DNA of 64,000 nt from Thermoanaerobaculia bacterium (GTDB lineage Bacteria; Acidobacteriota; Thermoanaerobaculia; Multivoradales; J023). This document shows, piece after piece, positions 1-64,000 of the stretch. The stretch's first letter is position 1. Each line of letters opens with the position of its first letter. The position numbers and the translations under genes were made by a program. The stretch is taken from positions 62,001 through 126,000 of the forward strand of contig JAUIJL010000003.1 in NCBI GenBank assembly GCA_030431255.1, written 5' to 3'. Under the pieces are notes generated by a model, which did not search any database, was not told where the DNA came from, and saw only the letters and a program-made list of their open reading frames with translations.

Positions 1-1
1 T

Positions 2-2590
2 TGGCAGAGCAGCCAAGTGCAATACAACGACAACTACGGCGGGTCCACCGCCTCTTACATGACTTATTTCTCGCCGTTCATCTCCGCTCCCCACCAGCTC
101 TACGTTTTGGCCCGTCCGGGCACGCCGGCGGGCACCTGTCGGGTGATCGTCACCAAAGACGGCGCCGAGATCGTCAACCAAGTCGTGCCCTTCGGCGGTA
201 CCACGGTCGATGTGCCGGTTTCCTCCCAGTCAAGAACCCATCACTACTACGCGGTCTCACCGCCGGGCGGCCACGACGATCCGATCCTGCTGGGGTTGGG
301 GCAGTGGAATACCTTGATGGCGGTGGACGAGCAAACCGGTGTCGGCCAGGAGGCCGCCATTCTCGGGGTGTCCGGCATTCATCAATTGATCGTTGGCAGC
401 CTGGTGCCCGTGCAAGGCAATGGGAAAGTGCGGATTCTGGCCAACGACGTGTGGGCCGATCGAGACGGCGACAATATCGGCCCCTTGTTGGAATCGGCTT
501 TCGGCAGCTGCGACCACCATTCCGACCCGGGCTGCAACCTGGTCCACAACCTCCAAGACAGCGACCGCGACTCCATTCCCGACTACGCCGAGATCGTCGG
601 CTTGGCCTACCAACCGCCCCTTTTCTTCCCTCGCTGGGGAGCGGATCCCGCCCACAAGGATGTCTTCATCGAGGTCGACTACAAAGACCAATATCCGACC
701 CAACCGTTCACCGAAGCCCACGCTGAGGCGTTGCAAGCCATTTATGACGACGGACCTTCCGGCGATCTTTTGAATCTGGACGGCGAGCCGGGGATCCGTC
801 TGCATTTCGATGCCGGGGTGCAGCCCGTGGATCCGGCCAACGCCGCCTTGATCGGCGATTGGGGAGGGGCCAATCAAATGGCCCCCGGCTCGAGCTTCGC
901 GGCCAATATTTCCAATACCCGCGACTCACTCTTCTTCCACGGGATCATCGACAGCGGTGGCCAAAGCTTCGGTCGTACCTTCGGCGTCGGCCTGGGCGGC
1001 GGCACACCGACGGCCCAAGTCACCACGTTCGCCCACGAGCTGGGCCACAGTCTGGGGCTGTCCCACGGAGGTCACGAGAGCTGGGGATTCAACTGCTCAC
1101 CGATCTACAACTCCACCATGAATTACGCCGCAAGCGCCTTCGGCGGCGGAGTAAATTTTTCCTTGGAGAGCTTTTTCCCGGGAGTCCGGCTCAACCCAGC
1201 TTATTTGTGCGAGGCCGACGGTCTGAACGGCGTGCCGGTATCTCACCTATCGGCTTGGGGCATCCCGACCCAGGGCTCGGCGGTGGATTGGAATCGTGAC
1301 GGCATCATTCAGGATTGCTCCACGCCGGTGCGTGCCGCGATCAACTTCTGGCCACCGAGCGGCTGTGGCGCGCACGTTCGCGGCGAGGAAAAGATCGACG
1401 ACGGTTACGCTCCGTCGCTGTCGAAAATGGGCTCCTGGATGTACGCCTTCTACGTCGACAACAAGGGCGACATCACTTACCGTCGGGGATTGATGTATTC
1501 CGACGCCAGGGAGTCCGGCTGCCCCAACGGCTGGGCGGTGGAAGGTGGCGAGACCTGCACCTATTGGGAGCCGCCCGTGGTCTTGCCCATGGACGGCAAG
1601 GTGGGGGACCTCAACACCTTTTCCCTCGACGGCGAGGTCCACCTCTTCTTCCGTTTCGCGGGCGATACCGGCGTCCACACCATGACCGCGAGCTCCCAGC
1701 AAAGCACCGGCGTGCTGACCGGATGGACGTCGCCCAAGCTGCTCTCCGGAGTCAAAACCGAATCCATACCCGAGCTTTCATTGCTCTACGTGGATCCGAG
1801 CCTCTACGGCATCGATCGTCTGGTGACGGCGGTTTGGCCCACGGTCGGCTCCAACAAGCTGATGACCTCGGTCTTCGATCCGAGTCGCGGCGTGACGTTT
1901 TCGAATATCGGCCCCCTCCAAGACATCAACGGCCAAACCCTGATTTCCAACGGCGCCCGTCCGACCCTGGCCCATTGGGGGGCCGATACCGGTGTTTTCT
2001 CCGCAAAGGAAGCCACGCTTTTGGTCTTTCCGGCCGAGAGCGACTCGAAGGTCGTTATCTATGCCTACGATCCGGCCAAAGATGCCTGGCGCGACCTCAC
2101 CTCCCAGGCCTTTCCCATTCGCCCCTCGGGCCTCATCGAGCAGCCCATCGGTTTCGGCTGGCGTCCGCTGGTCGCCGCCGACGGCACCGTGCTCGATCCG
2201 CTCAAGGGAGAATTCTTCGTCACCTACGGTGCGACCAACGAAGGCGGCGTCGGCTCCACTTGGTTCTCCCAAGTGATCGATCGCTACCGTCCGCCGATCT
2301 CGAGCCTGGTCTTCAACCGAAACAACGCGGGACGCTTCGGCCATCCCTGGTACGGCGTTCAAACCCGAGGCGGCGGCATGGACTACTACACCGACCCGGA
2401 CTTTCCCTACGTCAAAGCGCTCTTCGTCAACGGCAGCCGAGAGATCACCTTCTTACCCCACCCCGACGGCATCTTCGACCGAGAATTTCGCTCGGGCTCC
2501 GATTGGCAGATCATGGAACGGGGGATGTGCCTGAAGCTACGCAACGGCGACACGGGCTGGTGCGGTGGGCCGAATATCTTCGGCTTCTGA
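2..2590 (+). CDS. Secreted metzincin-like zinc metalloprotease, 5' end outside window
   Basis: The frame is open from base 2, so the true start and any signal peptide lie upstream; 862 residues are visible. A perfect metzincin-type zinc site HELGHSLGLSH (HExxHxxGxxH) sits at 1034-1066, about visible residue 345. It is followed some 30 residues later by a plausible Met-turn, YNSTMNY. Acidic aspartate-rich stretches near residues 155-200 (DRDGDN, DSDRDSIPDY) look like calcium-binding thrombospondin type-3-like motifs. The C-terminal half has no motif I recognise and may be a beta-rich propeller or substrate-binding region. It ends with TGA at 2588-2590, just before a hairpin terminator, and is convergent with the RND operon. 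Inferred role: extracellular peptidase. The zinc motif is certain; substrate and exact family are not. Confidence 0.75.
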   Translation, partial: WQSSQVQYNDNYGGSTASYMTYFSPFISAPHQLYVLARPGTPAGTCRVIVTKDGAEIVNQVVPFGGTTVDVPVSSQSRTHHYYAVSPPGGHDDPILLGLGQWNTLMAVDEQTGVGQEAAILGVSGIHQLIVGSLVPVQGNGKVRILANDVWADRDGDNIGPLLESAFGSCDHHSDPGCNLVHNLQDSDRDSIPDYAEIVGLAYQPPLFFPRWGADPAHKDVFIEVDYKDQYPTQPFTEAHAEALQAIYDDGPSGDLLNLDGEPGIRLHFDAGVQPVDPANAALIGDWGGANQMAPGSSFAANISNTRDSLFFHGIIDSGGQSFGRTFGVGLGGGTPTAQVTTFAHELGHSLGLSHGGHESWGFNCSPIYNSTMNYAASAFGGGVNFSLESFFPGVRLNPAYLCEADGLNGVPVSHLSAWGIPTQGSAVDWNRDGIIQDCSTPVRAAINFWPPSGCGAHVRGEEKIDDGYAPSLSKMGSWMYAFYVDNKGDITYRRGLMYSDARESGCPNGWAVEGGETCTYWEPPVVLPMDGKVGDLNTFSLDGEVHLFFRFAGDTGVHTMTASSQQSTGVLTGWTSPKLLSGVKTESIPELSLLYVDPSLYGIDRLVTAVWPTVGSNKLMTSVFDPSRGVTFSNIGPLQDINGQTLISNGARPTLAHWGADTGVFSAKEATLLVFPAESDSKVVIYAYDPAKDAWRDLTSQAFPIRPSGLIEQPIGFGWRPLVAADGTVLDPLKGEFFVTYGATNEGGVGSTWFSQVIDRYRPPISSLVFNRNNAGRFGHPWYGVQTRGGGMDYYTDPDFPYVKALFVNGSREITFLPHPDGIFDREFRSGSDWQIMERGMCLKLRNGDTGWCGGPNIFGF

Positions 2591-2613
2591 TCTTGCCACT
2601 CAGAGTTGCCGGA

Positions 2614-2653
2614 GAAAGGCCCGTTCCGTGGGGAACGGGCCCTTGCTTTCTTT
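2614..2653. terminator. Shared bidirectional hairpin terminator
   Basis: A GC-rich stem with left arm GGCCCGTTCC (2618-2627) and right arm GGAACGGGCC (2632-2641) is followed on the plus strand by a pyrimidine/T-rich run (2643-2656). It lies between the convergent protease gene and the RND pump gene and probably ends transcription from the protease side, perhaps from both. Confidence 0.7.
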
Positions 2654-2681
2654 CTTCGGCCTTTCTTGCTCTCCCGACGCC

Positions 2682-5600
2682 TCAAGCTGCCGCGGCCGAT
2701 TCGTCGGGGGTCGCGGGCTGTTCCGGAGAGGTATCGGTCGGGTCTTCGGCGCGGGCCGGGTGTAGGCGTCCCACCACGGAGGCGTAGACAGCGGGAATCA
2801 GGACCAGGGTGACCAAGGTGCTGGCCAGCAGCCCGCCGACCACCACCCGGGCGAGGGAGGCTTGAATCTCTCCGCCCACGCCGAGCCCCAAAGCTAGGGG
2901 GGCGAGGCCCAGGACGGTGGTGGTGGTGGTCATGAGGATAGGGCGCAGGCGCAGGCGACCGGCTTCCACCACCGCGGGTAGCACGTCCATGCCGCGGTCT
3001 CGGCGCAGCAGATTGATGGTGTCCACCAAAACGATGGCGTTGTTGACCACGATGCCTACGAGCATCACCAAACCCATGACGCTTTGCAGGTTGAGGGTGG
3101 TGCCCGTAAGCAGCAACGCCGGCACCACGCCGATCAAGGCCATAGGTACGGCGACCATGACGATCAGGGGATCGAGGAAGCGCTCGAATTGGCCGGCCAT
3201 GAGCATGTAGACCAAGGCCAGCGCCATGAGAATGGCCACGGAGAAATCCCGGCGGGCCAGCTCTTGCTCGCGGTATTCGCCGCCGTAGTAGAGGCTGAAA
3301 CCCGCCGGCAGACGGAAGCCAGCCAGCTCCGCGCGCAGGAGCTCCACGGTATCTCCCAGGGCGACGCCGCTTTCCAAACCGGCTGAGATGTAGGTGACCC
3401 GGGTGCCGTCGACCCGTCGAATCTCCGTCGGGCCTCGTCCCCGTCGGCGCTCCACCAACATGGAGACGGGCACCATGGCGCCCGACGGGGTGCGCACGGT
3501 CACTTTGTCCAGGTCGCCGGAGGTCAGGCGGTCCTCGGGACGCAGGCGCACGACGATCGGGAATTCATCGCCACCTTCCCGCAGACGGCCGGATTCCAAA
3601 CCGGCGACGTTGACCTGCACCACCCGCGCCACGTCGCGCACGGAGAGGCCGAGCTCGGCGATGCGCTCCCGGTTGAAGATCAAACGCTCCTCGGGACGAC
3701 CCTCCCGACGTCGGGACCGGGCGTCGGTGATTCCGGGGATCCGCTCCATGCGCTTCACGAGCTCGGCGGCGAGGGTATCGGCGACTTCCAGATCCCAACC
3801 CCGCAGCTCCAGCTCCAGGGCGTCTTCGCCGCTACCGGAGCTGAAGATCCGCCGGAGGATCCACAGCCCGGGTTGGGCGTCGACACTAATTTCCGCTCCG
3901 GGGATTTGGCCGTTGACGTGACGGCGCAAGGCATCTGCCAAGCCTTCGGCGGAGCCCTGTCGACGATGCTGCGGCGCCAGCTTGATTTCTACCTCGGCGT
4001 CGTCCCCGCGCACCTCCGTGGACACCAGATCCACGTCCTCCGCGGGTAGGATCTCCAAGACCTTCTTTTCCAGCTCGTCCACGTAGGAGCGGATGACCGC
4101 GATATTGGTGCCGCGGGCCATCTCGATCTCGACATCGATCTCGTTGGCGTCGGTCGGGGGTGCCAGCTCCACCGGGATCAACGGCCAGAGGGCGACGGCA
4201 CCGGCGAGCAGCAGGGTGGTGATGCCGAAGACCCAGGGACGACGTCCAAGAGCGGCCCGTAGGCGGCCGATGTACCAGGCCTCAAAGCGGGAGAAAGTCT
4301 TAGAGCCCCGCATTCCCGAGCGGACGGTCAGGAAACGGGACGACAGCATGGGCACCACGGTCAGGGCCACCAGCAGGGAGCAGACCAGGGCGAAGACCAC
4401 CACCAGGGCCAAGGATTGGAAGAGGGCGCCGCTGGTGGTTCGAGCGAAGACCACCGGCAAGAAAATCACACAGGTGGTGAGGGTGGAGGCGACGATGGCG
4501 CCGGCCACCTCGTCGGCGCCGGCGCGGGCGGCCGACACAGTGTCCGTGCCTTCTTCCTCCCGTTTTCGCACAATGCTTTCCAACACCACGATGGCATTAT
4601 CGACAATCAGCCCAACCCCCAGCGCCAGGCCGCCGAAGGTCATTTGGTTGAGGGTGAGCCCACCGAGATAGAGCAGACCGAAGGTGGAGATGACGGAGAT
4701 CGGAATGGAAAGGGCGATGATGCCCGTGGACGAGTAGTTACGCAGAAAGAGGTAGAGGACCAAAATCGCCAGCAGCGAGCCCCAAATCGCGGCGTTCCGG
4801 ACCCCGGCAATGGACTGGCTAATGAACTCGCTTTGATCCGAGAAGATGGTCAGCTCGAGGTCCTCGCGCTCGGCGTTGATGCGTTCGACCTCGCGCCGCA
4901 CCTCGGCGGCCACGGCGACGGTATTGGCGCCGCTTTGCTTCTGGATGCCCATGCTCACCGACGGCACGCCGTTGGCTTCCGCCAGGTAGCGCACGTCCTC
5001 GTAAGCATCCTTCACCAGGGCCACGTCGCGCACCCGCACGGGAAGGGTTCGACCATCGACCTCCACGCCGCCGATCACCGTGCGCTCGATGTCGTCGACG
5101 GAGGCGAATTCGCCGAAGGAGCGCACATAGAGATCCGCGGTGCCCAGCTTGACGTTGCCGCCGGGCAGGGTCACATTCTCCTGCGCCAGGGCATCGCGCA
5201 CGTCGAGGGCGGTCAAACCCGCGGCCCGCAGACGGTCGCGCATGAGGTCGACGCGGATCTCCCGGTAGATACCTCCCCGCAGATTGATGGCGCCGACTCC
5301 GGGGATCTGCTCGAAGCGTCGGGCGATGTCCCGCTCCAGAATGAGGGTGAGGTCGTCGAGCTCTCGGGTGGTGGTGGCCACCAGGCTCACCACCTCGATT
5401 TGATCCAAATCCAACTTGCGGATCTCCGGCGCCTCCGCCTCCACCGGCAGCTCGTCCCGTAGCCGATCGAGGGCGGCCCGTAGGTCGTTGGCCGCTTCGT
5501 CGACCGGGGTGCCGCGGGCGAATTCCAAGCGCACCCGGGCCGAGCCTTCCTCGGAGCGGGACGTCACGCGTTCGAGGTTGGGCAGGCCGGAGACCGCGTT

Positions 5601-5804
5601 TTCGATCGGATCGGTGATGATCTGCTCAATTTCCTCGGGGCCGACATTGGGATACGACACCCGCACGGTCAGCTGGGTGAATTCCACCGCCGGCAGCAGG
5701 TCCACGGGCAGGCTACGAAATCCCGCGATTCCTAGGACCACGAGGATCAAGAAGACCATGGAGGTGGCCACGGGGCGTCCGATGGATAGGCGGCTCAGGG
5801 ACAT
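2682..5804 (-). CDS. RND efflux pump inner-membrane transporter (HAE1/AcrB-type)
   Basis: Proton-driven efflux permease of the resistance-nodulation-division superfamily, 1040 aa, a normal length for HAE1 proteins. The N terminus (LSRLSIGRPVATSMVFLIL) is the usual first membrane helix. Two periplasmic porter/docking halves follow, with helix clusters around residues 330-530 and 860-1020. The TM4 proton-relay segment reads GLIVDNAIVVLE, with a single Asp where AcrB has two. I chose the ATG at 5804 over an upstream GTG (5819) because GGTGGAG lies 9 nt before it and because it starts one base after the adaptor gene's stop. The adaptor is immediately upstream; no TolC-like outer-membrane gene is in the window. 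The substrate cannot be told from sequence. Confidence 0.93.
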   Translation of the reverse strand: MSLSRLSIGRPVATSMVFLILVVLGIAGFRSLPVDLLPAVEFTQLTVRVSYPNVGPEEIEQIITDPIENAVSGLPNLERVTSRSEEGSARVRLEFARGTPVDEAANDLRAALDRLRDELPVEAEAPEIRKLDLDQIEVVSLVATTTRELDDLTLILERDIARRFEQIPGVGAINLRGGIYREIRVDLMRDRLRAAGLTALDVRDALAQENVTLPGGNVKLGTADLYVRSFGEFASVDDIERTVIGGVEVDGRTLPVRVRDVALVKDAYEDVRYLAEANGVPSVSMGIQKQSGANTVAVAAEVRREVERINAEREDLELTIFSDQSEFISQSIAGVRNAAIWGSLLAILVLYLFLRNYSSTGIIALSIPISVISTFGLLYLGGLTLNQMTFGGLALGVGLIVDNAIVVLESIVRKREEEGTDTVSAARAGADEVAGAIVASTLTTCVIFLPVVFARTTSGALFQSLALVVVFALVCSLLVALTVVPMLSSRFLTVRSGMRGSKTFSRFEAWYIGRLRAALGRRPWVFGITTLLLAGAVALWPLIPVELAPPTDANEIDVEIEMARGTNIAVIRSYVDELEKKVLEILPAEDVDLVSTEVRGDDAEVEIKLAPQHRRQGSAEGLADALRRHVNGQIPGAEISVDAQPGLWILRRIFSSGSGEDALELELRGWDLEVADTLAAELVKRMERIPGITDARSRRREGRPEERLIFNRERIAELGLSVRDVARVVQVNVAGLESGRLREGGDEFPIVVRLRPEDRLTSGDLDKVTVRTPSGAMVPVSMLVERRRGRGPTEIRRVDGTRVTYISAGLESGVALGDTVELLRAELAGFRLPAGFSLYYGGEYREQELARRDFSVAILMALALVYMLMAGQFERFLDPLIVMVAVPMALIGVVPALLLTGTTLNLQSVMGLVMLVGIVVNNAIVLVDTINLLRRDRGMDVLPAVVEAGRLRLRPILMTTTTTVLGLAPLALGLGVGGEIQASLARVVVGGLLASTLVTLVLIPAVYASVVGRLHPARAEDPTDTSPEQPATPDESAAAA

Positions 5805-5805
5805 A

Positions 5806-7215
5806 TCAACCGGCTCCACCCCGGCGCTCGGCGGGCGCCGCGTCGGTCATCTCGCCGATGGCCGGTAGATCGGCTCCCAATTGCTCGGCCAGTCGACGTT
5901 GTTTGTCCAAGAAGCCGTTCAGCAAATCTTCCCGTTGCAGGGCTTGGAGCCGCTCGATGCGCTCCCAGCTGCCGGCACGAGCCCGTGCCGTGCCCCGATC
6001 GTCCGCCGCCAGCAAGTTTTGGCCCACGGTGACCACCCACTCGCCCTCCTCGATTCCGGTGACACCGATCGTCGACCGACCTTCCGCCAAGACTCGGACC
6101 TGCCGAAGCTCGACACCGAAGGTGCGCTCACCCAGCTCGGCTGCGGGCTCTCCATCGGTGGTGTCGAGCACGAAGATGCCGAGGGTCCCCGTTTGCGGGT
6201 CGTCCCAGAGAGCGCTGCCGGGCACGAGGGTCGCCTGCTCGGTTTCGCCGTAGAGCACGTCGACGGTGACGAACATGCCGGGGTGGAAGCGTCCGTCGGT
6301 GTTTTCGACATCGATCTCGCCGACGGTGCTGAAGCTCTCACCTTCGAGGAAGGGGGAGATGCGGGTCAAGGTGGCGCGCACGGGATCTTTGGAATCGTCG
6401 GGCGACAGCAGAGCGGTTTGACCGGGGCGCAGATCGTCCAACATGCTCTCGGTCAGCGGGATCTCGACGATCACGCGATCTAGGCTACCGACTTGGAAGA
6501 GCAAGGTGCCGGGGCTCACCAACAACCCGACCTCGACCCGGCTGCGGCCGATCCGCCCGGCCACCGGTGAGCGCACCTCGGTCTTCGACGCCTGCTCGCG
6601 GATCTCCGCCACGGTGGCGGCGGTTTCGTCCACCCGCGCGTCGGCCACCTCCACGGCGGCTTCGGCGGCCGAAAACTGAGCCTCCAGGGTTTCCAAGTCC
6701 AAACGGCTGACGAGATTTTGCTCCGCCAGAGCGCGGGTGCGGGTGAGCCGGGCATTGAGCTCCGCCACCCGAGCCTGCTCTTCTTTGAGCCCGGCCTGAG
6801 CCAGCTTGAGCCCAGCCTCGGCCTTGCGCACCTGCTGGTTGAGGGCGGCGGCGTCCAACCGCACCAAGACTTGCCCTTGGTCGACCGCCTGGCCCGACCG
6901 CACCAAGACCTCGGTGACCGTGGCGGTGATCTGGGGCCGGACCTCCACTTGATTGTGGGCCCGAACCAGACCGCTCAGGCGTTCTTCCAGGGGCAGAGCC
7001 CCCGTGCGCGAAACCACCGCTTCCACCGGCGGGGCCGGATCCTCTTCGCGGGGGGACGAATCTCCGGAGCCGCAACCGACGAGCATGGTGAGGCATAGGA
7101 AGAGGAGAAGAAGTAGAAGGGGGAGAAGTAGAAGGGGAGGAAAGAAGGTGCGGAAGTCGACCCGGCCCTGTGGTGGGACGGGCAGGCTCTTTCGGTCGTT
7201 CGAGATTTCGGGCAT
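5806..7215 (-). CDS. RND efflux periplasmic adaptor (membrane fusion) lipoprotein
   Basis: HlyD/AcrA-family adaptor, 469 aa, linking an RND pump to an outer-membrane channel. A poly-leucine signal segment (residues 28-45) ends in a lipobox LVGC with Cys48, so it is probably a lipoprotein. The half-lipoyl (biotinyl-lipoyl-like) region (VEVRPQITATVTEVLVRSGQ) is followed by an alpha-helical hairpin (about residues 120-210), the second half-lipoyl segment (VRSPVAGRIGRSRVEVGLLV), a beta-barrel, and a membrane-proximal domain. A Shine-Dalgarno AAAGGAG lies about 12 nt before the ATG. It is the first gene of the operon with the pump, separated by one base. The start has 20 or more polar residues before the hydrophobic core, so a later start is possible but no better RBS is visible. 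Confidence 0.92.
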   Translation of the reverse strand: MPEISNDRKSLPVPPQGRVDFRTFFPPLLLLPLLLLLLFLCLTMLVGCGSGDSSPREEDPAPPVEAVVSRTGALPLEERLSGLVRAHNQVEVRPQITATVTEVLVRSGQAVDQGQVLVRLDAAALNQQVRKAEAGLKLAQAGLKEEQARVAELNARLTRTRALAEQNLVSRLDLETLEAQFSAAEAAVEVADARVDETAATVAEIREQASKTEVRSPVAGRIGRSRVEVGLLVSPGTLLFQVGSLDRVIVEIPLTESMLDDLRPGQTALLSPDDSKDPVRATLTRISPFLEGESFSTVGEIDVENTDGRFHPGMFVTVDVLYGETEQATLVPGSALWDDPQTGTLGIFVLDTTDGEPAAELGERTFGVELRQVRVLAEGRSTIGVTGIEEGEWVVTVGQNLLAADDRGTARARAGSWERIERLQALQREDLLNGFLDKQRRLAEQLGADLPAIGEMTDAAPAERRGGAG

Positions 7216-7561
7216 CTTGCGGTTGAGCTCCTTTCAACCATAAGTGTCGACACCGAAGCGGTTTCGGATGCAGACCTTTGGCAGATCATAACCTTTCCCC
7301 GATGCTCGGCGAGGTGGATCGACACCTTTTAACCCATGCTTCAAACCCTCCCGTGATCGATACCGCGTGGCTTTTTGAGTTGCGAGTGGAAATCGCACTC
7401 CATTCTTAGGCGCATCCGACGACCAATCCGAGGAACAAGAGGTGCATGAGGAGCAGGGGAGCGGATCCGATTTGTTTGGATCGGGGCAGGAAATCCCGTT
7501 GTGGATGGTTCGGGAGCGTTGCGAATAGACTGAGCCTACGAACCGACCCCTTGGAGCCGTG
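7216..7561. promoter_or_regulatory. Divergent intergenic region with a palindrome, candidate operator
   Basis: These 346 bases separate the RND operon (minus) from the yeh-type operon (plus) and should hold both promoters. A perfect 10-bp palindrome GTGTCGACAC is at 7244-7253, about 30 bp upstream of the adaptor start. A second, partial copy (GTGGATCGACACC, complement GGTGTCGA) is near 7313-7325. Closely placed copies upstream of a pump operon suggest a regulator site, but no regulator gene is adjacent. I see no convincing sigma-70 boxes and no open reading frame of interest. Confidence 0.3.
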
Positions 7562-10500
7562 ATGCGACGATTCGAGTACTGGGACACCAAGTCGAGCAAG
7601 TTTTGGCAAGTCGAGGTGGATGGGTTCGGCCTGACAGTCCGATTCGGCCGAATCGGAACGGAGGGCCAAACCAAGAGCAAGGCCTTCGACCATGCTGAAA
7701 AGGCTGCGACCGAGGCGGAAAAGCTGATTCGCCAAAAAATCCGAAAGGGTTACGTGGAAGTGGCTGCCGATGGTCCCGTGGCTGAAAGATTGCCCGAAAC
7801 TGAGGCTCAGGCCCAGCTAGCCGCTGAAAGAACTTCCACGAGCACGGAAGGAAAGGCTACGTCGACAGGTCCCGTATCGCCGTCTCCTGCTTCGCGAGCG
7901 ACAGGGTTGTCCGCGGCGGCGAATGAAGCAGAGGCCGAGGTCTTTGAATGGACCGATCGACTGTCAAAGCTCGCCTTTGCACGTACCGGTCAAACAGCGG
8001 GGTTCCGCCGTCCGAAATCGAAGAATAAATTGTGGCAGGGGATTCGCGCCTTCATGAGAATCCGGGCCGATGGGTTGAAGGAGACCCGAGCCCTTGAGGG
8101 CTCGGATCTTCAAGCTCTGGTAGACACCGCCCTTGAACGGTCACAACTCCTTGAGCCGCCGAAGAGCCCGGCGCCGGTGGAGGTTGAAGGGGCGATGATG
8201 GCGGTCGCTGCCCTGCGCTTCGACCACGAAGACACATGGAATCCGCTGCTGGACTTTTGGGTCACGGCCTTCGGGTTGGAAACGGCGCTCAGGGCGTTGG
8301 TCGCGAGCGCCCAGATGAAGCTGACGTTCAACCAGTCGGACCAAGAGCGCTTGCTGACGTGGGGTGGTCAAAACACGCTTGCCAAAGGGTTCGTCGACCC
8401 GTGGGCGCGGCTGCGGGAGCACTTGGCCCGAGCCGACACAGAAAATCAGCTTACGTTGCAGGAAGTCGCCGATGAGCTCCGGCGACACGATGATCAGGAA
8501 ACTCGGGTAGGTATCGCCTTTCTATTTCCCGACCGGCCGGACTGGGCGGAGCAAGAGTGGGTCGATGGGGCTGCCGGCGATTCCGTCTACGCTGCGCTTT
8601 TGGCGTGTTCGATGAATAATGCTGGGCTGGTTTGCGCCAGCGAAGAATTCCTGACCCAAGCACCGCTCGTCGGTGCGCGACTGGACGATCCACGGACCGT
8701 GGCAGTTTCGATCCTACAATCCAACGGACCCGACGTGGTCTCGAAGCTGGTTTCGGAGCTGCGAGCCTTCAAATATGGCGACACCCGGGCGGGTTTGGCG
8801 GAATGTCTTGCCTGCGTTCGTCGGCCCGAATCGATCGAGGCGCTGATCGAATATGTGGAGGAGCCAAAAGTCGCCTCCTTTCTTCAGCGTGTTTCGAGGT
8901 GGCATCCTACCGTTTCACTCGGGCCTCTGGCAGCGGCTACGGCGGCCGGTGGAAGACGATCTGAAGTTGCTGGTCGACTGCTCGCTGGGCTGCTTAGGCG
9001 GGAAGGCGATCGGCTCGCTCCACAGATCGAAGCCTTGTCGGATACCGAGCAAAAGGCGGTCAGAGAGTTGCTCGGGTCCATGGAGACCAGCGGAGAGGCT
9101 CCACTGGAGAGCTTGCCCGAGATCTTGACCCGTCCGCCTTGGGCCGAAAAGCGAAAGAAAGCCGAGTTTCCGACCCTGAAAGAGCTCCCGTTTCCGAAAT
9201 TCGAAGAGTTGGTGGATTGGCGTCCAGGGGAACGGGCGCAATGGCTCGCCGGAATGAGCCCTGAGCGCCCGAAGGCTCATCCTAGGCCCGCGGAATACTT
9301 CGACAACTATTTGCGCAGCAACTTCCTATTCCCCATGGGCATCGACGAGCTCACGGAGCTCGCCCGTGACCAGCCCGACGAGGCTCGTGAGGTGATCCGC
9401 CGGGCCGCGAGCAAAAAGATGAAGTCGCAGAAGGGGAGGAGCGATCAGCAATGGGGCGTGCCCCTGGAATACGTGCTCACCTTTCCGCCGACGGTCGCCA
9501 CGATGGTGTTGCAGGCATACCCGGTCGGCGTTTTTCGGGAGTCGACGTCTCTCGTTTACCAGAAGCTCGCCGCCGAGCACGGCTTCGACGCCCTGGACCA
9601 TTTGGTCGACGCGGCGGCACGCCATCCGCTCGAAGCCCTGCCGGCCTTGGCTCCCTTCCACAGTCTACGACCGGCCACGGCCGTGGTGGCGGCCCTGGGC
9701 AAGAGAAAGGGGCGGGCCGAGGCCCTGGCTTGGATCGAGCGCCGGCCCTTGGCGGCGGCGCTCGGCCTGCTGCACGTGGGCGTCGTCAACAACCGCAAGA
9801 CCCGCGACCTCGCCGTGGAAGGCCTACATGTTGCCCTGCGAAGGGCCGACCGCGAGGCCGTGGCGGCGGTGATCGACGGTGCCGACGAGCAATGGGGGGA
9901 TTCGGCTCGTAGCCTGTTGGCTTTCGATCCACGGGAGCTTTATCCCAGCAGGTTGCCTGCCAAACCCCCGTTTTGGCGGCCGGAGACTTTCTCCCGGCCC
10001 AGGCTCTCTCAATCCACGGTGGCCGGCGGCTCCGGCGTTCTGCCCGCCGAGGCGGTGGAGCACTTGGGCACCATGCTGAGCTTCACGCCGACCGATGTGG
10101 TCTACGCGGGAATTTTGGACGTGCTCGAAGCCTGTGATCGAGACTCCCTAGCGGCCTTTGCCTGGGACCTCTTCGAGGCTTGGAGAGAGGCCGGCATGCC
10201 GCCCAAGGAGGGGTGGGCCTTCACGGCTCTCGGCATTCTCGGCAACGACGACACCGCTCGCAAGCTCGCTCCGCTGCTTCGGGTTTGGCCCGGAGAGGGG
10301 GGCCACCAGCGGGCTGTGACCGGACTCGAGGTGCTGGCCCGCATCGGAACCGACCTGGCGCTGATGCATCTAAATGGGATCGCCCAGAAGCTCAAATTCA
10401 AGGGCCTCAAGGCGAAAGCCCGCGAGAAAATCACCGAAATTGCCGAGCGTCGAGGTCTGACCCGTGAGCAGCTGTCCGATCGCCTGGTGCCGACCTTGGG

Positions 10501-11422
10501 CCTCGATGCCCATGGCTCCGTCGACCTCGACTTCGGCCCGCGCTCGTTCCGAGTGGGTTTCGACGAGCAACTCAAACCCTTTGTGTGGGACGACGGTAAG
10601 CTCCGCGCCAACCTGCCCAAACCACGCAAAGACGACGATCCCGAGGCGGCCGAAGCGGCCACGGAGCGATTCAAAGCGCTCAAAAAGGACGTCCGAGCCC
10701 TGGGGAAGATCGAGCTCGCTCGTCTGGAGGGCGCCATGGTGCTGCGGCGTCGCTGGGCTTTAGCAGATTTTCGACGATTCCTTGTGGAGCATCCGCTGCT
10801 CCAGCACCTCGTGCGCCGTTTGGTTTGGGGTGTTTACGACGCCGAAGACACTCTGGTCGACGCCTTTCGAGTCGCTGAGGACGGCACCTTCGCCGACATC
10901 GACGACCAAGCCCTGGATCTGCCGGGCGGTGCGATCGTCGGCCTCGCCCATGCCCTTGAGCTGGGCGACGAGCGAAGCGTCGCCTTTGCCGAGATCTTGA
11001 GCGACTACGAGATCCTTCAACCCTTCCAGCAGCTCGGCCGGTCCGTCCATCGCCTGACCGACACCGAGCGCGAGTCCAAGACGTTGACCCGCTGGCAAGG
11101 GCGAATAGTGCCTTTCGGTCGAGTCTTGCAATTGGAAAAAAAGAATTGGATCCGGGGAGAGGCCCAAGACGCCGGCATCAGCTGGTGGTACGAGCGCCCA
11201 GTGGGCGATCGGGGCGAGCTATCGATTTTTCTTTACCTCGATCCCGGCATTTTCACCGGCATGGCCGGCGAGTCCGGAGATCAAACCCTACGAGAGGTAC
11301 AGGTCGGCCGCGCTGGAGAAGCGGAATCCAGGTCGAGAGTCGCCTTCTCAGAGCTCGACGAGGTGTCCGCCAGCGAAATGATCCGAGATTTAGAAAACGT
11401 GGTGTCCGAGGAGGTGAAATAG
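7562..11422 (+). CDS. WGR and DUF4132 domain protein, copy 1 (YehI-like)
   Basis: A 1286-aa cytoplasmic protein. Residues 1-70 form a WGR domain (MRRFEYWDTKSSKFWQ...), with the signature triad here FGR (residues 28-30). WGR domains are known from PARPs and bacterial proteins as nucleic-acid or protein interaction modules. A low-complexity Ala/Ser/Thr/Glu linker follows (75-130), then a long helical repeat-like region. The C-terminal DUF4132 core lies at roughly 1040-1220 (LARLEGAMVLRRRW, FLVEHPLLQHLVRRLVWGVYD). This WGR-DUF4132 architecture is that of E. coli YehI. The ATG at 7562 (GGAG upstream) is preferred to the GTG at 7559. It heads the operon, ending 4 bp before the MoxR ATPase gene. 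Function unknown; the second copy lies at the far end of the block. Confidence 0.85.
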   Translation: MRRFEYWDTKSSKFWQVEVDGFGLTVRFGRIGTEGQTKSKAFDHAEKAATEAEKLIRQKIRKGYVEVAADGPVAERLPETEAQAQLAAERTSTSTEGKATSTGPVSPSPASRATGLSAAANEAEAEVFEWTDRLSKLAFARTGQTAGFRRPKSKNKLWQGIRAFMRIRADGLKETRALEGSDLQALVDTALERSQLLEPPKSPAPVEVEGAMMAVAALRFDHEDTWNPLLDFWVTAFGLETALRALVASAQMKLTFNQSDQERLLTWGGQNTLAKGFVDPWARLREHLARADTENQLTLQEVADELRRHDDQETRVGIAFLFPDRPDWAEQEWVDGAAGDSVYAALLACSMNNAGLVCASEEFLTQAPLVGARLDDPRTVAVSILQSNGPDVVSKLVSELRAFKYGDTRAGLAECLACVRRPESIEALIEYVEEPKVASFLQRVSRWHPTVSLGPLAAATAAGGRRSEVAGRLLAGLLRREGDRLAPQIEALSDTEQKAVRELLGSMETSGEAPLESLPEILTRPPWAEKRKKAEFPTLKELPFPKFEELVDWRPGERAQWLAGMSPERPKAHPRPAEYFDNYLRSNFLFPMGIDELTELARDQPDEAREVIRRAASKKMKSQKGRSDQQWGVPLEYVLTFPPTVATMVLQAYPVGVFRESTSLVYQKLAAEHGFDALDHLVDAAARHPLEALPALAPFHSLRPATAVVAALGKRKGRAEALAWIERRPLAAALGLLHVGVVNNRKTRDLAVEGLHVALRRADREAVAAVIDGADEQWGDSARSLLAFDPRELYPSRLPAKPPFWRPETFSRPRLSQSTVAGGSGVLPAEAVEHLGTMLSFTPTDVVYAGILDVLEACDRDSLAAFAWDLFEAWREAGMPPKEGWAFTALGILGNDDTARKLAPLLRVWPGEGGHQRAVTGLEVLARIGTDLALMHLNGIAQKLKFKGLKAKAREKITEIAERRGLTREQLSDRLVPTLGLDAHGSVDLDFGPRSFRVGFDEQLKPFVWDDGKLRANLPKPRKDDDPEAAEAATERFKALKKDVRALGKIELARLEGAMVLRRRWALADFRRFLVEHPLLQHLVRRLVWGVYDAEDTLVDAFRVAEDGTFADIDDQALDLPGGAIVGLAHALELGDERSVAFAEILSDYEILQPFQQLGRSVHRLTDTERESKTLTRWQGRIVPFGRVLQLEKKNWIRGEAQDAGISWWYERPVGDRGELSIFLYLDPGIFTGMAGESGDQTLREVQVGRAGEAESRSRVAFSELDEVSASEMIRDLENVVSEEVK

Positions 11423-11426
11423 GGCC

Positions 11427-12518
11427 ATGAGCGATCATTCTCCCAAGCTCCAGCGCCCGCCCGCGGAGGAGCTCTACGCCGGCGAGCTGGAAAGATTGCG
11501 CGAAACGGACAAGGCGGATCGACCGCCGGGCTGGTCTCTATCGCTGCAGGCGGCCCGCTCCTTTGTGCTCGGTGACGACGAGCTCGAAGTGCGGAGCAAA
11601 ATCGTCTGCTCGCCGTCGTTGATCGATCGCTGCTTGGTGACCTTGGCGACCAGCCGCGGCTTGCTCCTGGTGGGCGAGCCCGGCACGGCGAAGTCGTTGC
11701 TCTCGGAGCTGATCGCCGCCGCCGTCTCGGGCACCTCCACGCTCACCATCCAGGGCAGCGCTGCGGTGACCGAGGATCAGATCAAGTACGCGTGGAATTA
11801 CGCTCTGCTGGTGAACGAAGGGCCGAGTCTCCGCGCCCTGGTGCCCGCTCCCCTCTACCTCGGCTTGCGCGACGGCCGGCTGGTGCGCTTCGAAGAAATC
11901 ACCCGCTGCCCGCCGGAGGTTCAAGACACACTGCTATCCGTGCTTTCCGACCGGGTGTTGGCGATTCCGGAGCTAGAGGGGCAAGACGGCATGCTGTTCG
12001 CCCGTGAGGGATTCAACATCATCGCGACCGCCAATACCCGCGACCGTGGGGTCAACGAGATGTCCTCCGCGCTCAAGCGTCGATTCAATTTTGAAACCGT
12101 GTTTCCGATCGCCGACTTCGAGCGGGAGCTCGAGCTTGTGCGGGCGGAGAGCACACGGCTGCTGGAGCGCTCCGGCGTGCCCCGTGCTTTGCCCGACGAT
12201 GTGTTGGAGGTGTTGGTCGCGGCGTTTCGGGATCTGCGAGGGCAGGGGGTGGAGGAGAGCGAGGTGGATCGCCTTTCGACGGTCATGTCCACCGCCGAGG
12301 CCGTGTCCGTGGCCCACGCGGCCGGCGTGCGGGGGCATTTCCTGCGCGGCGGCCCCGCCCGGCCCGAAGACATCGTCGAATGCCTGGTGGGCACGGCGGT
12401 TAAGGATCAAGCGGACGATCTCAAGAAGCTGCGGCGGTATCTCGAGCAACGGGCGAAGAGACGAAGTGGGGAGGCGTGGAAGGCCTTCTACCAAGCACGG
12501 CATCTACTTCCCGGGTAA
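11427..12518 (+). CDS. MoxR-family AAA+ ATPase (YehL-like)
   Basis: A 363-aa AAA+ ATPase of the MoxR type. Walker A is GEPGTAKS (residues 83-90). The Walker B region is RLVRFEEI (151-158), with the acidic pair EE in place of DE. Sensor 1 is IIATANT (198-204), and the arginine-finger/sensor region is SALKRRFNF (214-222). MoxR proteins are thought to act as chaperones that remodel or activate partner complexes, usually with a VWA protein, and a VWA gene lies two genes downstream. The ATG at 11427 follows the WGR-DUF4132 stop by 4 bp. Synteny with DUF5682, VWA and SWIM genes places it in the YehL subfamily rather than the classical MoxR or RavA groups. Confidence 0.9.
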   Translation: MSDHSPKLQRPPAEELYAGELERLRETDKADRPPGWSLSLQAARSFVLGDDELEVRSKIVCSPSLIDRCLVTLATSRGLLLVGEPGTAKSLLSELIAAAVSGTSTLTIQGSAAVTEDQIKYAWNYALLVNEGPSLRALVPAPLYLGLRDGRLVRFEEITRCPPEVQDTLLSVLSDRVLAIPELEGQDGMLFAREGFNIIATANTRDRGVNEMSSALKRRFNFETVFPIADFERELELVRAESTRLLERSGVPRALPDDVLEVLVAAFRDLRGQGVEESEVDRLSTVMSTAEAVSVAHAAGVRGHFLRGGPARPEDIVECLVGTAVKDQADDLKKLRRYLEQRAKRRSGEAWKAFYQARHLLPG

Positions 12519-12536
12519 TTTCGCCGGGATCCTTCG

Positions 12537-14984
12537 ATGAGCACGTCCGTCGCCAGAATTGCCAGAGCTGCCGAGGCTGCCGGTCCACACGTGGTCGGCG
12601 TGCGCCACCACAGCCCGGCGTGCGCGCGTTTGGTGCGGGAGACCATTCGCCGCGTGCGTCCGCGGCATGTGCTGATCGAGGGACCGTGCGATTTCAACCC
12701 TCGGCTCGACGAGCTGCGTCTCGACCACCAGCTGCCGATCGCCGTCTTCTCCTACTTGCACAGCGATGCATTTCGGCACGCGGCGTGGGCACCGTTTTGC
12801 GAGTATTCTCCGGAATGGATCGCCCTCGAAACCGCCCGAGAGGTGGACGCCGAAGCGCGTTTCTGCGATCTGCCCTCATGGCACGAGTGCTTCCGAGATC
12901 TGCGCAATCGATATGCCGACCGGCGGGGAGACGACCACCGGCGACACGCCGAATCCTACGTCGACCAGCTGTGCGCAAGGTTCTCCGTGGACGATTCCGA
13001 CAGCCTGTGGGACCACCTCTTCGAGCAGCCCATGCCCACGGACGAGCTCGGCCGGCGGTTGGCCACCTACTTCGAGCATCTGCGCGACCATCGTCCGCCG
13101 GCGGAGACCGACGAGCCCCGGGAGCGATTCATGGCCCAAGCCGTGGCGTGGGCCGTAGCCGACGCCGCGCCCGAGTCGGTGGTTGTGGTCTGCGGCGGCT
13201 ATCACGCTCCGGTCCTCGCTCGGGCATGGCGGGAGCATGAGCCCGACTCGGATTTTCCGTCCGTTGAGCCGCCGCCGGGCGCCGACTGCCACAGCTATCT
13301 GGTGCCCTACAGCTACAAACGACTCGACGCCTTTGCCGGCTACCAATCGGGCATGCCGTCTCCGGCGTTCTATGAAGAGCTTTGGCGGACGGGCCCGGAG
13401 GTCGCGGGCTCCCGCGCCGTGGAGTGGGTGGTAGGCCGGTTGAGGGCCAAGAAGCAGCGGCTTTCCACCGCGGATTTGATCGCCGCCGACGCCATGACCC
13501 GAGGGCTCGCCCGGTTGCGCGGGAGAACCCAGCCGTGCCGCGTCGACGTGCTCGACGGCTTGGCCGGCGCGCTGCTGAAAGACGGACTCGACGCGCCCAT
13601 GCCCTGGGCTCGGCGAGGAGCGTTGATGCCCCACACTCACCCCCTGCTGGTGGAAATGGTCAAGGCTCTTTCCGGTGATCGGCGCGGGCGGCTCGACCCA
13701 CGCACCCCCCAGCCACCTCTTTTAGTGAATGTGCAACAGATATTGGATGAGCTGGACCTGAGCCCCGGCGAGCGTGTGGGAGCCGAGCGTCGGGTAGAGC
13801 TGGATCTGCTCGATCCCTTCGATCGCCGCCGCAGCCGGGCCCTTCACCGGCTGGCGATCCTCCGCATTCCCGGCTTTGATCGCCTCACCGGCCCCGAGCA
13901 AGCCGGCGATGTTGTGCTCCATGAAACGTGGCGCCTACGCCGCGTGCTCCACGCCGAGGTCGCGGTGATCGAGGCGTCTAGCTGGGGGCCGACCTTGGCC
14001 GCCGCCTGCGCGGGCCGCTTGGAAAATCGGCTCGCCGAAGCCGAGAGCCTGGGTGAGCAAGCGGATCTGCTCACGGCGTCGGTCTTCGCCGGTCTGGACG
14101 CCTTGGCCGAGCGTTGTTTGGAGGTGGTCTCGCGGTGCATCGACCGGGAGCCCGCATTCGGCGAGCTCGGCCGAGCAACCCGTCGGTTCTTTGATTTGTG
14201 GCGGCATGACGGCGTGTTCGCGGATCTACGGCGCGCCGCCCTGCCGAGCTTGCAAGACGTGTTGGACCGCTGCGTGGACCGCGGTCTGTGGCTGCTCGAG
14301 GGCCTCCATGGCGGCGCGGCACCGGCCGATCCGCTTGACCTCGAAGCCTTGGCAACCCTGCGTGACGTGGTGTCGAAACGCTCCACGACTCGGTCGCAAA
14401 ACGCGCCGGCGGTGTTTTCCCGTCGCGCCCTCGATCCTGAAGCGCCCCCGGCCATCCGGGGTGGTTGCCTCGGTGCCCTGTGGAGCCTGCAAGATGGGTC
14501 GCCGACACCGGCGTGGTCGACTCCTTCCGGCGAGCCACCGGAACGATTGGCGCTGCGGGGCCTGCGGACGGTGCGCCGGGATCTCTTGGGCGAATTCCTG
14601 GCCGGCCTTTTCGCCTTGGCCCGGGAAGCGTCGTTGCGCAGCGAGCCCTTGCTGGAAGCCCTCGATGCGACCCTCGCCGAGCTCGAAGACGAGACGTTCC
14701 TCGTCGCCCTGCCCGCCCTGCGTCTCGCTTTCTCCTATTTTCCGCCCCTGGAGCGTGAGGTGCTGGCCCGCTTCGTCTCGGCCCGCCACGGAGATCCTTC
14801 GGCGGCCGGCGTCCGAGATCTGCTGCGTGTATCCACCTCCCCGGTGGATTTCGCCGCCGGCAGCCGGCTAGATGCGCGAGTCGCCGAGGTGGCTCAACGT
14901 TACGGCTTGTCCGACTCGCTCGACGACCCTGCCCCCGATGCTTCCGAGCCCGGTGGCCCCGGTGATCCGGAGACCTTGCCGTGA
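12537..14984 (+). CDS. DUF5682 family protein (YehM-like)
   Basis: An 815-aa soluble protein of unknown activity, assigned to DUF5682 by its N-terminal signature GVRHHSPACARLV followed by a beta strand and IEGPCDF (about residues 20-60), and by its place between MoxR and VWA genes as in E. coli yehM. A further conserved-looking element, VVVVCGGYHAPVLARAW, is near residue 220. The His-rich N-terminal element, the IEGP strand and the later GGYH recall the layout of TraB/TIKI-like metal-dependent proteins; this is only a weak inference. The C-terminal half is Leu/Ala/Arg-rich, probably helical repeats. It starts 18 bp after the ATPase gene and overlaps the next gene by 4 bases (GTGA), so translation is probably coupled. 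Confidence 0.8.
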   Translation: MSTSVARIARAAEAAGPHVVGVRHHSPACARLVRETIRRVRPRHVLIEGPCDFNPRLDELRLDHQLPIAVFSYLHSDAFRHAAWAPFCEYSPEWIALETAREVDAEARFCDLPSWHECFRDLRNRYADRRGDDHRRHAESYVDQLCARFSVDDSDSLWDHLFEQPMPTDELGRRLATYFEHLRDHRPPAETDEPRERFMAQAVAWAVADAAPESVVVVCGGYHAPVLARAWREHEPDSDFPSVEPPPGADCHSYLVPYSYKRLDAFAGYQSGMPSPAFYEELWRTGPEVAGSRAVEWVVGRLRAKKQRLSTADLIAADAMTRGLARLRGRTQPCRVDVLDGLAGALLKDGLDAPMPWARRGALMPHTHPLLVEMVKALSGDRRGRLDPRTPQPPLLVNVQQILDELDLSPGERVGAERRVELDLLDPFDRRRSRALHRLAILRIPGFDRLTGPEQAGDVVLHETWRLRRVLHAEVAVIEASSWGPTLAAACAGRLENRLAEAESLGEQADLLTASVFAGLDALAERCLEVVSRCIDREPAFGELGRATRRFFDLWRHDGVFADLRRAALPSLQDVLDRCVDRGLWLLEGLHGGAAPADPLDLEALATLRDVVSKRSTTRSQNAPAVFSRRALDPEAPPAIRGGCLGALWSLQDGSPTPAWSTPSGEPPERLALRGLRTVRRDLLGEFLAGLFALAREASLRSEPLLEALDATLAELEDETFLVALPALRLAFSYFPPLEREVLARFVSARHGDPSAAGVRDLLRVSTSPVDFAAGSRLDARVAEVAQRYGLSDSLDDPAPDASEPGGPGDPETLP

Positions 14985-16105
14985 GCCCCCGACTCGACAT
15001 CAAGCAACGCTGGCGGTTGCTGCTAGGGCGGTCCGCGGAAGGTTGCCTCGGGGAGGGGGAAGGCCACATCGCGGCCATGGACGCGGCCCTCGAATGGCTC
15101 TACGATCGGGATGAGGCCCTCGACCAGCGCGACATCGCTCGGCGTGGCGGTGACGAGCCCAGCGCGCTGAGCGTGCCCGATTGGATCGATCAGATCCACG
15201 AGCTTTTTCCGAAAGAAACCATCGAGCGCTTGGAGCGGGATGCGGTCGAGACTTTCGGCCTCGCGGAGGTGGTCACGCACCCGGAGGCCCTTGAGCGGGT
15301 AGAGCCCAATCCCAACTTGCTGCGGGCGATTCTGCGCACCAAACACCTGATGAATCCCGACGTGCTCGAAGCCGCACGGAGGTTGGTGCGGGAGGTCGTC
15401 CGTCAGCTGATGGAGAAGCTCGCCAGGGAGATCCGCAGCGCCTTCTACGGCACACCGAGCCGACGACGACGCAGCCCCTATCCGCTAGCTCGCAATCTGG
15501 ATCTACCGCGCACCTTGCGGGAGAACCTCCGCCATTGGGATCCCGAGCGCCGCAAGCTCTACTTGGAAAAACCGTTCTTCTTCAGCCGGGTCAAGCGCCA
15601 CACGGATAGATGGCAGATCGTGCTCTTGGTCGACCAAAGCGGCTCCATGGTCGACTCGGTGATCCACAGCTCGATCACCGCCGCCTGCTTGTGGAAGTTG
15701 CCGGGCATGCGCACCCATCTGGTGGCCTTCGACACCTCGTTGGTCGATCTCACCCGCGATGTCGACGACCCCGTAGAGCTGTTGATGAAAGTGCAGCTGG
15801 GGGGCGGCACCGACATCGGAAAGGCGGTGGAATACGGCGCGAGCCTACTGGAAGTGCCGGCGCGCTCGATTCTCGTGCTGATCACCGACTTTTATGAGGG
15901 CGTCCATGTCCAGCCACTGGTCAGCCGAGTGGCGGCCCTGCGAGGCCAAGGCACCCTGGTGCTCGGCCTGGCGGCCCTCGACGAAAACGCCGAGCCCCAA
16001 TACAACCGGGAGCTTGCCCAGCGCCTGGTGGAGGCCGGAGCAGAGGTCGGGGCCATGACCCCCGGCGAGCTGGCTTGTTGGATTGCCGAGAAGGTGGGGG
16101 GCTGA
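14981..16105 (+). CDS. VWA domain protein, MoxR partner (YehP-like)
   Basis: A 374-aa protein with a C-terminal von Willebrand A domain. The MIDAS metal site is complete: DQSGS (residues 218-222), the Thr of GGGTD (274-278), and ITDF (301-304). The N-terminal half (1-205) is a charged helical region. VWA proteins next to MoxR ATPases generally act as the metal-dependent adaptor that recruits targets. The GTG start at 14981 overlaps the previous stop codon (GTGA) and the next gene starts 1 bp after its stop, so these proteins are probably made in fixed ratio. It corresponds to E. coli yehP. Confidence 0.88.
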   Translation: MSPRLDIKQRWRLLLGRSAEGCLGEGEGHIAAMDAALEWLYDRDEALDQRDIARRGGDEPSALSVPDWIDQIHELFPKETIERLERDAVETFGLAEVVTHPEALERVEPNPNLLRAILRTKHLMNPDVLEAARRLVREVVRQLMEKLAREIRSAFYGTPSRRRRSPYPLARNLDLPRTLRENLRHWDPERRKLYLEKPFFFSRVKRHTDRWQIVLLVDQSGSMVDSVIHSSITAACLWKLPGMRTHLVAFDTSLVDLTRDVDDPVELLMKVQLGGGTDIGKAVEYGASLLEVPARSILVLITDFYEGVHVQPLVSRVAALRGQGTLVLGLAALDENAEPQYNRELAQRLVEAGAEVGAMTPGELACWIAEKVGG

Positions 16106-16106
16106 G

Positions 16107-18212
16107 GTGGCGCGACACGACCTGCTGGCCCTCAACGCCGACAAGGTGGCGGTGCTCTCGAATCGCGGTCTGGTGAAACGGGCGGCCAAGGAGCTGTCCG
16201 CCGGCAAAGGCCCCGAGCTGCGGGAGGAGGTCGACGGCACCGTGGTCGGTACCTTTGCAGACGGCACCGAAGCGCGCCTTCCTCCCGGTGTCGCCTTGGC
16301 CGACGCTCCCTGCACGTGCGCGGCTCCACCCCACAAGGCGTGTCGGCATCGGGTGGCGGTGGTCTTGGCCTACCTACGGCAAGTGGGGCCGGCCGACGGC
16401 GAAGCGCCCAGCGACGAGCCCGACGAACCCAAAGAATCCGACGAGCCTCACGAGCCCAAGGAACCTAAAGGGCCCGCGGCCACGAGCGACTCGTTTCCAC
16501 CGTCGCCCGGAGCGCGTTGGTCGCCGGGCACCCTCGACGACACGGCTCTTGAGCGTTTTCTCGGTCGCGCGGTGATCGCCGGCGCCCGGCGCCGACGAAA
16601 GCGGGGCGTGACCGTGGAGATCCGGCGGGCTGAGGGCCCCGACCTTGCAGGCTCCGAAACCGGCGATGTGCCCACGGCCCGGTTGCCCACCTGTACCGTG
16701 CGTTTCCTGGTGCCCGGCGAGCTCGCCATGGCCCGCTGTGATTGCCGCGCGATCCACGGCTGTGAGCATCTGGCCTTGGCGGTGTGGGCTTTCCGAGCAG
16801 CGGATCGCATCGACCCCGAAGCCGACCAGCGGATCGTCGATCCCAAGATCCTCGACCTCGAGGAGGTTGCCGTGTCGTCGCGTTCTGCTGCCGGCTCGGG
16901 AGGTCTCGCGGCTCGGGCGGCCATCGAAGAGCTGCTGCTCTGCGGCCTGGCGGAATCGTCCCATGATCTCGCCCAACGCTTCGCCGTCGCTCGCCGGACT
17001 TTGAGCTCGGAGCGCGATGCCTGGCCGATGGTGGTGCTCGGGGAGATCGAGGGGCAGATCGATGCTTGGAACCGCCGTAGCGCCCTTTTCAACGATCCAC
17101 GGCTGACGGCTTTGGCGGTGGAGCTGTACGCCCGTTATCGCGCGGCGGAGCGGGGAGGCGCCCTGCCGGCGAGCCATATCCTAGGCCGTGGCGAGCCCGC
17201 CCGCACAGAGCTCAAACACGTGGCGCTTACGGGCCTGGGTGCCCGTGTCTTGGTGGACGGCGAGGGACGCGTCGCGCGCTTCCTGCTGGCCGACTTCAAA
17301 ACCGGCGATGTGCTGGTGCTCACCCGTCGCTGGAAGTCGAGCCAAGCCGTCGGCTTCGACATCGGCCGTCGCGGCTTCGCCGACGGCACCCTTCACACCC
17401 TGGCCGGCGGTCGTACCGTCAGCCAGGTGGCGTCCCGCATGGTCAACCGAGCGGTGCTCATCGGTCGGCGGAAAGGGGGCACCTCGGTAATGCCCCAGAC
17501 CGGCGCCTCCTGGGCCGATTTGCCGGCTCCCTTGAAGGTCGAGCGGGTGGTCGACCTGGCCCGTCATACCGCCTCCCGTCCACCGGCCTTCCTGCGACCC
17601 CACCTTCTGGGGGAAGACGTGCATGTGCTCAGGATTGCGGAGATTGTGGATGCCTTTTACGACCCGGCTCGGCAGGCGGTGATCGCCGAAGCCCTCGATG
17701 CCGCCGGTGAGCTGTTCCGCATCGGTCTCGAGCATCGGGCCGTCACACCCCACGCCCTCGACGCCCTCGGCCACGCGCTCACCCGCGATCCCAGCTGGGT
17801 CGCCGGCCCCGTCCGCCGCTATGGTTCGACCTTTGAGGTCGAGCCCACCGCCCTGGTGGTGCCGGGCGAGGTGATCGTTCCCGACCTGGCCGGTCCGACG
17901 AATGAAGCCCCCCTGGACATTCGCCCGACGGCCGATCCCAAGAATCGCTTGGACCAAGCCCTCGGCCAAGCCCTATCCACCCTACAAGAAGCTCCACATC
18001 GAGGCCTGCAACTCCTGCCCGAAACCTGGTCACAGCGTGCTCGCCAAGCCGCCGACGAGCTCCAGGAGCTGGGCCTCAACGGCTGCGCCCAGCGCCTGAG
18101 AGCCTGCGCCGACGCCGTCGTCACGGGCTCGTCTCGGGGAGAGTGGCGGCTGGCCTGTGAAGCCTGGACCGACGCCACGCTCCGTCTTTTGCTGGCCCAA
18201 GAGCTGCGATGA
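16107..18212 (+). CDS. SWIM zinc-finger protein with two SWIM motifs (YehQ-like)
   Basis: A 701-aa protein with two CxCx(n)CxH SWIM-type zinc motifs: Cys69, Cys71, Cys79, His81 (CTC...CRH) and Cys211, Cys213, Cys219, His221 (CDC...CEH). An acidic Pro/Glu-rich linker (about 95-125) separates them. SWIM domains are known as DNA- or protein-binding zinc modules. The remaining 450 residues, including a probable beta-rich segment near 360-470, match no domain I know outside YehQ-like proteins. I chose the GTG at 16107, one base after the VWA stop, over an in-frame ATG at 16083 that would overlap the VWA gene by 23 bp; the true start could be either. E. coli yehQ is the syntenic counterpart. Confidence 0.82.
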   Translation: MARHDLLALNADKVAVLSNRGLVKRAAKELSAGKGPELREEVDGTVVGTFADGTEARLPPGVALADAPCTCAAPPHKACRHRVAVVLAYLRQVGPADGEAPSDEPDEPKESDEPHEPKEPKGPAATSDSFPPSPGARWSPGTLDDTALERFLGRAVIAGARRRRKRGVTVEIRRAEGPDLAGSETGDVPTARLPTCTVRFLVPGELAMARCDCRAIHGCEHLALAVWAFRAADRIDPEADQRIVDPKILDLEEVAVSSRSAAGSGGLAARAAIEELLLCGLAESSHDLAQRFAVARRTLSSERDAWPMVVLGEIEGQIDAWNRRSALFNDPRLTALAVELYARYRAAERGGALPASHILGRGEPARTELKHVALTGLGARVLVDGEGRVARFLLADFKTGDVLVLTRRWKSSQAVGFDIGRRGFADGTLHTLAGGRTVSQVASRMVNRAVLIGRRKGGTSVMPQTGASWADLPAPLKVERVVDLARHTASRPPAFLRPHLLGEDVHVLRIAEIVDAFYDPARQAVIAEALDAAGELFRIGLEHRAVTPHALDALGHALTRDPSWVAGPVRRYGSTFEVEPTALVVPGEVIVPDLAGPTNEAPLDIRPTADPKNRLDQALGQALSTLQEAPHRGLQLLPETWSQRARQAADELQELGLNGCAQRLRACADAVVTGSSRGEWRLACEAWTDATLRLLLAQELR

Positions 18213-18238
18213 GCGACGGCATTCGGTGCCTTTCGCTC
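18211..18238 (+). terminator. Stem-loop between the SWIM gene and WGR-DUF4132 copy 2
   Basis: Outer stem GAGCGA / TCGCTC (18211-18216 with 18233-18238) encloses an inner GGCA-TTCGG-TGCC hairpin. No T-run follows, so it may be a weak terminator, an RNA processing site, or an mRNA-stabilising element that sets lower expression of the last gene. Confidence 0.35.
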
Positions 18239-18323
18239 GTCGTCCATGGATAGATCAGATAGCATCTGAGCACACATCCAGACGTCAGGAAGCTTTTCAC
18301 GGGTGGTGTTTGAGGGAGCGCTC

Positions 18324-21300
18324 ATGCGGCGATTCGAATATCGTGACGACAAGTCGGAAAAGTTTTGGCATATCGATGTCCAGGGAGCCGAATTTACGGT
18401 TTCTTATGGCCGCATCGGCACGAACGGTCAAAGCAAGACAAAAACCTTTTCCGATGCAGACAAGGCCCAAGCCGAGGCTGAGAAGCTGATTCGGCAGAAA
18501 ACCCGCAAAGGTTATGAAGAGGTGGGGCAGGGAAGCGCTCCGACCGAGCCCAGCAGTGCCTCGATGGCGCCGTCGGCCGATCGCGCAGCTCGTGGAAAGG
18601 ACTCCGAGTCGAAAAGCCTCGGGTCGCAGACTCGGCCATCGGCTGAAAGAAGCACTGCGAGGCCCGCACCTCGACCACGGGAGGCCTCTGGAACGAGGTT
18701 CGAGGAGGTCTTCCATTGGACCGCCCGCATGCGCAAGCTGCGATTTGCCCGTCCTGGACAGGTCGAGGGGATACAAAAGCCAAAGTCGCTGAACAAGCTG
18801 TGGGCTGAGATCAGAGGGTGTTTAGCCGACCGAGCGGAGGCTCTCGAGGGGAAGGATGTGTTCGCCGATCCCCATCTACAAGCCGCCGTGGATGAGGCTT
18901 TTGCCCGATCCCGGCAGATTGAGCCGCCGGAAGGTCCGGCTTCATTGCAAGTCGAAGCCGCGACGATGATCTTGATGGACTTCTTGCACTACGGGGGTGA
19001 ATTCATCTCCACACCTCGCTGGCCGGTGGTGGACTTCTGGCTCGCTCTTGGAGGTTTTCGTACGGCCTTGAGCGCTACGATCGCCACAGAAGAAGCCAGA
19101 GTCCAGATCAAGATTCCCGGCATCGCTGAAGACTACTTGGCTTCACGAAAGCTTGAGCACGGGTACCTCGGCGCTTGGCTCCGCCTGCGAGAACGTCTCG
19201 CCATGGCCGAGGATTCGGTCCGGCTTCAGGCTCGCGAAATTGCGGCGGAGCTGCGGCAGGAAGCGAGCCCAGAGGTGCGTATCGGCCTCGCCTTCGCTTT
19301 TCCCGACATTCCAGAGTGGGCGGAAGAAGAGTGGCGACCCGAGCTGAGCCCGATTCATGCCGCCATCTTGGCGTGCTCCACGGCCAACGCCGAGCTCGTA
19401 TGCTCTTTTGGCCCCACTATTACCGAACACTGGCTGGTCGGGTTCCACAGGCATGAGCGGTTTTCTTCCGACCTTTCGATCTTGGAGGCCAACGGGCCAG
19501 AGGTCCTGCCGGTCGCCGTGATGAGAATGCGAGCCCTTGGAGAGGACAGCGAGTATGCAGTGGGATTGGCGAAGGTCCTGGCTCGTGTCCGTCATCCCGT
19601 GGCGATCACCGCCCTTCTCGAGCACTCCGGTGCCCCGAAGATCGCCGATATCCTGTCCGAGGCGTTAGATCGTTACCCCGAAGAGGCCTTGTCCATCTTG
19701 GTCGGGCAACTGGACGGAGAAAGCGGTCGTTCCGATGCCGCTCGCCGGTGGCTCACCACCTTGCTCGCTCGCCACGCCGATCACCTGGGTCCGGCCATCG
19801 AGTCCTTGTCCGATGGCGAGCGGAAGCTTGTGAACGAGGTTCTCGATGCGGTGAGCACTGTTCCTGAGGCTCCGGCGGACGCTCTACCGGAGATCTTGGT
19901 CCGCCCACCGTGGCTCGGGCAATCGTCCGGGCTCCAAATCCCTTTCGTTGAGGATCTGTCCCTGCCCGACTTTGAAGACTCCATGCAATGGCGTACCGGA
20001 GAGCGGGTTGAGTGGTCTTGTGGTGGTGCTGTCGAAGCCAACCCAGACACCTATCATAATGCGAGATTCGAGCTGCCTATCTCTCCGTCTCAGCTTCAGG
20101 ACATGACTCCAGACGAGGCCCGAGACGTCATCCGTCGCACCGCGGAAAAGATCGAGGCGGACCATTGGCTCTCCATAGAGATATTGTTGTCTTGGCCTCG
20201 GCACCTCATTTCAATGTTTCTCCAGCACTACCCTCCCGGGGTGTTCGGGAGCGAAGACACGCCTTGTTACCAAAAGCTGGCGGCGGACTTCGGATTGGAG
20301 GCCTTACCCGGCCTCGTAGCGTCGGCGATGAGCAGCCCCGCACGGGTCCTGCCGTCCCTGGGTCCCTATCAAAGCCTGCGCCCAGCCGTGGCCGTTGCGA
20401 CCGCCCTCAGTCGAAAGCCGGTCCGAGCGTCCGCTCGCGCTTGGATCGAGCGTCAGCCCTTGGCCGCCGCCGTGGGTTTGCTTCATGTGGCGATGGCCCA
20501 CGCGGATGAAAAGACCCGTCACTTCGCCGCCGAAGGAGCTAGGCTCGCCCTTCGCCATACGGAGCTGCAAACCGTGATCGATGCCGGGGACGTCAGTTGG
20601 AAGCAGGCCGTCGAAGGCTTCGTGGCGGTAGATCCGCGGTTTCAACATCCCGAAGCGCTACCGGAGCTTCCTTTCTTCTGGCGGCCGGAGCATTTCACTC
20701 GACCGCAGCTGAAGGACGGCTCGGGCGCTCTGCCGTCGAGCACCCTCCAGCACTTGGGCCACATGCTCGCCTTCTCCCCGCCCGATCTGCCTTATCCCGG
20801 CTTGGTCGACACGCTCGAGGCCTGCGACCGGGATTCGCTGGCGGGCTTTGCTTGGGATCTCTTCGAGGCATGGAAAAACGCCGGCATGCCGGCCAAAGAG
20901 AATTGGGTGTTCACGGCCCTCTCGGTGTTCGGCAACGACGAGACCGCCAGAAGGCTCACACCACTTCTGAAAATCTGGCCGGGCGAGGGCGGTCATCAAC
21001 GAGCGGTGATCGGTCTCGATGTGCTCTCTCTCATCGGTAGCGATGTGGCTCTGATGCACCTCAACGGAATTGCTCAGAAAGTTAAGTTCCAGGGCCTCCG
21101 TCAAAGAGCCCGGGAAAAGATCGCGGAAATCGCGGCTCGCCGCGGGCTGAGCCAGGAAGAGCTGGCGGATCGCTTGGTGCCGGATTTGGGTCTCGACGCC
21201 GGCGGCACCCTGGAGCTCAGCTTTGGGTCGCGCTCCTTTCGGGTGGGTTTCGACGAGCAGCTCAAACCCTTCGTGCGCGGAGATGACGGCAAGCAGAGGG

Positions 21301-22127
21301 CGAATCTGCCGAAACCGCGAAAGGACGACGATCCCGAATCCGCCAAGGCCGCCTCAGCCCGATACAAAGCGCTCAAAAAAGACGTGCGCGCGTTGGCCGG
21401 TCTCGAGCTGATCCGCCTCGAAAGGGCGATGTGCGGGCAACGCCGTTGGCGGCTCGAGGACTTCAAGCAGTTCCTGGTCGAGCACCCTTTGCTGGGTCAC
21501 TTGGTGCGGCGTCTCGTCTGGGGTCGCTACGACGCTGAGGGTGAGCTCTTGGATGCCTTCCGGGTCGCGGAGGACGGCTCCTTCGCCGACGCCGGCGATG
21601 AGGAGCTGGTGCTGTCGGAAGGAACCCTGATCGGCATCGCTCATCCCGTGGAGTTGGGCGCCGAACGGCTGGCCGCCTTCGGCGAGATCCTGGCGGATTA
21701 CGAGATCCTCCAGCCTTTTCCCCAGCTTGAGCGCAAGGTCTCCCAGCTGACCGCCGAAGAGCGACAGGCCATGGTGCTCACCCGATGGAAAGGGCAAGAC
21801 GTGCCGTTCGGTCGGGTGCTGAAATTGGAAAAACTGGGCTGGATTCGAGGAGCTCCCCAAGATGGGGGCTATTGTTATTGGTACGAACGCCCGGTCAACG
21901 AGCAGATGAGGCTTTATCTCTACATCGAGCCCGGAATCCGCATCGGCGATGTAGATGCTTGGGAAGAGCAAACCGTGTACGTGGTTGAAATCGACCGCCC
22001 CGAATATGTTCCGACGGGAATCAACGACAGCAACCAATCCGACTCGGGCATCCCTTTCTCCGCGCTCGACGACATCACCATCAGCGAAATGCTTCGCGAG
22101 CTCGAGGTGCTGTCTGAAACCCCTTAG
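18324..22127 (+). CDS. WGR and DUF4132 domain protein, copy 2 (YehI-like paralog)
   Basis: A 1267-aa paralog of the gene at 7562. Residues 1-70 are a WGR domain with triad YGR (28-30), followed by a low-complexity linker, a helical middle, and DUF4132 at about 1015-1200. The two copies share long identical stretches at the C-terminal end (for example FDEQLKPFV, NLPKPRKDDDPE, FLVEHPLL, HLVRRLVWG) but differ much more in the middle, which points to a duplication followed by divergence of the variable part. The ATG at 18324 (GGGAG upstream) aligns with copy 1 and is preferred to GTG 18303. It is separated from the SWIM gene by 111 bp with a stem-loop, so it may have its own promoter. It is convergent with the next gene, only 6 bp away. 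Confidence 0.84.
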   Translation: MRRFEYRDDKSEKFWHIDVQGAEFTVSYGRIGTNGQSKTKTFSDADKAQAEAEKLIRQKTRKGYEEVGQGSAPTEPSSASMAPSADRAARGKDSESKSLGSQTRPSAERSTARPAPRPREASGTRFEEVFHWTARMRKLRFARPGQVEGIQKPKSLNKLWAEIRGCLADRAEALEGKDVFADPHLQAAVDEAFARSRQIEPPEGPASLQVEAATMILMDFLHYGGEFISTPRWPVVDFWLALGGFRTALSATIATEEARVQIKIPGIAEDYLASRKLEHGYLGAWLRLRERLAMAEDSVRLQAREIAAELRQEASPEVRIGLAFAFPDIPEWAEEEWRPELSPIHAAILACSTANAELVCSFGPTITEHWLVGFHRHERFSSDLSILEANGPEVLPVAVMRMRALGEDSEYAVGLAKVLARVRHPVAITALLEHSGAPKIADILSEALDRYPEEALSILVGQLDGESGRSDAARRWLTTLLARHADHLGPAIESLSDGERKLVNEVLDAVSTVPEAPADALPEILVRPPWLGQSSGLQIPFVEDLSLPDFEDSMQWRTGERVEWSCGGAVEANPDTYHNARFELPISPSQLQDMTPDEARDVIRRTAEKIEADHWLSIEILLSWPRHLISMFLQHYPPGVFGSEDTPCYQKLAADFGLEALPGLVASAMSSPARVLPSLGPYQSLRPAVAVATALSRKPVRASARAWIERQPLAAAVGLLHVAMAHADEKTRHFAAEGARLALRHTELQTVIDAGDVSWKQAVEGFVAVDPRFQHPEALPELPFFWRPEHFTRPQLKDGSGALPSSTLQHLGHMLAFSPPDLPYPGLVDTLEACDRDSLAGFAWDLFEAWKNAGMPAKENWVFTALSVFGNDETARRLTPLLKIWPGEGGHQRAVIGLDVLSLIGSDVALMHLNGIAQKVKFQGLRQRAREKIAEIAARRGLSQEELADRLVPDLGLDAGGTLELSFGSRSFRVGFDEQLKPFVRGDDGKQRANLPKPRKDDDPESAKAASARYKALKKDVRALAGLELIRLERAMCGQRRWRLEDFKQFLVEHPLLGHLVRRLVWGRYDAEGELLDAFRVAEDGSFADAGDEELVLSEGTLIGIAHPVELGAERLAAFGEILADYEILQPFPQLERKVSQLTAEERQAMVLTRWKGQDVPFGRVLKLEKLGWIRGAPQDGGYCYWYERPVNEQMRLYLYIEPGIRIGDVDAWEEQTVYVVEIDRPEYVPTGINDSNQSDSGIPFSALDDITISEMLRELEVLSETP

Positions 22128-22133
22128 AGATCC

Positions 22134-23954
22134 TTATGGACATTGCCCGCGTTCCGCCAGCTCGACCCGGTAGACCCTGCCGTCGATGCCCGACATGGAG
22201 TCCGAGAGCTCGTTGCCCGTGAACGAGACCGTGCCGCCATCGCCGTGGATTACCGACACAGAGCAGATCGGATCGTCGAAAGGCACGGTGAAACGGACGT
22301 TTTGGTCGTAGGAGCTGGTGACGATCAGGTAGGCCACGGAGTCGATACGGTGGGAGCTGCCGTTGACGGCGGGGTAGTCGGGCATGGCGAAGGTCGCGTC
22401 GGCGCCGGGGATCGGGTGGTCGATCAGGTAGTCGGTGCCGGGGATGACGGTCAGGGTCTCGGCACCGAGGTGGCTAAAGAGCACCGGCTCGGTGCGTTTG
22501 CCGCCGACCATGTAGGGGCGCATAGTGTGCTTCAGCAGCCGGAGGCCGATTTTATATTCGTCCCACACGGTCAGCACTTGCTCGGGGGTGGGGTCGAGGT
22601 CGCAAACGGTGTTGAGAACGCCCGCGTCTTGGGCGGCGAGGGCTTGGACCACGAAGTTGTAGTTGTAGATGAACACTCCTTGGCCGCGATGGAGGCCCGA
22701 CCAAAAATCGTGGCGGGCTTCGGCAGCGCTGGGATTCGACTCAGCGAGGCTGCAGAGATTCATGTCGGGTAGGTGAAAGGCCAGGTGTTTGGGCGGATGC
22801 TGGCCGTTGCCGATATAGGTCTGGCGCACGTTTTCCGCGGTTTCGAGCTGAGCATCCATGCGATGGATCGACGCGATCCGGCTGGTATGACCCAACGTTC
22901 CCATCAGCAGGTTCAAATAGCTGCCGCGCATCAAATGGGTTTGCAGCGGCATCAAACCGCCTTGGGCGTCGGTGGCGAAGTCTTGGGGCAGCGGGTAGTA
23001 GTCGGTGAGGCCCGCGACCTGGCAGGCCGGCCCCACCCCCAAATTGCAATTGGCCATGGGATCCGTCCACTTCGGCAGGAAGGAAACGGGCGACGGTGGG
23101 GAGTGCACGACATTCAACGATCCGACCGCGTCGGCCACGCCGGGCACCGAGAGCACGGTCCAAGCCAGGCTCTCGGGCATGCGGTTGTGGGCGGTGTAGG
23201 CCACCAGCGGCAAATGGGAGAGAGGTGAGGCGTCCATGGCCAAACGCAGCAGACGTTGGCCGCCGTATTTGCCCGAGGTCGCCCAATGGCGCACCTCTTC
23301 GATGCCGTAGATGCCCCACAACACCCCGCCGGGATCGGCGGTGTCGACGGCTTGCAAGAAATTGGGCAGCTTGGCGGCCCAATAATCCAGATACTCCGGG
23401 GTGATTTGGTCCTGGGTGTAGGGCACTTGAATGCAAGCGGCGTCGACCATCGGATCATTGCAGCCGGGTACCACCGCTGGATTTACGAAGAGGTTTTGTT
23501 GCGGTCCCACCACCAGACCATCGCCGGCGAAGAGGGGATCGCCGCCCTGGGCGTTGACCGACGCGAAAAAACCGGGCGTGACGGTGGCATGAATGCCGTG
23601 GGCAGCGGCGGCGTCGATCAAGGGCTCGGCTTGTAGGGCGTAGCGAAAAGATTCGAGGTCTGCTTCCACGGGCAAGACCCCGTTGACCGGCTCGACGGGA
23701 GCGAAAGTGGAGTAGTAGGAAACGATGTCCACCAGATGCGCCACGTCTGGCACGTCCACGGGCCGAACGTTGATCATCATTAAAGGAAATTGCTGCCAGG
23801 TATTGGATTTGATCTTCACCCACGGTTGCTCTGCGGGCTGATCGGCCCTGAGGGGCTCGACCGCCGAGCTGCCCAGAAGCGTCCAGGCTGCTACGCCCAG
23901 GATGGCGACGCTTTTCCGAATGGCAAGGGTTTGGGCTCGTGATGTTCTATACAT
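22134..23954 (-). CDS. Secreted protein of unknown function
   Basis: A 606-aa protein with an N-terminal signal sequence (MYRTSRAQTLAIRKSVAILG, hydrophobic core, then a likely cleavage near residue 35). I recognise no domain. The mature part is rich in aromatic residues and His. The middle has the alternating strand/helix feel of a TIM-barrel glycosidase-like fold (WGIYGIEEVRHW, FWSGLHRGQGVFIYNYN), and the last 90 residues look like a small beta-sandwich. That resemblance is impression only. The ATG at 23954 has AAAGG about 10 nt upstream; a longer form starting at 23999 would put 15 residues before the signal sequence. The gene stands alone, convergent with WGR-DUF4132 copy 2 and divergent from the RAYT. 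Confidence 0.6.
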   Translation of the reverse strand: MYRTSRAQTLAIRKSVAILGVAAWTLLGSSAVEPLRADQPAEQPWVKIKSNTWQQFPLMMINVRPVDVPDVAHLVDIVSYYSTFAPVEPVNGVLPVEADLESFRYALQAEPLIDAAAAHGIHATVTPGFFASVNAQGGDPLFAGDGLVVGPQQNLFVNPAVVPGCNDPMVDAACIQVPYTQDQITPEYLDYWAAKLPNFLQAVDTADPGGVLWGIYGIEEVRHWATSGKYGGQRLLRLAMDASPLSHLPLVAYTAHNRMPESLAWTVLSVPGVADAVGSLNVVHSPPSPVSFLPKWTDPMANCNLGVGPACQVAGLTDYYPLPQDFATDAQGGLMPLQTHLMRGSYLNLLMGTLGHTSRIASIHRMDAQLETAENVRQTYIGNGQHPPKHLAFHLPDMNLCSLAESNPSAAEARHDFWSGLHRGQGVFIYNYNFVVQALAAQDAGVLNTVCDLDPTPEQVLTVWDEYKIGLRLLKHTMRPYMVGGKRTEPVLFSHLGAETLTVIPGTDYLIDHPIPGADATFAMPDYPAVNGSSHRIDSVAYLIVTSSYDQNVRFTVPFDDPICSVSVIHGDGGTVSFTGNELSDSMSGIDGRVYRVELAERGQCP

Positions 23955-24003
23955 GATGCTGTTGCCTTTCGCGTTGAATTCAAAAAGAGCAGGGCTCACC
24001 GCA

Positions 24004-24050
24004 CTTCAATTTAAGAGCGCAGAAAAGCATCGCCCTCCATCAGAATGGTG
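24004..24050 (+). repeat. Left copy of the direct repeat flanking the RAYT gene
   Basis: This 47-bp segment matches the segment at 25337-25383 at about 35 of 47 positions without gaps. The best core is AAGAGCGCA followed by GCCCTCC. The two copies lie on either side of the RAYT transposase gene in the same orientation. Confidence 0.55.
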
Positions 24051-24090
24051 CTCGCGAAGACTCCGCCGCCCTAAACCGCGGGAGGTGTAT

Positions 24091-24110
24091 TGGGCCAAAT
24101 TTTCGCCCAG
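24091..24110. repeat. Small imperfect hairpin upstream of the RAYT gene
   Basis: TGGGC and GCCCA separated by about 9 bases form a short stem about 40 bp before the transposase start. RAYTs act on small palindromes next to their own gene, so this is a candidate REP-like site; the stem is short and may be chance. Confidence 0.25.
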
Positions 24111-24149
24111 GCGCAGAATTGGCGTCAGTTTTTCCGTCTAGGAATTGAT

Positions 24150-25100
24150 ATGACGAGACAACTGCGCCTATTCAGCCGCCCTCGGCAGGTCACCGCCGAG
24201 ATCACCCAAGTCACCTTTCAATTTCGATCGCTGCTCAAACCCGATCGGAGCCTCAATCTGAAGATCGTCGGAGCCTTGGCAAGAGCCAAAGAGCTCTACC
24301 CCATCGATCTGCACTCCTTCGTGTTTTTGAGCACACACCTGCACCTCCAGGCGACTTTTTCCGACGCTGAACGCATGTCCGACTTCATGCGTCATTTCAG
24401 TCAGAAGGTGTCGAAAGAGGTGGGCTTGGCCCACGATTGGGACGACTCCGTCTTTCCCAAGCGGTACCACCATGTGGAGCTGTCTCAGGAGCCGGAGGTG
24501 GAGCTCGCCCGTCTGCGATACGTCACCAGCAACTCATGCAAAGAATCGCTCGTGATGTCGCCGCTCGATTGGCCGGGGGTGTCGTCGGCGGAAGCGCTGA
24601 TCACCGGGGAGCCCATGAAAGGCGAGTGGGTGGATCGAACGGCCTACCACCACGCCCGAAATCGTGGAGAGGATGTGTCGGAGGCGGATTTCACCGAAGA
24701 GCTTGAGCTGCATCTGACGCCCTTGCCGTCGCAGGCGCATCTGTCGGCCCGCGATTATCGGCAGCTGGTGCTCGAGATGGTCCGGGAGATCGAGGCGGAG
24801 ACGCTTCAGCGTCATCGAGAGAACAAGACCGCGCCCTTGGGGGTGGAAGCGATCCTGAGCCGTCATCCTCACTATCGTCCCGGAGAGAAACCGAGCTCGC
24901 CGCGTCCTTGGTTCCACGCGATCGGTCGCGAGGTGCGGGAAGCGATGCGAACCGCGTTGATTTGGATCGTAGCGGCCTATCGGGAGGCGTCGGAGCGGTA
25001 CCGGGCGGGTGAATTTGACGTCGAGTTTCCGGAGGGCACGTTCCCGCCGGCCCGTCCATTCGCAAACCCTTGGCACGAGGTTCCTCTAGTGCCTGGATAA
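24150..25100 (+). CDS. REP-associated tyrosine transposase (RAYT, Y1/HUH family)
   Basis: A 316-aa Y1 transposase-like protein. The HUH metal motif is His63-Leu-His65 (FLSTHLHLQ), and the catalytic tyrosine is very probably Tyr124 in RLRYVTSNSCKESL. After that comes PLDWPGVSS, equivalent to the RAYT consensus (YxxxNPVRAGLV, then a W-x-SS element). RAYTs are single-strand endonucleases that cleave REP palindromes and normally do not mobilise a full insertion sequence. The ATG at 24150 (AGGA upstream, and where homology should begin) is preferred to a TTG at 24090. A 130-residue C-terminal extension, Arg/Glu-rich, lies beyond the core. The gene is flanked by 47-bp direct repeats, and its last codons lie inside a perfect 46-bp tandem duplication. 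Confidence 0.85.
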   Translation: MTRQLRLFSRPRQVTAEITQVTFQFRSLLKPDRSLNLKIVGALARAKELYPIDLHSFVFLSTHLHLQATFSDAERMSDFMRHFSQKVSKEVGLAHDWDDSVFPKRYHHVELSQEPEVELARLRYVTSNSCKESLVMSPLDWPGVSSAEALITGEPMKGEWVDRTAYHHARNRGEDVSEADFTEELELHLTPLPSQAHLSARDYRQLVLEMVREIEAETLQRHRENKTAPLGVEAILSRHPHYRPGEKPSSPRPWFHAIGREVREAMRTALIWIVAAYREASERYRAGEFDVEFPEGTFPPARPFANPWHEVPLVPG

Positions 25101-25146
25101 TCCATTCGCAAACCCTTGGCACGAGGTTCCTCTAGTGCCTGGATAA
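25055..25146 (+). repeat. Perfect 46-bp tandem duplication with a hairpin at the RAYT 3' end
   Basis: Two identical 46-bp units, 25055-25100 and 25101-25146, lie head to tail. The first contains the last codons and stop of the RAYT gene. Each unit holds an imperfect palindrome: GGCAC-GAGG on the left pairs with CCTC-(TA)-GTGCC on the right, a stem of about 8-9 bp with a 2-nt bulge. That is the form of REP sites recognised by RAYTs, so the duplication is a plausible substrate or product of this enzyme. Confidence 0.7.
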
Positions 25147-25413
25147 TCTGGACATTCGTCGCTCGCCGGTTGCCTTACAGGGTCGGTAGGTCGTCGGCTC
25201 AGGTCCTCCCGGACTTGGGGTAGGGGGAGCTTTTTCTGAAATCGATGGTTTGGGCGGGAAGTGCTCGGAAGATGGCCACCGAGGACAAGCTCAAATGCTA
25301 TTCCCTAAGAATCACCTGCCACCTCCTTCCAGCCCCCTTCAGTCCAAGAGCGCAAAAAGGCGATGCCCTCCCTCAAAACGGCGACCTCGCCGCGCTGAAT
25401 GGCGGGCTACGGA
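25101..25413. other. Intergenic region between RAYT and multicopper oxidase genes
   Basis: 313 bases without a credible gene. It holds the second 46-bp tandem unit (25101-25146), a small hairpin GTCC-(TCCC)-GGAC near 25203-25214, and the right-hand 47-bp direct repeat. Both flanking genes end here, so terminators are expected, but no hairpin with a T-run is evident. Confidence 0.5.
25337..25383 (+). repeat. Right copy of the direct repeat flanking the RAYT gene
   Basis: Partner of 24004-24050 in the same orientation, about 35 of 47 positions identical. Together they bracket a segment of about 1.35 kb that holds only the RAYT gene and its palindromes. Confidence 0.55.
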
Positions 25414-27204
25414 TCAGGGAGAGGTGGAGGACCAAGCCGAGAGGTCTCCCGTCTCGAAGCGGTCGGCGAAGAGATCCGTGACCTGGAAGAAGGTCATCAT
25501 GCCGAGGGCCGCATGCTCGAGGATGTGGCAGTGGGCGAGCCAGCCGCCCGAGCGCGTCTCGGTAGGGGTGAGGCCGTCGGCGGCGACCTGATCCTCGCGT
25601 CCGGTATCGTCGAATCGCACGGCGAATCGGGTCAAGCTGAAGCTTTGGCCGGGCACGGTGCCGGGGCGGCGCTTCAAGAGAAACGTATCCTTATCTTCGA
25701 GATGGGTCGCCGTTTCAACGTAGTTGAGCTCCGGGTTGCCCGGGTCCGACATATCGACGAATTCCGTGTCGATGTGTTGAAACGACCAGCCGTGGGTGTG
25801 GAAGTTGTGATGGCTTCCGGTGAGGTTCTTCACTTCCCAGATATAGGTGCGGCCCGCGCCGACCGTGTAGACATCCGAGACGTCGAGGGTTCCGAACGGT
25901 TTGCCGATAGCCTGAATAAACGCTTTCACCTCCCCGGTATCCCAATTCGGGATGGTGTGGCCGAGGGTCAAGCGTAGGGACGGGGCGCCGGTGGTGTCGA
26001 TCCCTTGCAAGGCTCGCAGGCTCTTCGGCGGCTCGAAGCTCTCTTGCTGCGAGTCGCCGAAAAGATCGACGTAGCCGAAAATGACCGGCGACCTGCTGCC
26101 GTCCGGCACGTTGTGCGCCAAGGTCACGGTGCCGTCGTCGTTGAAGTCGATGCTGTGACGTCCCCGCTGGGTATCGTGCCACTCGAAATGAAGCTCACTG
26201 CTGCCTTCCCGGGGGATCGGGAAGAGCAGCACGTCGGCGCGCTCACCCGGCGTCATCAACAGACCGGTGGTGGGATCCGGATCCGAAGGGTGCCTGCCCA
26301 GGGAGCCGATCGCGCTCGCCGCCGGCTCGACGAGGATCGGCGCCTCGATCAAACCTTGGTCGCCGCCGATGCGCCAGAACGGGTGATCCGGGATCGACAT
26401 GCGCATGAAACGCGAGCTCGCCGCGTTCAGCACCCGCACACGGTGCGGCACCCGCTGCTCCATGCGCAGGGTCGGCTCGATTTTGCCGTTCAGCAGGGGG
26501 AAATTGCCTTCGCGGCCGTTGAGCTGCTCCATCGCCACGAGCTCCCGCGGGCCGACGAAGGGCTCGCGAATGGTGCCGTCGGGCTCGAGCAAGACATCGT
26601 CCAACACGACCAGATGCTCCCGCTCCGGCAAGCCCAGAGCCTCGTCCTCCAGAGGGTCCCGGACCACCAACAGACCGTGTAATCCCCGCTCGACCGCGAC
26701 GTGGGTTCGCACGTGGGGGTGATACCAAAAGGTGCCGGCCTGGAGGAGCGGAATCTCGTAGCGAAACGTGCCTCCCGGCGGCACCGTCAGCTGGGCGATG
26801 TGGCTGCCGTCCATATTCGCCGGCGTTTCCACGCCGTGCCAATGAATGGTGGTCGGCTCGGACAGCCCGTTGCAGAGATGCACCACCAGGAGATCCCCGA
26901 CCTCGGCTTCAATCGTCGGGCCGGGAATGAAACCGTTGTACGTCCACACCGCGACCTCGGCGCCGAGGCCGAAATCCCACATGGACTCACGGGCGGTGAG
27001 ATACACCTCGACGACATCGTCGGCCGGATTCGTATCCTCGGCGATCGCGGGATGGATCGAGCCGTCGAAGCTCGGCGGCTCAGCAACGCTGCCCGGATCA
27101 CAGGTGGAGCCTTGGAATGGCTCCGCCTCGAGAATGGACCCCGACGCCCAGCCAAGGGCAGCGAGCACGACGGCCACGAGGGCGCTCGAAGGACTGTTTT
27201 TCAT
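25414..27204 (-). CDS. Secreted multicopper oxidase
   Basis: A 596-aa laccase/bilirubin-oxidase/CotA-type multicopper oxidase. It has a signal sequence (about residues 8-26) and all four copper motifs: HWHG (121-124), WYHPH (160-164), HNFHTHG (466-472) and HCHILEHAALGMM (558-570, type-1 copper with axial Met). The enzyme would couple one-electron oxidation of a substrate to reduction of O2 to water outside the cytoplasm. The last 15 residues, DRFETGDLSAWSSTS, resemble the C-terminal tag of the neighbouring propeller protein. It lies 10 bp downstream of that gene and is surely co-transcribed with it. The substrate (phenolics, metal ions or others) cannot be told; there is no Met-rich loop typical of CueO. 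Confidence 0.93.
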   Translation of the reverse strand: MKNSPSSALVAVVLAALGWASGSILEAEPFQGSTCDPGSVAEPPSFDGSIHPAIAEDTNPADDVVEVYLTARESMWDFGLGAEVAVWTYNGFIPGPTIEAEVGDLLVVHLCNGLSEPTTIHWHGVETPANMDGSHIAQLTVPPGGTFRYEIPLLQAGTFWYHPHVRTHVAVERGLHGLLVVRDPLEDEALGLPEREHLVVLDDVLLEPDGTIREPFVGPRELVAMEQLNGREGNFPLLNGKIEPTLRMEQRVPHRVRVLNAASSRFMRMSIPDHPFWRIGGDQGLIEAPILVEPAASAIGSLGRHPSDPDPTTGLLMTPGERADVLLFPIPREGSSELHFEWHDTQRGRHSIDFNDDGTVTLAHNVPDGSRSPVIFGYVDLFGDSQQESFEPPKSLRALQGIDTTGAPSLRLTLGHTIPNWDTGEVKAFIQAIGKPFGTLDVSDVYTVGAGRTYIWEVKNLTGSHHNFHTHGWSFQHIDTEFVDMSDPGNPELNYVETATHLEDKDTFLLKRRPGTVPGQSFSLTRFAVRFDDTGREDQVAADGLTPTETRSGGWLAHCHILEHAALGMMTFFQVTDLFADRFETGDLSAWSSTSP

Positions 27205-27214
27205 CGCACCGTCC

Positions 27215-29242
27215 TCAATTTGAGGACGACCAAGCGGTGAGGTCTCCAGACTCGAAGCCGTCGATGAAGATCTGGCTGTTGCAGACTGGGGCGATGACCT
27301 TCACCGAATCCACCGCCGCTTCGAGCACCGAGTCATTGGGATTGTCCGCCACCACGAATCTGATCTGCGTCGTGGCGCTCGGCGCGACGAAGTCCTCGAT
27401 GTCGAAGACGCCTTTCAGCCAGCTGCGCACATCGCCTTGGTGACGCTGGGCCTCGACCCAGGTGCTGCCGTCGATCGAGACTTCCACCACCAGATCGTCA
27501 TTGAGGCTGCTGGAGGAGAGCCAATAGCGGTAGCTGACGACACCGCCGCCGACGGAGTGATCGAAGGTCGGCGAGGTGAGCACGGTGGGGCCGCCGTCGA
27601 CGTCGTTCGTGCCCGCGGATTCGGCGGGCGCCGCCTGACCGGTGAGATAACAGAAGCCGTTGATATCGCCCGTGGCGTCGAATTCCGGTTGGTTTCCGGT
27701 GCTCACCGGATCCACACGCTCCCAAGCGCCGGCGGTCAGAGCGGTATTGGTCACCGTCCAGCCGAGATCGGCGCTGAAATCGTCCTCGAAGAGGGTGACC
27801 GCTCCGTCCATCACATCGATGCGGTGGGTGCCGCCGTCCGGTGGGTCGACATAGGTCGTGCTGAGGGTATTCTCCGCGCTGAAGGTGATTTCGAAAGTGC
27901 TACCACAGGTGGCGGGCGGCAGCTGACCTAGGAATTGACGACCGCCCTGAGGGACCATGGGCACGTTGACCGTATTGCCCTCTGAGGTGACGCTCGCCTG
28001 GACTGTGGCCGGTTGGATGGCGGCGCCCACGGCTTGAATGTCGATTTCGAGCGGCCCACCGGCGGACGGCACCGTCAGGGGCAGGTCGTCGGTGCCGTGA
28101 AATTTGAGCAGATTGGCGCTGAAGTCGATCACGCTGAGGCCGAGACTGCGGTCACTGGCCAAGACCGAGTCCTCGCCGAGAAACGGGTAGACGCCCCAGC
28201 ATCCGGCAAAGGTGGAATCGCCACCGTCGGAGGGTGTGGTGTCGAAGCTCGCGACGGGGAAGAAACTGGCGGTCTCGGGGTCGATCTCGAGCACTTGCAC
28301 GCCCGAGGCGTAGTAGGACACATAGAGCCGATTGCCGTCGATCAAAGGGTTGTGGGCCGAACGCGCCTCGCCGGGCGGCACGACATAGTAGTCGCGGACC
28401 TCGAGGGTGACCGCGTCGACGCCTTCGATCACCTCGTAGAGGGTCAGAGCCCCGGAATCCCGCTCATCGGCGACGACCACAAAACGTCCGTCGTCGGTCG
28501 GCCAAACAGCGTGGGCATTGTCTCCGTGGATGGAGCCCAGCAGCGGCGGCTCCTCGGTCGCGATGTTGGAGACGTCGTAGATGCGCAGACTGTCCCAAGC
28601 CGCAGCGTAGAGGCGACCGTCCTTGACCGTGATGTCGTGCACGAATTGCCCACCGACCCCGGTCAGGGTCCAGGTGGCGGAGCTGATGGTGGCGGGCGGG
28701 CTGTCCGGATCGTAGGTGCGCAGGTCGACGATAAAGATGCGAGGGGTGCTGCTGTCGACCAGGTAGAGCCAGCCGTCTTCGTAGAAGACGTTGTGAACCG
28801 CGGAAAGCACGGTCACGTCCGTGAGCTTGACCGGCGCGTAGGGATCCCGTACATCGACAATATGGCAGCCCGGAGACCCGCTTTCCAGGCCGACGAACAT
28901 CAATCCGTCGTGGACCTTGACGTCCTGAGCGCTGGCGAAAGTAATTGCATCGTATCGGGATGCAAAGACCGGATTCGTGGGATCGGTGATGTCGATGATG
29001 GTGACCACCCGCTGGCCGTTGTGCGCCAAATAGGCGAATTGCCCATCGCCCCAAATATCGGCGAAGTCTTGGCCCGCCTCATCCCACTCGCCGATCTCGA
29101 CGGCATTGACCGGGGGAGCCTGGGCCGAGCTCGCGGCGGCCGAGAGGAGCACCACGAGAGCCATCGCCAGGAGTCGGAAGATGGGACGGGGAGCGCGGAA
29201 AAGTGCGATGTTAGAAGCTCCGTTCGCATCGAGCTGGGTCAT
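27215..29242 (-). CDS. Secreted LVIVD-repeat beta-propeller with jelly-roll domain and C-terminal tag
   Basis: A 675-aa protein: a long signal peptide (cleavage near SAAASSAQA), then LVIVD-type beta-propeller repeats at about 45-370 (VTIIDITDPTNPVFAS, CHIVDVRDPYAPVKL, IFIVDLRTYD, LRIYDVSN, VQVLEIDPE). An Ig-like beta domain follows (about 385-480), then a MAM/choice-of-anchor-J-like jelly roll (about 490-645, FEDDFSADLGWTV ... VDSVKVIAP), ending in IFIDGFESGDLTAWSSSN. LVIVD repeats are found in secreted or surface proteins of unknown role. The ATG has GAGG about 10 nt upstream. It is the first gene of a two-gene operon with the multicopper oxidase, suggesting a shared extracellular process or shared export/sorting route. 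Confidence 0.82.
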   Translation of the reverse strand: MTQLDANGASNIALFRAPRPIFRLLAMALVVLLSAAASSAQAPPVNAVEIGEWDEAGQDFADIWGDGQFAYLAHNGQRVVTIIDITDPTNPVFASRYDAITFASAQDVKVHDGLMFVGLESGSPGCHIVDVRDPYAPVKLTDVTVLSAVHNVFYEDGWLYLVDSSTPRIFIVDLRTYDPDSPPATISSATWTLTGVGGQFVHDITVKDGRLYAAAWDSLRIYDVSNIATEEPPLLGSIHGDNAHAVWPTDDGRFVVVADERDSGALTLYEVIEGVDAVTLEVRDYYVVPPGEARSAHNPLIDGNRLYVSYYASGVQVLEIDPETASFFPVASFDTTPSDGGDSTFAGCWGVYPFLGEDSVLASDRSLGLSVIDFSANLLKFHGTDDLPLTVPSAGGPLEIDIQAVGAAIQPATVQASVTSEGNTVNVPMVPQGGRQFLGQLPPATCGSTFEITFSAENTLSTTYVDPPDGGTHRIDVMDGAVTLFEDDFSADLGWTVTNTALTAGAWERVDPVSTGNQPEFDATGDINGFCYLTGQAAPAESAGTNDVDGGPTVLTSPTFDHSVGGGVVSYRYWLSSSSLNDDLVVEVSIDGSTWVEAQRHQGDVRSWLKGVFDIEDFVAPSATTQIRFVVADNPNDSVLEAAVDSVKVIAPVCNSQIFIDGFESGDLTAWSSSN

Positions 29243-29521
29243 GGGCTTTGCACCTCAGAAGGGAAGGGTAAATGAGATCCGGACGGATTCCTGTCCAGAA
29301 ATGGGGGTGTCGGACGAACCAAGGCCGGGTTGTCTAAGGCCGTTTGCGAGGATGTCATGATGAGACGCGACAAAAGAGAAAGAAAGACACAATCTTTCTT
29401 CCGATTATCTCGGAAGTTTTTGCGTTTGGCCGCTTTGCTCATAATGGCTCAACTGCCCTCAGGTTTGTTGAGACAACCTCGTATCGATGGATATGAGAGC
29501 ATGAGCAAAAGGAGAGGTCAG
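29243..29521. other. Divergent intergenic region
   Basis: About 280 bases between the LVIVD gene (minus) and the methyltransferase gene (plus). It should carry both promoters. A CATAAT box at 29440-29445 could serve as a -10 for the methyltransferase gene, but no -35 at good spacing was found. Nothing else recognisable. Confidence 0.3.
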
Positions 29522-30184
29522 ATGTCCAGAGCTCAAGAGCGGGCCGAACGAATGATCGACGATCACGGTTTTCTCGGCGTGCCCCGCGAGACCTTCGAAG
29601 TCGGGGGTCGAGCCCAATTCGTGCGGCTGTTGCAGCACGGTTTGCTGCCGGAGTCGAAGGTCTTGGATATCGGTTGCGGGGTTCTACGGGTCGGCTATTG
29701 GCTGATGCGTTTCCTCGACGCAGATGGCTATTGCGGCGTCGAGCCGGCCCGTGATCGGGTTCGGCTAGGGCTCCGATACCTGTTCACGGAGGAAGAGCTG
29801 ACCCGGGCTCGACCTCGATTCGATCACAATGATCGCTTCGATACCGGAGTCTTCGGTGATCGATTCGATTATTTTCTGGCCGGCTCCATCTGGACCCACT
29901 GCAGCAAGGCTCAGCTCAAGGTGACTCTGGACGGCTTTGTGGCCAACACCACAGACCAAGGAGTTTTTCTCGCTTCTTACCTTCCCGCGGAAGGGCCCGA
30001 GGACGACTACCAAGGGAACGTCTGGGTAGGCACCAGCCATCAGTCGACGATCCCTGGGGTCATCCGCCATTCCCTGGAATGGATCCAAGGTGCTTGTGAG
30101 CGGCGCGGCTTGTCCTGGACCTTGGTACCGGGAATGGATTGCGACAGCCAATTTTGGCTGCGGGTCGACAAAACCTCACCCTAG
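29522..30184 (+). CDS. Class I SAM-dependent methyltransferase
   Basis: A 220-aa protein with motif I VLDIGCGVLRVG (residues 47-58) and a motif II-like acidic end YCGVEPARDRVRLG; the rest fits a small Rossmann-fold methyltransferase. The target is unknown. I place the start at ATG 29522 with AGGAG about 7 nt upstream; an in-frame region reaching back to 29330 lacks a good RBS and reads as non-conserved Arg/Lys-rich sequence. It faces the glycosyltransferase gene convergently. Methyltransferases of this kind often belong to surface-glycan clusters, and the neighbour pair at 30219-32602 fits that, but this is inference. Confidence 0.75.
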   Translation: MSRAQERAERMIDDHGFLGVPRETFEVGGRAQFVRLLQHGLLPESKVLDIGCGVLRVGYWLMRFLDADGYCGVEPARDRVRLGLRYLFTEEELTRARPRFDHNDRFDTGVFGDRFDYFLAGSIWTHCSKAQLKVTLDGFVANTTDQGVFLASYLPAEGPEDDYQGNVWVGTSHQSTIPGVIRHSLEWIQGACERRGLSWTLVPGMDCDSQFWLRVDKTSP

Positions 30185-30218
30185 AGCAACCTATCTCTCT
30201 ATCTAAGTCCACACCTAT

Positions 30219-31778
30219 CTAAGGCCCACGACCGATCAAGCGCAAAAGCGCGCGTCGTAAACGCCAGGTCGCGGAGCCCCGGATCCAATCGAGCTCCGTT
30301 TCTTGTCCAGACGTCGTCAAACGCAACCGCTCCAGCTCCTGCCGTTGCGCTTCGTGGACCTGATGCCGTTTCTCGAGCTCCAGCCGTAGACGATCGAGCT
30401 CGGTCCGTCGTTCCAGGTTTTGGCGATCCAGCTCCCGGACTTTCTCCTCCAACCCCAGCCGTGTGGTCTCCAGCTCCCGAATTTTCTCTTCCAGCTCACG
30501 CTGAGCTACCCGCTGTTGGTCCTGCTCTTGGAGAAAACGACCCTTGGCCTCCAACAGCTCTTGTTGGGAGCTTTGGAGACGTCGGCAATCGGCTTCAATG
30601 GTAGCCAGCTGGGCGTCGAGGTGGTGTTTCTCTTCGAGAGCGCTGGCCAGCTTCCGCTCCAATTGGATTCGGTGCCGGGAGACTTCCTCGCCGATTCGCC
30701 GGAGCTCCGCCACCTGGGCCCGCTCCGCCGCCAGCTCCGCCAGCAGACGCTCCCGCTCGGGGCGGTGGAAGCTGCCGCCGGAGAGGGGACCGTGCCGGAG
30801 GTAGTGGGAGATCGCGCGAGCTCCGGCTTTTGGGTCGAGGGGGTCGGCGCGGTGCCGCTCCAAGACTTGCCTGTAGATCTCCAGCAGTCGATCGACCGCG
30901 GCGTCCAAGCCGGCTTGCTCGCGAATGCGCCGGCAGACCTCCACCGCGTCGGTGGCGTCATAAGCGCTCAGGCGCTCTCGCACCCCACCGATGGTGATCG
31001 GGTCCCGGAGCAGGCGCACCCCGAAGTTATAGGCCCGTAGCTCGTCGAGCCGCCGGGTTTCGACCCGTGGCCCGAGACCGGCGGCATCGCAAAGCACCAC
31101 CGTCGCCCCGACCGCGGCGGCTTCCAGGGCGGAGCGGCCCTTGGCGAAGACCACGTCATAGTCCGCCAACCGGCTTTCGGGGCGATCTGTGGTGGTGCCC
31201 TGGGCCCGGCCGATGACCTCCAGCCGAACACCCTCGGACTCGCAGGCGGCGCGCACCGCGGCCAAGCCGTGGTCGTCGCTCATGTAGTTGCTGAAGACCA
31301 AAGCCCGTTTTGGCCGCTGGGGTAGGGGCTCTCGGGCGCGGAATCGCTCGAGATCGACGAAGTTGAGCAGCAATCGGATGTCGTCGTCGTCGATACCGCA
31401 TTCGTCCGTCAGGCGCTGTCGCACCAGCTGGTCTACGGCACCGTAGATCAAAATTCCAGGATGGCGGGGAGGAGCCTCTTCGTCGGGCAGCCAACCGTGG
31501 CAGAGGTAGATCGCCGGCGTTTCCGGAAAACGCGCCAGGGCGGTGACGGCTTCCAGGTGATGCTGCGCGTGGATCAAATCCGGCGGCTCGCGCAGCTGCT
31601 CCAGGTCGTCGATCACCGGTACCGTGGCCGAGCGCAGCTCGCGGGCCACCTCACCGAGGTGTCGGCTGTAGGCGATGGGCTGGTGGCCGCGGGCGAGCAA
31701 GGCCAAGGCCACGTCCCGGATATACACCTCGGTGCCCGAACGATCTCCAAGGGTGTGGTTGGTGAAGAGAATCCTCAT
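30219..31778 (-). CDS. GT-B fold glycosyltransferase with C-terminal coiled coil
   Basis: A 519-aa protein. The N-terminal part (MRILFTNHTLGDRSGTEVYI, HGWLPDEEAPP) and the centre (ALVFSNYMSDDHGLAAV ... DVVFAKGRSALEAAAVGATVVL) are typical of GT4-like glycosyltransferases. The second Rossmann half carries the usual Lys/Glu-containing donor region in altered form. Residues about 335-495 are an uninterrupted, heavily charged heptad-like coiled coil (ERERLLAELAAERAQVAEL and onward), followed by WRLRRALLRLIGR, a basic amphipathic tail that could touch the membrane. The start at 31778 shares ATGA with the stop of the upstream PIG-L-like gene, so the two are translationally coupled. Likely role: surface glycan assembly; sugar donor and acceptor unknown. 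Confidence 0.78.
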   Translation of the reverse strand: MRILFTNHTLGDRSGTEVYIRDVALALLARGHQPIAYSRHLGEVARELRSATVPVIDDLEQLREPPDLIHAQHHLEAVTALARFPETPAIYLCHGWLPDEEAPPRHPGILIYGAVDQLVRQRLTDECGIDDDDIRLLLNFVDLERFRAREPLPQRPKRALVFSNYMSDDHGLAAVRAACESEGVRLEVIGRAQGTTTDRPESRLADYDVVFAKGRSALEAAAVGATVVLCDAAGLGPRVETRRLDELRAYNFGVRLLRDPITIGGVRERLSAYDATDAVEVCRRIREQAGLDAAVDRLLEIYRQVLERHRADPLDPKAGARAISHYLRHGPLSGGSFHRPERERLLAELAAERAQVAELRRIGEEVSRHRIQLERKLASALEEKHHLDAQLATIEADCRRLQSSQQELLEAKGRFLQEQDQQRVAQRELEEKIRELETTRLGLEEKVRELDRQNLERRTELDRLRLELEKRHQVHEAQRQELERLRLTTSGQETELDWIRGSATWRLRRALLRLIGRGP

Positions 31779-32602
31779 GCGGTTTCGGCGGCCCACCGCC
31801 GAAGGGCCCAGGCTAGGGGCAACCAATGCTGCCGGTAGCGCAGGACTTGGCGGTAGGTGCCTTCGGCGACCCGCTGAGCGCCGTGGCGCTCGTAGAAAGG
31901 GACCTGATCCTCGCCCAAGGCCCGCTGATCGAGATCACTGCCTGCCGGCACCGGGCTCAGCACCTCGACCCGAAACGCTTCGGAGGAGTGGATCTCCAAG
32001 GCTCGCTCGACCTCACCCTGAAGAGCGAGGTAGGCGTCGGCGGCCTCCAGCTTGCGATCGAAAGCGGAGGCGTCCAGGACTAAGCGCAAGGGCGGCGCTC
32101 CCTCGGTGATGCGTCGGCTGCCGGGCGCGGCTTCGAGGGGGAAATCCAAGTGGGGAATTGGGCGGCCGAGGCGTCGAGACGCGATGTTGAGGGCGGCTTC
32201 GGCGATCACGAAACACAGGTCATGGGTGGAATTGAAGCCCTCCACCGCGTCGCTGGCCAGAAGCTCCACCTTCAGCCGCACCAAGCTCTCCGCCAGATCG
32301 AGCACCACCCGCTGGACCTCTTCCAACCGATGGTCGAGCACGATTCGGTAGGCCTCGCGATCGGTCCACACGCCGAAAATCGTGCCTGGCACGGCACCGC
32401 ATCGCTCCAAGGCTCGGCGCGACGCTTCAATGCGCCCCTGATCGCCGGATCCCGAGCCGTCGGTCAGCACGAAGGTGTGCGGACGGTAAAGCTCCAGCCA
32501 ATGGTGAAGACGCAGCTCGTGCCCGGGGTGGGCCACCACCAGGGCCACCGGTGCGGAGCCCGGTGGTGGGTAATGCGTGGGAGAAGAGCTCGCCTCGGTC
32601 AT
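31775..32602 (-). CDS. PIG-L/LmbE-like deacetylase family protein with altered motif
   Basis: A 275-aa protein whose N terminus, ALVVAHPGHELRLHHWL followed by FVLTDGSGS, matches the start of PIG-L/LmbE zinc N-deacetylases. The usual AHPDDE is AHPGHE (residues 24-29), so the catalytic Asp pair is replaced and zinc binding may differ. A later THD element (GFNSTHDLC, about residue 125) could supply another ligand. PIG-L enzymes remove N-acetyl groups from GlcNAc-containing glycans or lipids. The gene overlaps the glycosyltransferase gene by 4 bp (ATGA). Upstream lie 107 bases without features, then the 3' end of an interrupted gene on the same strand. Confidence 0.7.
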   Translation of the reverse strand: MTEASSSPTHYPPPGSAPVALVVAHPGHELRLHHWLELYRPHTFVLTDGSGSGDQGRIEASRRALERCGAVPGTIFGVWTDREAYRIVLDHRLEEVQRVVLDLAESLVRLKVELLASDAVEGFNSTHDLCFVIAEAALNIASRRLGRPIPHLDFPLEAAPGSRRITEGAPPLRLVLDASAFDRKLEAADAYLALQGEVERALEIHSSEAFRVEVLSPVPAGSDLDQRALGEDQVPFYERHGAQRVAEGTYRQVLRYRQHWLPLAWALRRWAAETA

Positions 32603-32709
32603 GGGGCCATCCTAACCGGCTGAAGGCTCGGATGGAATCGATGTGTCTGACACGCGCAGGCGACCCTGACTGATGGGAGGTCAGATCGTGTGGGGTGGGG
32701 GAGGTGCTG

Positions 32710-33105
32710 TCAGCACTCCACTTGCTCCCACGAGGAGCCGGCGAATTTCAAATAGAAACCGTGCTCCTCGTCCCATTCCGGCGAAATATAGACCCGCGCC
32801 GGATATTCCTCGCCGCGATGATTCGGCTCGCTTGAAATGGTGAGGCTTCGGGTTTCCAGGAGATCGGCGAGCTGGTCCGGTCGCAAGTCTGTGGGGATTT
32901 CGGCCTCTTCGAACCAATCCGGATCTTCTTCGGCGACGTCTCGGTAGCTCTCGTGGAGAAGCTCTGTGATCTTGTCCACGTCTTGCACGAATTGGTCGAC
33001 GAGGGCTCGACACTTTTCGAACAAGGTTTGATCAGGGGAGGCGCCTTCCTCCACCGTCATCTCAACCGTGAAGTCACCCATGGGCGATGCCACGGGATCG
33101 GGGTG
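32710..33105 (-). pseudogene. 3' part of a 150-aa gene split by the IS element
   Basis: Reading the minus strand from the IS border, 131 codons follow (HPDPVASPMGDFTVEM ... AGSSWEQVEC, stop at 32710-32712). Removing the IS and one GGCG target copy joins this exactly in frame to the 19-codon 5' part at 34498-34554, giving a 150-residue acidic protein. No family is clear. The tail EYPARVYISPEWDEEHGFYLKF resembles small immunity-type or DUF6985-like proteins by eye, and its place next to the toxin-immunity pair supports an immunity origin; both are weak inferences. The fragment still reads open into the IS end to 33339, so a chimeric product without the native start is possible but unlikely to be useful. 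Confidence 0.75.
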
Positions 33106-33109
33106 GGCG

Positions 33110-33122
33110 TGACCCGCTCCCC
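33110..33122 (+). repeat. IS right terminal inverted repeat
   Basis: TGACCCGCTCCCC, matching the other end at 12 of 13 positions; preceded by the target duplication GGCG. Confidence 0.9.
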
Positions 33123-33307
33123 AAGTTTGTACCAGGGCTAATGTGAGTTGCCACCCTCCGATTTGATTCTGAAATATATTTTTTCGGACTGACCCATACC
33201 GGTTTGGCTCGCCGCCCGCAGGGGCTGTCAAGGGCTTGCCGCGCGTAGCGCGGGCGGCTCCGCCGACCCTTGACGGCCACGAGGACGGCGAGACGATTAA
33301 ACCGGGG

Positions 33308-34177
33308 TCAGGCCGCTGCGACATCTTCACTCCGGTCACGACCTGGGGTCGTGTCTTTTTTCAGGGCCGCTGCAAAGACCGCCGGAGGGCGATTGCCCAA
33401 CGAGCTGTGCGGACGGACCTCGTTGTAGTCCTGGACCCACTCCTGGATCAGCCTCCGTGCCGACCAAAGGCTCGTGAACCAATGGGCATTCAAGCACTCG
33501 TCGCGAAACTTGCCGTTGAAGCTCTCCACGAAACAGTTGTCCACCGGCTTTCCCGGTCGGATGAAACGCAGCTCCACACCATGCCGATGGGCCCATTGGT
33601 CCAGTGCGCGGCTGGTGAATTCCGGCCCGTTGTCCACCACGATCCCCTTAGGAAGCGGTCGACTCTCCGCGATTCGATCCAGCACCCGCGTTACGCGGTC
33701 TCCGTTCAAAGACGTATCGACTTCGATCGTCAGGCACTCGCGGGTCCCGTCGTCGAGCACGTTCAGCGTTCGGAATTTGCGACCGCTCGAAAGGCCGTCA
33801 CTCATGAAATCCATCGACCATTGCTCGTTGGCCCTCACTGGGACTGCTCGCGGAAGACGATTCGCGCCGGCTACCTGCTTGCGCTTTTTGCGCCGAACTG
33901 CCAATCCTTCCTCTCGATAGATCCTATAAACCCGTTTGAGGTTGACCGCTTGGCCGTCGTCCGGAGCCAGCAATGCATGCAGTCGCCGGTAGCCGAAACG
34001 CGGTCGTTTCGAGGCCAGCTCAAGCAGCTGCTCGCGGAGAGCGCCGTCGTCGCGACGGGCAACGTAGCGCACCATCGAGCGGTGAGCACCGACCAAAGCA
34101 CAGGCCCTCCGCTCGCTGATCTCAAACTTCTCCCGGATCCAATGAACCGCCTCACGCCGGGCCGTGGGGCTCACCAT
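33308..34177 (-). CDS. IS3-family transposase OrfB (DDE integrase domain)
   Basis: A 289-aa OrfB with an HTH_21-type N-terminal part (ALVGAHRSMVRYVARR ... RPRFGYRRLHALL) and an rve-type DDE integrase core. The catalytic residues are visible as Asp in WSMDFMSD, Asp in VVDNGPEF, and Glu in FVESFNGKFRDE, with RPHSSLG near the end. It overlaps orfA by 7 bp at a run of seven A residues (minus strand GCAAAAAAATGG), the kind of slippery site used for -1 frameshifting to make OrfAB. It may also start on its own at the overlapping ATG (34177). Confidence 0.94.
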   Translation of the reverse strand: MVSPTARREAVHWIREKFEISERRACALVGAHRSMVRYVARRDDGALREQLLELASKRPRFGYRRLHALLAPDDGQAVNLKRVYRIYREEGLAVRRKKRKQVAGANRLPRAVPVRANEQWSMDFMSDGLSSGRKFRTLNVLDDGTRECLTIEVDTSLNGDRVTRVLDRIAESRPLPKGIVVDNGPEFTSRALDQWAHRHGVELRFIRPGKPVDNCFVESFNGKFRDECLNAHWFTSLWSARRLIQEWVQDYNEVRPHSSLGNRPPAVFAAALKKDTTPGRDRSEDVAAA

Positions 34178-34437
34178 TTTTTTGCCAGCGTCTCTTTGAG
34201 AATCTGTTTGTCGAGCGTCAGCTCGGCGACGGCCGCCTTGAGGCGACGATTCTCCGCTTCGAGCTCCCGCATTCGACGCGACTCGTTGACGGTCATGCCA
34301 CCGAATTTAGACTTCCAGCGGTAATAGGTGCCTTCTGCCATCCCATGCTCGCGACAAACGTCCTTGACCGAAGCTCCACCTTCGACTTGCTCCAAGATTC
34401 GAATGATTTTTTCTTCGCTGAATCGACCCTTACGCAT
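34171..34437 (-). CDS. IS3-family transposase OrfA
   Basis: An 88-aa protein with a helix-turn-helix of the HTH_8/transposase-8 type (FSEEKIIRILEQVEGGASVK ... TYYRWKSKFGG), followed by a leucine-rich coiled segment (MRELEAENRRLKAAVAEL). It binds the IS ends and is the front part of the OrfAB fusion transposase. It starts about 60 bp inside the left end of the IS; GAGGAG lies a few bases upstream. Confidence 0.94.
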   Translation of the reverse strand: MRKGRFSEEKIIRILEQVEGGASVKDVCREHGMAEGTYYRWKSKFGGMTVNESRRMRELEAENRRLKAAVAELTLDKQILKETLAKKW

Positions 34438-34484
34438 GTGCTCCTCCTCGGTCCGATTCTCTCATTTCGGCCGGACCAGTTTTC

Positions 34485-34497
34485 GGGGAGCAGGTCA
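34485..34497 (-). repeat. IS left terminal inverted repeat
   Basis: Minus-strand TGACCTGCTCCCC; followed outside the element by the target duplication GGCG. Confidence 0.9.
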
Positions 34498-34554
34498 GGC
34501 GTAGGTATCGCCGGGATACGGATCGTCCTGCTTTTGGAATTCTTCGAGTTTCAT
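34498..34554 (-). pseudogene. 5' part of the 150-aa gene split by the IS element
   Basis: Exactly 19 codons (MKLEEFQKQDDPYPGDTYA) from an ATG at 34554 with GAGGAG about 9 nt upstream, interrupted by the IS after the Ala codon. The frame continues without loss in the fragment ending at 33105. A good RBS and start show this was a real gene until the insertion. Confidence 0.75.
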
Positions 34555-34804
34555 ATCGATCAGGCTCCTCATGGGTTAAATCAAGGAGCAGATCTTAGGT
34601 AGCTCGAAGCTTTGTGTCTCGCGCCTGCTGTGAGGCGCCGGATTGGATCCGTGAAGTGGTTGTTTGTGGCTGTGGGGTGGTTGGGTGAAGGCCCAGTTGA
34701 GAGCAACACACCCAAGCAAAGGCCGGCAAACCCTTTGGAGCCACCCTGGTTCAAGGTTGGCTCGGCACTGATTGGCACAAGATTGCTTTAGAGGAGGTTT
34801 TTGC
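34555..34804. other. Intergenic region downstream of the immunity gene
   Basis: 250 bases between the immunity gene stop and the start of the split gene, both on the minus strand. There is no credible reading frame; a 65-codon frame here has no RBS and a composition unlike a protein. It may hold the promoter of the split gene. Confidence 0.4.
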
Positions 34805-35350
34805 CTACATATCCTGCATGGTATCGAATTGAACGGCCCAGATATTCTCGTCTAGAAGCTCCATTGCCTTTGGGTCGATGGCGCGACACGTTTCAATGGT
34901 GGCAGAGAGCTTCTGCAATGAAAATCCCTCTGAAATACTGTCTATGAAAACTAGTTGGTGGAATTCCCTCAAGAACCCAGCGAGTTGAAAGACCGAGCTA
35001 TTTGCAAACTGGATCATCTCTAGATCGTCGTTTACAACCAAAACCTCTCCAGAGCCCTCATCAATTGCAAAGAGGAGTGAGTCGTTATCTCCTAGTAATC
35101 GAAGTTTTTCAGTCGAGTTGATGAGTCCTGACTCTGGAAGTAGATCTTGGAGCATTTCTAGACCCGGATCATAGAAGGAGCAGATCCCGTCGACAGAGGG
35201 CAGGCCGACATCAACTAGGAAGTCTTTCTCCTGATCTTTCAAATCAGTAGCTTCGACTGCCTCGCGCGGCCACCTAAACAGACCTTCCGAGCCAAAGGTG
35301 GCCTCCAAGTCAACTCTTAGCTTTTGAAGATCAAAGTTGGTTTTAGTCAA
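34805..35350 (-). CDS. SUKH-superfamily immunity protein (SUKH-4-like)
   Basis: A 181-aa acidic cytoplasmic protein with the SUKH pattern: FLVDVGLPSVDGICSF (about residues 44-60), LRLLGDND...FAIDEGSGEVLVV (about 83-107), then IQFANSSVFQLAGFLREF (about 112-130). The last segment, with an Asn-Ser-Ser before a helix with aromatic residues, is typical of SUKH-4. SUKH proteins are known immunity factors for contact-dependent and RHS toxins, often nuclease or deaminase types. It starts 5 bp after the giant RHS gene's stop, whose last domain is a deaminase-fold toxin, so it is the expected cognate immunity gene. Its codon use is visibly more AT-rich than the surrounding genes, matching the toxin tip and suggesting joint acquisition. 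Confidence 0.82.
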   Translation of the reverse strand: MTKTNFDLQKLRVDLEATFGSEGLFRWPREAVEATDLKDQEKDFLVDVGLPSVDGICSFYDPGLEMLQDLLPESGLINSTEKLRLLGDNDSLLFAIDEGSGEVLVVNDDLEMIQFANSSVFQLAGFLREFHQLVFIDSISEGFSLQKLSATIETCRAIDPKAMELLDENIWAVQFDTMQDM

Positions 35351-35355
35351 ATCTC

Positions 35356-36290
35356 TTAGTCCCCTTCAGGAGCTGGTGAGAAGTTCTTCTCGATATCGGC
35401 TTCTTTTTGTACCCTACCGCGGGCTCTGGATGCGACGTCACCATACTCCCATGAGTATGTGACTTTTGCATCGGGATAGAACTCCTGCAGAAGTTTCTTG
35501 CACTGGGCGAAGTTCAGTTGGCAAGGTTCAAATTCGGTATAGACCCTTGTGACGTGAGCAGGTCCGATCCTCTGACGAATTGCTTCATCAATCAGATGCT
35601 GTTCAGAGTGCAAATTGATTGGTGGAGGAGAGCTCACAGCACCCATGAGCTTGCGCTCACCCGCTTCGTCGATGTACTCCAGCACGGCAATGTTGCTTTG
35701 CGAGTCAGCACCTATCTCACTGCGAATTCTAGCTGCAAACTCACTGAGGTCAGTCGACCGATATTCTACTTCTCCTACGAGGCGAGTCATCTCGTTTTCT
35801 GGAACAGCTTCATCTGAAAGCCTGACGAGGACCCCATCCATTTCAATGACCTGATCCTTGGCCAGTTGTTGTGGCCGAGGTCTTAGCACCCTCTTCGTGC
35901 CGTGCTTGACGGCATTTCCGAGACCAAGTGCCCCCTCCGCAGCTCCAGCACCTTCGACGAATGCGAAACAGACCTTGCCGATCCCCTGTGAATAGAGCTT
36001 GATCTTTTCGTCACCCTCTGCGAATTGCGCATTGGCGAAATCTTCACCAGCGGACTCTGAATTCCACGCAACGTTGTAGGGGACATTCATGATTCCCCTG
36101 CCTAGCTCCTCCAGAAGCCAAAGCGGGATTTGAGAGTTGACCTTGGCCGACGCCCAAAGTCGTTGATTGTACGGAATAGACAAGTCGTGGACTTGTTTGA
36201 TGAGATCGACTCTCCGCCTTCTCCAATATCCATTGCCAAACTCAGGCAGCATGTCGGTGCACTTTTCGCCCGGTTCGCCCATCCAAAGGC
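35356..36290 (-). other. Variable C-terminal toxin tip, nucleic-acid deaminase fold
   Basis: The last roughly 310 residues follow the RHS core's DPEG boundary. They carry a strand NIAVLEYID, the zinc/catalytic motif HSE (35602-35610) at a helix start, then VYTEFEPC...C (PCx6C at 35500-35526) and VTYSWEYGD. This is the pattern of bacterial toxin deaminases, most like the XOO_2897-type group as I remember it, though that subfamily name is uncertain. The region is more AT-rich than the RHS shell, as expected for an exchangeable tip. Predicted action: deamination of bases in DNA, RNA or nucleotides. Confidence 0.72.
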
Positions 36291-39200
36291 ACTTGTCGCC
36301 TTCCGGATCCGTCGCCATGTTCGGCATCCAACTCACGAACGCATACAAATTCGGCGAGTCGACATCACCTAGGGGATCCTCGGACATCCAGGACGCGTTC
36401 CGAGCGTCGTACCAACGAGCTCTCGCGTAGTTGAGACCCGTGACCGGGTCCGTCCACAGCCCGTGGAAGAGACTGGTCTGACCACCGGGGAAGCGACCAC
36501 CTAGGGTGTTCGACGCAGCTATGGCATTGTCGAAACCGGCGGGGAAGCGTTGGTCGTAAGCGATGCCGGCCTCGAAGGCGCCAGGGATGCTCCATTCGAG
36601 CTCCCGAGCCTGGTCGAGCTTGCGCCCCGCGGAATCGACCAAGTCCGTGGTGAGACGGACGCGATAATTGGTGCTGAATTCCCAGCCGCTTTGGAGCATG
36701 ACCAAAAGGTCCGAAGGCTCTGCGCCGGCAAGTCCAGTCAAGATCTCGGTCGGTGGCACGGATTGCCAGCCACCGAAACCCAGACGCTCGACGATGACGT
36801 TGCCGTTGAGACTCGCCGGGTCGAGGGCGCTAGAGAAGCTCACGCGCAGGGCGCCGTCTTTTTGCTCGGCTCCCGTGGCTTGCTCGACCCCACTGACGGT
36901 GGTGACGCCGGCGTCGAAGCGAGATCTCCGGACCTCGGGACCGGCTTCCACGTTGGCTTCGCCGTAGGGCGTGTAGAGATATCGGGCCGGAATCACCGGG
37001 CTTGCCGGGTCGGAGCTTTCCTCCTCGGCCACAATGCCGATGACCGTGCCCATCTCGTCGCGCAAGTAGGTGTAAAGGGCCTCGCCACCGAACGCAAGGT
37101 TTTCGACCATCACTTGAGGGGCGTCGTCCAAGGTGGAAAGACCAGGAACGTGGGTCTTGCGCCAGCGTTTGGTAGTGCCGTCGGGGTCACCGAAGCCGAC
37201 TTCCGAAACCAGGCCTTGGTGCTCCCAAACGTAGTCTCGCCGCTCGATGAACGGACGCTCGCCACCGCCTTCGGGGATCGGTCCCCAGTGGATACGATGG
37301 GTCAAACGGCCCTTGGCGTCGTAGGCGTAGCGCACCTGATGACCGGCGTAGGGCGAGACCTGATCGTCGGGCCAGGTGTCTTTGACCGTGACCTCGATCA
37401 GCTCCGAGCGCCAATTCCACACGTAGACGTGGCGATCGTCCTCGGTGCGGCGGCCGACAGCGTCGTAGTCGAAGCTCACGCCGTCGCGGCTCAGAATCCG
37501 GCCATAGGCACCGGTCTCCACGTTACCAAGGGTACCGGCCGCTTGATTCACCAGACGGTCGAGCTCGTCGCCCTCGCCGTACCCGTAGGTAAAGCCATCC
37601 ACGTTGTGGGGGCGGTCGCCAGTTAGATTGCCTCGGCCGGGATAGGCCTCGGTCAAGCGCACGCCGGCGTCGTATTGCCAGGCCCAGCCCATTCCGGCGA
37701 AGAGGTCGATACCGCCGGCGTCCTCACCGGTCTTGACCTGACGCCCGACCTTGGCGCCGTCGCGGGGATCGCCGTCCACGCCACGCCAGCCAAAGGCGAA
37801 TTGACCCCAAACGTTCTCCGGAACGTCTGTCGGCATCCCGTTCTCGGCTCCCGCTCCCCATGTGAGCGTTCCAAGCTTCCATTTAGAAGAGGGTGGCTGG
37901 TCGCCCTGGCCTTGGGGGCCCGCACCTTCGATATAACCCCAACGGGCGGCGGTGCCGAGGGCGGCCTTGGTGTCGAGGCCGTAGAGGCGACCGGCGCCAC
38001 CCCAATGCCAGGTAACACCGACCGTAGCCTGGGTCAGAGCGCCTACGCCGCTGATGTCGTAGAGGCGATCGAGGGTGTCGAACTGACGGGTGAAGCCTTG
38101 GAACGAGCCGTTCGGATCACGGCTGAGGCCCGACGGCAGGGTCAGCTCCGTGGGTCGGCTGTAGAGGTCGTAGGTCCAGCCCATGGCTTCGCGGGCACCC
38201 ACCAGCTCCTCGTCCGGCCGGCTCGCCAAGTCATAGGTCGGATAGGCGACGGTCAGGGACGGATCCTCATCCGCCCGGCCGTCGGCACCCCGGCGAATGG
38301 AGGTCGGACGGGAGAGCACGTCCCAATCCGCGAAGTCGCCAGCGTCAAGATCCACCAAACCAGCAGGCAGCTCTGCGCCCTCGAGGCTCGGCACCGACGA
38401 CAGCTTTCGATTGCCCTCGTCGTAAGTGTGGGTGATGAGGATGCCGTCCCGGGTGGTGAAGGTATCCACCGTGCTGTCGGGGTTGTAGGTCGACGATTCC
38501 GACGTGCCGTCGTGATAGTCCACACGCTCGGTACGGCCCGTGCGGTCGTAGGTGAAAGTGGTCACCCACGGATCACCCGGCTCGGCGGTGGTGGTTTTCT
38601 GGCGCAGCAATCGACCATCAAAATCGTAGGCATAGAGGGTGTTGCCACGACCACTGGGACGGAAGACTTGGATCTGCTTGCCCACGCCGTCGTAGCTGAT
38701 TCTCGATTCGGCGTCGGCGCCCGTGCGCACCCGAATCGGCTGATTGGAGGCACGGTCGTAGGTGGTGTAAGTCACCGAGCCGTCGCTGCGTCGTTCGACG
38801 ATCACCCGGCCGAAGGCGTCGCGCTCGTACCTGCTGCTCTTGGTCTCGATCAACCCCTGCTCGCCGTCGGGAACCGACTCGAAATAGCGTTTCGTGTCCG
38901 GCAGGGTTGAAGCGTTGTCTGGGTGGTACTCGTATTTCGTGGCGTGTAAGTGGTCGGCCTGGTAGTCGCCACCGAAACGCTCCTCCAACAGGCGGCCCGT
39001 GCCCGTTTCATAAAGCAGCTCCTTCTCACGACGGGCCAGGGAAGTTTCGAGACACGAGACGCTGACGTCTTGGCACTCGGCATCATTGCTCTTCGGCGGA
39101 CCGCTCCAGATTGCTTTCAACCGGCCCGCGTCATCGAATTCCTGCTCTGTCACCAAGACCTGCTTCTGATCGTCCTCGTCGATCAAGGTAGTGGCGGCTC

Positions 39201-42200
39201 GTTCCACGGCACCAAAGCTGTTGAAATGACTGCGTTGGAGGGCCAGGAGCTTGGGATCCCCGGAATCCGCCAGGGGATCGGCGTCGTAGCTTTCTTGCTT
39301 GGTCAGTCGGCTCGATTCATCGAAATAGGCTAGCTCGAACGCGCCGGTGGGCTGGGCCTGATGGTAGAGACGATCCCACGCATCGTAGCGACCGAGCCAG
39401 AGGCCTTGGTCGCCGTCGCCTTGGTACGCCACGCGGTTCTTGACGTCGTAACCGCGGACTTGCTCGCCGGCGTCGCCGATTTTGACGCCCACACCACGGC
39501 CCGCTTCGTCGTAGCGGTACACCATTTCCAAGGCCGGATCCAGCTGATTCAGGACCCGCTGCTTGAAGATGCGGCCATGTTCATCGTATTCCGCTTCGGA
39601 GACTTTGGTCGCTGAAGCGATCACTTGTCCGGGCTGACCGGGATCCGAGAGATGGGTGCGTTCGATGTCGACGATTTGCTCGCGGGCGTTGTAGCGGTAA
39701 CGGGTCTCGATCCAGCGGCATTGGACCGCGCCGGTGGAGTCGATGTGATCTTGTAGAGACCGCTGACGGATCAGATGGCCGACCGCGTCGAACGCCATCT
39801 CCCGGCGAGCGCCATCTTCCAAAGAACATTCAGTGGTGCCCACGGGTTTGTAGCGGCCATCCGACAAGCCGGCGACCACACGCACTGGTCGGTCCCATGT
39901 GTCGTAGGTGGTTTCGGAGCGAATACCCTGCGAGGTCTCGACCTCGTCGACATTGAATTGATCGTCGTAGTCGAGCTCGGTCCAAATCTCTTCAGCGCCA
40001 CGGCTCAGGCGTTTGAGCAGACCCGCGTCTTTGTTCTCTTGGAAGTCGCCGTGGAAGGTCTTCTGCACCTGGATCGGCTCGATGGTGCCGCCTTGGAATT
40101 CCTTGACCCGGCCGAAGGAGTCGAAGTCGAAGGTGGAGACCACGTTCTCCGTTTCGAATTTCATCTCCTCCTGCTCGTCGACTGCTGGAACCGCCAGTTG
40201 GATGCCCCGGCTCAAGCCGTCGGTGACCCTTGAGACCAAGTTGTCCTGCTGGTACTCAGCCGCGGTTTCGATCAGCTCGTAGTCCGCGGTGCCTTTGCTG
40301 TCGTCGTCGGTGGCGCGCATCAGGGCTTTGACCACGTTGGCTTTGGCCAGGTGGTCGATTTCCTGATCTTCACTGCCACCCTCGAACGGGCAGCCCTGAC
40401 TCTCGACGGAATTCGAGTCTTGGTAGCAATTGACTCGCTCACCGCCGTCGGGGTACTCGATCTTGGTCAGGCGGCCGTCGTCTTCGTAGTGGAACGTCGT
40501 GCGCACGGGCACGTCGGGGATCAGCTGGCCGTCGGGCTGGGCCACCTCCAGGAGTTGGTGCACCTCGGTGGTGCGGCCGTCTTCCAGGGTGTAGTCGACT
40601 TGGTGGTCCCACGGGGCACGGACCGTGACCCGCTCCAAGGGCGCGGCGTTGCCGGCTTCCTGGCCGGTGATCTCGAGCAGCCACTCGACACTATCGGCGC
40701 TCGTGTTGGCGTTTTGTGGGGTGGGGAAGCCGATTTTGTCGATGCGGCCGGTTTCGCGTTTGTACTCGAAGCGCACTCGGGGAACTCGGAGACCCGATTC
40801 GAGGAAGTCGGGCAGGAAGACCTCGGATAGGCGCAGCTCGGCATACTCACCATGCAGAATGGCTGTGGTGTCGTCGTCGGAGGTCACCACGCCGCCCTGC
40901 TGCGGATCGTATGTGTATTCGAGGAAAGGACGGTCCTGCTCGCCTTCGTACGAGAATTGGGCGTACTCGCTGACCGGGTTCTTGACCTCGGGATATTTGA
41001 CCTTGGTCAGGCGGCGCTCTTCGTCGAATTCATATTCGAGCTCACGATCGGCGAAGTCGGTGATTTTCTTCAGCAACCCGTAGCGGTCGCCGTCGCCATC
41101 CTCGTCCTCCGGTTTGGGATCGTCGTAGTACTCGAAGGAATAGGTGCGGGCCAAGTCGTCGGTGACACCGATCAGCTGACCGAAGGCGTCGTAGCGCAGA
41201 TGCAGGGTATTGCCCTGCTCCTCGGCGGGAGCGCCTTGGCGATGACGATCGCTGATGCTGACCAGACGGCCCTGGGCGTCGAAGCGGGCGGTGTCGTGCT
41301 GACGACCGATCAGGCGCCAGCCGCTGCCGTCGCTGAGCTTTTGCAGGCGCAGATAGACGCCGGCCGGCGGGTTGTAGGACGCGACCTGGTCCTCGTCCCA
41401 CAGATCCTCGTCGGGCACGGGGGCGTCTTCGTCGGCGTTGGGATAGAAGCGCCACACGTGACCCTTGCCGTCGTGGTATTCCACCTCGCCGGTGGTGGTG
41501 ATCTCCCGCAGGTGAGCAAAGAGATTGGCGCTCCAACCAGCGCTGCCCAACGGGCCGTAACCCAGCAGGTGCGAGCGATAGACGCGATCGAAGGTGAAGG
41601 GCACGCCGCGTCCACCGACCACGTGGTCGGCGGCGGAGAGCAGCATGTCGCCTCCAGTCAAGGCCACGGACACGCCCGCCTCACCCGGCGACCACATGGC
41701 GGAGTTTTGGGGCGGCTCGGCGAGGCTCGCTTGGATCGGCGACGGCACCGGCGCGGCGGCGGCGGCGACGTTGATGTAACCAGCGGGGGCCGGGTAGTTG
41801 TCGCCCTGGCCTTCGAAGAAGTCGAGGGCGTCTTGGGTCTTCTGCTGGACCGCGTCGTCGGAGTCGGGATCCACGAAGAGCACGGCACGCACGTAGCGAC
41901 CGGCCAGAAGCTCGGCCAAACCTTCGTTCTGCTCGTCGGAAAGGGGGGTGTCGCCTTTGGGATTGGGAAGGAATTGGGGCCAATCACAATTGCGGCATTG
42001 GGCTTTCTCGTCGGCGGTGAGGGTCAGGGGCTCGCCGTGCTGATCCGGTAGGTCCTGGAGCTTGTAGTCCTTACGCGCCCGCGGATCGGCGATCAGCACC
42101 ACGGTTTCCACGGATTCGTAAAGGTTGTAGACGTCGGAGAATTGACCGCCCTCGCCGTTGACCAGGTCGGGCTCGCCTTCTTCGTCCTCACCCACGCCCA

Positions 42201-45200
42201 GGCGACGCAGGGTCACGGTGGTATAGGCGTCGGGCCAGCCGGGGCCGCCCGGCGGCTGCAGGGCCGCGCCCAGGTCTTCTTTCGCCAGGTAGCGCTCGTC
42301 GGGCAGGGTGCGCAGGCTTTCCACCTTGGCAGTCAGGGTCTCGCCGAAGGAGCCGGGCAGGGCCAAGCGCACCTTGAAGGCCGCCGTGTATTCGTTTTCC
42401 AGCTCGTCGCGTTGCTTCTTGCGCTCTTGCTCTTCTTCTTCGAGCTTCACCACCCGCGGCACGCCCAAGGGCACGAAGAGGGAGGTGATCTTCTGGATCG
42501 ACGGCAGGATGTCGTCGTCTTGGCGCTCGTCGGCCGGAGGCAGATCCTCTTCCTCGGGCAAATACAGCCCGCTGAAGCTGAATTTCGGGCGAGCCACCGG
42601 AATGGCCACGGGGCCGTCTTGGGTGCTCCAGGTGTACATCAGTCCCATGCCCGTGGGATCCACCGCCAAGTGGCCGGTAGACCACGGGGCTTCCACCCGG
42701 AACGAGGGCGACGGTTTGATCTCGGTATTGGGAGCGGCGTTGACGTAGCGCACATCCCAGGCGTTGATGATCGGCGGACGTTTGGGATCGTCGTAATCGT
42801 TGCCGCCGGCGTAGACCACGCCGCGCTGCTTGTCGTATTGCAGGAGCAGGGCGCTCTGCTTGTCGATGTGCAGATAACCCACCAGGTGTGCTTCGTCGAG
42901 CTTGCGCTCGGAGACGTCGAAGACGAAGATGCCGGCCATACCCATGGAGGCGAAGAGCAGGTCGCCGCGTTTCCACTTGGGCTCCTCGGTGGGTTTTTCC
43001 GGCTGGAAGTCGCCGCTCAGCTGGCCGCGGATGCCGCGGTCGAGCCATTCCACGTCGTTGACCAGGATCACATCCCGCAACCAGGCGAAGTTGTCGTCGA
43101 TCTCGGTGATGCAGGCGGCCATCTCTTGCAGGGTGAGAGCGCCGGGGTCGGTGAGACCGGACAGGTCCTCCTCACCGGGCAAGGCGGGCGCGCCGTCTTC
43201 ATCGCCACCACCGCCGAGGGTGTGGACCAAGCCCACCCGCAGAAGCGGCGAGTACACGTCCAGTCGGCCTTTGCCACGGCATTTGAGGGCTTCGTCCTCG
43301 GCGTCGGGATCCGCGGGCGCGCCGGGATCGAGGAACGGCGGCAGCAGCGGTGGATCCTCCTCGGACTCCTCGTCTTCCTCGCAGACGCCGGTCTGGCTTT
43401 GGGGCACGAGCGCCGTCGTCCACAGGATGCCTTCGGGCTGGATGCCGACATCTTGATCGACGCAATCCGGGAATTCGATGCTGGTGCCGGCGTAGTGGCC
43501 CAGCCGTCGACCGCATTGGTGCAGCTGCTGGGTGAAGGTGAAGGGGTGGATGAGCTTGTAGCCACGGTTCAAATCGAAGACCGAGATACCGCCGCCGACC
43601 ACCGCCGTATAACCCAGGGCGCGCAGGTTGTAGCGCACCTGGAGCTGATCCCCGCGACGGGCGCGCACCTTCTCCAAGGTGCCCGAGCCGTCGCCGTTGG
43701 CCTCGTCGTCCTTCGGCCAGACGTTTTCGATGTCGAGCGACCAGCTCTGGCCGGTGGTCAGGTTGTCGACGGTGACGCGCTGGAAGCGATCCCACTGGTC
43801 CTCGGCGTCGCAGGTTTCTTTGCGGAACTCGGGGACGGCCGGTGGAGTGGCCTTCGGGTCGTCTTTATACGACGGCTCTTGTTGGCCGCTATTGCCGCGG
43901 CGGTAGGTGCTGAGCAGCTCGAGGTCGAAGGTGTAGAAACCCTCGTCGTCGGGCTCCAGGTTGTCGAGCTCCTCGCCTTTGTAGGCTTCGAGGAAGGCGT
44001 TCAGCCCGAGGGGTTTGCCTTTTTCGTCTTGGGACAGGATCTCCAAATCCGACGGCATGCCCGCCGGCAGGCCGCCGAGGGCCAGGAACTCGGATTGAGA
44101 CAAGCCGCCGATGCCCGGCATATACGACACCCGGACGGCGCCTTGTTGGTCGCCGAAACATTTGGCTTCTTGGGCCCACTCGGGCATCTCGTCGGGGCAG
44201 GTGCCTTCGCCTTTGCGGATGTCCTCGACCCGCACGGTCTTGATCGCCCACATTCCGCCGAAAAGGCTCATGTAGAACAAGCGGTTGTGGCCGTCGGTGG
44301 CGAAGGTTCGGATGCCGGGTGCGATCCGCCCGGAAATGGCGTAGGGCTTGAATTTGCCTTCTTCGGACACGTCGGCGGTGTTGATCGCCACCATTCGGCC
44401 GGTGTCGCTGCCGACCACCAACAGGTTGCCGAAGCGCAACATGTCGCGGGCGGTTTTGACGTCGTCGAAGGGGAAGCCCTCCTCGCCGATGGAGCCGATG
44501 GTCTCGCCCTCGATTTTCCGGGTGGAGAACTCGAATTGCTTCGGGCCGCTTTCCCAATAAGGACGCGGGCTATCGACGCCGGTGGTCACCAACTTGCCGG
44601 GTTTGATGCGCAGGCGGAAGCGATGACCACCGGGCAAGGTATTGGCCGGCTCCAAGATCAGCAGCCGACCTTGGTCTTCCTGGGTCAGCAACATGGGCAC
44701 CGGGCGTGGATAACCGGAAGCGCCGGAATCTCCGCAGCCCTCGGCCACGGGACCCATGTCCTCGAGCAGGGCGACGTCGATGACGTTCTCGTCGGAGAGG
44801 TCTTTTAAGGCGCGATCGAATTGGAATTCGAAGGCTTGCGCCTCCGCCGGGTCGATCTCGCCCCGGGCGATCACCAGGAGCATGTCCTCTGTGCCTTCGA
44901 AGCTGGGAATTTCCCAACTGTCGTCGTCCTCACACAAGCGCACCTTGGGACCTTCCTTCGGACCCTCGGGCTCGGAATCCTCGTCCTTGGGCACCAAAGG
45001 AGTCAGGTCGAAGATTTGCATGGTGGTGAGGGACGGTAGCTGAAAGTCCTCCACGCCGCGCAGGGTAGTGCGGTCGTTGGTGTCGCTCTCCGCCTCGATT
45101 TCCAGGCGTAGGCGTTCTTTGGTGTCTTCCGGTGGGGCGGAGAAGCGCAGGAATTCGAAGGGCGCGGCGGACACCAACATGGGCGGTGCCGGCTTGCTGC

Positions 45201-48200
45201 CTTGCAGGGGATCCACCAGGGCGATGGACACCGGCTCCTCGCTTTGGGCCACGGGATCGTAGGCCTCCTCCGACAACACCCAGCCGGTGGCCGCGTCGCG
45301 ACGTTGGATCACCAGGGGCTCGTCGCCGATCACCGGCAGGATCCAGAAGCCGCCCTTGGTGTCCCGTGGCGACGGGATGAACACGAAGAGGTCGGAGATG
45401 GCGTTGGCGATCACCTCCTGCTGGGCACCGGAGCCGAGGGCCCAGCCACCGGCTTGGCCGGCGATCAGCGCCCAGTCGGCGCCGCTTTCGTAGTACCAAA
45501 CCGCCTGGGACCGGCGGGTGAACTCCGCCAACAGCTGCGACGCCATGCATTGGCCGCCTTGGGCCTCGGTGTCTGCGCAGGTGCTGGTGGGCTCGTCCTC
45601 TTCTCCCGGCGGCGGCTCCGCCTTCAACAGCCCCTGCTGCTCGGAGCGCAGGAAGGAGCCCGCCGGCGGCTCCGGTTGGGTGCTTGCGGCGTTCGACATC
45701 ATCCGTTCGCCGCCGTCGTCGACGACCGCGCCGAAGGTCAGCATTTGCAGACGTCGACCCCAAGAGACGCTGATGCCTTCGCCGACGAAGACCTGGGCGT
45801 CGAGCTCGGCGCCGGCCGGAGCCGGCACCGACAGGCGCAGGGTTTTATTGGCCTCGCCGTCGAAATCGAGGTTGATGTAGGCGCCCGGGGCCAAGCCGTT
45901 GGGGGTTTGGAACGGAATCTCGGCGAGGGACAACATCTCGACGCGCACCAGGGTGGCTTCGTCGAAGGCGCCGCCGGGCACGTCGACGGTGATGCCGTCG
46001 GCGGTGCGGAAGGTCAGGGCCTCGCCGGCGGGGGCGACAAAGCCCTTGCCGTCGGGGCTGGCCATGGGTCCGAGCTGGAATTCCGCGGCCACCTGGCCTT
46101 GGGGATCGATCACCTTGACCCACACCTCAGTGCTGATCTCGATCTCATAGCCGGGGGTGCCGAGGGTGCCTTCGAAGCTGCCGGTGAGGCTCGCCGGGTA
46201 GTTGACGCTCACCGGATCGAGGCCGCGACGGGTGATGGCGTAGGGCACTACGGTCCACGGCGCTTGGCCGAGCTGGGCGCGGGGCAGAGCGTCGTTCTCG
46301 GCGTAGACCCGAGACACGCCGCCCACCGGCACCTCGACGTGGAATTTCGAGGCGTCCACCTGGCCGCCGGGGCTGACCACCGTGGAGGTGCTGAAACGCC
46401 AAGTGATCGGCACGGCGCCTTGGTAGGCGGCGCCGCGCAGATCGCGCACGCCACCGTGGAAGCTGGCCACCCAATTGCGACCCGGGGCCAGCGGCCGTTC
46501 GAGATCGAAGAAGAGGCTGCTGCCGTCGGCGCTGAGCTTGGCCTCACCGTTGGCGAAGAGACCGACGCCGTTGCCGTCGGCGTCCGCCAGCTGCACGCGC
46601 AGGGACCCTGGAGAAATCGTAGTGGGGTCGAGGGGCTCGCTCCACTGCACCGCCACGGTGACCAGGGTCGGTTGATCCACGGCGCCGTTCGCCGGCGTCA
46701 GGCCGAGGATGGTGGGCGGTGTGGCCTGCATCACCAGATCCACGGACACGCTCTGGCCGGCGGCCACCGTGGTGCCGGCGCTGCCGATCTCGTCGGTTTC
46801 GGGGTGGGTGGCGCGCAGGGTTTGCGCGTCGCCCGAGGGCACAGGCATGGTGTAACGACCGCCCTCGCGGCTGAGGTCGGCGGTGCCGAGGCCCGGCACG
46901 GTGGTGCGGGAGCGATCCAGCTTCAGGCCGTTGGCCTCGGAGACGGTGCCGGTGGCGTAACCGATGGGCTGGTCGGCGTGCAAGACGAGGTAAAGGCCCT
47001 CGCGCACCAGACCTTCCAAGGGCAGTCCGCCGTTCGAGTCGGGACCGGCGATGATCCTCGCCTGGCTTCCGGTGCCTTGGCGACGGCTGCGGGCGGTGAG
47101 CTTGGGGAAGGCCGCGCGTAGATCGTCCGGAGCGTCGACGATTTCCACCAGGAGGGTGCGCGGGTCGCCGTCCACCTCCGCGGGCGCGCCGTCGGGCACG
47201 GGCAGACGCAAGGTGGCGGCGCGGCCGAGCTTGCGGCCCTGGAAGTCCACGCGCACGGCGGCGAGGGTGGTGTAACCCGTCCATTGGGCAACCCCGGCGG
47301 GCACCTCGTCCACGGGAACCAGCTCCGCGGTGGCGACGATTTCCGCCGACAACGCGCCTTCGGGAATGATCAGCTCGAGACCGTCCGCTTGGCCGACGGT
47401 GCCGCCGCTCGGGCCCACCACCGGTCCTCGTTCTACGGATTCGGGGAAGGGGTAAATGCGGACATCCTCGTAGCCGACGTCGAGCAAGACCTGGGCCGCC
47501 CGCGGGCTCGGGCTGACCATGAACTCGGCGGCGCCGGCGCTGCCGGAGAGGTTGGCGCCTTGCTCGGCCGGGCTCAGTCGGGGTTGGTAGAGCACGATGT
47601 CGGCGGCGAAGGGCGCTTCGAGCACTTGGCCCTGGCCGGCGGCCAAGATCAGGGTCTCCTCGAGGAACGCCTGGACCGCTAGGCCGGACGGCCACGGGGT
47701 GGCGCCGTCGGCGCTGCGGGTGACCACCCGGGCCCGGGATCGACCCGTGGGGGTGACGATCGGCGGATCGAGGGTCAGGTCCGCCTCAAAGGCGGGGATG
47801 TCCGCCGGACGGGCCGCGCCCTGGAGCAGCTCGCCGGCCGCCGTGGGCAAGGCGGGCGCGAAGTCGGGATGGGTATCGGGCACGACCACGGCCACCACGC
47901 CGGGGCCCGTGGGCGAGACCTGGGCCACCCGGCGGGAAGCCGGTAGACCGATGACGTCGCCGGTGAGCACCAGGGGATCGTCGAGCACGGTCCAGATGCC
48001 GGCGCCGAGCTGATATTGCACCGCCACCAAGGTGTCGGAGCCGTCGACCCAGGCATCGAGGGGCAGGTCGAGACGCACGCCGCCGGCCGTCAGGCCCGAC
48101 GCCGCGCCGTTCAAGAGGGAGTCGCCCCCTTGCTCCAGACGCAAGTCCACGGCCACCGCCGGGGTCCAACCCAGGGGCAAGAAGTCGGGCAGGCCTTGAG

Positions 48201-51200
48201 CCGACAGGGCGGTGAGGCGCGCGTCCAAGGGATCGGTGCCCGGCAGGGCCGCCGGATCGGCCTCGATCGCCGCGGGCGCCGCCGCCGTTCCGGCCAAGCG
48301 ACCCCCGGCGACGGGGTCGAGGCTGCCGAGGGGCTCGGAAAGCGGGGTCAGACGGGCGTCGAAAGGCACCGCACCCGTGGACGGCTCGAGAGCCAAGCGA
48401 CGCACCACGCGGCTATAGCCTCCTTTTTCCAGCAACACGGCGTAGCGGGCCGCCGGCACGCTGCCGGCCATGGTGTAGCGGCCACGGCCTTCAGTGGTGA
48501 CGTCCACCAGGGCCGTGGGACCGCCGGCGACGGCACCGGGAAGACCGGCTCCCGCGTCGAAGAGGCGCGCCCGAGCGCTGCCCAGGGGGCGTCCGCTGTG
48601 GTCGTCGTAGACCTCGCCGAAGAGGAAGCCGCCGGAAAGATCGTCACCGCCGGGGAAGAAGACGGTTTCGAAAACCTGGGCCATGGCGTTGCCTTCGCCG
48701 TCGGCCACCGGCGGGCCGACTTGCAGGCGCACGGGACGATCCCGCCAGAAGGCGGTGGGGGAGGCGTCCAATTGCAGCGTGAGCACATCGGCCGAGGTGA
48801 ACGACAGACCGGCGCTTTGCAGCGGTGAGTCCGGATCCTCGGCGTCGCGCAGACGCAGACCGTCCGAGTCTTGGCCCACGGCCACGGTCGCCGGATCCAC
48901 GTCTTCAGTGAAGCGCACGGTGATCACGGCGGTGGTCCGATCGAAGACCGCGTCACGCACCCGGGGGGCGCTGCAATCCACCTGCACCACCAGGGTGGCT
49001 TCGGGGCTCACGGCGGCGCCGTTGGGGTCGGAAGCGGTCACCCGCAAGACGTGGTAGCCGTTGGCGGAGACCGGCACGCTGACGGTGAAGGCGCCGGTGT
49101 CGTCGGCAAAACCACGGAATTCTAGGGAGCCGTCACGCACCACGAGCTGGGCGAACGGGGCGGCCGTGCCGGTGACCACGATCTCCGGCGCGCACACCAC
49201 CGAGGGCAAGGCATCGAGCACCGGTGCTTGGGCCGTCGCCTCCTCTGTGACCGTGAAGGTGGCGTCGACGGGAGCCACTAGGGCGTTGCCGGCGGCGTCG
49301 TGGATGCCCGTGCCGACGCGCAGGGTGTAGGCCTCGCCGGCGGCGAGGGTCGCGCCCGGGGCCAAACCCACGGCGGCGCCGGCTTGGGTGACGGTCGCCA
49401 CCACCGGCTGGCCGGTGGATTGGCGGATCAGGCTCAGGCCGCCGGGTCCTTGCAGGCTGGTGGGGGCTACCGGCTCGCTGAAGAGCACCAGCAACAGGGC
49501 GTTCGGATCGACCCCGGACTCGCCGTCGGAGGGGATGGTCTCCACCACCTCGGGGGCGCGGGAATCTTTGAACAGCAGGCGTCGGGCTTCGGCGAAGCGA
49601 TCGTCCGGCTGGTTGATCTGGGCGATCAAGCCGAAGGCGCCCTCGGCCTCGGAAATGGGCAAGACGCTTTCGAAGGACACGTGACGTCGACCGTCCGCCC
49701 CGGGCTCGCTCCAGGTCAAGGTGGCGGGATCGAGGGTGGCGCCGTTCAAGCGAATCTGGGAGCCGTCACTGCCCCACGCTTGGCCGCGCACGGGCACCTC
49801 GGTGGGGGAGCCTTCACCGAAGCGGGTGAGGTCGTCCGGGGTTTCGAGCACGATCGCCGGCCCGCCCACGTCGAGGAAGACCTCCGCCGTGGCCGTGCCT
49901 TGATGGCCGAGGGTGTCGAAGGCGGTGGCGGTCACGGTCTGGCCGGTGGCGGCGTCCAGGGTGTCGTCCATGGGCACTGCCAGGGCGACGAAGAGGCCGG
50001 TGGCGGGATCGACGCTCGCCAGCACGGAGCCGGCGGAAGTGAAGACCTCCACCCGGTCGAGGTTCGGCTCCTTGGAGACGTCCACCAGGCCGGTGACGTC
50101 GAGGGTTGCCGGGGCGTCGCCCGCGACACCCACCCGCGCCTGATTGTCGGGGGAGGTGATGCTGACGATCGGCGCCGCGGTGTCGAGGCGCACCACTACC
50201 CGGTCAGTGCCCACCCGTCCGCCGGAATCCACGGCGCGGGCGCTCAGGATGTTCGGACCTTCGGAGAGCGGCATGTCGGCAAAGCCGAAATTGCCTTGGA
50301 AGAAGTTGGCGCCGAGACCGTTGACGGTCACCGCCGGGGCGGTGCTGGTGCCTTCCACGTTGGTGGCGTCGTCGCCGAGCAAGGCGCCGTCCGTGGGAAT
50401 TTGAATCTCCACTACCGGGCCGCCGTCGGACGCCAGGCGCTCGATCTCCAGGTTCACGGAGCCGCCACCGCCGGCGGCGTCGGTGCAGGTCACGGTGAGG
50501 GTGTTGGGGCCGACGGCGAGGGGCACGTCGGCGGCCAAGAAGGTGCCGTCCGCCAGCTGGGCGGGGAAGCCTTGACCGGCCGCGGAGACCGACACCGCGG
50601 TGGCTTGACCGCTCTTGCCGGTGATCGTGACCGACGCCTCGGTGACCGCCACGCCGTCTTTGGGCTGGAGGTCCGACAGGCCGCAGCCGCCACGGTCGAG
50701 CACGAAGCTGCGCTCCAGGCGCGCCTCGTTGCCGGCCAGGTCCACGGCCACCACGCCGAGCAAATACCCGCCGTCGTCGCTGACCGTGAGCTGGGTGTCT
50801 CCCTGGCCCGACGCCACCTCGCCGCCGTTCAGGCGCACCACCGTGCTGTCGGTGGAGCCGCTGTCGTCGGTGACGGTGATCGCTAGGTCCACGGGTTGAC
50901 CGAAAATCGCGCCGTCCTCGAGCACTTGGCCGTTGGCAGACACGGAGATCCTGGGCGGCGCGCCGTCCGAGAACACCGTGACGGAGGCTTGACCTGTCCG
51001 TCCGTGGATGTCGGTGACCGACGCCACCAAGGTGTTCTCACCCACTTGCAGGGGCACGTCCACGGCCCGGAACGAGCCGTCGGCAAAGGCGCCTTCCGTG
51101 GGGATGGTGATTTGTGCTTGCCCGGCCGGACCGCTGACGGTGACCACGCCGTCTTGCAAATTCTGCGGGCTGATCACCACCGAGCCGACCACGTCGATGG

Positions 51201-54200
51201 CGTCGCGGTTGGTCACCGCGCCGTCGGCGGGATCGAAGATCAGCAGGGTCGGCGCGCCTTCCAAATGCAAGACGCTGATGGTCGCCACGTCCCGTCGGTC
51301 ACGGCTGTCGGTGGCGACGGCGGTCAGATGCACGAAGTCGCCGGAGCTGATGGGCACGGTGGCCGTCCACGAGCCACCGTTGACCGTGGCCGGCAGGTCG
51401 TTGACGGTGACCGTCACGGGCGCGGAGCCGCCGCTGACGGTGCCGGTGACCGTGATCGGATTGTCGGACACGGTGGAGGTGTCCACCGGCGAGGTGATGA
51501 AGATTTGCGGGCCGTCGGCCAGGTTGATCTCGAAGGTCACCGAAGCCTGGGCCTGGCGACCAGCGCCGTCCGTGGCTTGGGCAGCGAAGGTGTAGGAGCC
51601 CGGCTGGCTGACGGCGGCGCCGTTTACCGCAGGCTGACCATTGAGGGTCACCGTCAGGTTGGCCTCGCCGTCGGTGGCGACGGCCGTTGGGTACACGGTC
51701 CGGCCATAGACCTGGCCAGGGCTGATGGGCAGGCCGCTTTCGAGGATGTCGACGCCCAGCGGGGTGGTGGAGACCGTGAAGGAGCGCTCGAAGGTCGCTC
51801 GATTGCCGGCCCGATCCACGAGCTCGATGGTTTTCGTGTTGGCGCCCTCTTGCCAGGGGAAGGGCGACAGCGTGAAGGTCGAGACGCCGCCCGACACGGA
51901 GATCGTCGCCTCGCGCCCGTCGACTCGAGCGGTCGCCAGATCCGGATCGGAGGTGCCGACGTAGGCTGCGGGATCGGCGGTTAGGCTCGCGCCGTCCACG
52001 GGTTGGGTGGAGAGCAGGCGCGGCGGGTTCAAGTCGACTCTTAAGAAGGCGTGGGTCACGGCCTCGCGGCCGGCACAATCCACCGCCCGGGCGACCACCA
52101 GGTAGTCGCCATCGGCAGTGATCGCCGTACCGGGCACGTAGGGCGCACCGTTCAGGGTCAAGGTGGCGGCCGGCGGGGCGCCGGGACCGTCGATCACGGA
52201 AGCGGTCAAAGACACCCGTCGACCGAGCAGGACCGGCTGAGCGCCGGCTGGAGGCGACGCCCCCGGACCCGCGGCGGCGAAGGGCTCGCCGTCGAGCAGC
52301 AGGCGCACGGTGGGTACCTCGGCGTCGACGGTCCACGAGCGGCCGACCCGGGAGACGTTCTCCGAGCTGTCGGTGCCCGTGGCGAGCACCGTGGCCGTGC
52401 CCGAGCGGCTGCCCAGGCTCAAATTGGGCACGGTGAACGTGCCGTCGACAATCGCCGGTGTGAAGCTTTGGGTGGCGCCGTCGGAGCCCACTACCTCGAT
52501 GACCAAGGGCGGCGCCGTGCCGTCTTCACCGGTGGAGGGATAGGGCTCGGCGTAGAGGCCCGTTAAGGTGTGAGCATCCTCGGCCCGCAAGCACACCCCG
52601 TCCGCCGGGGCGGTGAAGAGAATCGAAGGAGGCACGTCGTCGGGCACCAGGGGCGCGCCGCAGCTGGCCACGCCGTAGAGGGCTTCGACCGCCGCTAGGG
52701 CTTCCGCGGACGAGCCCGCGGACAAGCTGCCGCCGTCGGTTTGCGAGGCCAACAACGTCAGCAGATGGGAGAGCTCGCTCGGAGCCTCCGGGGTCGGCGC
52801 GGTTTGCAGCGCGACGCTGAACACCTGAAGCTCGGGCAGGAGACCGCGCAGGCCGATGGCTTGCAACATGGTTTGGGCCACGGGCTCGCCTTCGAATGCG
52901 CCGAATGCGCCGACGAAATCCCCTTGCCAGGCCACTTGGCCCGGGGCCAGGAAGTTGCCGGTGTCGTCGAGCAGGGTCACGGGCAAGGCTTCACCCTCGG
53001 GCACGTACGGTCCCTGGCCGGCCAAGTCCACGTTGGGCAGGCCGTCGGTGAGCAGCACGATCATCGGGCGATGGCCGGGGGCCAAGCCGTCCGCCAACAG
53101 GTTCACAGCTCCGTGCAAGCCGAGGCCCGTGGGGGTGGCCGCTGAGGCGTCGCCGGCGTCCAGGCCGCCCAAAATCGTTGCCAGGGCGCCGAAATCCGTG
53201 GTCAGACCGGAGAGCACTTGGCTCTCGCTGCCCCGATAGGTGACCAGGGCCGCCCGGGAGCCGTCACCCCGATTGGACAGGATGCCGCCTAAATGCACCA
53301 GGGCGTCGCGGGCCGCTTCGACCCGATCGGCGGCGCCCGCGAACGTGTTGGCCATGGACTCGGAGAGATCCAGGGCAAAGACCATGTCGAGGGGGCGGTC
53401 GCCGTCGCATTCCGGAGCCGGAGGGGGCGGCGGCAGCTGGGCCGACGGCTTGCACACGGCGAAGTCGTCAAAGGCGAGGGTCATGGGCGTGGCCGTGTCG
53501 TACGAAGCTACCGACAGGCCGACGTAGACCTCGTCACCGAGGTCCAAGTTCACCACGCCGTTTTGCCAACCCTGGGTTTGTTGCTCCCAGGTCAGCCCGT
53601 CGTCGCGGCTGAACCACGCGCTGTAGGTGGAGCCCCGGCGCTCGATGGCGACCCGGGTGGGCAAGTCCATGGGCGCTTCCACGAAGCTCAGGCTTTGGCC
53701 GCGCTGGCCGTCGAAGGCGCGGTAGCCGAATTGCAGCATGGTGCCTGCGGGACCCGGCGGATCCGGCAGATTGGGGATGTATTGCACCATGATGCGCGGC
53801 GAGCGCACGTCGAGGCCGCCGCGGATCATCAGGCCGCCTTTGCGGAAGCTGGCGCCGGCGGGACCGGCGATCAAATCCTCGATATCGACCTCCACCCGGA
53901 AGTCACCGGAGGCGGTGCGATAGGCGAAGTGGAAGCGGTCGTCGTCCCACAGGGTGCTGCCGTTGGAGGTCAGGTGCAGGCGGCCGTCCACCAGCTCGGC
54001 ACCCCCTTGATCGGCACCGCCGATGGACGTGATCGTCCAATCGTCGAGGTTTTGGTCGAAGGCATCGACCGCGCAATCCGTGGGCTGGGGCACGTCGGGG
54101 CCGCCGCCGGCGCCGGCGCGGTAGCCGAAGTCCAATCCTCGATCGACGGCAAAGGCTTCGAGGGTGACGGTGGTTTGGTGCAGGGAATCCAGGCCGTCGG

Positions 54201-55995
54201 CGTCGAAGGTGGCGACGTCGATGCCCGTGGGCAAGCTCGCCGGATCCACGGACACGGTGTAGGTGCCCGGGGCCAGGCCGCGGATCAAATAACCACCACC
54301 CAAGTCCGTGCTCGCTGACGCCACCACGTTGTCCGCGTTGTCGCGCACGGTCAGAGCGACGCCGGAAATGCCCGGCTCGGAGGGGTCCTGCTCGCCGTCG
54401 CCATCGAGATCGTTCCACACTGCGTCGCCGATGGTGCCGGTGCCCGGGGCGCCGCAGTCGAGGTCCACGAGCACCGCGTCGGCGGCGTCGAGCACCCCTT
54501 GGCTGCTCGATGCGGAGAAGCTACGACCGCCGGTGACGTGGGCGGCGTATTCCACCAAGTCGTCTTTGTAGGTGCCGAGGTCCACGCCGTTGCCGTGCAC
54601 CGCTACGCCGTAGGCGATCACCGGCGATGCCGCGGCCAGATCCTCGAGGGCGCGCATGGTGTCGGAGAGGGGCTCGCCGTCGAAGGTGTCGGTGGCGCCG
54701 TTGAAATGGCCGGCCCAGGCCACCTCACCCCAGGGCAAGAAGACCTGATTTTCGTCTTTCAGGGAGATGCCGTAGATCTCGGGCAAGGTGTAGGCGTCGG
54801 GCCCACGGCCCTCGTCGTCGATATTGGGCACGCCGTCGGTGACGAAGATGAGCACCGGCTGGCGGGCCGGATCCGCCGCGCCCACCAAGACGTCGAGGGT
54901 CTCGCGCACCGCCAAGGCCGTGGGGGTGCTGGCGAGGGGAGCGACGTCGGCGTCGCCCAGGGCGCGGACGGCATCGCCCACGGCGCCGAGGTCGGGGGTC
55001 AAGGGCGCGCGGACCTGCACGGAATCCGCCAGGTTGGCCGCCGGATTCTCCTCCACGCCGGAGAAGGTGATGAGCGCCGCCCGGGTGCCGTCTTGGCGCA
55101 GCTCGAGCTGACCTTGAATGCGTTCCACCGCCTCCAGGGCGGCGGCGAGCTTGCTGCCGCCGGCGCCGTTCGCTTCGTCGGCGAAGTCGGCGGTCATGGA
55201 CTCGGAAAGATCCAGCAGATAGATCACGTCGAGCCCGGCGTCGGGATCACAAATCGGCGCCTCGCGGCCGGGAGCCGCCGGCCCGTCGTCCGGATGGCAG
55301 ACGCGGAAGTCGTCGAAGTCCACCGCAAGGGTTTGGCTCTGGTCGTAGGAGGCGGCGATCACCCCGGCGTGCACCACGTCACCGAGCTCGATCTCTACCG
55401 TGCCCCCGGCGCCGCCCACGGGCTCCACCCAAGTGAGCCCGCCGTCCGCGGAATAGGACACCGTCACCTCGGATCCACGGCGGGTCAACGCGAAGCGCAC
55501 CGGCTCCGGTAGCTCCGTCACCGTCGACGCCAGCTCCACCGCCGTGCCGCCGTCGGCGAATCGCACGTCGAATTGGAAAGCCGGCACGTCCGGGGTGGGG
55601 AAGTGGGGCACGAGGCAGGCCATCAGCCGTGGATCGAGCATGCCGATCCCAGCGTCCACGCCGTTGGTGCCACGGACCATCAGGCAGGCCTTGCGATATT
55701 GCCCGCCCACGTCCTGGGGCAGGGAATCCACCGTCACCTCGACCCGGAAATCTCCCTGGGCTTGACGGTAGACGAATACACCGTTGTCGTCACCGTGGTA
55801 AAGCTCGCTGCCCGTGGACGACACCCGCAAACGCCCATCGACGATCGAAGCGTCCCCGGTCGCGTCCCCGAGAAGCGCCGTCTGCCAGCCGGCATCCAGC
55901 GCCGCATCCGAAAACCCGTCCAACGCGCAGGTCGAGCTGGGCTCCTGAGCGGCAGTCGGCAGCGCCGTGAGCAGCATGAGGCCGGCGAGAAGCAT
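35356..55995 (-). CDS. Giant RHS/YD-repeat polymorphic toxin with VWA and Ig-like domains and deaminase tip
   Basis: About 6,879 aa, intact over 20.6 kb. Order by residue from ATG 55995: signal peptide (1-17); DUF1349-like beta domain (about 23-232); VWA domain with DLSES (about 260-500); SdrD-B-like domain (515-620); a second DUF1349-like domain (642-848); a second VWA with DLSES (about 875-1115); many Ig/Big-like and SbsA-like domains (1130-2250 and again near 3100); a carboxypeptidase-regulatory-like domain (about 2450); a beta-propeller-like region (about 3830-4480); an RHS shell with YD repeats (about 4780-6515); an RHS core end (DPVTGLNYARARWYDA ... SEDPLGD); DPEG near 6566; then a variable tip with a deaminase signature HSE (6796-6798) and PCx6C (Cys6825, Cys6832). 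The start at 55995 has GAGGG upstream; an upstream ATG at 56286 is also open in frame. Expected role: secreted or surface-exposed toxin against competitors, with immunity encoded next door. Confidence 0.88.
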   Translation of the reverse strand: MLLAGLMLLTALPTAAQEPSSTCALDGFSDAALDAGWQTALLGDATGDASIVDGRLRVSSTGSELYHGDDNGVFVYRQAQGDFRVEVTVDSLPQDVGGQYRKACLMVRGTNGVDAGIGMLDPRLMACLVPHFPTPDVPAFQFDVRFADGGTAVELASTVTELPEPVRFALTRRGSEVTVSYSADGGLTWVEPVGGAGGTVEIELGDVVHAGVIAASYDQSQTLAVDFDDFRVCHPDDGPAAPGREAPICDPDAGLDVIYLLDLSESMTADFADEANGAGGSKLAAALEAVERIQGQLELRQDGTRAALITFSGVEENPAANLADSVQVRAPLTPDLGAVGDAVRALGDADVAPLASTPTALAVRETLDVLVGAADPARQPVLIFVTDGVPNIDDEGRGPDAYTLPEIYGISLKDENQVFLPWGEVAWAGHFNGATDTFDGEPLSDTMRALEDLAAASPVIAYGVAVHGNGVDLGTYKDDLVEYAAHVTGGRSFSASSSQGVLDAADAVLVDLDCGAPGTGTIGDAVWNDLDGDGEQDPSEPGISGVALTVRDNADNVVASASTDLGGGYLIRGLAPGTYTVSVDPASLPTGIDVATFDADGLDSLHQTTVTLEAFAVDRGLDFGYRAGAGGGPDVPQPTDCAVDAFDQNLDDWTITSIGGADQGGAELVDGRLHLTSNGSTLWDDDRFHFAYRTASGDFRVEVDIEDLIAGPAGASFRKGGLMIRGGLDVRSPRIMVQYIPNLPDPPGPAGTMLQFGYRAFDGQRGQSLSFVEAPMDLPTRVAIERRGSTYSAWFSRDDGLTWEQQTQGWQNGVVNLDLGDEVYVGLSVASYDTATPMTLAFDDFAVCKPSAQLPPPPPAPECDGDRPLDMVFALDLSESMANTFAGAADRVEAARDALVHLGGILSNRGDGSRAALVTYRGSESQVLSGLTTDFGALATILGGLDAGDASAATPTGLGLHGAVNLLADGLAPGHRPMIVLLTDGLPNVDLAGQGPYVPEGEALPVTLLDDTGNFLAPGQVAWQGDFVGAFGAFEGEPVAQTMLQAIGLRGLLPELQVFSVALQTAPTPEAPSELSHLLTLLASQTDGGSLSAGSSAEALAAVEALYGVASCGAPLVPDDVPPSILFTAPADGVCLRAEDAHTLTGLYAEPYPSTGEDGTAPPLVIEVVGSDGATQSFTPAIVDGTFTVPNLSLGSRSGTATVLATGTDSSENVSRVGRSWTVDAEVPTVRLLLDGEPFAAAGPGASPPAGAQPVLLGRRVSLTASVIDGPGAPPAATLTLNGAPYVPGTAITADGDYLVVARAVDCAGREAVTHAFLRVDLNPPRLLSTQPVDGASLTADPAAYVGTSDPDLATARVDGREATISVSGGVSTFTLSPFPWQEGANTKTIELVDRAGNRATFERSFTVSTTPLGVDILESGLPISPGQVYGRTVYPTAVATDGEANLTVTLNGQPAVNGAAVSQPGSYTFAAQATDGAGRQAQASVTFEINLADGPQIFITSPVDTSTVSDNPITVTGTVSGGSAPVTVTVNDLPATVNGGSWTATVPISSGDFVHLTAVATDSRDRRDVATISVLHLEGAPTLLIFDPADGAVTNRDAIDVVGSVVISPQNLQDGVVTVSGPAGQAQITIPTEGAFADGSFRAVDVPLQVGENTLVASVTDIHGRTGQASVTVFSDGAPPRISVSANGQVLEDGAIFGQPVDLAITVTDDSGSTDSTVVRLNGGEVASGQGDTQLTVSDDGGYLLGVVAVDLAGNEARLERSFVLDRGGCGLSDLQPKDGVAVTEASVTITGKSGQATAVSVSAAGQGFPAQLADGTFLAADVPLAVGPNTLTVTCTDAAGGGGSVNLEIERLASDGGPVVEIQIPTDGALLGDDATNVEGTSTAPAVTVNGLGANFFQGNFGFADMPLSEGPNILSARAVDSGGRVGTDRVVVRLDTAAPIVSITSPDNQARVGVAGDAPATLDVTGLVDVSKEPNLDRVEVFTSAGSVLASVDPATGLFVALAVPMDDTLDAATGQTVTATAFDTLGHQGTATAEVFLDVGGPAIVLETPDDLTRFGEGSPTEVPVRGQAWGSDGSQIRLNGATLDPATLTWSEPGADGRRHVSFESVLPISEAEGAFGLIAQINQPDDRFAEARRLLFKDSRAPEVVETIPSDGESGVDPNALLLVLFSEPVAPTSLQGPGGLSLIRQSTGQPVVATVTQAGAAVGLAPGATLAAGEAYTLRVGTGIHDAAGNALVAPVDATFTVTEEATAQAPVLDALPSVVCAPEIVVTGTAAPFAQLVVRDGSLEFRGFADDTGAFTVSVPVSANGYHVLRVTASDPNGAAVSPEATLVVQVDCSAPRVRDAVFDRTTAVITVRFTEDVDPATVAVGQDSDGLRLRDAEDPDSPLQSAGLSFTSADVLTLQLDASPTAFWRDRPVRLQVGPPVADGEGNAMAQVFETVFFPGGDDLSGGFLFGEVYDDHSGRPLGSARARLFDAGAGLPGAVAGGPTALVDVTTEGRGRYTMAGSVPAARYAVLLEKGGYSRVVRRLALEPSTGAVPFDARLTPLSEPLGSLDPVAGGRLAGTAAAPAAIEADPAALPGTDPLDARLTALSAQGLPDFLPLGWTPAVAVDLRLEQGGDSLLNGAASGLTAGGVRLDLPLDAWVDGSDTLVAVQYQLGAGIWTVLDDPLVLTGDVIGLPASRRVAQVSPTGPGVVAVVVPDTHPDFAPALPTAAGELLQGAARPADIPAFEADLTLDPPIVTPTGRSRARVVTRSADGATPWPSGLAVQAFLEETLILAAGQGQVLEAPFAADIVLYQPRLSPAEQGANLSGSAGAAEFMVSPSPRAAQVLLDVGYEDVRIYPFPESVERGPVVGPSGGTVGQADGLELIIPEGALSAEIVATAELVPVDEVPAGVAQWTGYTTLAAVRVDFQGRKLGRAATLRLPVPDGAPAEVDGDPRTLLVEIVDAPDDLRAAFPKLTARSRRQGTGSQARIIAGPDSNGGLPLEGLVREGLYLVLHADQPIGYATGTVSEANGLKLDRSRTTVPGLGTADLSREGGRYTMPVPSGDAQTLRATHPETDEIGSAGTTVAAGQSVSVDLVMQATPPTILGLTPANGAVDQPTLVTVAVQWSEPLDPTTISPGSLRVQLADADGNGVGLFANGEAKLSADGSSLFFDLERPLAPGRNWVASFHGGVRDLRGAAYQGAVPITWRFSTSTVVSPGGQVDASKFHVEVPVGGVSRVYAENDALPRAQLGQAPWTVVPYAITRRGLDPVSVNYPASLTGSFEGTLGTPGYEIEISTEVWVKVIDPQGQVAAEFQLGPMASPDGKGFVAPAGEALTFRTADGITVDVPGGAFDEATLVRVEMLSLAEIPFQTPNGLAPGAYINLDFDGEANKTLRLSVPAPAGAELDAQVFVGEGISVSWGRRLQMLTFGAVVDDGGERMMSNAASTQPEPPAGSFLRSEQQGLLKAEPPPGEEDEPTSTCADTEAQGGQCMASQLLAEFTRRSQAVWYYESGADWALIAGQAGGWALGSGAQQEVIANAISDLFVFIPSPRDTKGGFWILPVIGDEPLVIQRRDAATGWVLSEEAYDPVAQSEEPVSIALVDPLQGSKPAPPMLVSAAPFEFLRFSAPPEDTKERLRLEIEAESDTNDRTTLRGVEDFQLPSLTTMQIFDLTPLVPKDEDSEPEGPKEGPKVRLCEDDDSWEIPSFEGTEDMLLVIARGEIDPAEAQAFEFQFDRALKDLSDENVIDVALLEDMGPVAEGCGDSGASGYPRPVPMLLTQEDQGRLLILEPANTLPGGHRFRLRIKPGKLVTTGVDSPRPYWESGPKQFEFSTRKIEGETIGSIGEEGFPFDDVKTARDMLRFGNLLVVGSDTGRMVAINTADVSEEGKFKPYAISGRIAPGIRTFATDGHNRLFYMSLFGGMWAIKTVRVEDIRKGEGTCPDEMPEWAQEAKCFGDQQGAVRVSYMPGIGGLSQSEFLALGGLPAGMPSDLEILSQDEKGKPLGLNAFLEAYKGEELDNLEPDDEGFYTFDLELLSTYRRGNSGQQEPSYKDDPKATPPAVPEFRKETCDAEDQWDRFQRVTVDNLTTGQSWSLDIENVWPKDDEANGDGSGTLEKVRARRGDQLQVRYNLRALGYTAVVGGGISVFDLNRGYKLIHPFTFTQQLHQCGRRLGHYAGTSIEFPDCVDQDVGIQPEGILWTTALVPQSQTGVCEEDEESEEDPPLLPPFLDPGAPADPDAEDEALKCRGKGRLDVYSPLLRVGLVHTLGGGGDEDGAPALPGEEDLSGLTDPGALTLQEMAACITEIDDNFAWLRDVILVNDVEWLDRGIRGQLSGDFQPEKPTEEPKWKRGDLLFASMGMAGIFVFDVSERKLDEAHLVGYLHIDKQSALLLQYDKQRGVVYAGGNDYDDPKRPPIINAWDVRYVNAAPNTEIKPSPSFRVEAPWSTGHLAVDPTGMGLMYTWSTQDGPVAIPVARPKFSFSGLYLPEEEDLPPADERQDDDILPSIQKITSLFVPLGVPRVVKLEEEEQERKKQRDELENEYTAAFKVRLALPGSFGETLTAKVESLRTLPDERYLAKEDLGAALQPPGGPGWPDAYTTVTLRRLGVGEDEEGEPDLVNGEGGQFSDVYNLYESVETVVLIADPRARKDYKLQDLPDQHGEPLTLTADEKAQCRNCDWPQFLPNPKGDTPLSDEQNEGLAELLAGRYVRAVLFVDPDSDDAVQQKTQDALDFFEGQGDNYPAPAGYINVAAAAAPVPSPIQASLAEPPQNSAMWSPGEAGVSVALTGGDMLLSAADHVVGGRGVPFTFDRVYRSHLLGYGPLGSAGWSANLFAHLREITTTGEVEYHDGKGHVWRFYPNADEDAPVPDEDLWDEDQVASYNPPAGVYLRLQKLSDGSGWRLIGRQHDTARFDAQGRLVSISDRHRQGAPAEEQGNTLHLRYDAFGQLIGVTDDLARTYSFEYYDDPKPEDEDGDGDRYGLLKKITDFADRELEYEFDEERRLTKVKYPEVKNPVSEYAQFSYEGEQDRPFLEYTYDPQQGGVVTSDDDTTAILHGEYAELRLSEVFLPDFLESGLRVPRVRFEYKRETGRIDKIGFPTPQNANTSADSVEWLLEITGQEAGNAAPLERVTVRAPWDHQVDYTLEDGRTTEVHQLLEVAQPDGQLIPDVPVRTTFHYEDDGRLTKIEYPDGGERVNCYQDSNSVESQGCPFEGGSEDQEIDHLAKANVVKALMRATDDDSKGTADYELIETAAEYQQDNLVSRVTDGLSRGIQLAVPAVDEQEEMKFETENVVSTFDFDSFGRVKEFQGGTIEPIQVQKTFHGDFQENKDAGLLKRLSRGAEEIWTELDYDDQFNVDEVETSQGIRSETTYDTWDRPVRVVAGLSDGRYKPVGTTECSLEDGARREMAFDAVGHLIRQRSLQDHIDSTGAVQCRWIETRYRYNAREQIVDIERTHLSDPGQPGQVIASATKVSEAEYDEHGRIFKQRVLNQLDPALEMVYRYDEAGRGVGVKIGDAGEQVRGYDVKNRVAYQGDGDQGLWLGRYDAWDRLYHQAQPTGAFELAYFDESSRLTKQESYDADPLADSGDPKLLALQRSHFNSFGAVERAATTLIDEDDQKQVLVTEQEFDDAGRLKAIWSGPPKSNDAECQDVSVSCLETSLARREKELLYETGTGRLLEERFGGDYQADHLHATKYEYHPDNASTLPDTKRYFESVPDGEQGLIETKSSRYERDAFGRVIVERRSDGSVTYTTYDRASNQPIRVRTGADAESRISYDGVGKQIQVFRPSGRGNTLYAYDFDGRLLRQKTTTAEPGDPWVTTFTYDRTGRTERVDYHDGTSESSTYNPDSTVDTFTTRDGILITHTYDEGNRKLSSVPSLEGAELPAGLVDLDAGDFADWDVLSRPTSIRRGADGRADEDPSLTVAYPTYDLASRPDEELVGAREAMGWTYDLYSRPTELTLPSGLSRDPNGSFQGFTRQFDTLDRLYDISGVGALTQATVGVTWHWGGAGRLYGLDTKAALGTAARWGYIEGAGPQGQGDQPPSSKWKLGTLTWGAGAENGMPTDVPENVWGQFAFGWRGVDGDPRDGAKVGRQVKTGEDAGGIDLFAGMGWAWQYDAGVRLTEAYPGRGNLTGDRPHNVDGFTYGYGEGDELDRLVNQAAGTLGNVETGAYGRILSRDGVSFDYDAVGRRTEDDRHVYVWNWRSELIEVTVKDTWPDDQVSPYAGHQVRYAYDAKGRLTHRIHWGPIPEGGGERPFIERRDYVWEHQGLVSEVGFGDPDGTTKRWRKTHVPGLSTLDDAPQVMVENLAFGGEALYTYLRDEMGTVIGIVAEEESSDPASPVIPARYLYTPYGEANVEAGPEVRRSRFDAGVTTVSGVEQATGAEQKDGALRVSFSSALDPASLNGNVIVERLGFGGWQSVPPTEILTGLAGAEPSDLLVMLQSGWEFSTNYRVRLTTDLVDSAGRKLDQARELEWSIPGAFEAGIAYDQRFPAGFDNAIAASNTLGGRFPGGQTSLFHGLWTDPVTGLNYARARWYDARNASWMSEDPLGDVDSPNLYAFVSWMPNMATDPEGDKCLWMGEPGEKCTDMLPEFGNGYWRRRRVDLIKQVHDLSIPYNQRLWASAKVNSQIPLWLLEELGRGIMNVPYNVAWNSESAGEDFANAQFAEGDEKIKLYSQGIGKVCFAFVEGAGAAEGALGLGNAVKHGTKRVLRPRPQQLAKDQVIEMDGVLVRLSDEAVPENEMTRLVGEVEYRSTDLSEFAARIRSEIGADSQSNIAVLEYIDEAGERKLMGAVSSPPPINLHSEQHLIDEAIRQRIGPAHVTRVYTEFEPCQLNFAQCKKLLQEFYPDAKVTYSWEYGDVASRARGRVQKEADIEKNFSPAPEGD

Positions 55996-56287
55996 CGCGG
56001 CACCCTCACCCCCTAGCCCCCTCTCCCGGGACGGGAGAGGGGGAACCCGGAGGCTTGGGCTACGCCCAATGCCCAGAAAAGTTAGGTCCTTCGGGCTTCG
56101 CCCGATGCTCAAGAAGATGGAGCGTAGAGCATCTCCTAAGGTACCCAAGAAGTTTGCGCGGGCACTCCGGCCCCCCCTCTCCCGTCTTCGGGAGAGGGGG
56201 TTGGGGGGTGAGGGCGCCTCGGGTCTCCCGTGGGGGGAGAGGGGGGCGTTGGGGGTGTGGCACCGAAAATTTTTCAGCTCAGCCATG
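55996..56287. repeat. Palindromic repeat cassette upstream of the giant RHS gene
   Basis: About 290 bases holding two roughly 41-bp GC-rich units in opposite orientation, 56001-56041 and about 56175-56214 (each with CCCTCTCCCG and a gggagaggg arm). Between them are two small hairpins, TTGGGC-TAC-GCCCAA and CGGGC-TTC-GCCCG, near 56053-56095. A related sequence (GGGTCTCCCGTGGGGGG) follows at about 56222. The composition is that of a dispersed extragenic palindromic repeat. The minus strand stays open through all of it, in frame with the RHS gene, from an ATG at 56286 that begins one base after the previous gene's TGA. Confidence 0.6.
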
Positions 56288-57259
56288 TCAATCGTTCCCC
56301 CCGGTGCCGACGTTGACGAAGCTTTGGGGTGCTTCCGACCTCACGCCGGACATGATCCGTATCCGTTCCTCTTCTTTTTCCAGATAGGCCATCAAGCCCT
56401 CCAAGGGGTGGGGCACCCGCCGTGATCCTTCGGGCACGGCGATCAACGATCGATCAAAACGCTCGAGCTTCTCCAAACGGGTGACGACATCTTCCACTTG
56501 GCGATCCCCGGATTTCGACGCCGCCCGCACGGTGTGCACCGGAATGGCGCCGTCGACGAATTCCCGGGCCGCTTCCATCAGGCCTTCCGTGCCCAGGGCC
56601 GAGCGCTCGAAATCGGCGATGGCGGAGCGGGCCGAGGCGTTGATTCGGATGGACGGATCGACCCAGACCTCCGCCGCCACGGACCCGGCCTCGCCGCCGT
56701 CGGCATGGCCGACGCTGGCTTTCGCCGATCCGTCGCGGGCTTCGATCCTCAGGTAACGGACGTTTTTGCCCCGCAGCAGAGGCGACGTGCCGGCGACGCT
56801 CTTGGTCACCAGGCTCGCTTGGGTATTGCCTTCGCGGATCTGCCAGTCCGCCGCGGACCGCCTTTCGCCCAGAGTTTTGTAAGGGGCCTCGGTCGATTCC
56901 GGGCGGGTGCCTTCCAGCTCCGCCACCCGTTTCATGACTTCCGCCAGCCGCTCGAAGCCGACAGTGGAGTAGGTGCCTCGCTCGGCGTGGATCTCGGTGA
57001 TCTCACGACGGGCCAGGTCGACCACCACCCGCGAGCCGTCGGCCCTTTGGGAGACGATCCAGGAGCCTCCGTAAGTGTCGACCACCGGCGGCGCGGCGAA
57101 GCGATCACCCCGCTCGTCCACTTGCACCAAATGATGCTCGACGACGAACGGTGGATCGAAAAAGCCTCCTTGGGCTGTGGCGACCGACGCTGTGCACAGG
57201 CCGGCCACGGCCACGGGCACGATCAGGGAACGGAAGACGGGGGAGGTTCTCGAGGTCAT
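56288..57259 (-). CDS. Secreted protein of unknown function between the two giant genes
   Basis: A 323-aa protein with a clear signal peptide (SLIVPVAVAGLCTASVATAQ, cleavage near residue 30). The mature part is acidic to neutral, with a beta-rich first half and a helical, charged C-terminal third (FDRSLIAVPEGSRRV ... YLEKEEERIRIMSG). No domain recognised. It starts 11 bp after the stop of the upstream giant adhesin-like gene and ends 1 bp before the in-frame ATG of the RHS frame, so it is co-transcribed with both. Possible roles are an assembly, secretion or processing factor for them; nothing in the sequence proves this. Confidence 0.65.
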   Translation of the reverse strand: MTSRTSPVFRSLIVPVAVAGLCTASVATAQGGFFDPPFVVEHHLVQVDERGDRFAAPPVVDTYGGSWIVSQRADGSRVVVDLARREITEIHAERGTYSTVGFERLAEVMKRVAELEGTRPESTEAPYKTLGERRSAADWQIREGNTQASLVTKSVAGTSPLLRGKNVRYLRIEARDGSAKASVGHADGGEAGSVAAEVWVDPSIRINASARSAIADFERSALGTEGLMEAAREFVDGAIPVHTVRAASKSGDRQVEDVVTRLEKLERFDRSLIAVPEGSRRVPHPLEGLMAYLEKEEERIRIMSGVRSEAPQSFVNVGTGGND

Positions 57260-57270
57260 CTCAAAAGCTC

Positions 57271-60200
57271 CTAGCGGCCGGTTTCCGGGTTGGACGGGCT
57301 CGACAGAAGCTCGCCCGCGCCGTTCTGAACCGGCACGAAGCCATCAGTGGTATGGAAGGGTAAAAGCAGGTCGTAGGGGTTGTCGGGGTCGAGGTCCAGC
57401 CACGGGATGCCTGAGCGATGCTCCAGGCGTAGGGTGTCGGGCCACGACACCCGATCGTAGGCGTGGCCGTCGAATCGGCCGATGAAGAGCGGGAGGTCGC
57501 CCGAGGTGTCGAAGATCAACATCGAGCTATCGGTGAGCACCGCTGTGCGCTCCGATCCCGGGGTGCCGAGATGGTCGGCCGAAGCGGCGGAAATCGCCGG
57601 GCCGTCGAGCTCGACGCTGTGGACCGGGGTCGGTAGGTCGGAGCCGGGCTCGAAGCGTAACCACTGTAGCGTGTGGCTGTCGGCCACCAGCACGCCGAGC
57701 CGATCGACACCGAGGGGCGCGGCCGAGGGGGGCAGGGCGTAGAGGCTCGTGCTCGTGCCGTCGTCGTGGATCACCATCAGCACGTCGACGTCGCGCTCGG
57801 GATCGACGGGGGTGCCGTCGGTGGGTCGGGGCCAGCTGCCGTGGATGACGGTCATGCCGGCATCGGAGGCGCGCCAAGCCTTGGCTCGGGCGTGGATCCA
57901 AGGCAGACGGGCCAAGACCTGATGCTCGCCCGCTGGGTGCTCGCCCGCTGGGTGCTCGTCCGCTGGGTGGTCGTCAGAGCTCAGGCTCCGGCGCAGGATC
58001 AGCTCGTCGCTTTGACCCTTGGCCGGGTCATCGTCCGGGTCTTCAGCAAGGCTCAACCAGAAATCGGCCGTGCCGAAGACGCCGCCGACGAAGCGCTCGC
58101 CGGCGGGTAGGCCCATGGGCGCTGCCTTCAGGATCTCGACGGGGCCGGCTGAGGGGGGCTCGAAGCTCGGCTCGGCTACCGACGACCCGGCCACCGAAGA
58201 GCCATCGGGGCGATCACTGGCGCTAGAGGTAGGCCTCCAACCCATGGATTCCGCCGACGGTAGGGCCGGCAGACGCAGCGGGCTGCCGTAGGCGAGCTCG
58301 CCGTGATCGTCGACCGCGGTCAGGGTCAGCTGATCGCCGACCGCACCGGTCCAATGGAAGGTGGCGCCGTCTTGCCACGGCTGAGTCTCACGGCGCGAGC
58401 CGTCGCTCAGCCACAGCTCGGCGATGCCGTCGGCGTCGTCGAAGGCATCCGCCGCCACCCGCACCCGATAGGAGCCCGGCACCTGCCCCAGGTCGAGCTC
58501 CACCCCTTGCTCGAAGAGCTTGGGCGCGCCCTGGTTGGGATCGAGGGTCAGGCCCACGGGCGTGGTCAGGATGACGCCGTTTTCGTAGATCGGATCCACC
58601 GACACCAAGCGCGCGCCGCCGGTGACCGTGACTTGGTCGAAGCGGTAGACGCCTTGGAAGGTGTATCCGGGTTGCAGGCTGAGGGTTTCCGCGCCGTTGG
58701 GGGCCAGACGGGCTTGCAAGCCGTCGATCTCAGCGACACGCCAGCGGCCCACCAGGGATCCGCCGTTGTTGATCTCCACCCAATGGCCGACGAAGTAGTC
58801 GGGGATCGTCGCGGCCAGGTCGGTGACCAAGAGATCACCCGCCGTGCCCGCCTGGGCGGTGCCCGTGCCAAAGGCCGGCATCACGGTATCCCCGCCGGCC
58901 AGACCGGCATTGTCGACGATCAACCGGCCGTCGGTGTCGGTGCCGGAGCGCAGGTAGAGCACACCGGCGCCGCCCTCTCGGTAGTGGGTGCCGCCGTTGA
59001 CGGTGATGTGGTCGAGCACCGTGCCGGTCGCTGTGTCGTAGTAGATCGCCACCGCGCCACCGCCGCCGGAGCCGTAATTCGAGCCCTCCGACGCGCCACC
59101 GTAGACGTTGATGGTGCCGTCGCCGCCGAGGGTGGCCCGGGCGGTCAACCACACCGAGCCACCGGCGCCGGCGCGGGTGCCGCTGCGCCCGCTGGGACCT
59201 TCGCCGAAGGCGTCGACGTCGCCGTCGAGGGTGATGCTCTCCGCGATGACCTTGATCACGCCGCCACCCCGATCGCCGTCGTTGGAGCCGTCGCCGCCGC
59301 CACCGTGCTCAAACGGACGATAGACGCTGCCGTAGCTGGTGCCCGGGCTGTAGCCGCCGAGCCCGAGATGGCTGCCACCGCCCAAGCCGCCGGGACCGCC
59401 GGCGCCCGGATAGGTGTGGTTGTAGCGATAACCCCGTTTCGACGCGTCGAGACGGGCACCCGCCTCCAACACGAAGTCGCCGCTCAGCTCGATCACCAAG
59501 CTCTTGGGATCGCTGGGGGAGGGCGTGACTTCATGGCGCACCACGGCGCCGTCGAGCAAGGTCAGGTGGCCGCCCTCGATGCGGGAGGTCAGCACCTCTC
59601 CCGGGCCCATGGTCATTTGGACCTGGGTCCGGATGGGATCGTCGCTGCGGTATTGCACGTCGCCGACGATGTCCAGGTTGTCGAAGAGGTAGACGCCCTG
59701 GAAGCCGTCACCTTCGGCGATGTCGGGCGCGCCGCTGGGACCGGAGCCGTCGAGGCGCACGGTGCCGTCGAGGATCTCGACGATGCGATAAGCACCTTCG
59801 ACGGAGCCGTCCGCCGCGCTGGTGATCTCCACCCAATGGCCCACGAAGTAGCCTTGGATGGAGGTCCGATCGGTGATCAGCGTGTCGCCCGCCGAGCCGG
59901 CTTGGGCCACGCCCGCGCCGAGGGACGGCAGATCGGTCCAATCCGAGTCCACGGGGCCGGCGTCGAGGCGCAGGTCGCCGTAGGTGGCCGCCGGGCCGTG
60001 GAGGTAGATCGTGCCGGTGCCGCCCTGGCGGTAGTGATCGCCACCGTAGGCCCGCAGGTTGTCGAGCACGGTGCCGTCCACGCCGCCGAAGTAGAGGGCC
60101 ACCGCACCGCCGCCACCGGAGCCGTAATTCGAGCCCTCCGAGGCGCCGCCTTTGGCTTCGACCAAGCCGTCGCCGCGCAGCAATCCGCCGACCTCGACCC

Positions 60201-63200
60201 ACAGCGAGCCACCGGCGCCGCCACGGGTGCCGCTACGGCCGCTGGGGCCTTCACCGTTGGCGCGGATGGCGCTGTCGCCGGCGGTGAAAATCAGATCACC
60301 GGCGGCGAAGATCCGCGCTACGCCGCCACCCCGGTCACCGTCGTTGGAGCCGTCACCACCGCCGCCGTATTCGTGGGGTCGGTAAAGGCTGCCGTAGGTG
60401 GATCCAGGAGCGTAACCACCGCGACCCATATGACTGCCACCGCCGAGGCCCGTGGGTCCGGTTTCGCCGGGATAGCGATCGTTGTAGCGGTAGCCCCGCT
60501 CCGAGACATCGATCGACGCCCCCGCTCCGAGGGTCAGATCGCCGGTGAGGTCGATTTCCAAGGTCTCGAAACGGCTCTGCTGGTAGAGCGGATGTTGCAG
60601 CACCGTATGGTCGGTGAGCACCAAGTCGCCCGCCAGAATTTGACGGGTGGTGATCACGCCGTCCAGGGTTTCGGTGTCGTCGACCACGATCGGATCCTCC
60701 GACGCCAAGGGCACCGCGCCACGCACGGTCATGTTGTCGAAGCGGTAGACGCCCTGCCACGACCAACCGGGCTGCAAGGCCGGGGTGCCGAAGTCACCGT
60801 TGGCCTCCAGCTCGACGGCGAAGCCGTTGGTGGCGGCGATTCGCCACGTGCCCCGATGGACGCCCGAGCCGTCGTAGATCTCCACCCAATGGCCTTCGAA
60901 GTAGGCCGGCACCTCGGTGGCGCGATCGGTCATCAAGGTGGTGGTCACAGTGCCCGCCTGGCTGGTGCCCGCACCCAAGGACGGCAGGACCGTCCAGGTG
61001 CCCGCGACGGTTGAGTTGTCGATCAAGAGATCGCCGAATTTCGCGCCCGGGCCGAGCAAATAGACGGAGCCGGCGCCGCCCCGGCGATGGTTGTTGCCGC
61101 CGAAGGTCCGCAGGTTTTCGAGCACGGTGCCGACGGTGCCCGCGTATTCGATGGCGATGGCGCCGCCACCGCCGGAGCCGTATTGCGAGCCTTCCGACGC
61201 ACCGCCGAGAGCTTCGATCGAGCCGTCACCGGTGATCTGTTGGCTCAGCCGGATCCACACCGAGCCACCGGCACCGGCGCGGGTGCCGCTGCGCCCGCTG
61301 GGACCTTCGCCGTTGGCGCGAATGGCGCTGCCGGTGCCGCGCAGCTCGAGGTTGCGAGCGGTGATTTCCACGATGCCGCCGCCCCGATCACCGTCGTTGG
61401 AGCCGTCGCCGCCGCCACCGGCTTCCCGCGGCCGGTAGACCGAGCCGTAGGTGGTGCCCGGGAAGTAGCCGCCGAGGCCGATGTGACTGCCGCCGCCGAG
61501 GCTGGTTGGCCCGGTTTCGCCGGGATAGGTGTGGTTGTAGCGATAGCCCAGGCGGGACACGTCGATGGCCGCGCCGTCCTCGATCACCAAGTCACCGGTG
61601 AGCTCGATCACCAGCCGCTCCTCGCTGCCCGGTGCCGCGGTCAGCGGATGGCTGAGCACGGTTCCCGGGCTCAGGGTCAGGTTGTGGGCGCTGATGTGAC
61701 GGGTCTCGATGTTGCCCGAGAGCACCTGGGTTGCGGCCACCCGGATGGGATCGTCGCTGACCACGTCGACGGTGCCGGCCACCTCGTAGTTGTCGAAGCG
61801 GTAGACACCCTGCCAGCGATCACCCACGGACACGGTCACCGGCTCCAGACCGTTGGGCTCCAGGGTCAAGGTGCCGTCGACGATGGACGTCACCCGCCAG
61901 GTGCCTTCCAGCTGGCCGGCGGGGTTGTAAATCTCCACCCAATGGCCGACGAAGTAGGGCTGGATCGCCGCCTGCTCGGTGACCAACACCGCGCCGCCGG
62001 AGCCGGCTTGGGCGGTGCCGGTACCGAGGGCCGGCAGGATGGTCGGCGCTCCGACCACCGTCGAGTTGTCGACCAACAGATCGCCGTAGTCCGATCCCGG
62101 GCCGTGGAGGTAGACGGAGCCGGCACCGCCGCGCCGGTGGTTGTCGCCGCCGTAGGCCAAGAGCTGGTCGAGCACCGCGCCCGAGGCCCCGCCGTGGTAG
62201 ATGGCGATGGCGCCGCCACCACCGGAGCCGTATTGCGAGCCTTCCGACTCGCCACCGCGGACCTCGATGCTGCCGTTGCCGGAGAGGCTGCCGGTGAGCG
62301 AGATCCAAACGGAGCCGCCGGCGCCGCCGCGGGTGCCGCTGCGACCGCTGGGACCTTCGCCGTTGGCGCGGATGGTGCCGTCGACCACCAGATGCTGGGC
62401 CTCGATGCGCACCACGCCACCGCCCCGATCGCCGTCGCTGGAGCCGTCGCCGCCACCGCCGTGCTCCTGCGGTCGGTAGACCGAGCCGTAGGTGCTACCC
62501 GAGCTGAGGCCGCCCTTGCCGATGTGGCTGCCGCCACCGAGGCCCGAAGGCCCGGATTCGCCGGGGTAGGTGTGGTTGTAGCGATAACCCTTGTGGGAGA
62601 CGTCGATGGTAGCGCCGTCTTCGATGGTCAGGGTGCCGGAGAGCTTCACCAGCAGGCTTTCCGGGTTGTTGGGATCGGGGGTCACCGGGTGGGTGAGCCT
62701 AGCTCCGGCGCGCAGCACCAGATTGCCGGCCACGATCTCGCGGACCTCGACCTCGCCGTCGATCACCTGGGTGTCGCTGACCCGGATCGGATCATTGCTG
62801 GTCACCGGCACGTCGCCTTGCACCTCGTAGTTGTCGAAGCGATAGACACCCTGCCAGCCGTCGCCGGGATCCACCGACGGCGGGGCGCCCGCTCCGGGCT
62901 CCAAGATCACCGCCGTACCGTCCACGGACGCGACCCGCCAGGTGCCTTCGAGGGCGCCGCCGGGGCCACGGATCTCGACCCAATGGCCTTCGAAGTAGGC
63001 CGGAACGTCGGTTCCGCGATCGGTTTGCAGACGGCTGCCCGTGGAGCCGGCCAGGGCCGTGCCCGCGCCCAAGGACGGCAGCACGGTGGTGCCGTTTTGG
63101 ATGTCGCCGTTGGACAACAACAGGTCGCCGTATACCGACGCCGGGCCCTTGAGGTAGATGGAGCCGGCCCCGCCTTCACGGGAGTGGGCGCCGCCCCAGG

Positions 63201-64000
63201 CTTTCAGGTTGGCTTCCAGCACCGGATCCAAAGCGGTGCCGAATTCGAGGGCGATGGCGCCGCCGCCACCGGAGCCGTAGCTCGAGCCTTCCGAATCACC
63301 ACCGCGGGCTTCGATCACACCCGGTCCGGCGATCGAGCCTTCGGCGCTGATCCAAATCGAGCCGCCGGCGCCGGCGCGGGTGCCGCTGCGCCCGCTGGGA
63401 CCTTCGCCGTTTGCGCGGATGGCGCTGGTGGCATCGAGCAGCAGGACGTTGTCGGCGAAAAGGCGCAGGACACCGCCACCGCGATCACCGTCATTAGAGC
63501 CGTCGCCGCCGCCGCCCGCCTCCCGCGGTCGATAGACCGAGCCGTAGGTGGTGCCCGGGCTGTAGCCACCCCGGCCGATGTGGCTGCCGCCACCGAGGCC
63601 GCCGGGCCCGGATTCGCCGGGGTAGGTGTGGTTGTAGCGATAACCCTGTTTGGACACGTCGATGGACGCCCCGGCCTCGATCACCAAGTCGCCGGCGAGA
63701 TCCACCGTCAAGGCGCGCGGATCCGTGGGCGACGGGGTCACGGGGTGGGTGAGCTGAGCGTTTTGCCGCAGGCGCATGCTGCCGGCCGTGATCTCGTCGA
63801 GGGTGACGCTGCCGTCGATATCGACATTGCCCGTGACCCGCAGCACGTCGGTGCGCAGCAGAGGAATCGAGCCGCCGAGGGTCAGGTTGTCGAAGTAGTA
63901 GGCGCCCTGCCACAGGTCGCCGGGATCGACGCTCGGCGGCACTCCGTCCACGGTTTCGAGCACGATCAGACCACCGACGATGTCGGCGATGCGATAGACG
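57271..64000 (-). CDS. Giant Gly-rich tandem-repeat adhesin-like protein, 5' end outside window
   Basis: At least 2,240 codons, open to the window edge. It consists of units of about 350 aa, each with a beta-helix-like front, the signature GYRYNHTYPGE followed by a very Gly/Ser-rich stretch (GGGGDGSNDGDRGGG, GEGPSGRSGTR, YGSGGGGA), and a short strand-rich end (AYFEGHWVEI). Five GYRYN signatures lie in the window. A 450-residue C-terminal domain after the last unit includes a DHPADEHPAGEHPAGEH repeat and a beta-propeller-like tail (LGVLVADSHTLQWLRFEP, LTDSSMLIFDTSGDLPLFI). No catalytic motif was seen. It resembles large surface/adhesin proteins. The next gene is 11 bp downstream. Confidence 0.75.
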   Translation of the reverse strand, partial: VYRIADIVGGLIVLETVDGVPPSVDPGDLWQGAYYFDNLTLGGSIPLLRTDVLRVTGNVDIDGSVTLDEITAGSMRLRQNAQLTHPVTPSPTDPRALTVDLAGDLVIEAGASIDVSKQGYRYNHTYPGESGPGGLGGGSHIGRGGYSPGTTYGSVYRPREAGGGGDGSNDGDRGGGVLRLFADNVLLLDATSAIRANGEGPSGRSGTRAGAGGSIWISAEGSIAGPGVIEARGGDSEGSSYGSGGGGAIALEFGTALDPVLEANLKAWGGAHSREGGAGSIYLKGPASVYGDLLLSNGDIQNGTTVLPSLGAGTALAGSTGSRLQTDRGTDVPAYFEGHWVEIRGPGGALEGTWRVASVDGTAVILEPGAGAPPSVDPGDGWQGVYRFDNYEVQGDVPVTSNDPIRVSDTQVIDGEVEVREIVAGNLVLRAGARLTHPVTPDPNNPESLLVKLSGTLTIEDGATIDVSHKGYRYNHTYPGESGPSGLGGGSHIGKGGLSSGSTYGSVYRPQEHGGGGDGSSDGDRGGGVVRIEAQHLVVDGTIRANGEGPSGRSGTRGGAGGSVWISLTGSLSGNGSIEVRGGESEGSQYGSGGGGAIAIYHGGASGAVLDQLLAYGGDNHRRGGAGSVYLHGPGSDYGDLLVDNSTVVGAPTILPALGTGTAQAGSGGAVLVTEQAAIQPYFVGHWVEIYNPAGQLEGTWRVTSIVDGTLTLEPNGLEPVTVSVGDRWQGVYRFDNYEVAGTVDVVSDDPIRVAATQVLSGNIETRHISAHNLTLSPGTVLSHPLTAAPGSEERLVIELTGDLVIEDGAAIDVSRLGYRYNHTYPGETGPTSLGGGSHIGLGGYFPGTTYGSVYRPREAGGGGDGSNDGDRGGGIVEITARNLELRGTGSAIRANGEGPSGRSGTRAGAGGSVWIRLSQQITGDGSIEALGGASEGSQYGSGGGGAIAIEYAGTVGTVLENLRTFGGNNHRRGGAGSVYLLGPGAKFGDLLIDNSTVAGTWTVLPSLGAGTSQAGTVTTTLMTDRATEVPAYFEGHWVEIYDGSGVHRGTWRIAATNGFAVELEANGDFGTPALQPGWSWQGVYRFDNMTVRGAVPLASEDPIVVDDTETLDGVITTRQILAGDLVLTDHTVLQHPLYQQSRFETLEIDLTGDLTLGAGASIDVSERGYRYNDRYPGETGPTGLGGGSHMGRGGYAPGSTYGSLYRPHEYGGGGDGSNDGDRGGGVARIFAAGDLIFTAGDSAIRANGEGPSGRSGTRGGAGGSLWVEVGGLLRGDGLVEAKGGASEGSNYGSGGGGAVALYFGGVDGTVLDNLRAYGGDHYRQGGTGTIYLHGPAATYGDLRLDAGPVDSDWTDLPSLGAGVAQAGSAGDTLITDRTSIQGYFVGHWVEITSAADGSVEGAYRIVEILDGTVRLDGSGPSGAPDIAEGDGFQGVYLFDNLDIVGDVQYRSDDPIRTQVQMTMGPGEVLTSRIEGGHLTLLDGAVVRHEVTPSPSDPKSLVIELSGDFVLEAGARLDASKRGYRYNHTYPGAGGPGGLGGGSHLGLGGYSPGTSYGSVYRPFEHGGGGDGSNDGDRGGGVIKVIAESITLDGDVDAFGEGPSGRSGTRAGAGGSVWLTARATLGGDGTINVYGGASEGSNYGSGGGGAVAIYYDTATGTVLDHITVNGGTHYREGGAGVLYLRSGTDTDGRLIVDNAGLAGGDTVMPAFGTGTAQAGTAGDLLVTDLAATIPDYFVGHWVEINNGGSLVGRWRVAEIDGLQARLAPNGAETLSLQPGYTFQGVYRFDQVTVTGGARLVSVDPIYENGVILTTPVGLTLDPNQGAPKLFEQGVELDLGQVPGSYRVRVAADAFDDADGIAELWLSDGSRRETQPWQDGATFHWTGAVGDQLTLTAVDDHGELAYGSPLRLPALPSAESMGWRPTSSASDRPDGSSVAGSSVAEPSFEPPSAGPVEILKAAPMGLPAGERFVGGVFGTADFWLSLAEDPDDDPAKGQSDELILRRSLSSDDHPADEHPAGEHPAGEHQVLARLPWIHARAKAWRASDAGMTVIHGSWPRPTDGTPVDPERDVDVLMVIHDDGTSTSLYALPPSAAPLGVDRLGVLVADSHTLQWLRFEPGSDLPTPVHSVELDGPAISAASADHLGTPGSERTAVLTDSSMLIFDTSGDLPLFIGRFDGHAYDRVSWPDTLRLEHRSGIPWLDLDPDNPYDLLLPFHTTDGFVPVQNGAGELLSSPSNPETGR
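57931..57975 (-). repeat. Short 15-bp coding tandem repeat
   Basis: Three 15-bp units (plus strand CGCTGGGTGCTCGCC-type) encode HPA(G/D)E repeats in the C-terminal domain of the adhesin-like gene; the number of units is likely variable between strains. Confidence 0.7.
58600..63990 (-). repeat. Tandem repeat array of about 1,050-bp coding units
   Basis: The GYRYN-coding anchor (plus-strand GTTGTAGCG) occurs at 63631, 62575, 61534, 60481 and 59419, giving periods of 1056, 1041, 1053 and 1062 bp, all multiples of three. Long stretches (coding for RSGTRAGAGGS, the YGSGGGGA region and the PGE-GP region) are almost identical between units at the DNA level, which favours recombination and copy-number change. 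Confidence 0.85.

What the first reader, a model, noticed from the sequence alone, without database searches (positions are those of the whole stretch)
7562..22127. yeh-type MoxR/VWA/SWIM/DUF5682 operon bracketed by two WGR-DUF4132 paralogs
Seen: six plus-strand genes, WGR-DUF4132, MoxR AAA+, DUF5682, VWA, double SWIM, WGR-DUF4132, with 4-bp overlaps or tiny gaps between the inner ones. Known: E. coli carries yehI, yehL, yehM, yehP and yehQ with the same domain content, and their function is not settled. Inference: one machine in which a MoxR chaperone and its VWA partner act with putative nucleic-acid-binding (WGR, SWIM) proteins; having two YehI-like copies suggests specialised roles or a heteromeric complex.
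Basis: partly seen in the sequence, partly recalled or inferred. Interest (0 to 1): 0.75.

Follow-up and report, generated by a model that had tools for sequence, protein, structure and literature searches.

The report
Yeh-type chaperone operon with TraB-like subunit
This is a far relative of an uncharacterised but nearly universal E. coli gene cluster (yehI-L-M-P-Q): an ATP-driven chaperone pair encoded with a protein that looks like a TraB/Tiki-family hydrolase and with proteins that carry candidate DNA-binding domains, which gives that old mystery cluster a testable mechanism.

Summary
In detail: six plus-strand genes, WGR-DUF4132, MoxR, DUF5682, VWA_CoxE, double SWIM, WGR-DUF4132, window 7559-22127. 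MoxR-DUF5682-VWA-SWIM corresponds to E. coli yehL-M-P-Q (64/38/59/29% identity). Of 68 fully flanked related loci, 67 carry all five families, and MoxR-DUF5682-VWA-SWIM keeps its order in all 68. Two DUF4132 copies are not special: 30 of 68 loci have two or more ORFs, an E. coli strain has three, and the two window copies are sisters (local duplication). The bracketing layout was seen in none of the 68. New here: the N-terminal domain of DUF5682 is TraB/Tiki-like (profile-profile 95.9%, E 6e-9; predicted structure; conserved H...E...GxxH), followed by a helical solenoid; DUF5682 is fused to VWA in one genome; and in 198 sampled actinobacteria DUF5682 lies beside DUF5691 (16 of 26 loci) or DUF4132 (8 of 26), never both, so the solenoid partner is interchangeable. 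Published DNA-damage control of E. coli molR (LexA) and of a Deinococcus DUF4132 protein (DdrO) points to genotoxic stress, but no such signal was found at the window's own promoter. Best reading: a MoxR/VWA machine that works a TraB-like hydrolase. The mechanism is inferred, not shown.

The parts
7559..11422 (+). WGR1: N-terminal WGR and C-terminal DUF4132, helical repeats between by analogy with WGR2 (ATG at 7562)
   Evidence: Pfam; 49% identical to WGR2; sister of WGR2, 100/100
11427..12518 (+). MoxR AAA+ ATPase, YehL-like; Walker A GEPGTAKS, Walker-B-like LVRFEEITR, sensor-1-like TANTRD (motif names recalled)
   Evidence: Pfam; 64% identical to YehL over 362 aa; motifs
12537..14984 (+). 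DUF5682 (YehM-like): residues ~18-260 TraB/Tiki-superfamily domain with G21xRH24, E48, G220GxH223; residues ~490-765 helical HEAT-like solenoid
   Evidence: Pfam; model pLDDT 90.8; hhalign to TraB 95.9%, E 5.8e-9, controls; motif conservation
14981..16105 (+). VWA_CoxE protein (YehP-like) with MIDAS-type residues DQSGS, GGGTD, TDFYE
   Evidence: Pfam; 59% identical to YehP; motifs
16107..18212 (+). double-SWIM protein (YehQ-like); alternative TTG start 16083; CTCAAPPHKACRH and CDCRAIHGCEH
   Evidence: 28.8% identical to YehQ over 601 aa, E 2e-57; motifs; no Pfam hit
18303..22127 (+). WGR2: WGR + helical solenoid + DUF4132 (ATG at 18324 is the likelier start)
   Evidence: Pfam; model of residues 130-1274, pLDDT 88.2
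18213..18302 (+). spacer before WGR2, the only long gap in the unit; holds a short palindrome TCAGATAGCATCTGA of no shown function (such palindromes are expected by chance at about this rate, own estimate)
   Evidence: the scan lists no site here, but it covers sigma-70 consensus and simple terminators only

Best explanation
A yeh-type remodelling machine. Shown by sequence: a MoxR AAA+ ATPase and a VWA (MIDAS) protein are encoded with a TraB/Tiki-fold protein on a helical solenoid (DUF5682), a SWIM zinc-finger protein and one or more DUF4132 proteins (here with WGR), as one conserved unit. Inferred: MoxR forms an ATP-driven ring that pulls or twists the VWA protein; the VWA protein holds DUF5682 (they are fused in one genome), so that ATP hydrolysis opens, loads or resets the TraB-like hydrolase; SWIM and WGR-DUF4132 proteins act as adaptors that choose where the machine works, most likely at damaged or exposed nucleic acid. 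The DUF4132 copies are adaptors multiplied by repeated local duplication; the two in the window arose that way. Physiological setting (weakest step): recovery from genotoxic stress.
For: Conserved unit: 67 of 68 fully flanked loci hold all five families, and MoxR-DUF5682-VWA-SWIM order holds in all 68 if split ORFs count as one. DUF5682-VWA fusion in L029. Partner swap: of 26 DUF5682 loci in 198 actinobacteria, 16 have DUF5691 and 8 DUF4132 within 10 kb, none both, 2 (weak partial matches) neither; 16 of 16 DUF5691 matches over the cut-off sit by DUF5682. TraB/Tiki: hhalign 95.9%, 233 columns, score 68.5 against at most 22.9 in 30 column shuffles and 19.4 reversed; the two of 50 listed structure matches that cover residues 11-235 (7w5z_E Z 9.0, rmsd 5.1, 187 aligned; 8b6h_DQ Z 8.8, rmsd 4.8, 180 aligned) are one and the same protein, named 'TraB family protein'; GxRH, E48 and GGxH are invariant in 62 of 62 aligned DUF5682, and the His, Glu and GxxH also hold in 14 of 14 of a set that includes DUF5691-type and other distant members, at places that the alignment pairs with TraB's; in the Tiki protease VvRRSP two His and two Glu are needed for activity (PMC6254334 passages). 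MIDAS and ATPase motifs intact. VWA proteins worked by MoxR rings: PMC13036017 passages. Genotoxic link: E. coli molR listed as LexA-regulated (PMC11039860, PMC4576408 passages); D. radiodurans DUF4132 protein DRA0166 and WGR protein DR2173 rise after mitomycin C in an IrrE-dependent way (PMC8533742 passages).
Against: No activity or interaction was measured. VvRRSP has a Glu two residues before its first His (E3900, H3902); DUF5682 has Val or Ile there in 62 of 62, so catalysis may be lost or altered. The window's DUF5682 alone matches neither TraB nor ChaN in Pfam; only 13 of 62 members touch ChaN and 2 TraB, weakly. hhalign to ChaN proteins failed (0.2%), though TraB against ChaN also failed (18.9%). 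Not every DUF5682 has the partners: L030 shows no MoxR or VWA match, L031 no VWA match, and in L026 VWA is on the other strand. No general SOS box lies at the operon start in 80 loci; the operon's upstream region shares only short words with the genome's own lexA/recA promoters; the E. coli box has one mismatch and such sites are not clearly enriched in that stretch (13 seen, 7.85 expected, 6 of 100 shuffles reach 13); Edaphovirga has none just upstream. WGR and SWIM binding to nucleic acid is recalled family knowledge, not tested. Only 36 of 68 loci have a detected WGR.
Confidence: 0.5

Rival explanations
1. Assembly chaperone without catalysis: the TraB-like domain is a non-enzymatic docking module and the machine only builds or takes apart a nucleoprotein or other complex.
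For: MoxR/VWA pairs studied so far mature or remodel complexes (passages of PMC3893208; PMC13036017); the solved TraB match is a subunit of Tetrahymena complex IV; Val/Ile stands where VvRRSP has its first catalytic Glu.
Against: His24, Glu48 and His223 are invariant in 62 of 62 and hold in 14 of 14 of a set with distant members, which a pure scaffold would not obviously need.
Confidence: 0.25
2. Conflict (anti-phage) system with a chaperone-gated effector, like the MoxR-vWA ternary systems of Kaur et al. 2020.
For: Same chaperone logic (PMC7159879 passages); patchy across phyla (DUF4132 in 4 of 297 and DUF5682 over cut-off in 7 of 297 genomes of the window's phylum, its own included); weak PADLOC match of WGR2 to WGR_XIII through its WGR domain only.
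Against: Almost fixed in E. coli: yehL-Q covered at 80% or more in 5162 of 5426 genomes. DUF5682 relatives in 1 of 50,697 phage and 36 of 72,556 plasmid records. No flanking family shared by more than 6 of 80 loci (flanking families were not named, so defence genes among them were not looked for one by one). Five of six proteins have no PADLOC match at E 0.01. bpMoxR model scores 18.8, under its cut-off of 27.
Confidence: 0.13
3. Metal-cofactor insertion chaperone, e.g. for molybdoenzymes (as CoxD/CoxE or NorQ/NorD).
For: The VWA protein belongs to VWA_CoxE; the E. coli WGR protein MolR is said to be perhaps involved in molybdate regulation (PMC8533742 passage).
Against: No flanking family recurs in more than 6 of 80 loci (families not named); the Deinococcus study saw no change of moeA/moeB. 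In the window the Pfam-named neighbours are an RND efflux pair and a multicopper oxidase, on the other strand.
Confidence: 0.12

Closest known systems
E. coli yehI-(K)-L-M-P-Q cluster with yehF/yehH (molR region)
   Same: Same five families, same order, 64/38/59/29% identity for L/M/P/Q, DUF4132 directly upstream; further DUF4132 genes or remnants beside yehI
   Different: Here both DUF4132 proteins have WGR (K-12 YehI shows none), one copy lies downstream of the SWIM gene, no yehK; the window pair is a separate duplication
SWIM-DUF5691-MoxR-DUF5682-VWA (second variant found here)
   Same: Same MoxR, DUF5682, VWA and SWIM parts; a helical-repeat gene sits just before MoxR
   Different: DUF5691 replaces DUF4132 and SWIM comes first; no detectable DUF5691-DUF4132 homology (2.7%); MoxR 43-45% identical in L024-L028
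TraB/PrgY/Tiki superfamily (TraB family protein of Tetrahymena complex IV; VvRRSP; ChaN)
   Different: Fused to a helical solenoid and encoded with a MoxR/VWA pair; Val/Ile in place of the first Glu of VvRRSP; no profile match to ChaN
RavA-ViaA and NorQ-NorD
   Same: MoxR ATPase with MIDAS-bearing VWA partner
   Different: Closest to YehL, which the literature puts in another MoxR subfamily (PMC3893208 passages); three extra conserved subunits and no known client
MoxR-vWA ternary conflict systems (Kaur et al. 2020)
   Same: MoxR plus vWA plus further subunits, possible gated effector
   Different: No beta-propeller/VMAP match among the six proteins; bpMoxR below cut-off; near-fixed in E. coli

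Membership tests
yeh-type operon (E. coli yehI-L-M-P-Q) | all five families adjacent, order DUF4132-MoxR-DUF5682-VWA-SWIM | tested here: met
   an extra DUF4132 copy follows SWIM
YehL subfamily of MoxR | closest to YehL among MoxR subfamilies | tested here: inconclusive
   64% identity to YehL and YehL-type neighbours; no tree against the other six published subfamilies was made
MoxR/VWA pair | intact ATPase motifs and MIDAS DxSxS-T-D | tested here: met
   MIDAS definition PMC13036017 passages
TraB/Tiki superfamily (DUF5682 N-domain) | fold/profile similarity over the whole domain | tested here: met
   but the ChaN profile comparison is negative and single-protein Pfam hits are weak (13 of 62 ChaN, 2 of 62 TraB, best E 0.026, none for the window's own protein)
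TraB/Tiki superfamily (DUF5682 N-domain) | two GxxH motifs and a Glu on strand 2 | tested here: met
   62 of 62 rows; in a set with distant members His, Glu and second GxxH hold in 14 of 14, first Gly in 12 of 14 (Pro in L030, L031); the motif definition is recalled, supported in part
TraB/Tiki superfamily (DUF5682 N-domain) | full 2His/2Glu catalytic set as in VvRRSP | tested here: not met
   Val/Ile22 at the place of the first Glu in 62 of 62; the TraB proteins of A4 have Thr there in 7 of 7, so this does not decide fold membership
TraB/Tiki superfamily (DUF5682 N-domain) | hydrolase activity | not testable with these tools
   needs bench work
MoxR-vWA-beta-propeller ternary conflict system | bpMoxR over cut-off and a beta-propeller/VMAP partner | tested here: not met
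   18.8 bits against 27; no such domain among the six proteins at E 0.01
known defence systems (PADLOC 2023) | match to system proteins | tested here: not met
   only WGR2, E 3e-5, through WGR
SOS/LexA regulon | LexA-type site before the operon | tested here: inconclusive
   none of the patterns tried and nothing clear shared with own lexA/recA promoters; the true box of this organism is unknown

The most novel reading that the evidence does not exclude
The yeh cluster, present in most E. coli, encodes an ATP-gated TraB/Tiki-type hydrolase (probably a protease) that WGR- and SWIM-bearing adaptors bring to damaged or exposed DNA: a chaperone-driven proteolytic DNA-damage machine unlike Lon, Clp or SprT-type proteases, with swappable solenoid adaptors (DUF4132 or DUF5691).
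Probability: 0.2. Interest if true: 0.85.

Novelty: new member of a known kind. Interest (0 to 1): 0.56.

Why it matters
The yehL-Q cluster is carried by about 95% of complete E. coli genomes (5162 of 5426), yet no account of its function turned up in the listings of the held library or in the passages opened. Assigning DUF5682 to the TraB/Tiki superfamily names residues to mutate, the fusion and partner-swap data say who should bind whom, and two unrelated DNA-damage regulons give a first condition to test.

Tried and rejected
Rejected or led nowhere. (1) A general SOS box before the operon: GAACN4GTTC and CTGTN8ACAG scans of 80 loci gave 27 and 8 matches in 1.58 Mb, none at the operon's start; the pair in L094 lies before a lexA-like gene (recognised by eye) nearby. 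(2) A LexA box of the window's organism from its own lexA and recA promoters: both share GACTTACGCC, absent from the operon's upstream region. (3) Sequence search of the PDB with DUF5682 gave only ATP-synthase stalk proteins at E 0.39 or weaker. (4) Foldseek with whole DUF5682 gave nothing at E 0.001 or better; with WGR2 it gave helical-repeat proteins, best 9.4e-5 but with low TM-scores. (5) C-terminal DUF4132 domain: among the 50 rows shown only YugN (2r5x_B, Z 7.5, rmsd 3.4, 103 aligned of 118) lies wholly in it; below the level to trust, and the domain was not folded alone. (6) DUF5691 and DUF4132 as homologues: 2.7%. (7) Conserved flanking genes: largest shared family in 6 of 80 loci; the families were not named. 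(8) Sigma-70 and terminator scans at chance level. (9) Phage copies of the DUF4132 domain: no match. (10) PMC5087735 was opened for molR; one of its two hits was the MOLREP program and the other its reference. (11) Passages of PMC6442406 (strain list with a yehQ deletion, outcome not seen), PMC3589462 (yehP among down-regulated genes in simulated microgravity) and PMC11674859 (a Leptospira LRR protein with WGR and DUF4132) gave no function.

Limits. In the genome searches only part of the candidates per genome was scored (at most 3, 5, 16, 7), so counts may be low; G327 shows 18 DUF4132 matches but 16. Two DUF5682 pieces of G388 were counted as one locus. Twelve of 80 loci with short flanks were dropped before the count. 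DUF4132 copies there are ORFs of 250 aa or more, so split genes inflate and the 10-kb edge deflates the count. A strict pattern found the first SWIM motif in 73 of 73 and both in 21 of 73 trimmed proteins. The window's phylum (Acidobacteriota) is inferred because genome G026, same order, has the same contig and matches as L081, a MAG titled Holophagales.
Full report
What is there. Six plus-strand genes, window 7559-22127, encode WGR-DUF4132, a MoxR AAA+ ATPase, DUF5682, a VWA_CoxE protein, a double-SWIM protein and a second WGR-DUF4132. The first five are packed (gaps of 4 and 18 bp, a 4-bp overlap, then a 1-bp gap or a 23-bp overlap by choice of start); the sixth starts 90-111 bp further on. 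Pfam does not see SWIM in gene 5 even at E 10, but two CxCx(n)CxH motifs are present and it is 28.8% identical to E. coli YehQ over 601 residues. Walker A, a FEE Walker-B-like motif, sensor-1-like TANTRD and the MIDAS-type residues are in place. The genome has no other DUF4132 match.

Kinship with E. coli. In MG1655 the order is yehF, yehH (pseudogene), yehI, yehK, yehL, yehM, yehP, yehQ. MoxR, DUF5682, VWA and SWIM are 64, 38, 59 and 29% identical to YehL, YehM, YehP and YehQ; both window DUF4132 proteins are 37% identical to YehI over their C-terminal ~610 residues, and their WGR parts match YehF. K-12 looks reduced: E. coli AF60 has three full-length DUF4132 genes in a row before yehL, though there yehL and yehM are annotated as broken. 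The yehL-Q stretch is covered at 80% or more in 5162 of 5426 complete E. coli genomes, and a 161-bp stretch with the yehF promoter and start in 5349 of 5426.

How conserved is the unit. A genome scan with the window/E. coli MoxR alignment gave 80 best loci, among them Actinomycetota, beta- and gammaproteobacteria, Myxococcota and Acidobacteriota. Of the 68 with full 10-kb flanks, 67 carry all five families and all 68 have MoxR, DUF5682, VWA, SWIM in that order if split ORFs are counted once; 30 of 68 have two or more DUF4132 ORFs; 36 of 68 have a WGR domain. DUF4132 lies downstream in two (L088 same strand, L107 opposite), and on both sides in none, so the window's bracketing layout is rare. 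These loci were picked for similarity, so a less biased test was made: in 198 evenly drawn genomes of the Actinomadura phylum there are 26 DUF5682 loci; 16 have DUF5691 and 8 have DUF4132 within 10 kb, none has both, 2 weak ones have neither; 16 of 16 DUF5691 matches over the cut-off, and 10 of 28 DUF4132 matches over the cut-off, lie near DUF5682. DUF4132 therefore also leads a life of its own. In the window's own phylum the complete unit is rare: DUF4132 in 4 of 297 and DUF5682 over the cut-off in 7 of 297 sampled genomes, the window's included, and by the listed coordinates the two lie within 10 kb only in the window's genome; a same-order genome, G026, has a copy with two DUF4132 genes.

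A second variant, and exceptions. Loci L025 and L027 read SWIM, DUF5691, MoxR, DUF5682, VWA; L024 (contig end) and L028 show DUF5691 with part of the rest. DUF5691 and DUF4132 show no profile homology (2.7%), but DUF5691 of L027 has weak, below-cut-off HEAT matches, the WGR2 model is a helical solenoid whose best folds are HEAT-type proteins, and both genes come right before MoxR. In L029 DUF5682 and VWA_CoxE are one 1223-residue protein, direct evidence that these two act together. Exceptions: L030 has DUF5682 without a MoxR or VWA match, L031 MoxR and DUF5682 without VWA, L026 has VWA on the opposite strand, and the DUF4132 genes of L033-L035 stand without the other families (BLAST at 1e-4 with window and E. 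coli queries, so distant partners may be missed).

The DUF5682 subunit. AlphaFold2 on 62 sequences gave a model of mean pLDDT 90.8: an alpha/beta N-terminal domain, a middle region and a helical solenoid (490-765). Of the 50 structure matches shown, two cover residues 11-235: 7w5z_E (Z 9.0, rmsd 5.1, 187 aligned) and 8b6h_DQ (Z 8.8, rmsd 4.8, 180 aligned). They are one protein in two entries, the 'TraB family protein' of Tetrahymena complex IV, which a profile of TraB proteins from the window's relatives also finds (E 9.7e-10). Z near 9 is modest by itself, so sequence profiles were compared: the DUF5682 N-domain against TraB gives 95.9%, E 5.8e-9, 233 columns, with GVRHHS on GTAHVS, the EG/EL pair and GGYH on GAGH aligned. 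The same comparison with TraB columns shuffled 30 times scores at most 22.9 against 68.5, reversed 19.4; against MoxR 1.0%. The ChaN comparison fails (0.2%), as TraB against ChaN does (18.9%). Scanned singly, 13 of 62 members touch Pfam's ChaN and 2 of 62 TraB, at E 0.026 or weaker, and the window's own protein neither. G21, R23, H24, E48, G220, G221 and H223 are invariant in 62 of 62. In a wider set of 14 with DUF5691-type and other distant members, H24, E48, the RE pair at 195-196 and GxxH at 220-223 hold in 14 of 14, while G21 is Pro in two and G221 is Ala in six. In the Tiki protease VvRRSP a 2His/2Glu set is needed for activity (PMC6254334, passages); DUF5682 keeps two His and one Glu but has Val or Ile where the other Glu would be. 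Fold membership is well supported; activity is not shown. No paper in the held library holds the word DUF5682.

The two WGR-DUF4132 genes. They are 49% identical, and a maximum-likelihood tree of 60 DUF4132 regions joins them at 100/100; the paired copies of L081, L065, L070 and L074 also join locally, whereas those of L044, L045, L103 and L112 do not, so some duplications are older. Duplication has thus happened many times; nothing here shows that the copies differ in role. Both rows keep the 34 columns invariant in all 59 aligned sequences.

Setting. E. coli molR is listed as LexA-regulated in PMC11039860 and, from RegulonDB, in PMC4576408 (passages); a one-mismatch LexA-type box ends 9 bp before yehF (that molR is the yehF/yehH gene is recalled). 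In Deinococcus radiodurans the DUF4132 protein DRA0166 and the WGR protein DR2173 accumulate after mitomycin C only if IrrE is present, and DdrO sites are listed for dr2173 and for the drA0165-drA0166 operon (PMC8533742, passages). Two unrelated damage regulators thus command WGR/DUF4132 genes. Against generality: no SOS boxes at the operon start in 80 loci, none just upstream in Edaphovirga, and none recognised in the window. Whether the Deinococcus gene belongs to a full unit was not checked.

Mechanism. From studied pairs, a MoxR hexamer works a VWA protein through its pore and linker (PMC13036017 passages). With the DUF5682-VWA fusion, the simplest reading is MoxR -> VWA -> DUF5682, i.e. 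ATP-driven opening or loading of a TraB-like hydrolase, with SWIM and WGR-DUF4132 as adaptors. The first step rests on homology, the second on one fusion and constant neighbourhood, the third on recalled family knowledge of WGR and SWIM. A defence role is less likely: the cluster is almost fixed in E. coli, nearly absent from phages (1 of 50,697) and rare on plasmids (36 of 72,556, some of them chromosome-sized records). A molybdenum role rests mainly on the name molR.

Verdict. A genuine, broadly conserved but functionally open system; the window copy is a new member of the E. coli yeh kind with an unusual bracketed layout. The gain is the TraB/Tiki assignment, the exchangeable solenoid partner, and the correction that multiple DUF4132 copies are common. 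On checking, two facts were mended that leave the odds as they were: the residue that replaces the first catalytic Glu is Val/Ile22, not Arg23, and the two structure matches are the same protein.

Noticed in passing
window 35356-56286 (-): One open frame of 6976 codons: VWA, SdrD_B, glucodextranase-B and Ig-like domains, an RHS repeat and, near its C-terminal end, an XOO_2897-like deaminase domain; looks like a giant polymorphic-toxin-type surface protein.
   Followed up: partly
window 57271-63963 (-): 2230-codon ORF beside it with no Pfam match at E 1e-10.
   Followed up: no
window 22134-23999 (-) and 24090-25100 (+): Two long ORFs next to the operon without any Pfam match at E 0.001.
   Followed up: no
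window 2682-7215 (-): RND efflux pump and membrane-fusion protein, divergent from the operon.
   Followed up: no
G000:C45:56919-57575 (L142): A TraB/PrgY family gene lies about 4.4 kb before the window's start in the same contig, about 12 kb before the operon; probably coincidence.
   Followed up: no
L094:328-1020: In Massilia atriviolacea a lexA-like gene (by eye) with tandem SOS boxes lies about 1.5 kb before the DUF4132-MoxR operon.
   Followed up: partly
G327 (genome of L040): Actinomadura genome with 18 DUF4132 matches; of the 16 seen only 2 lie near DUF5682: a large stand-alone DUF4132 family.
   Followed up: no
L154:24395-27762: E. coli AF60 has three unbroken DUF4132 genes but yehL and yehM annotated as broken.
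   Followed up: no
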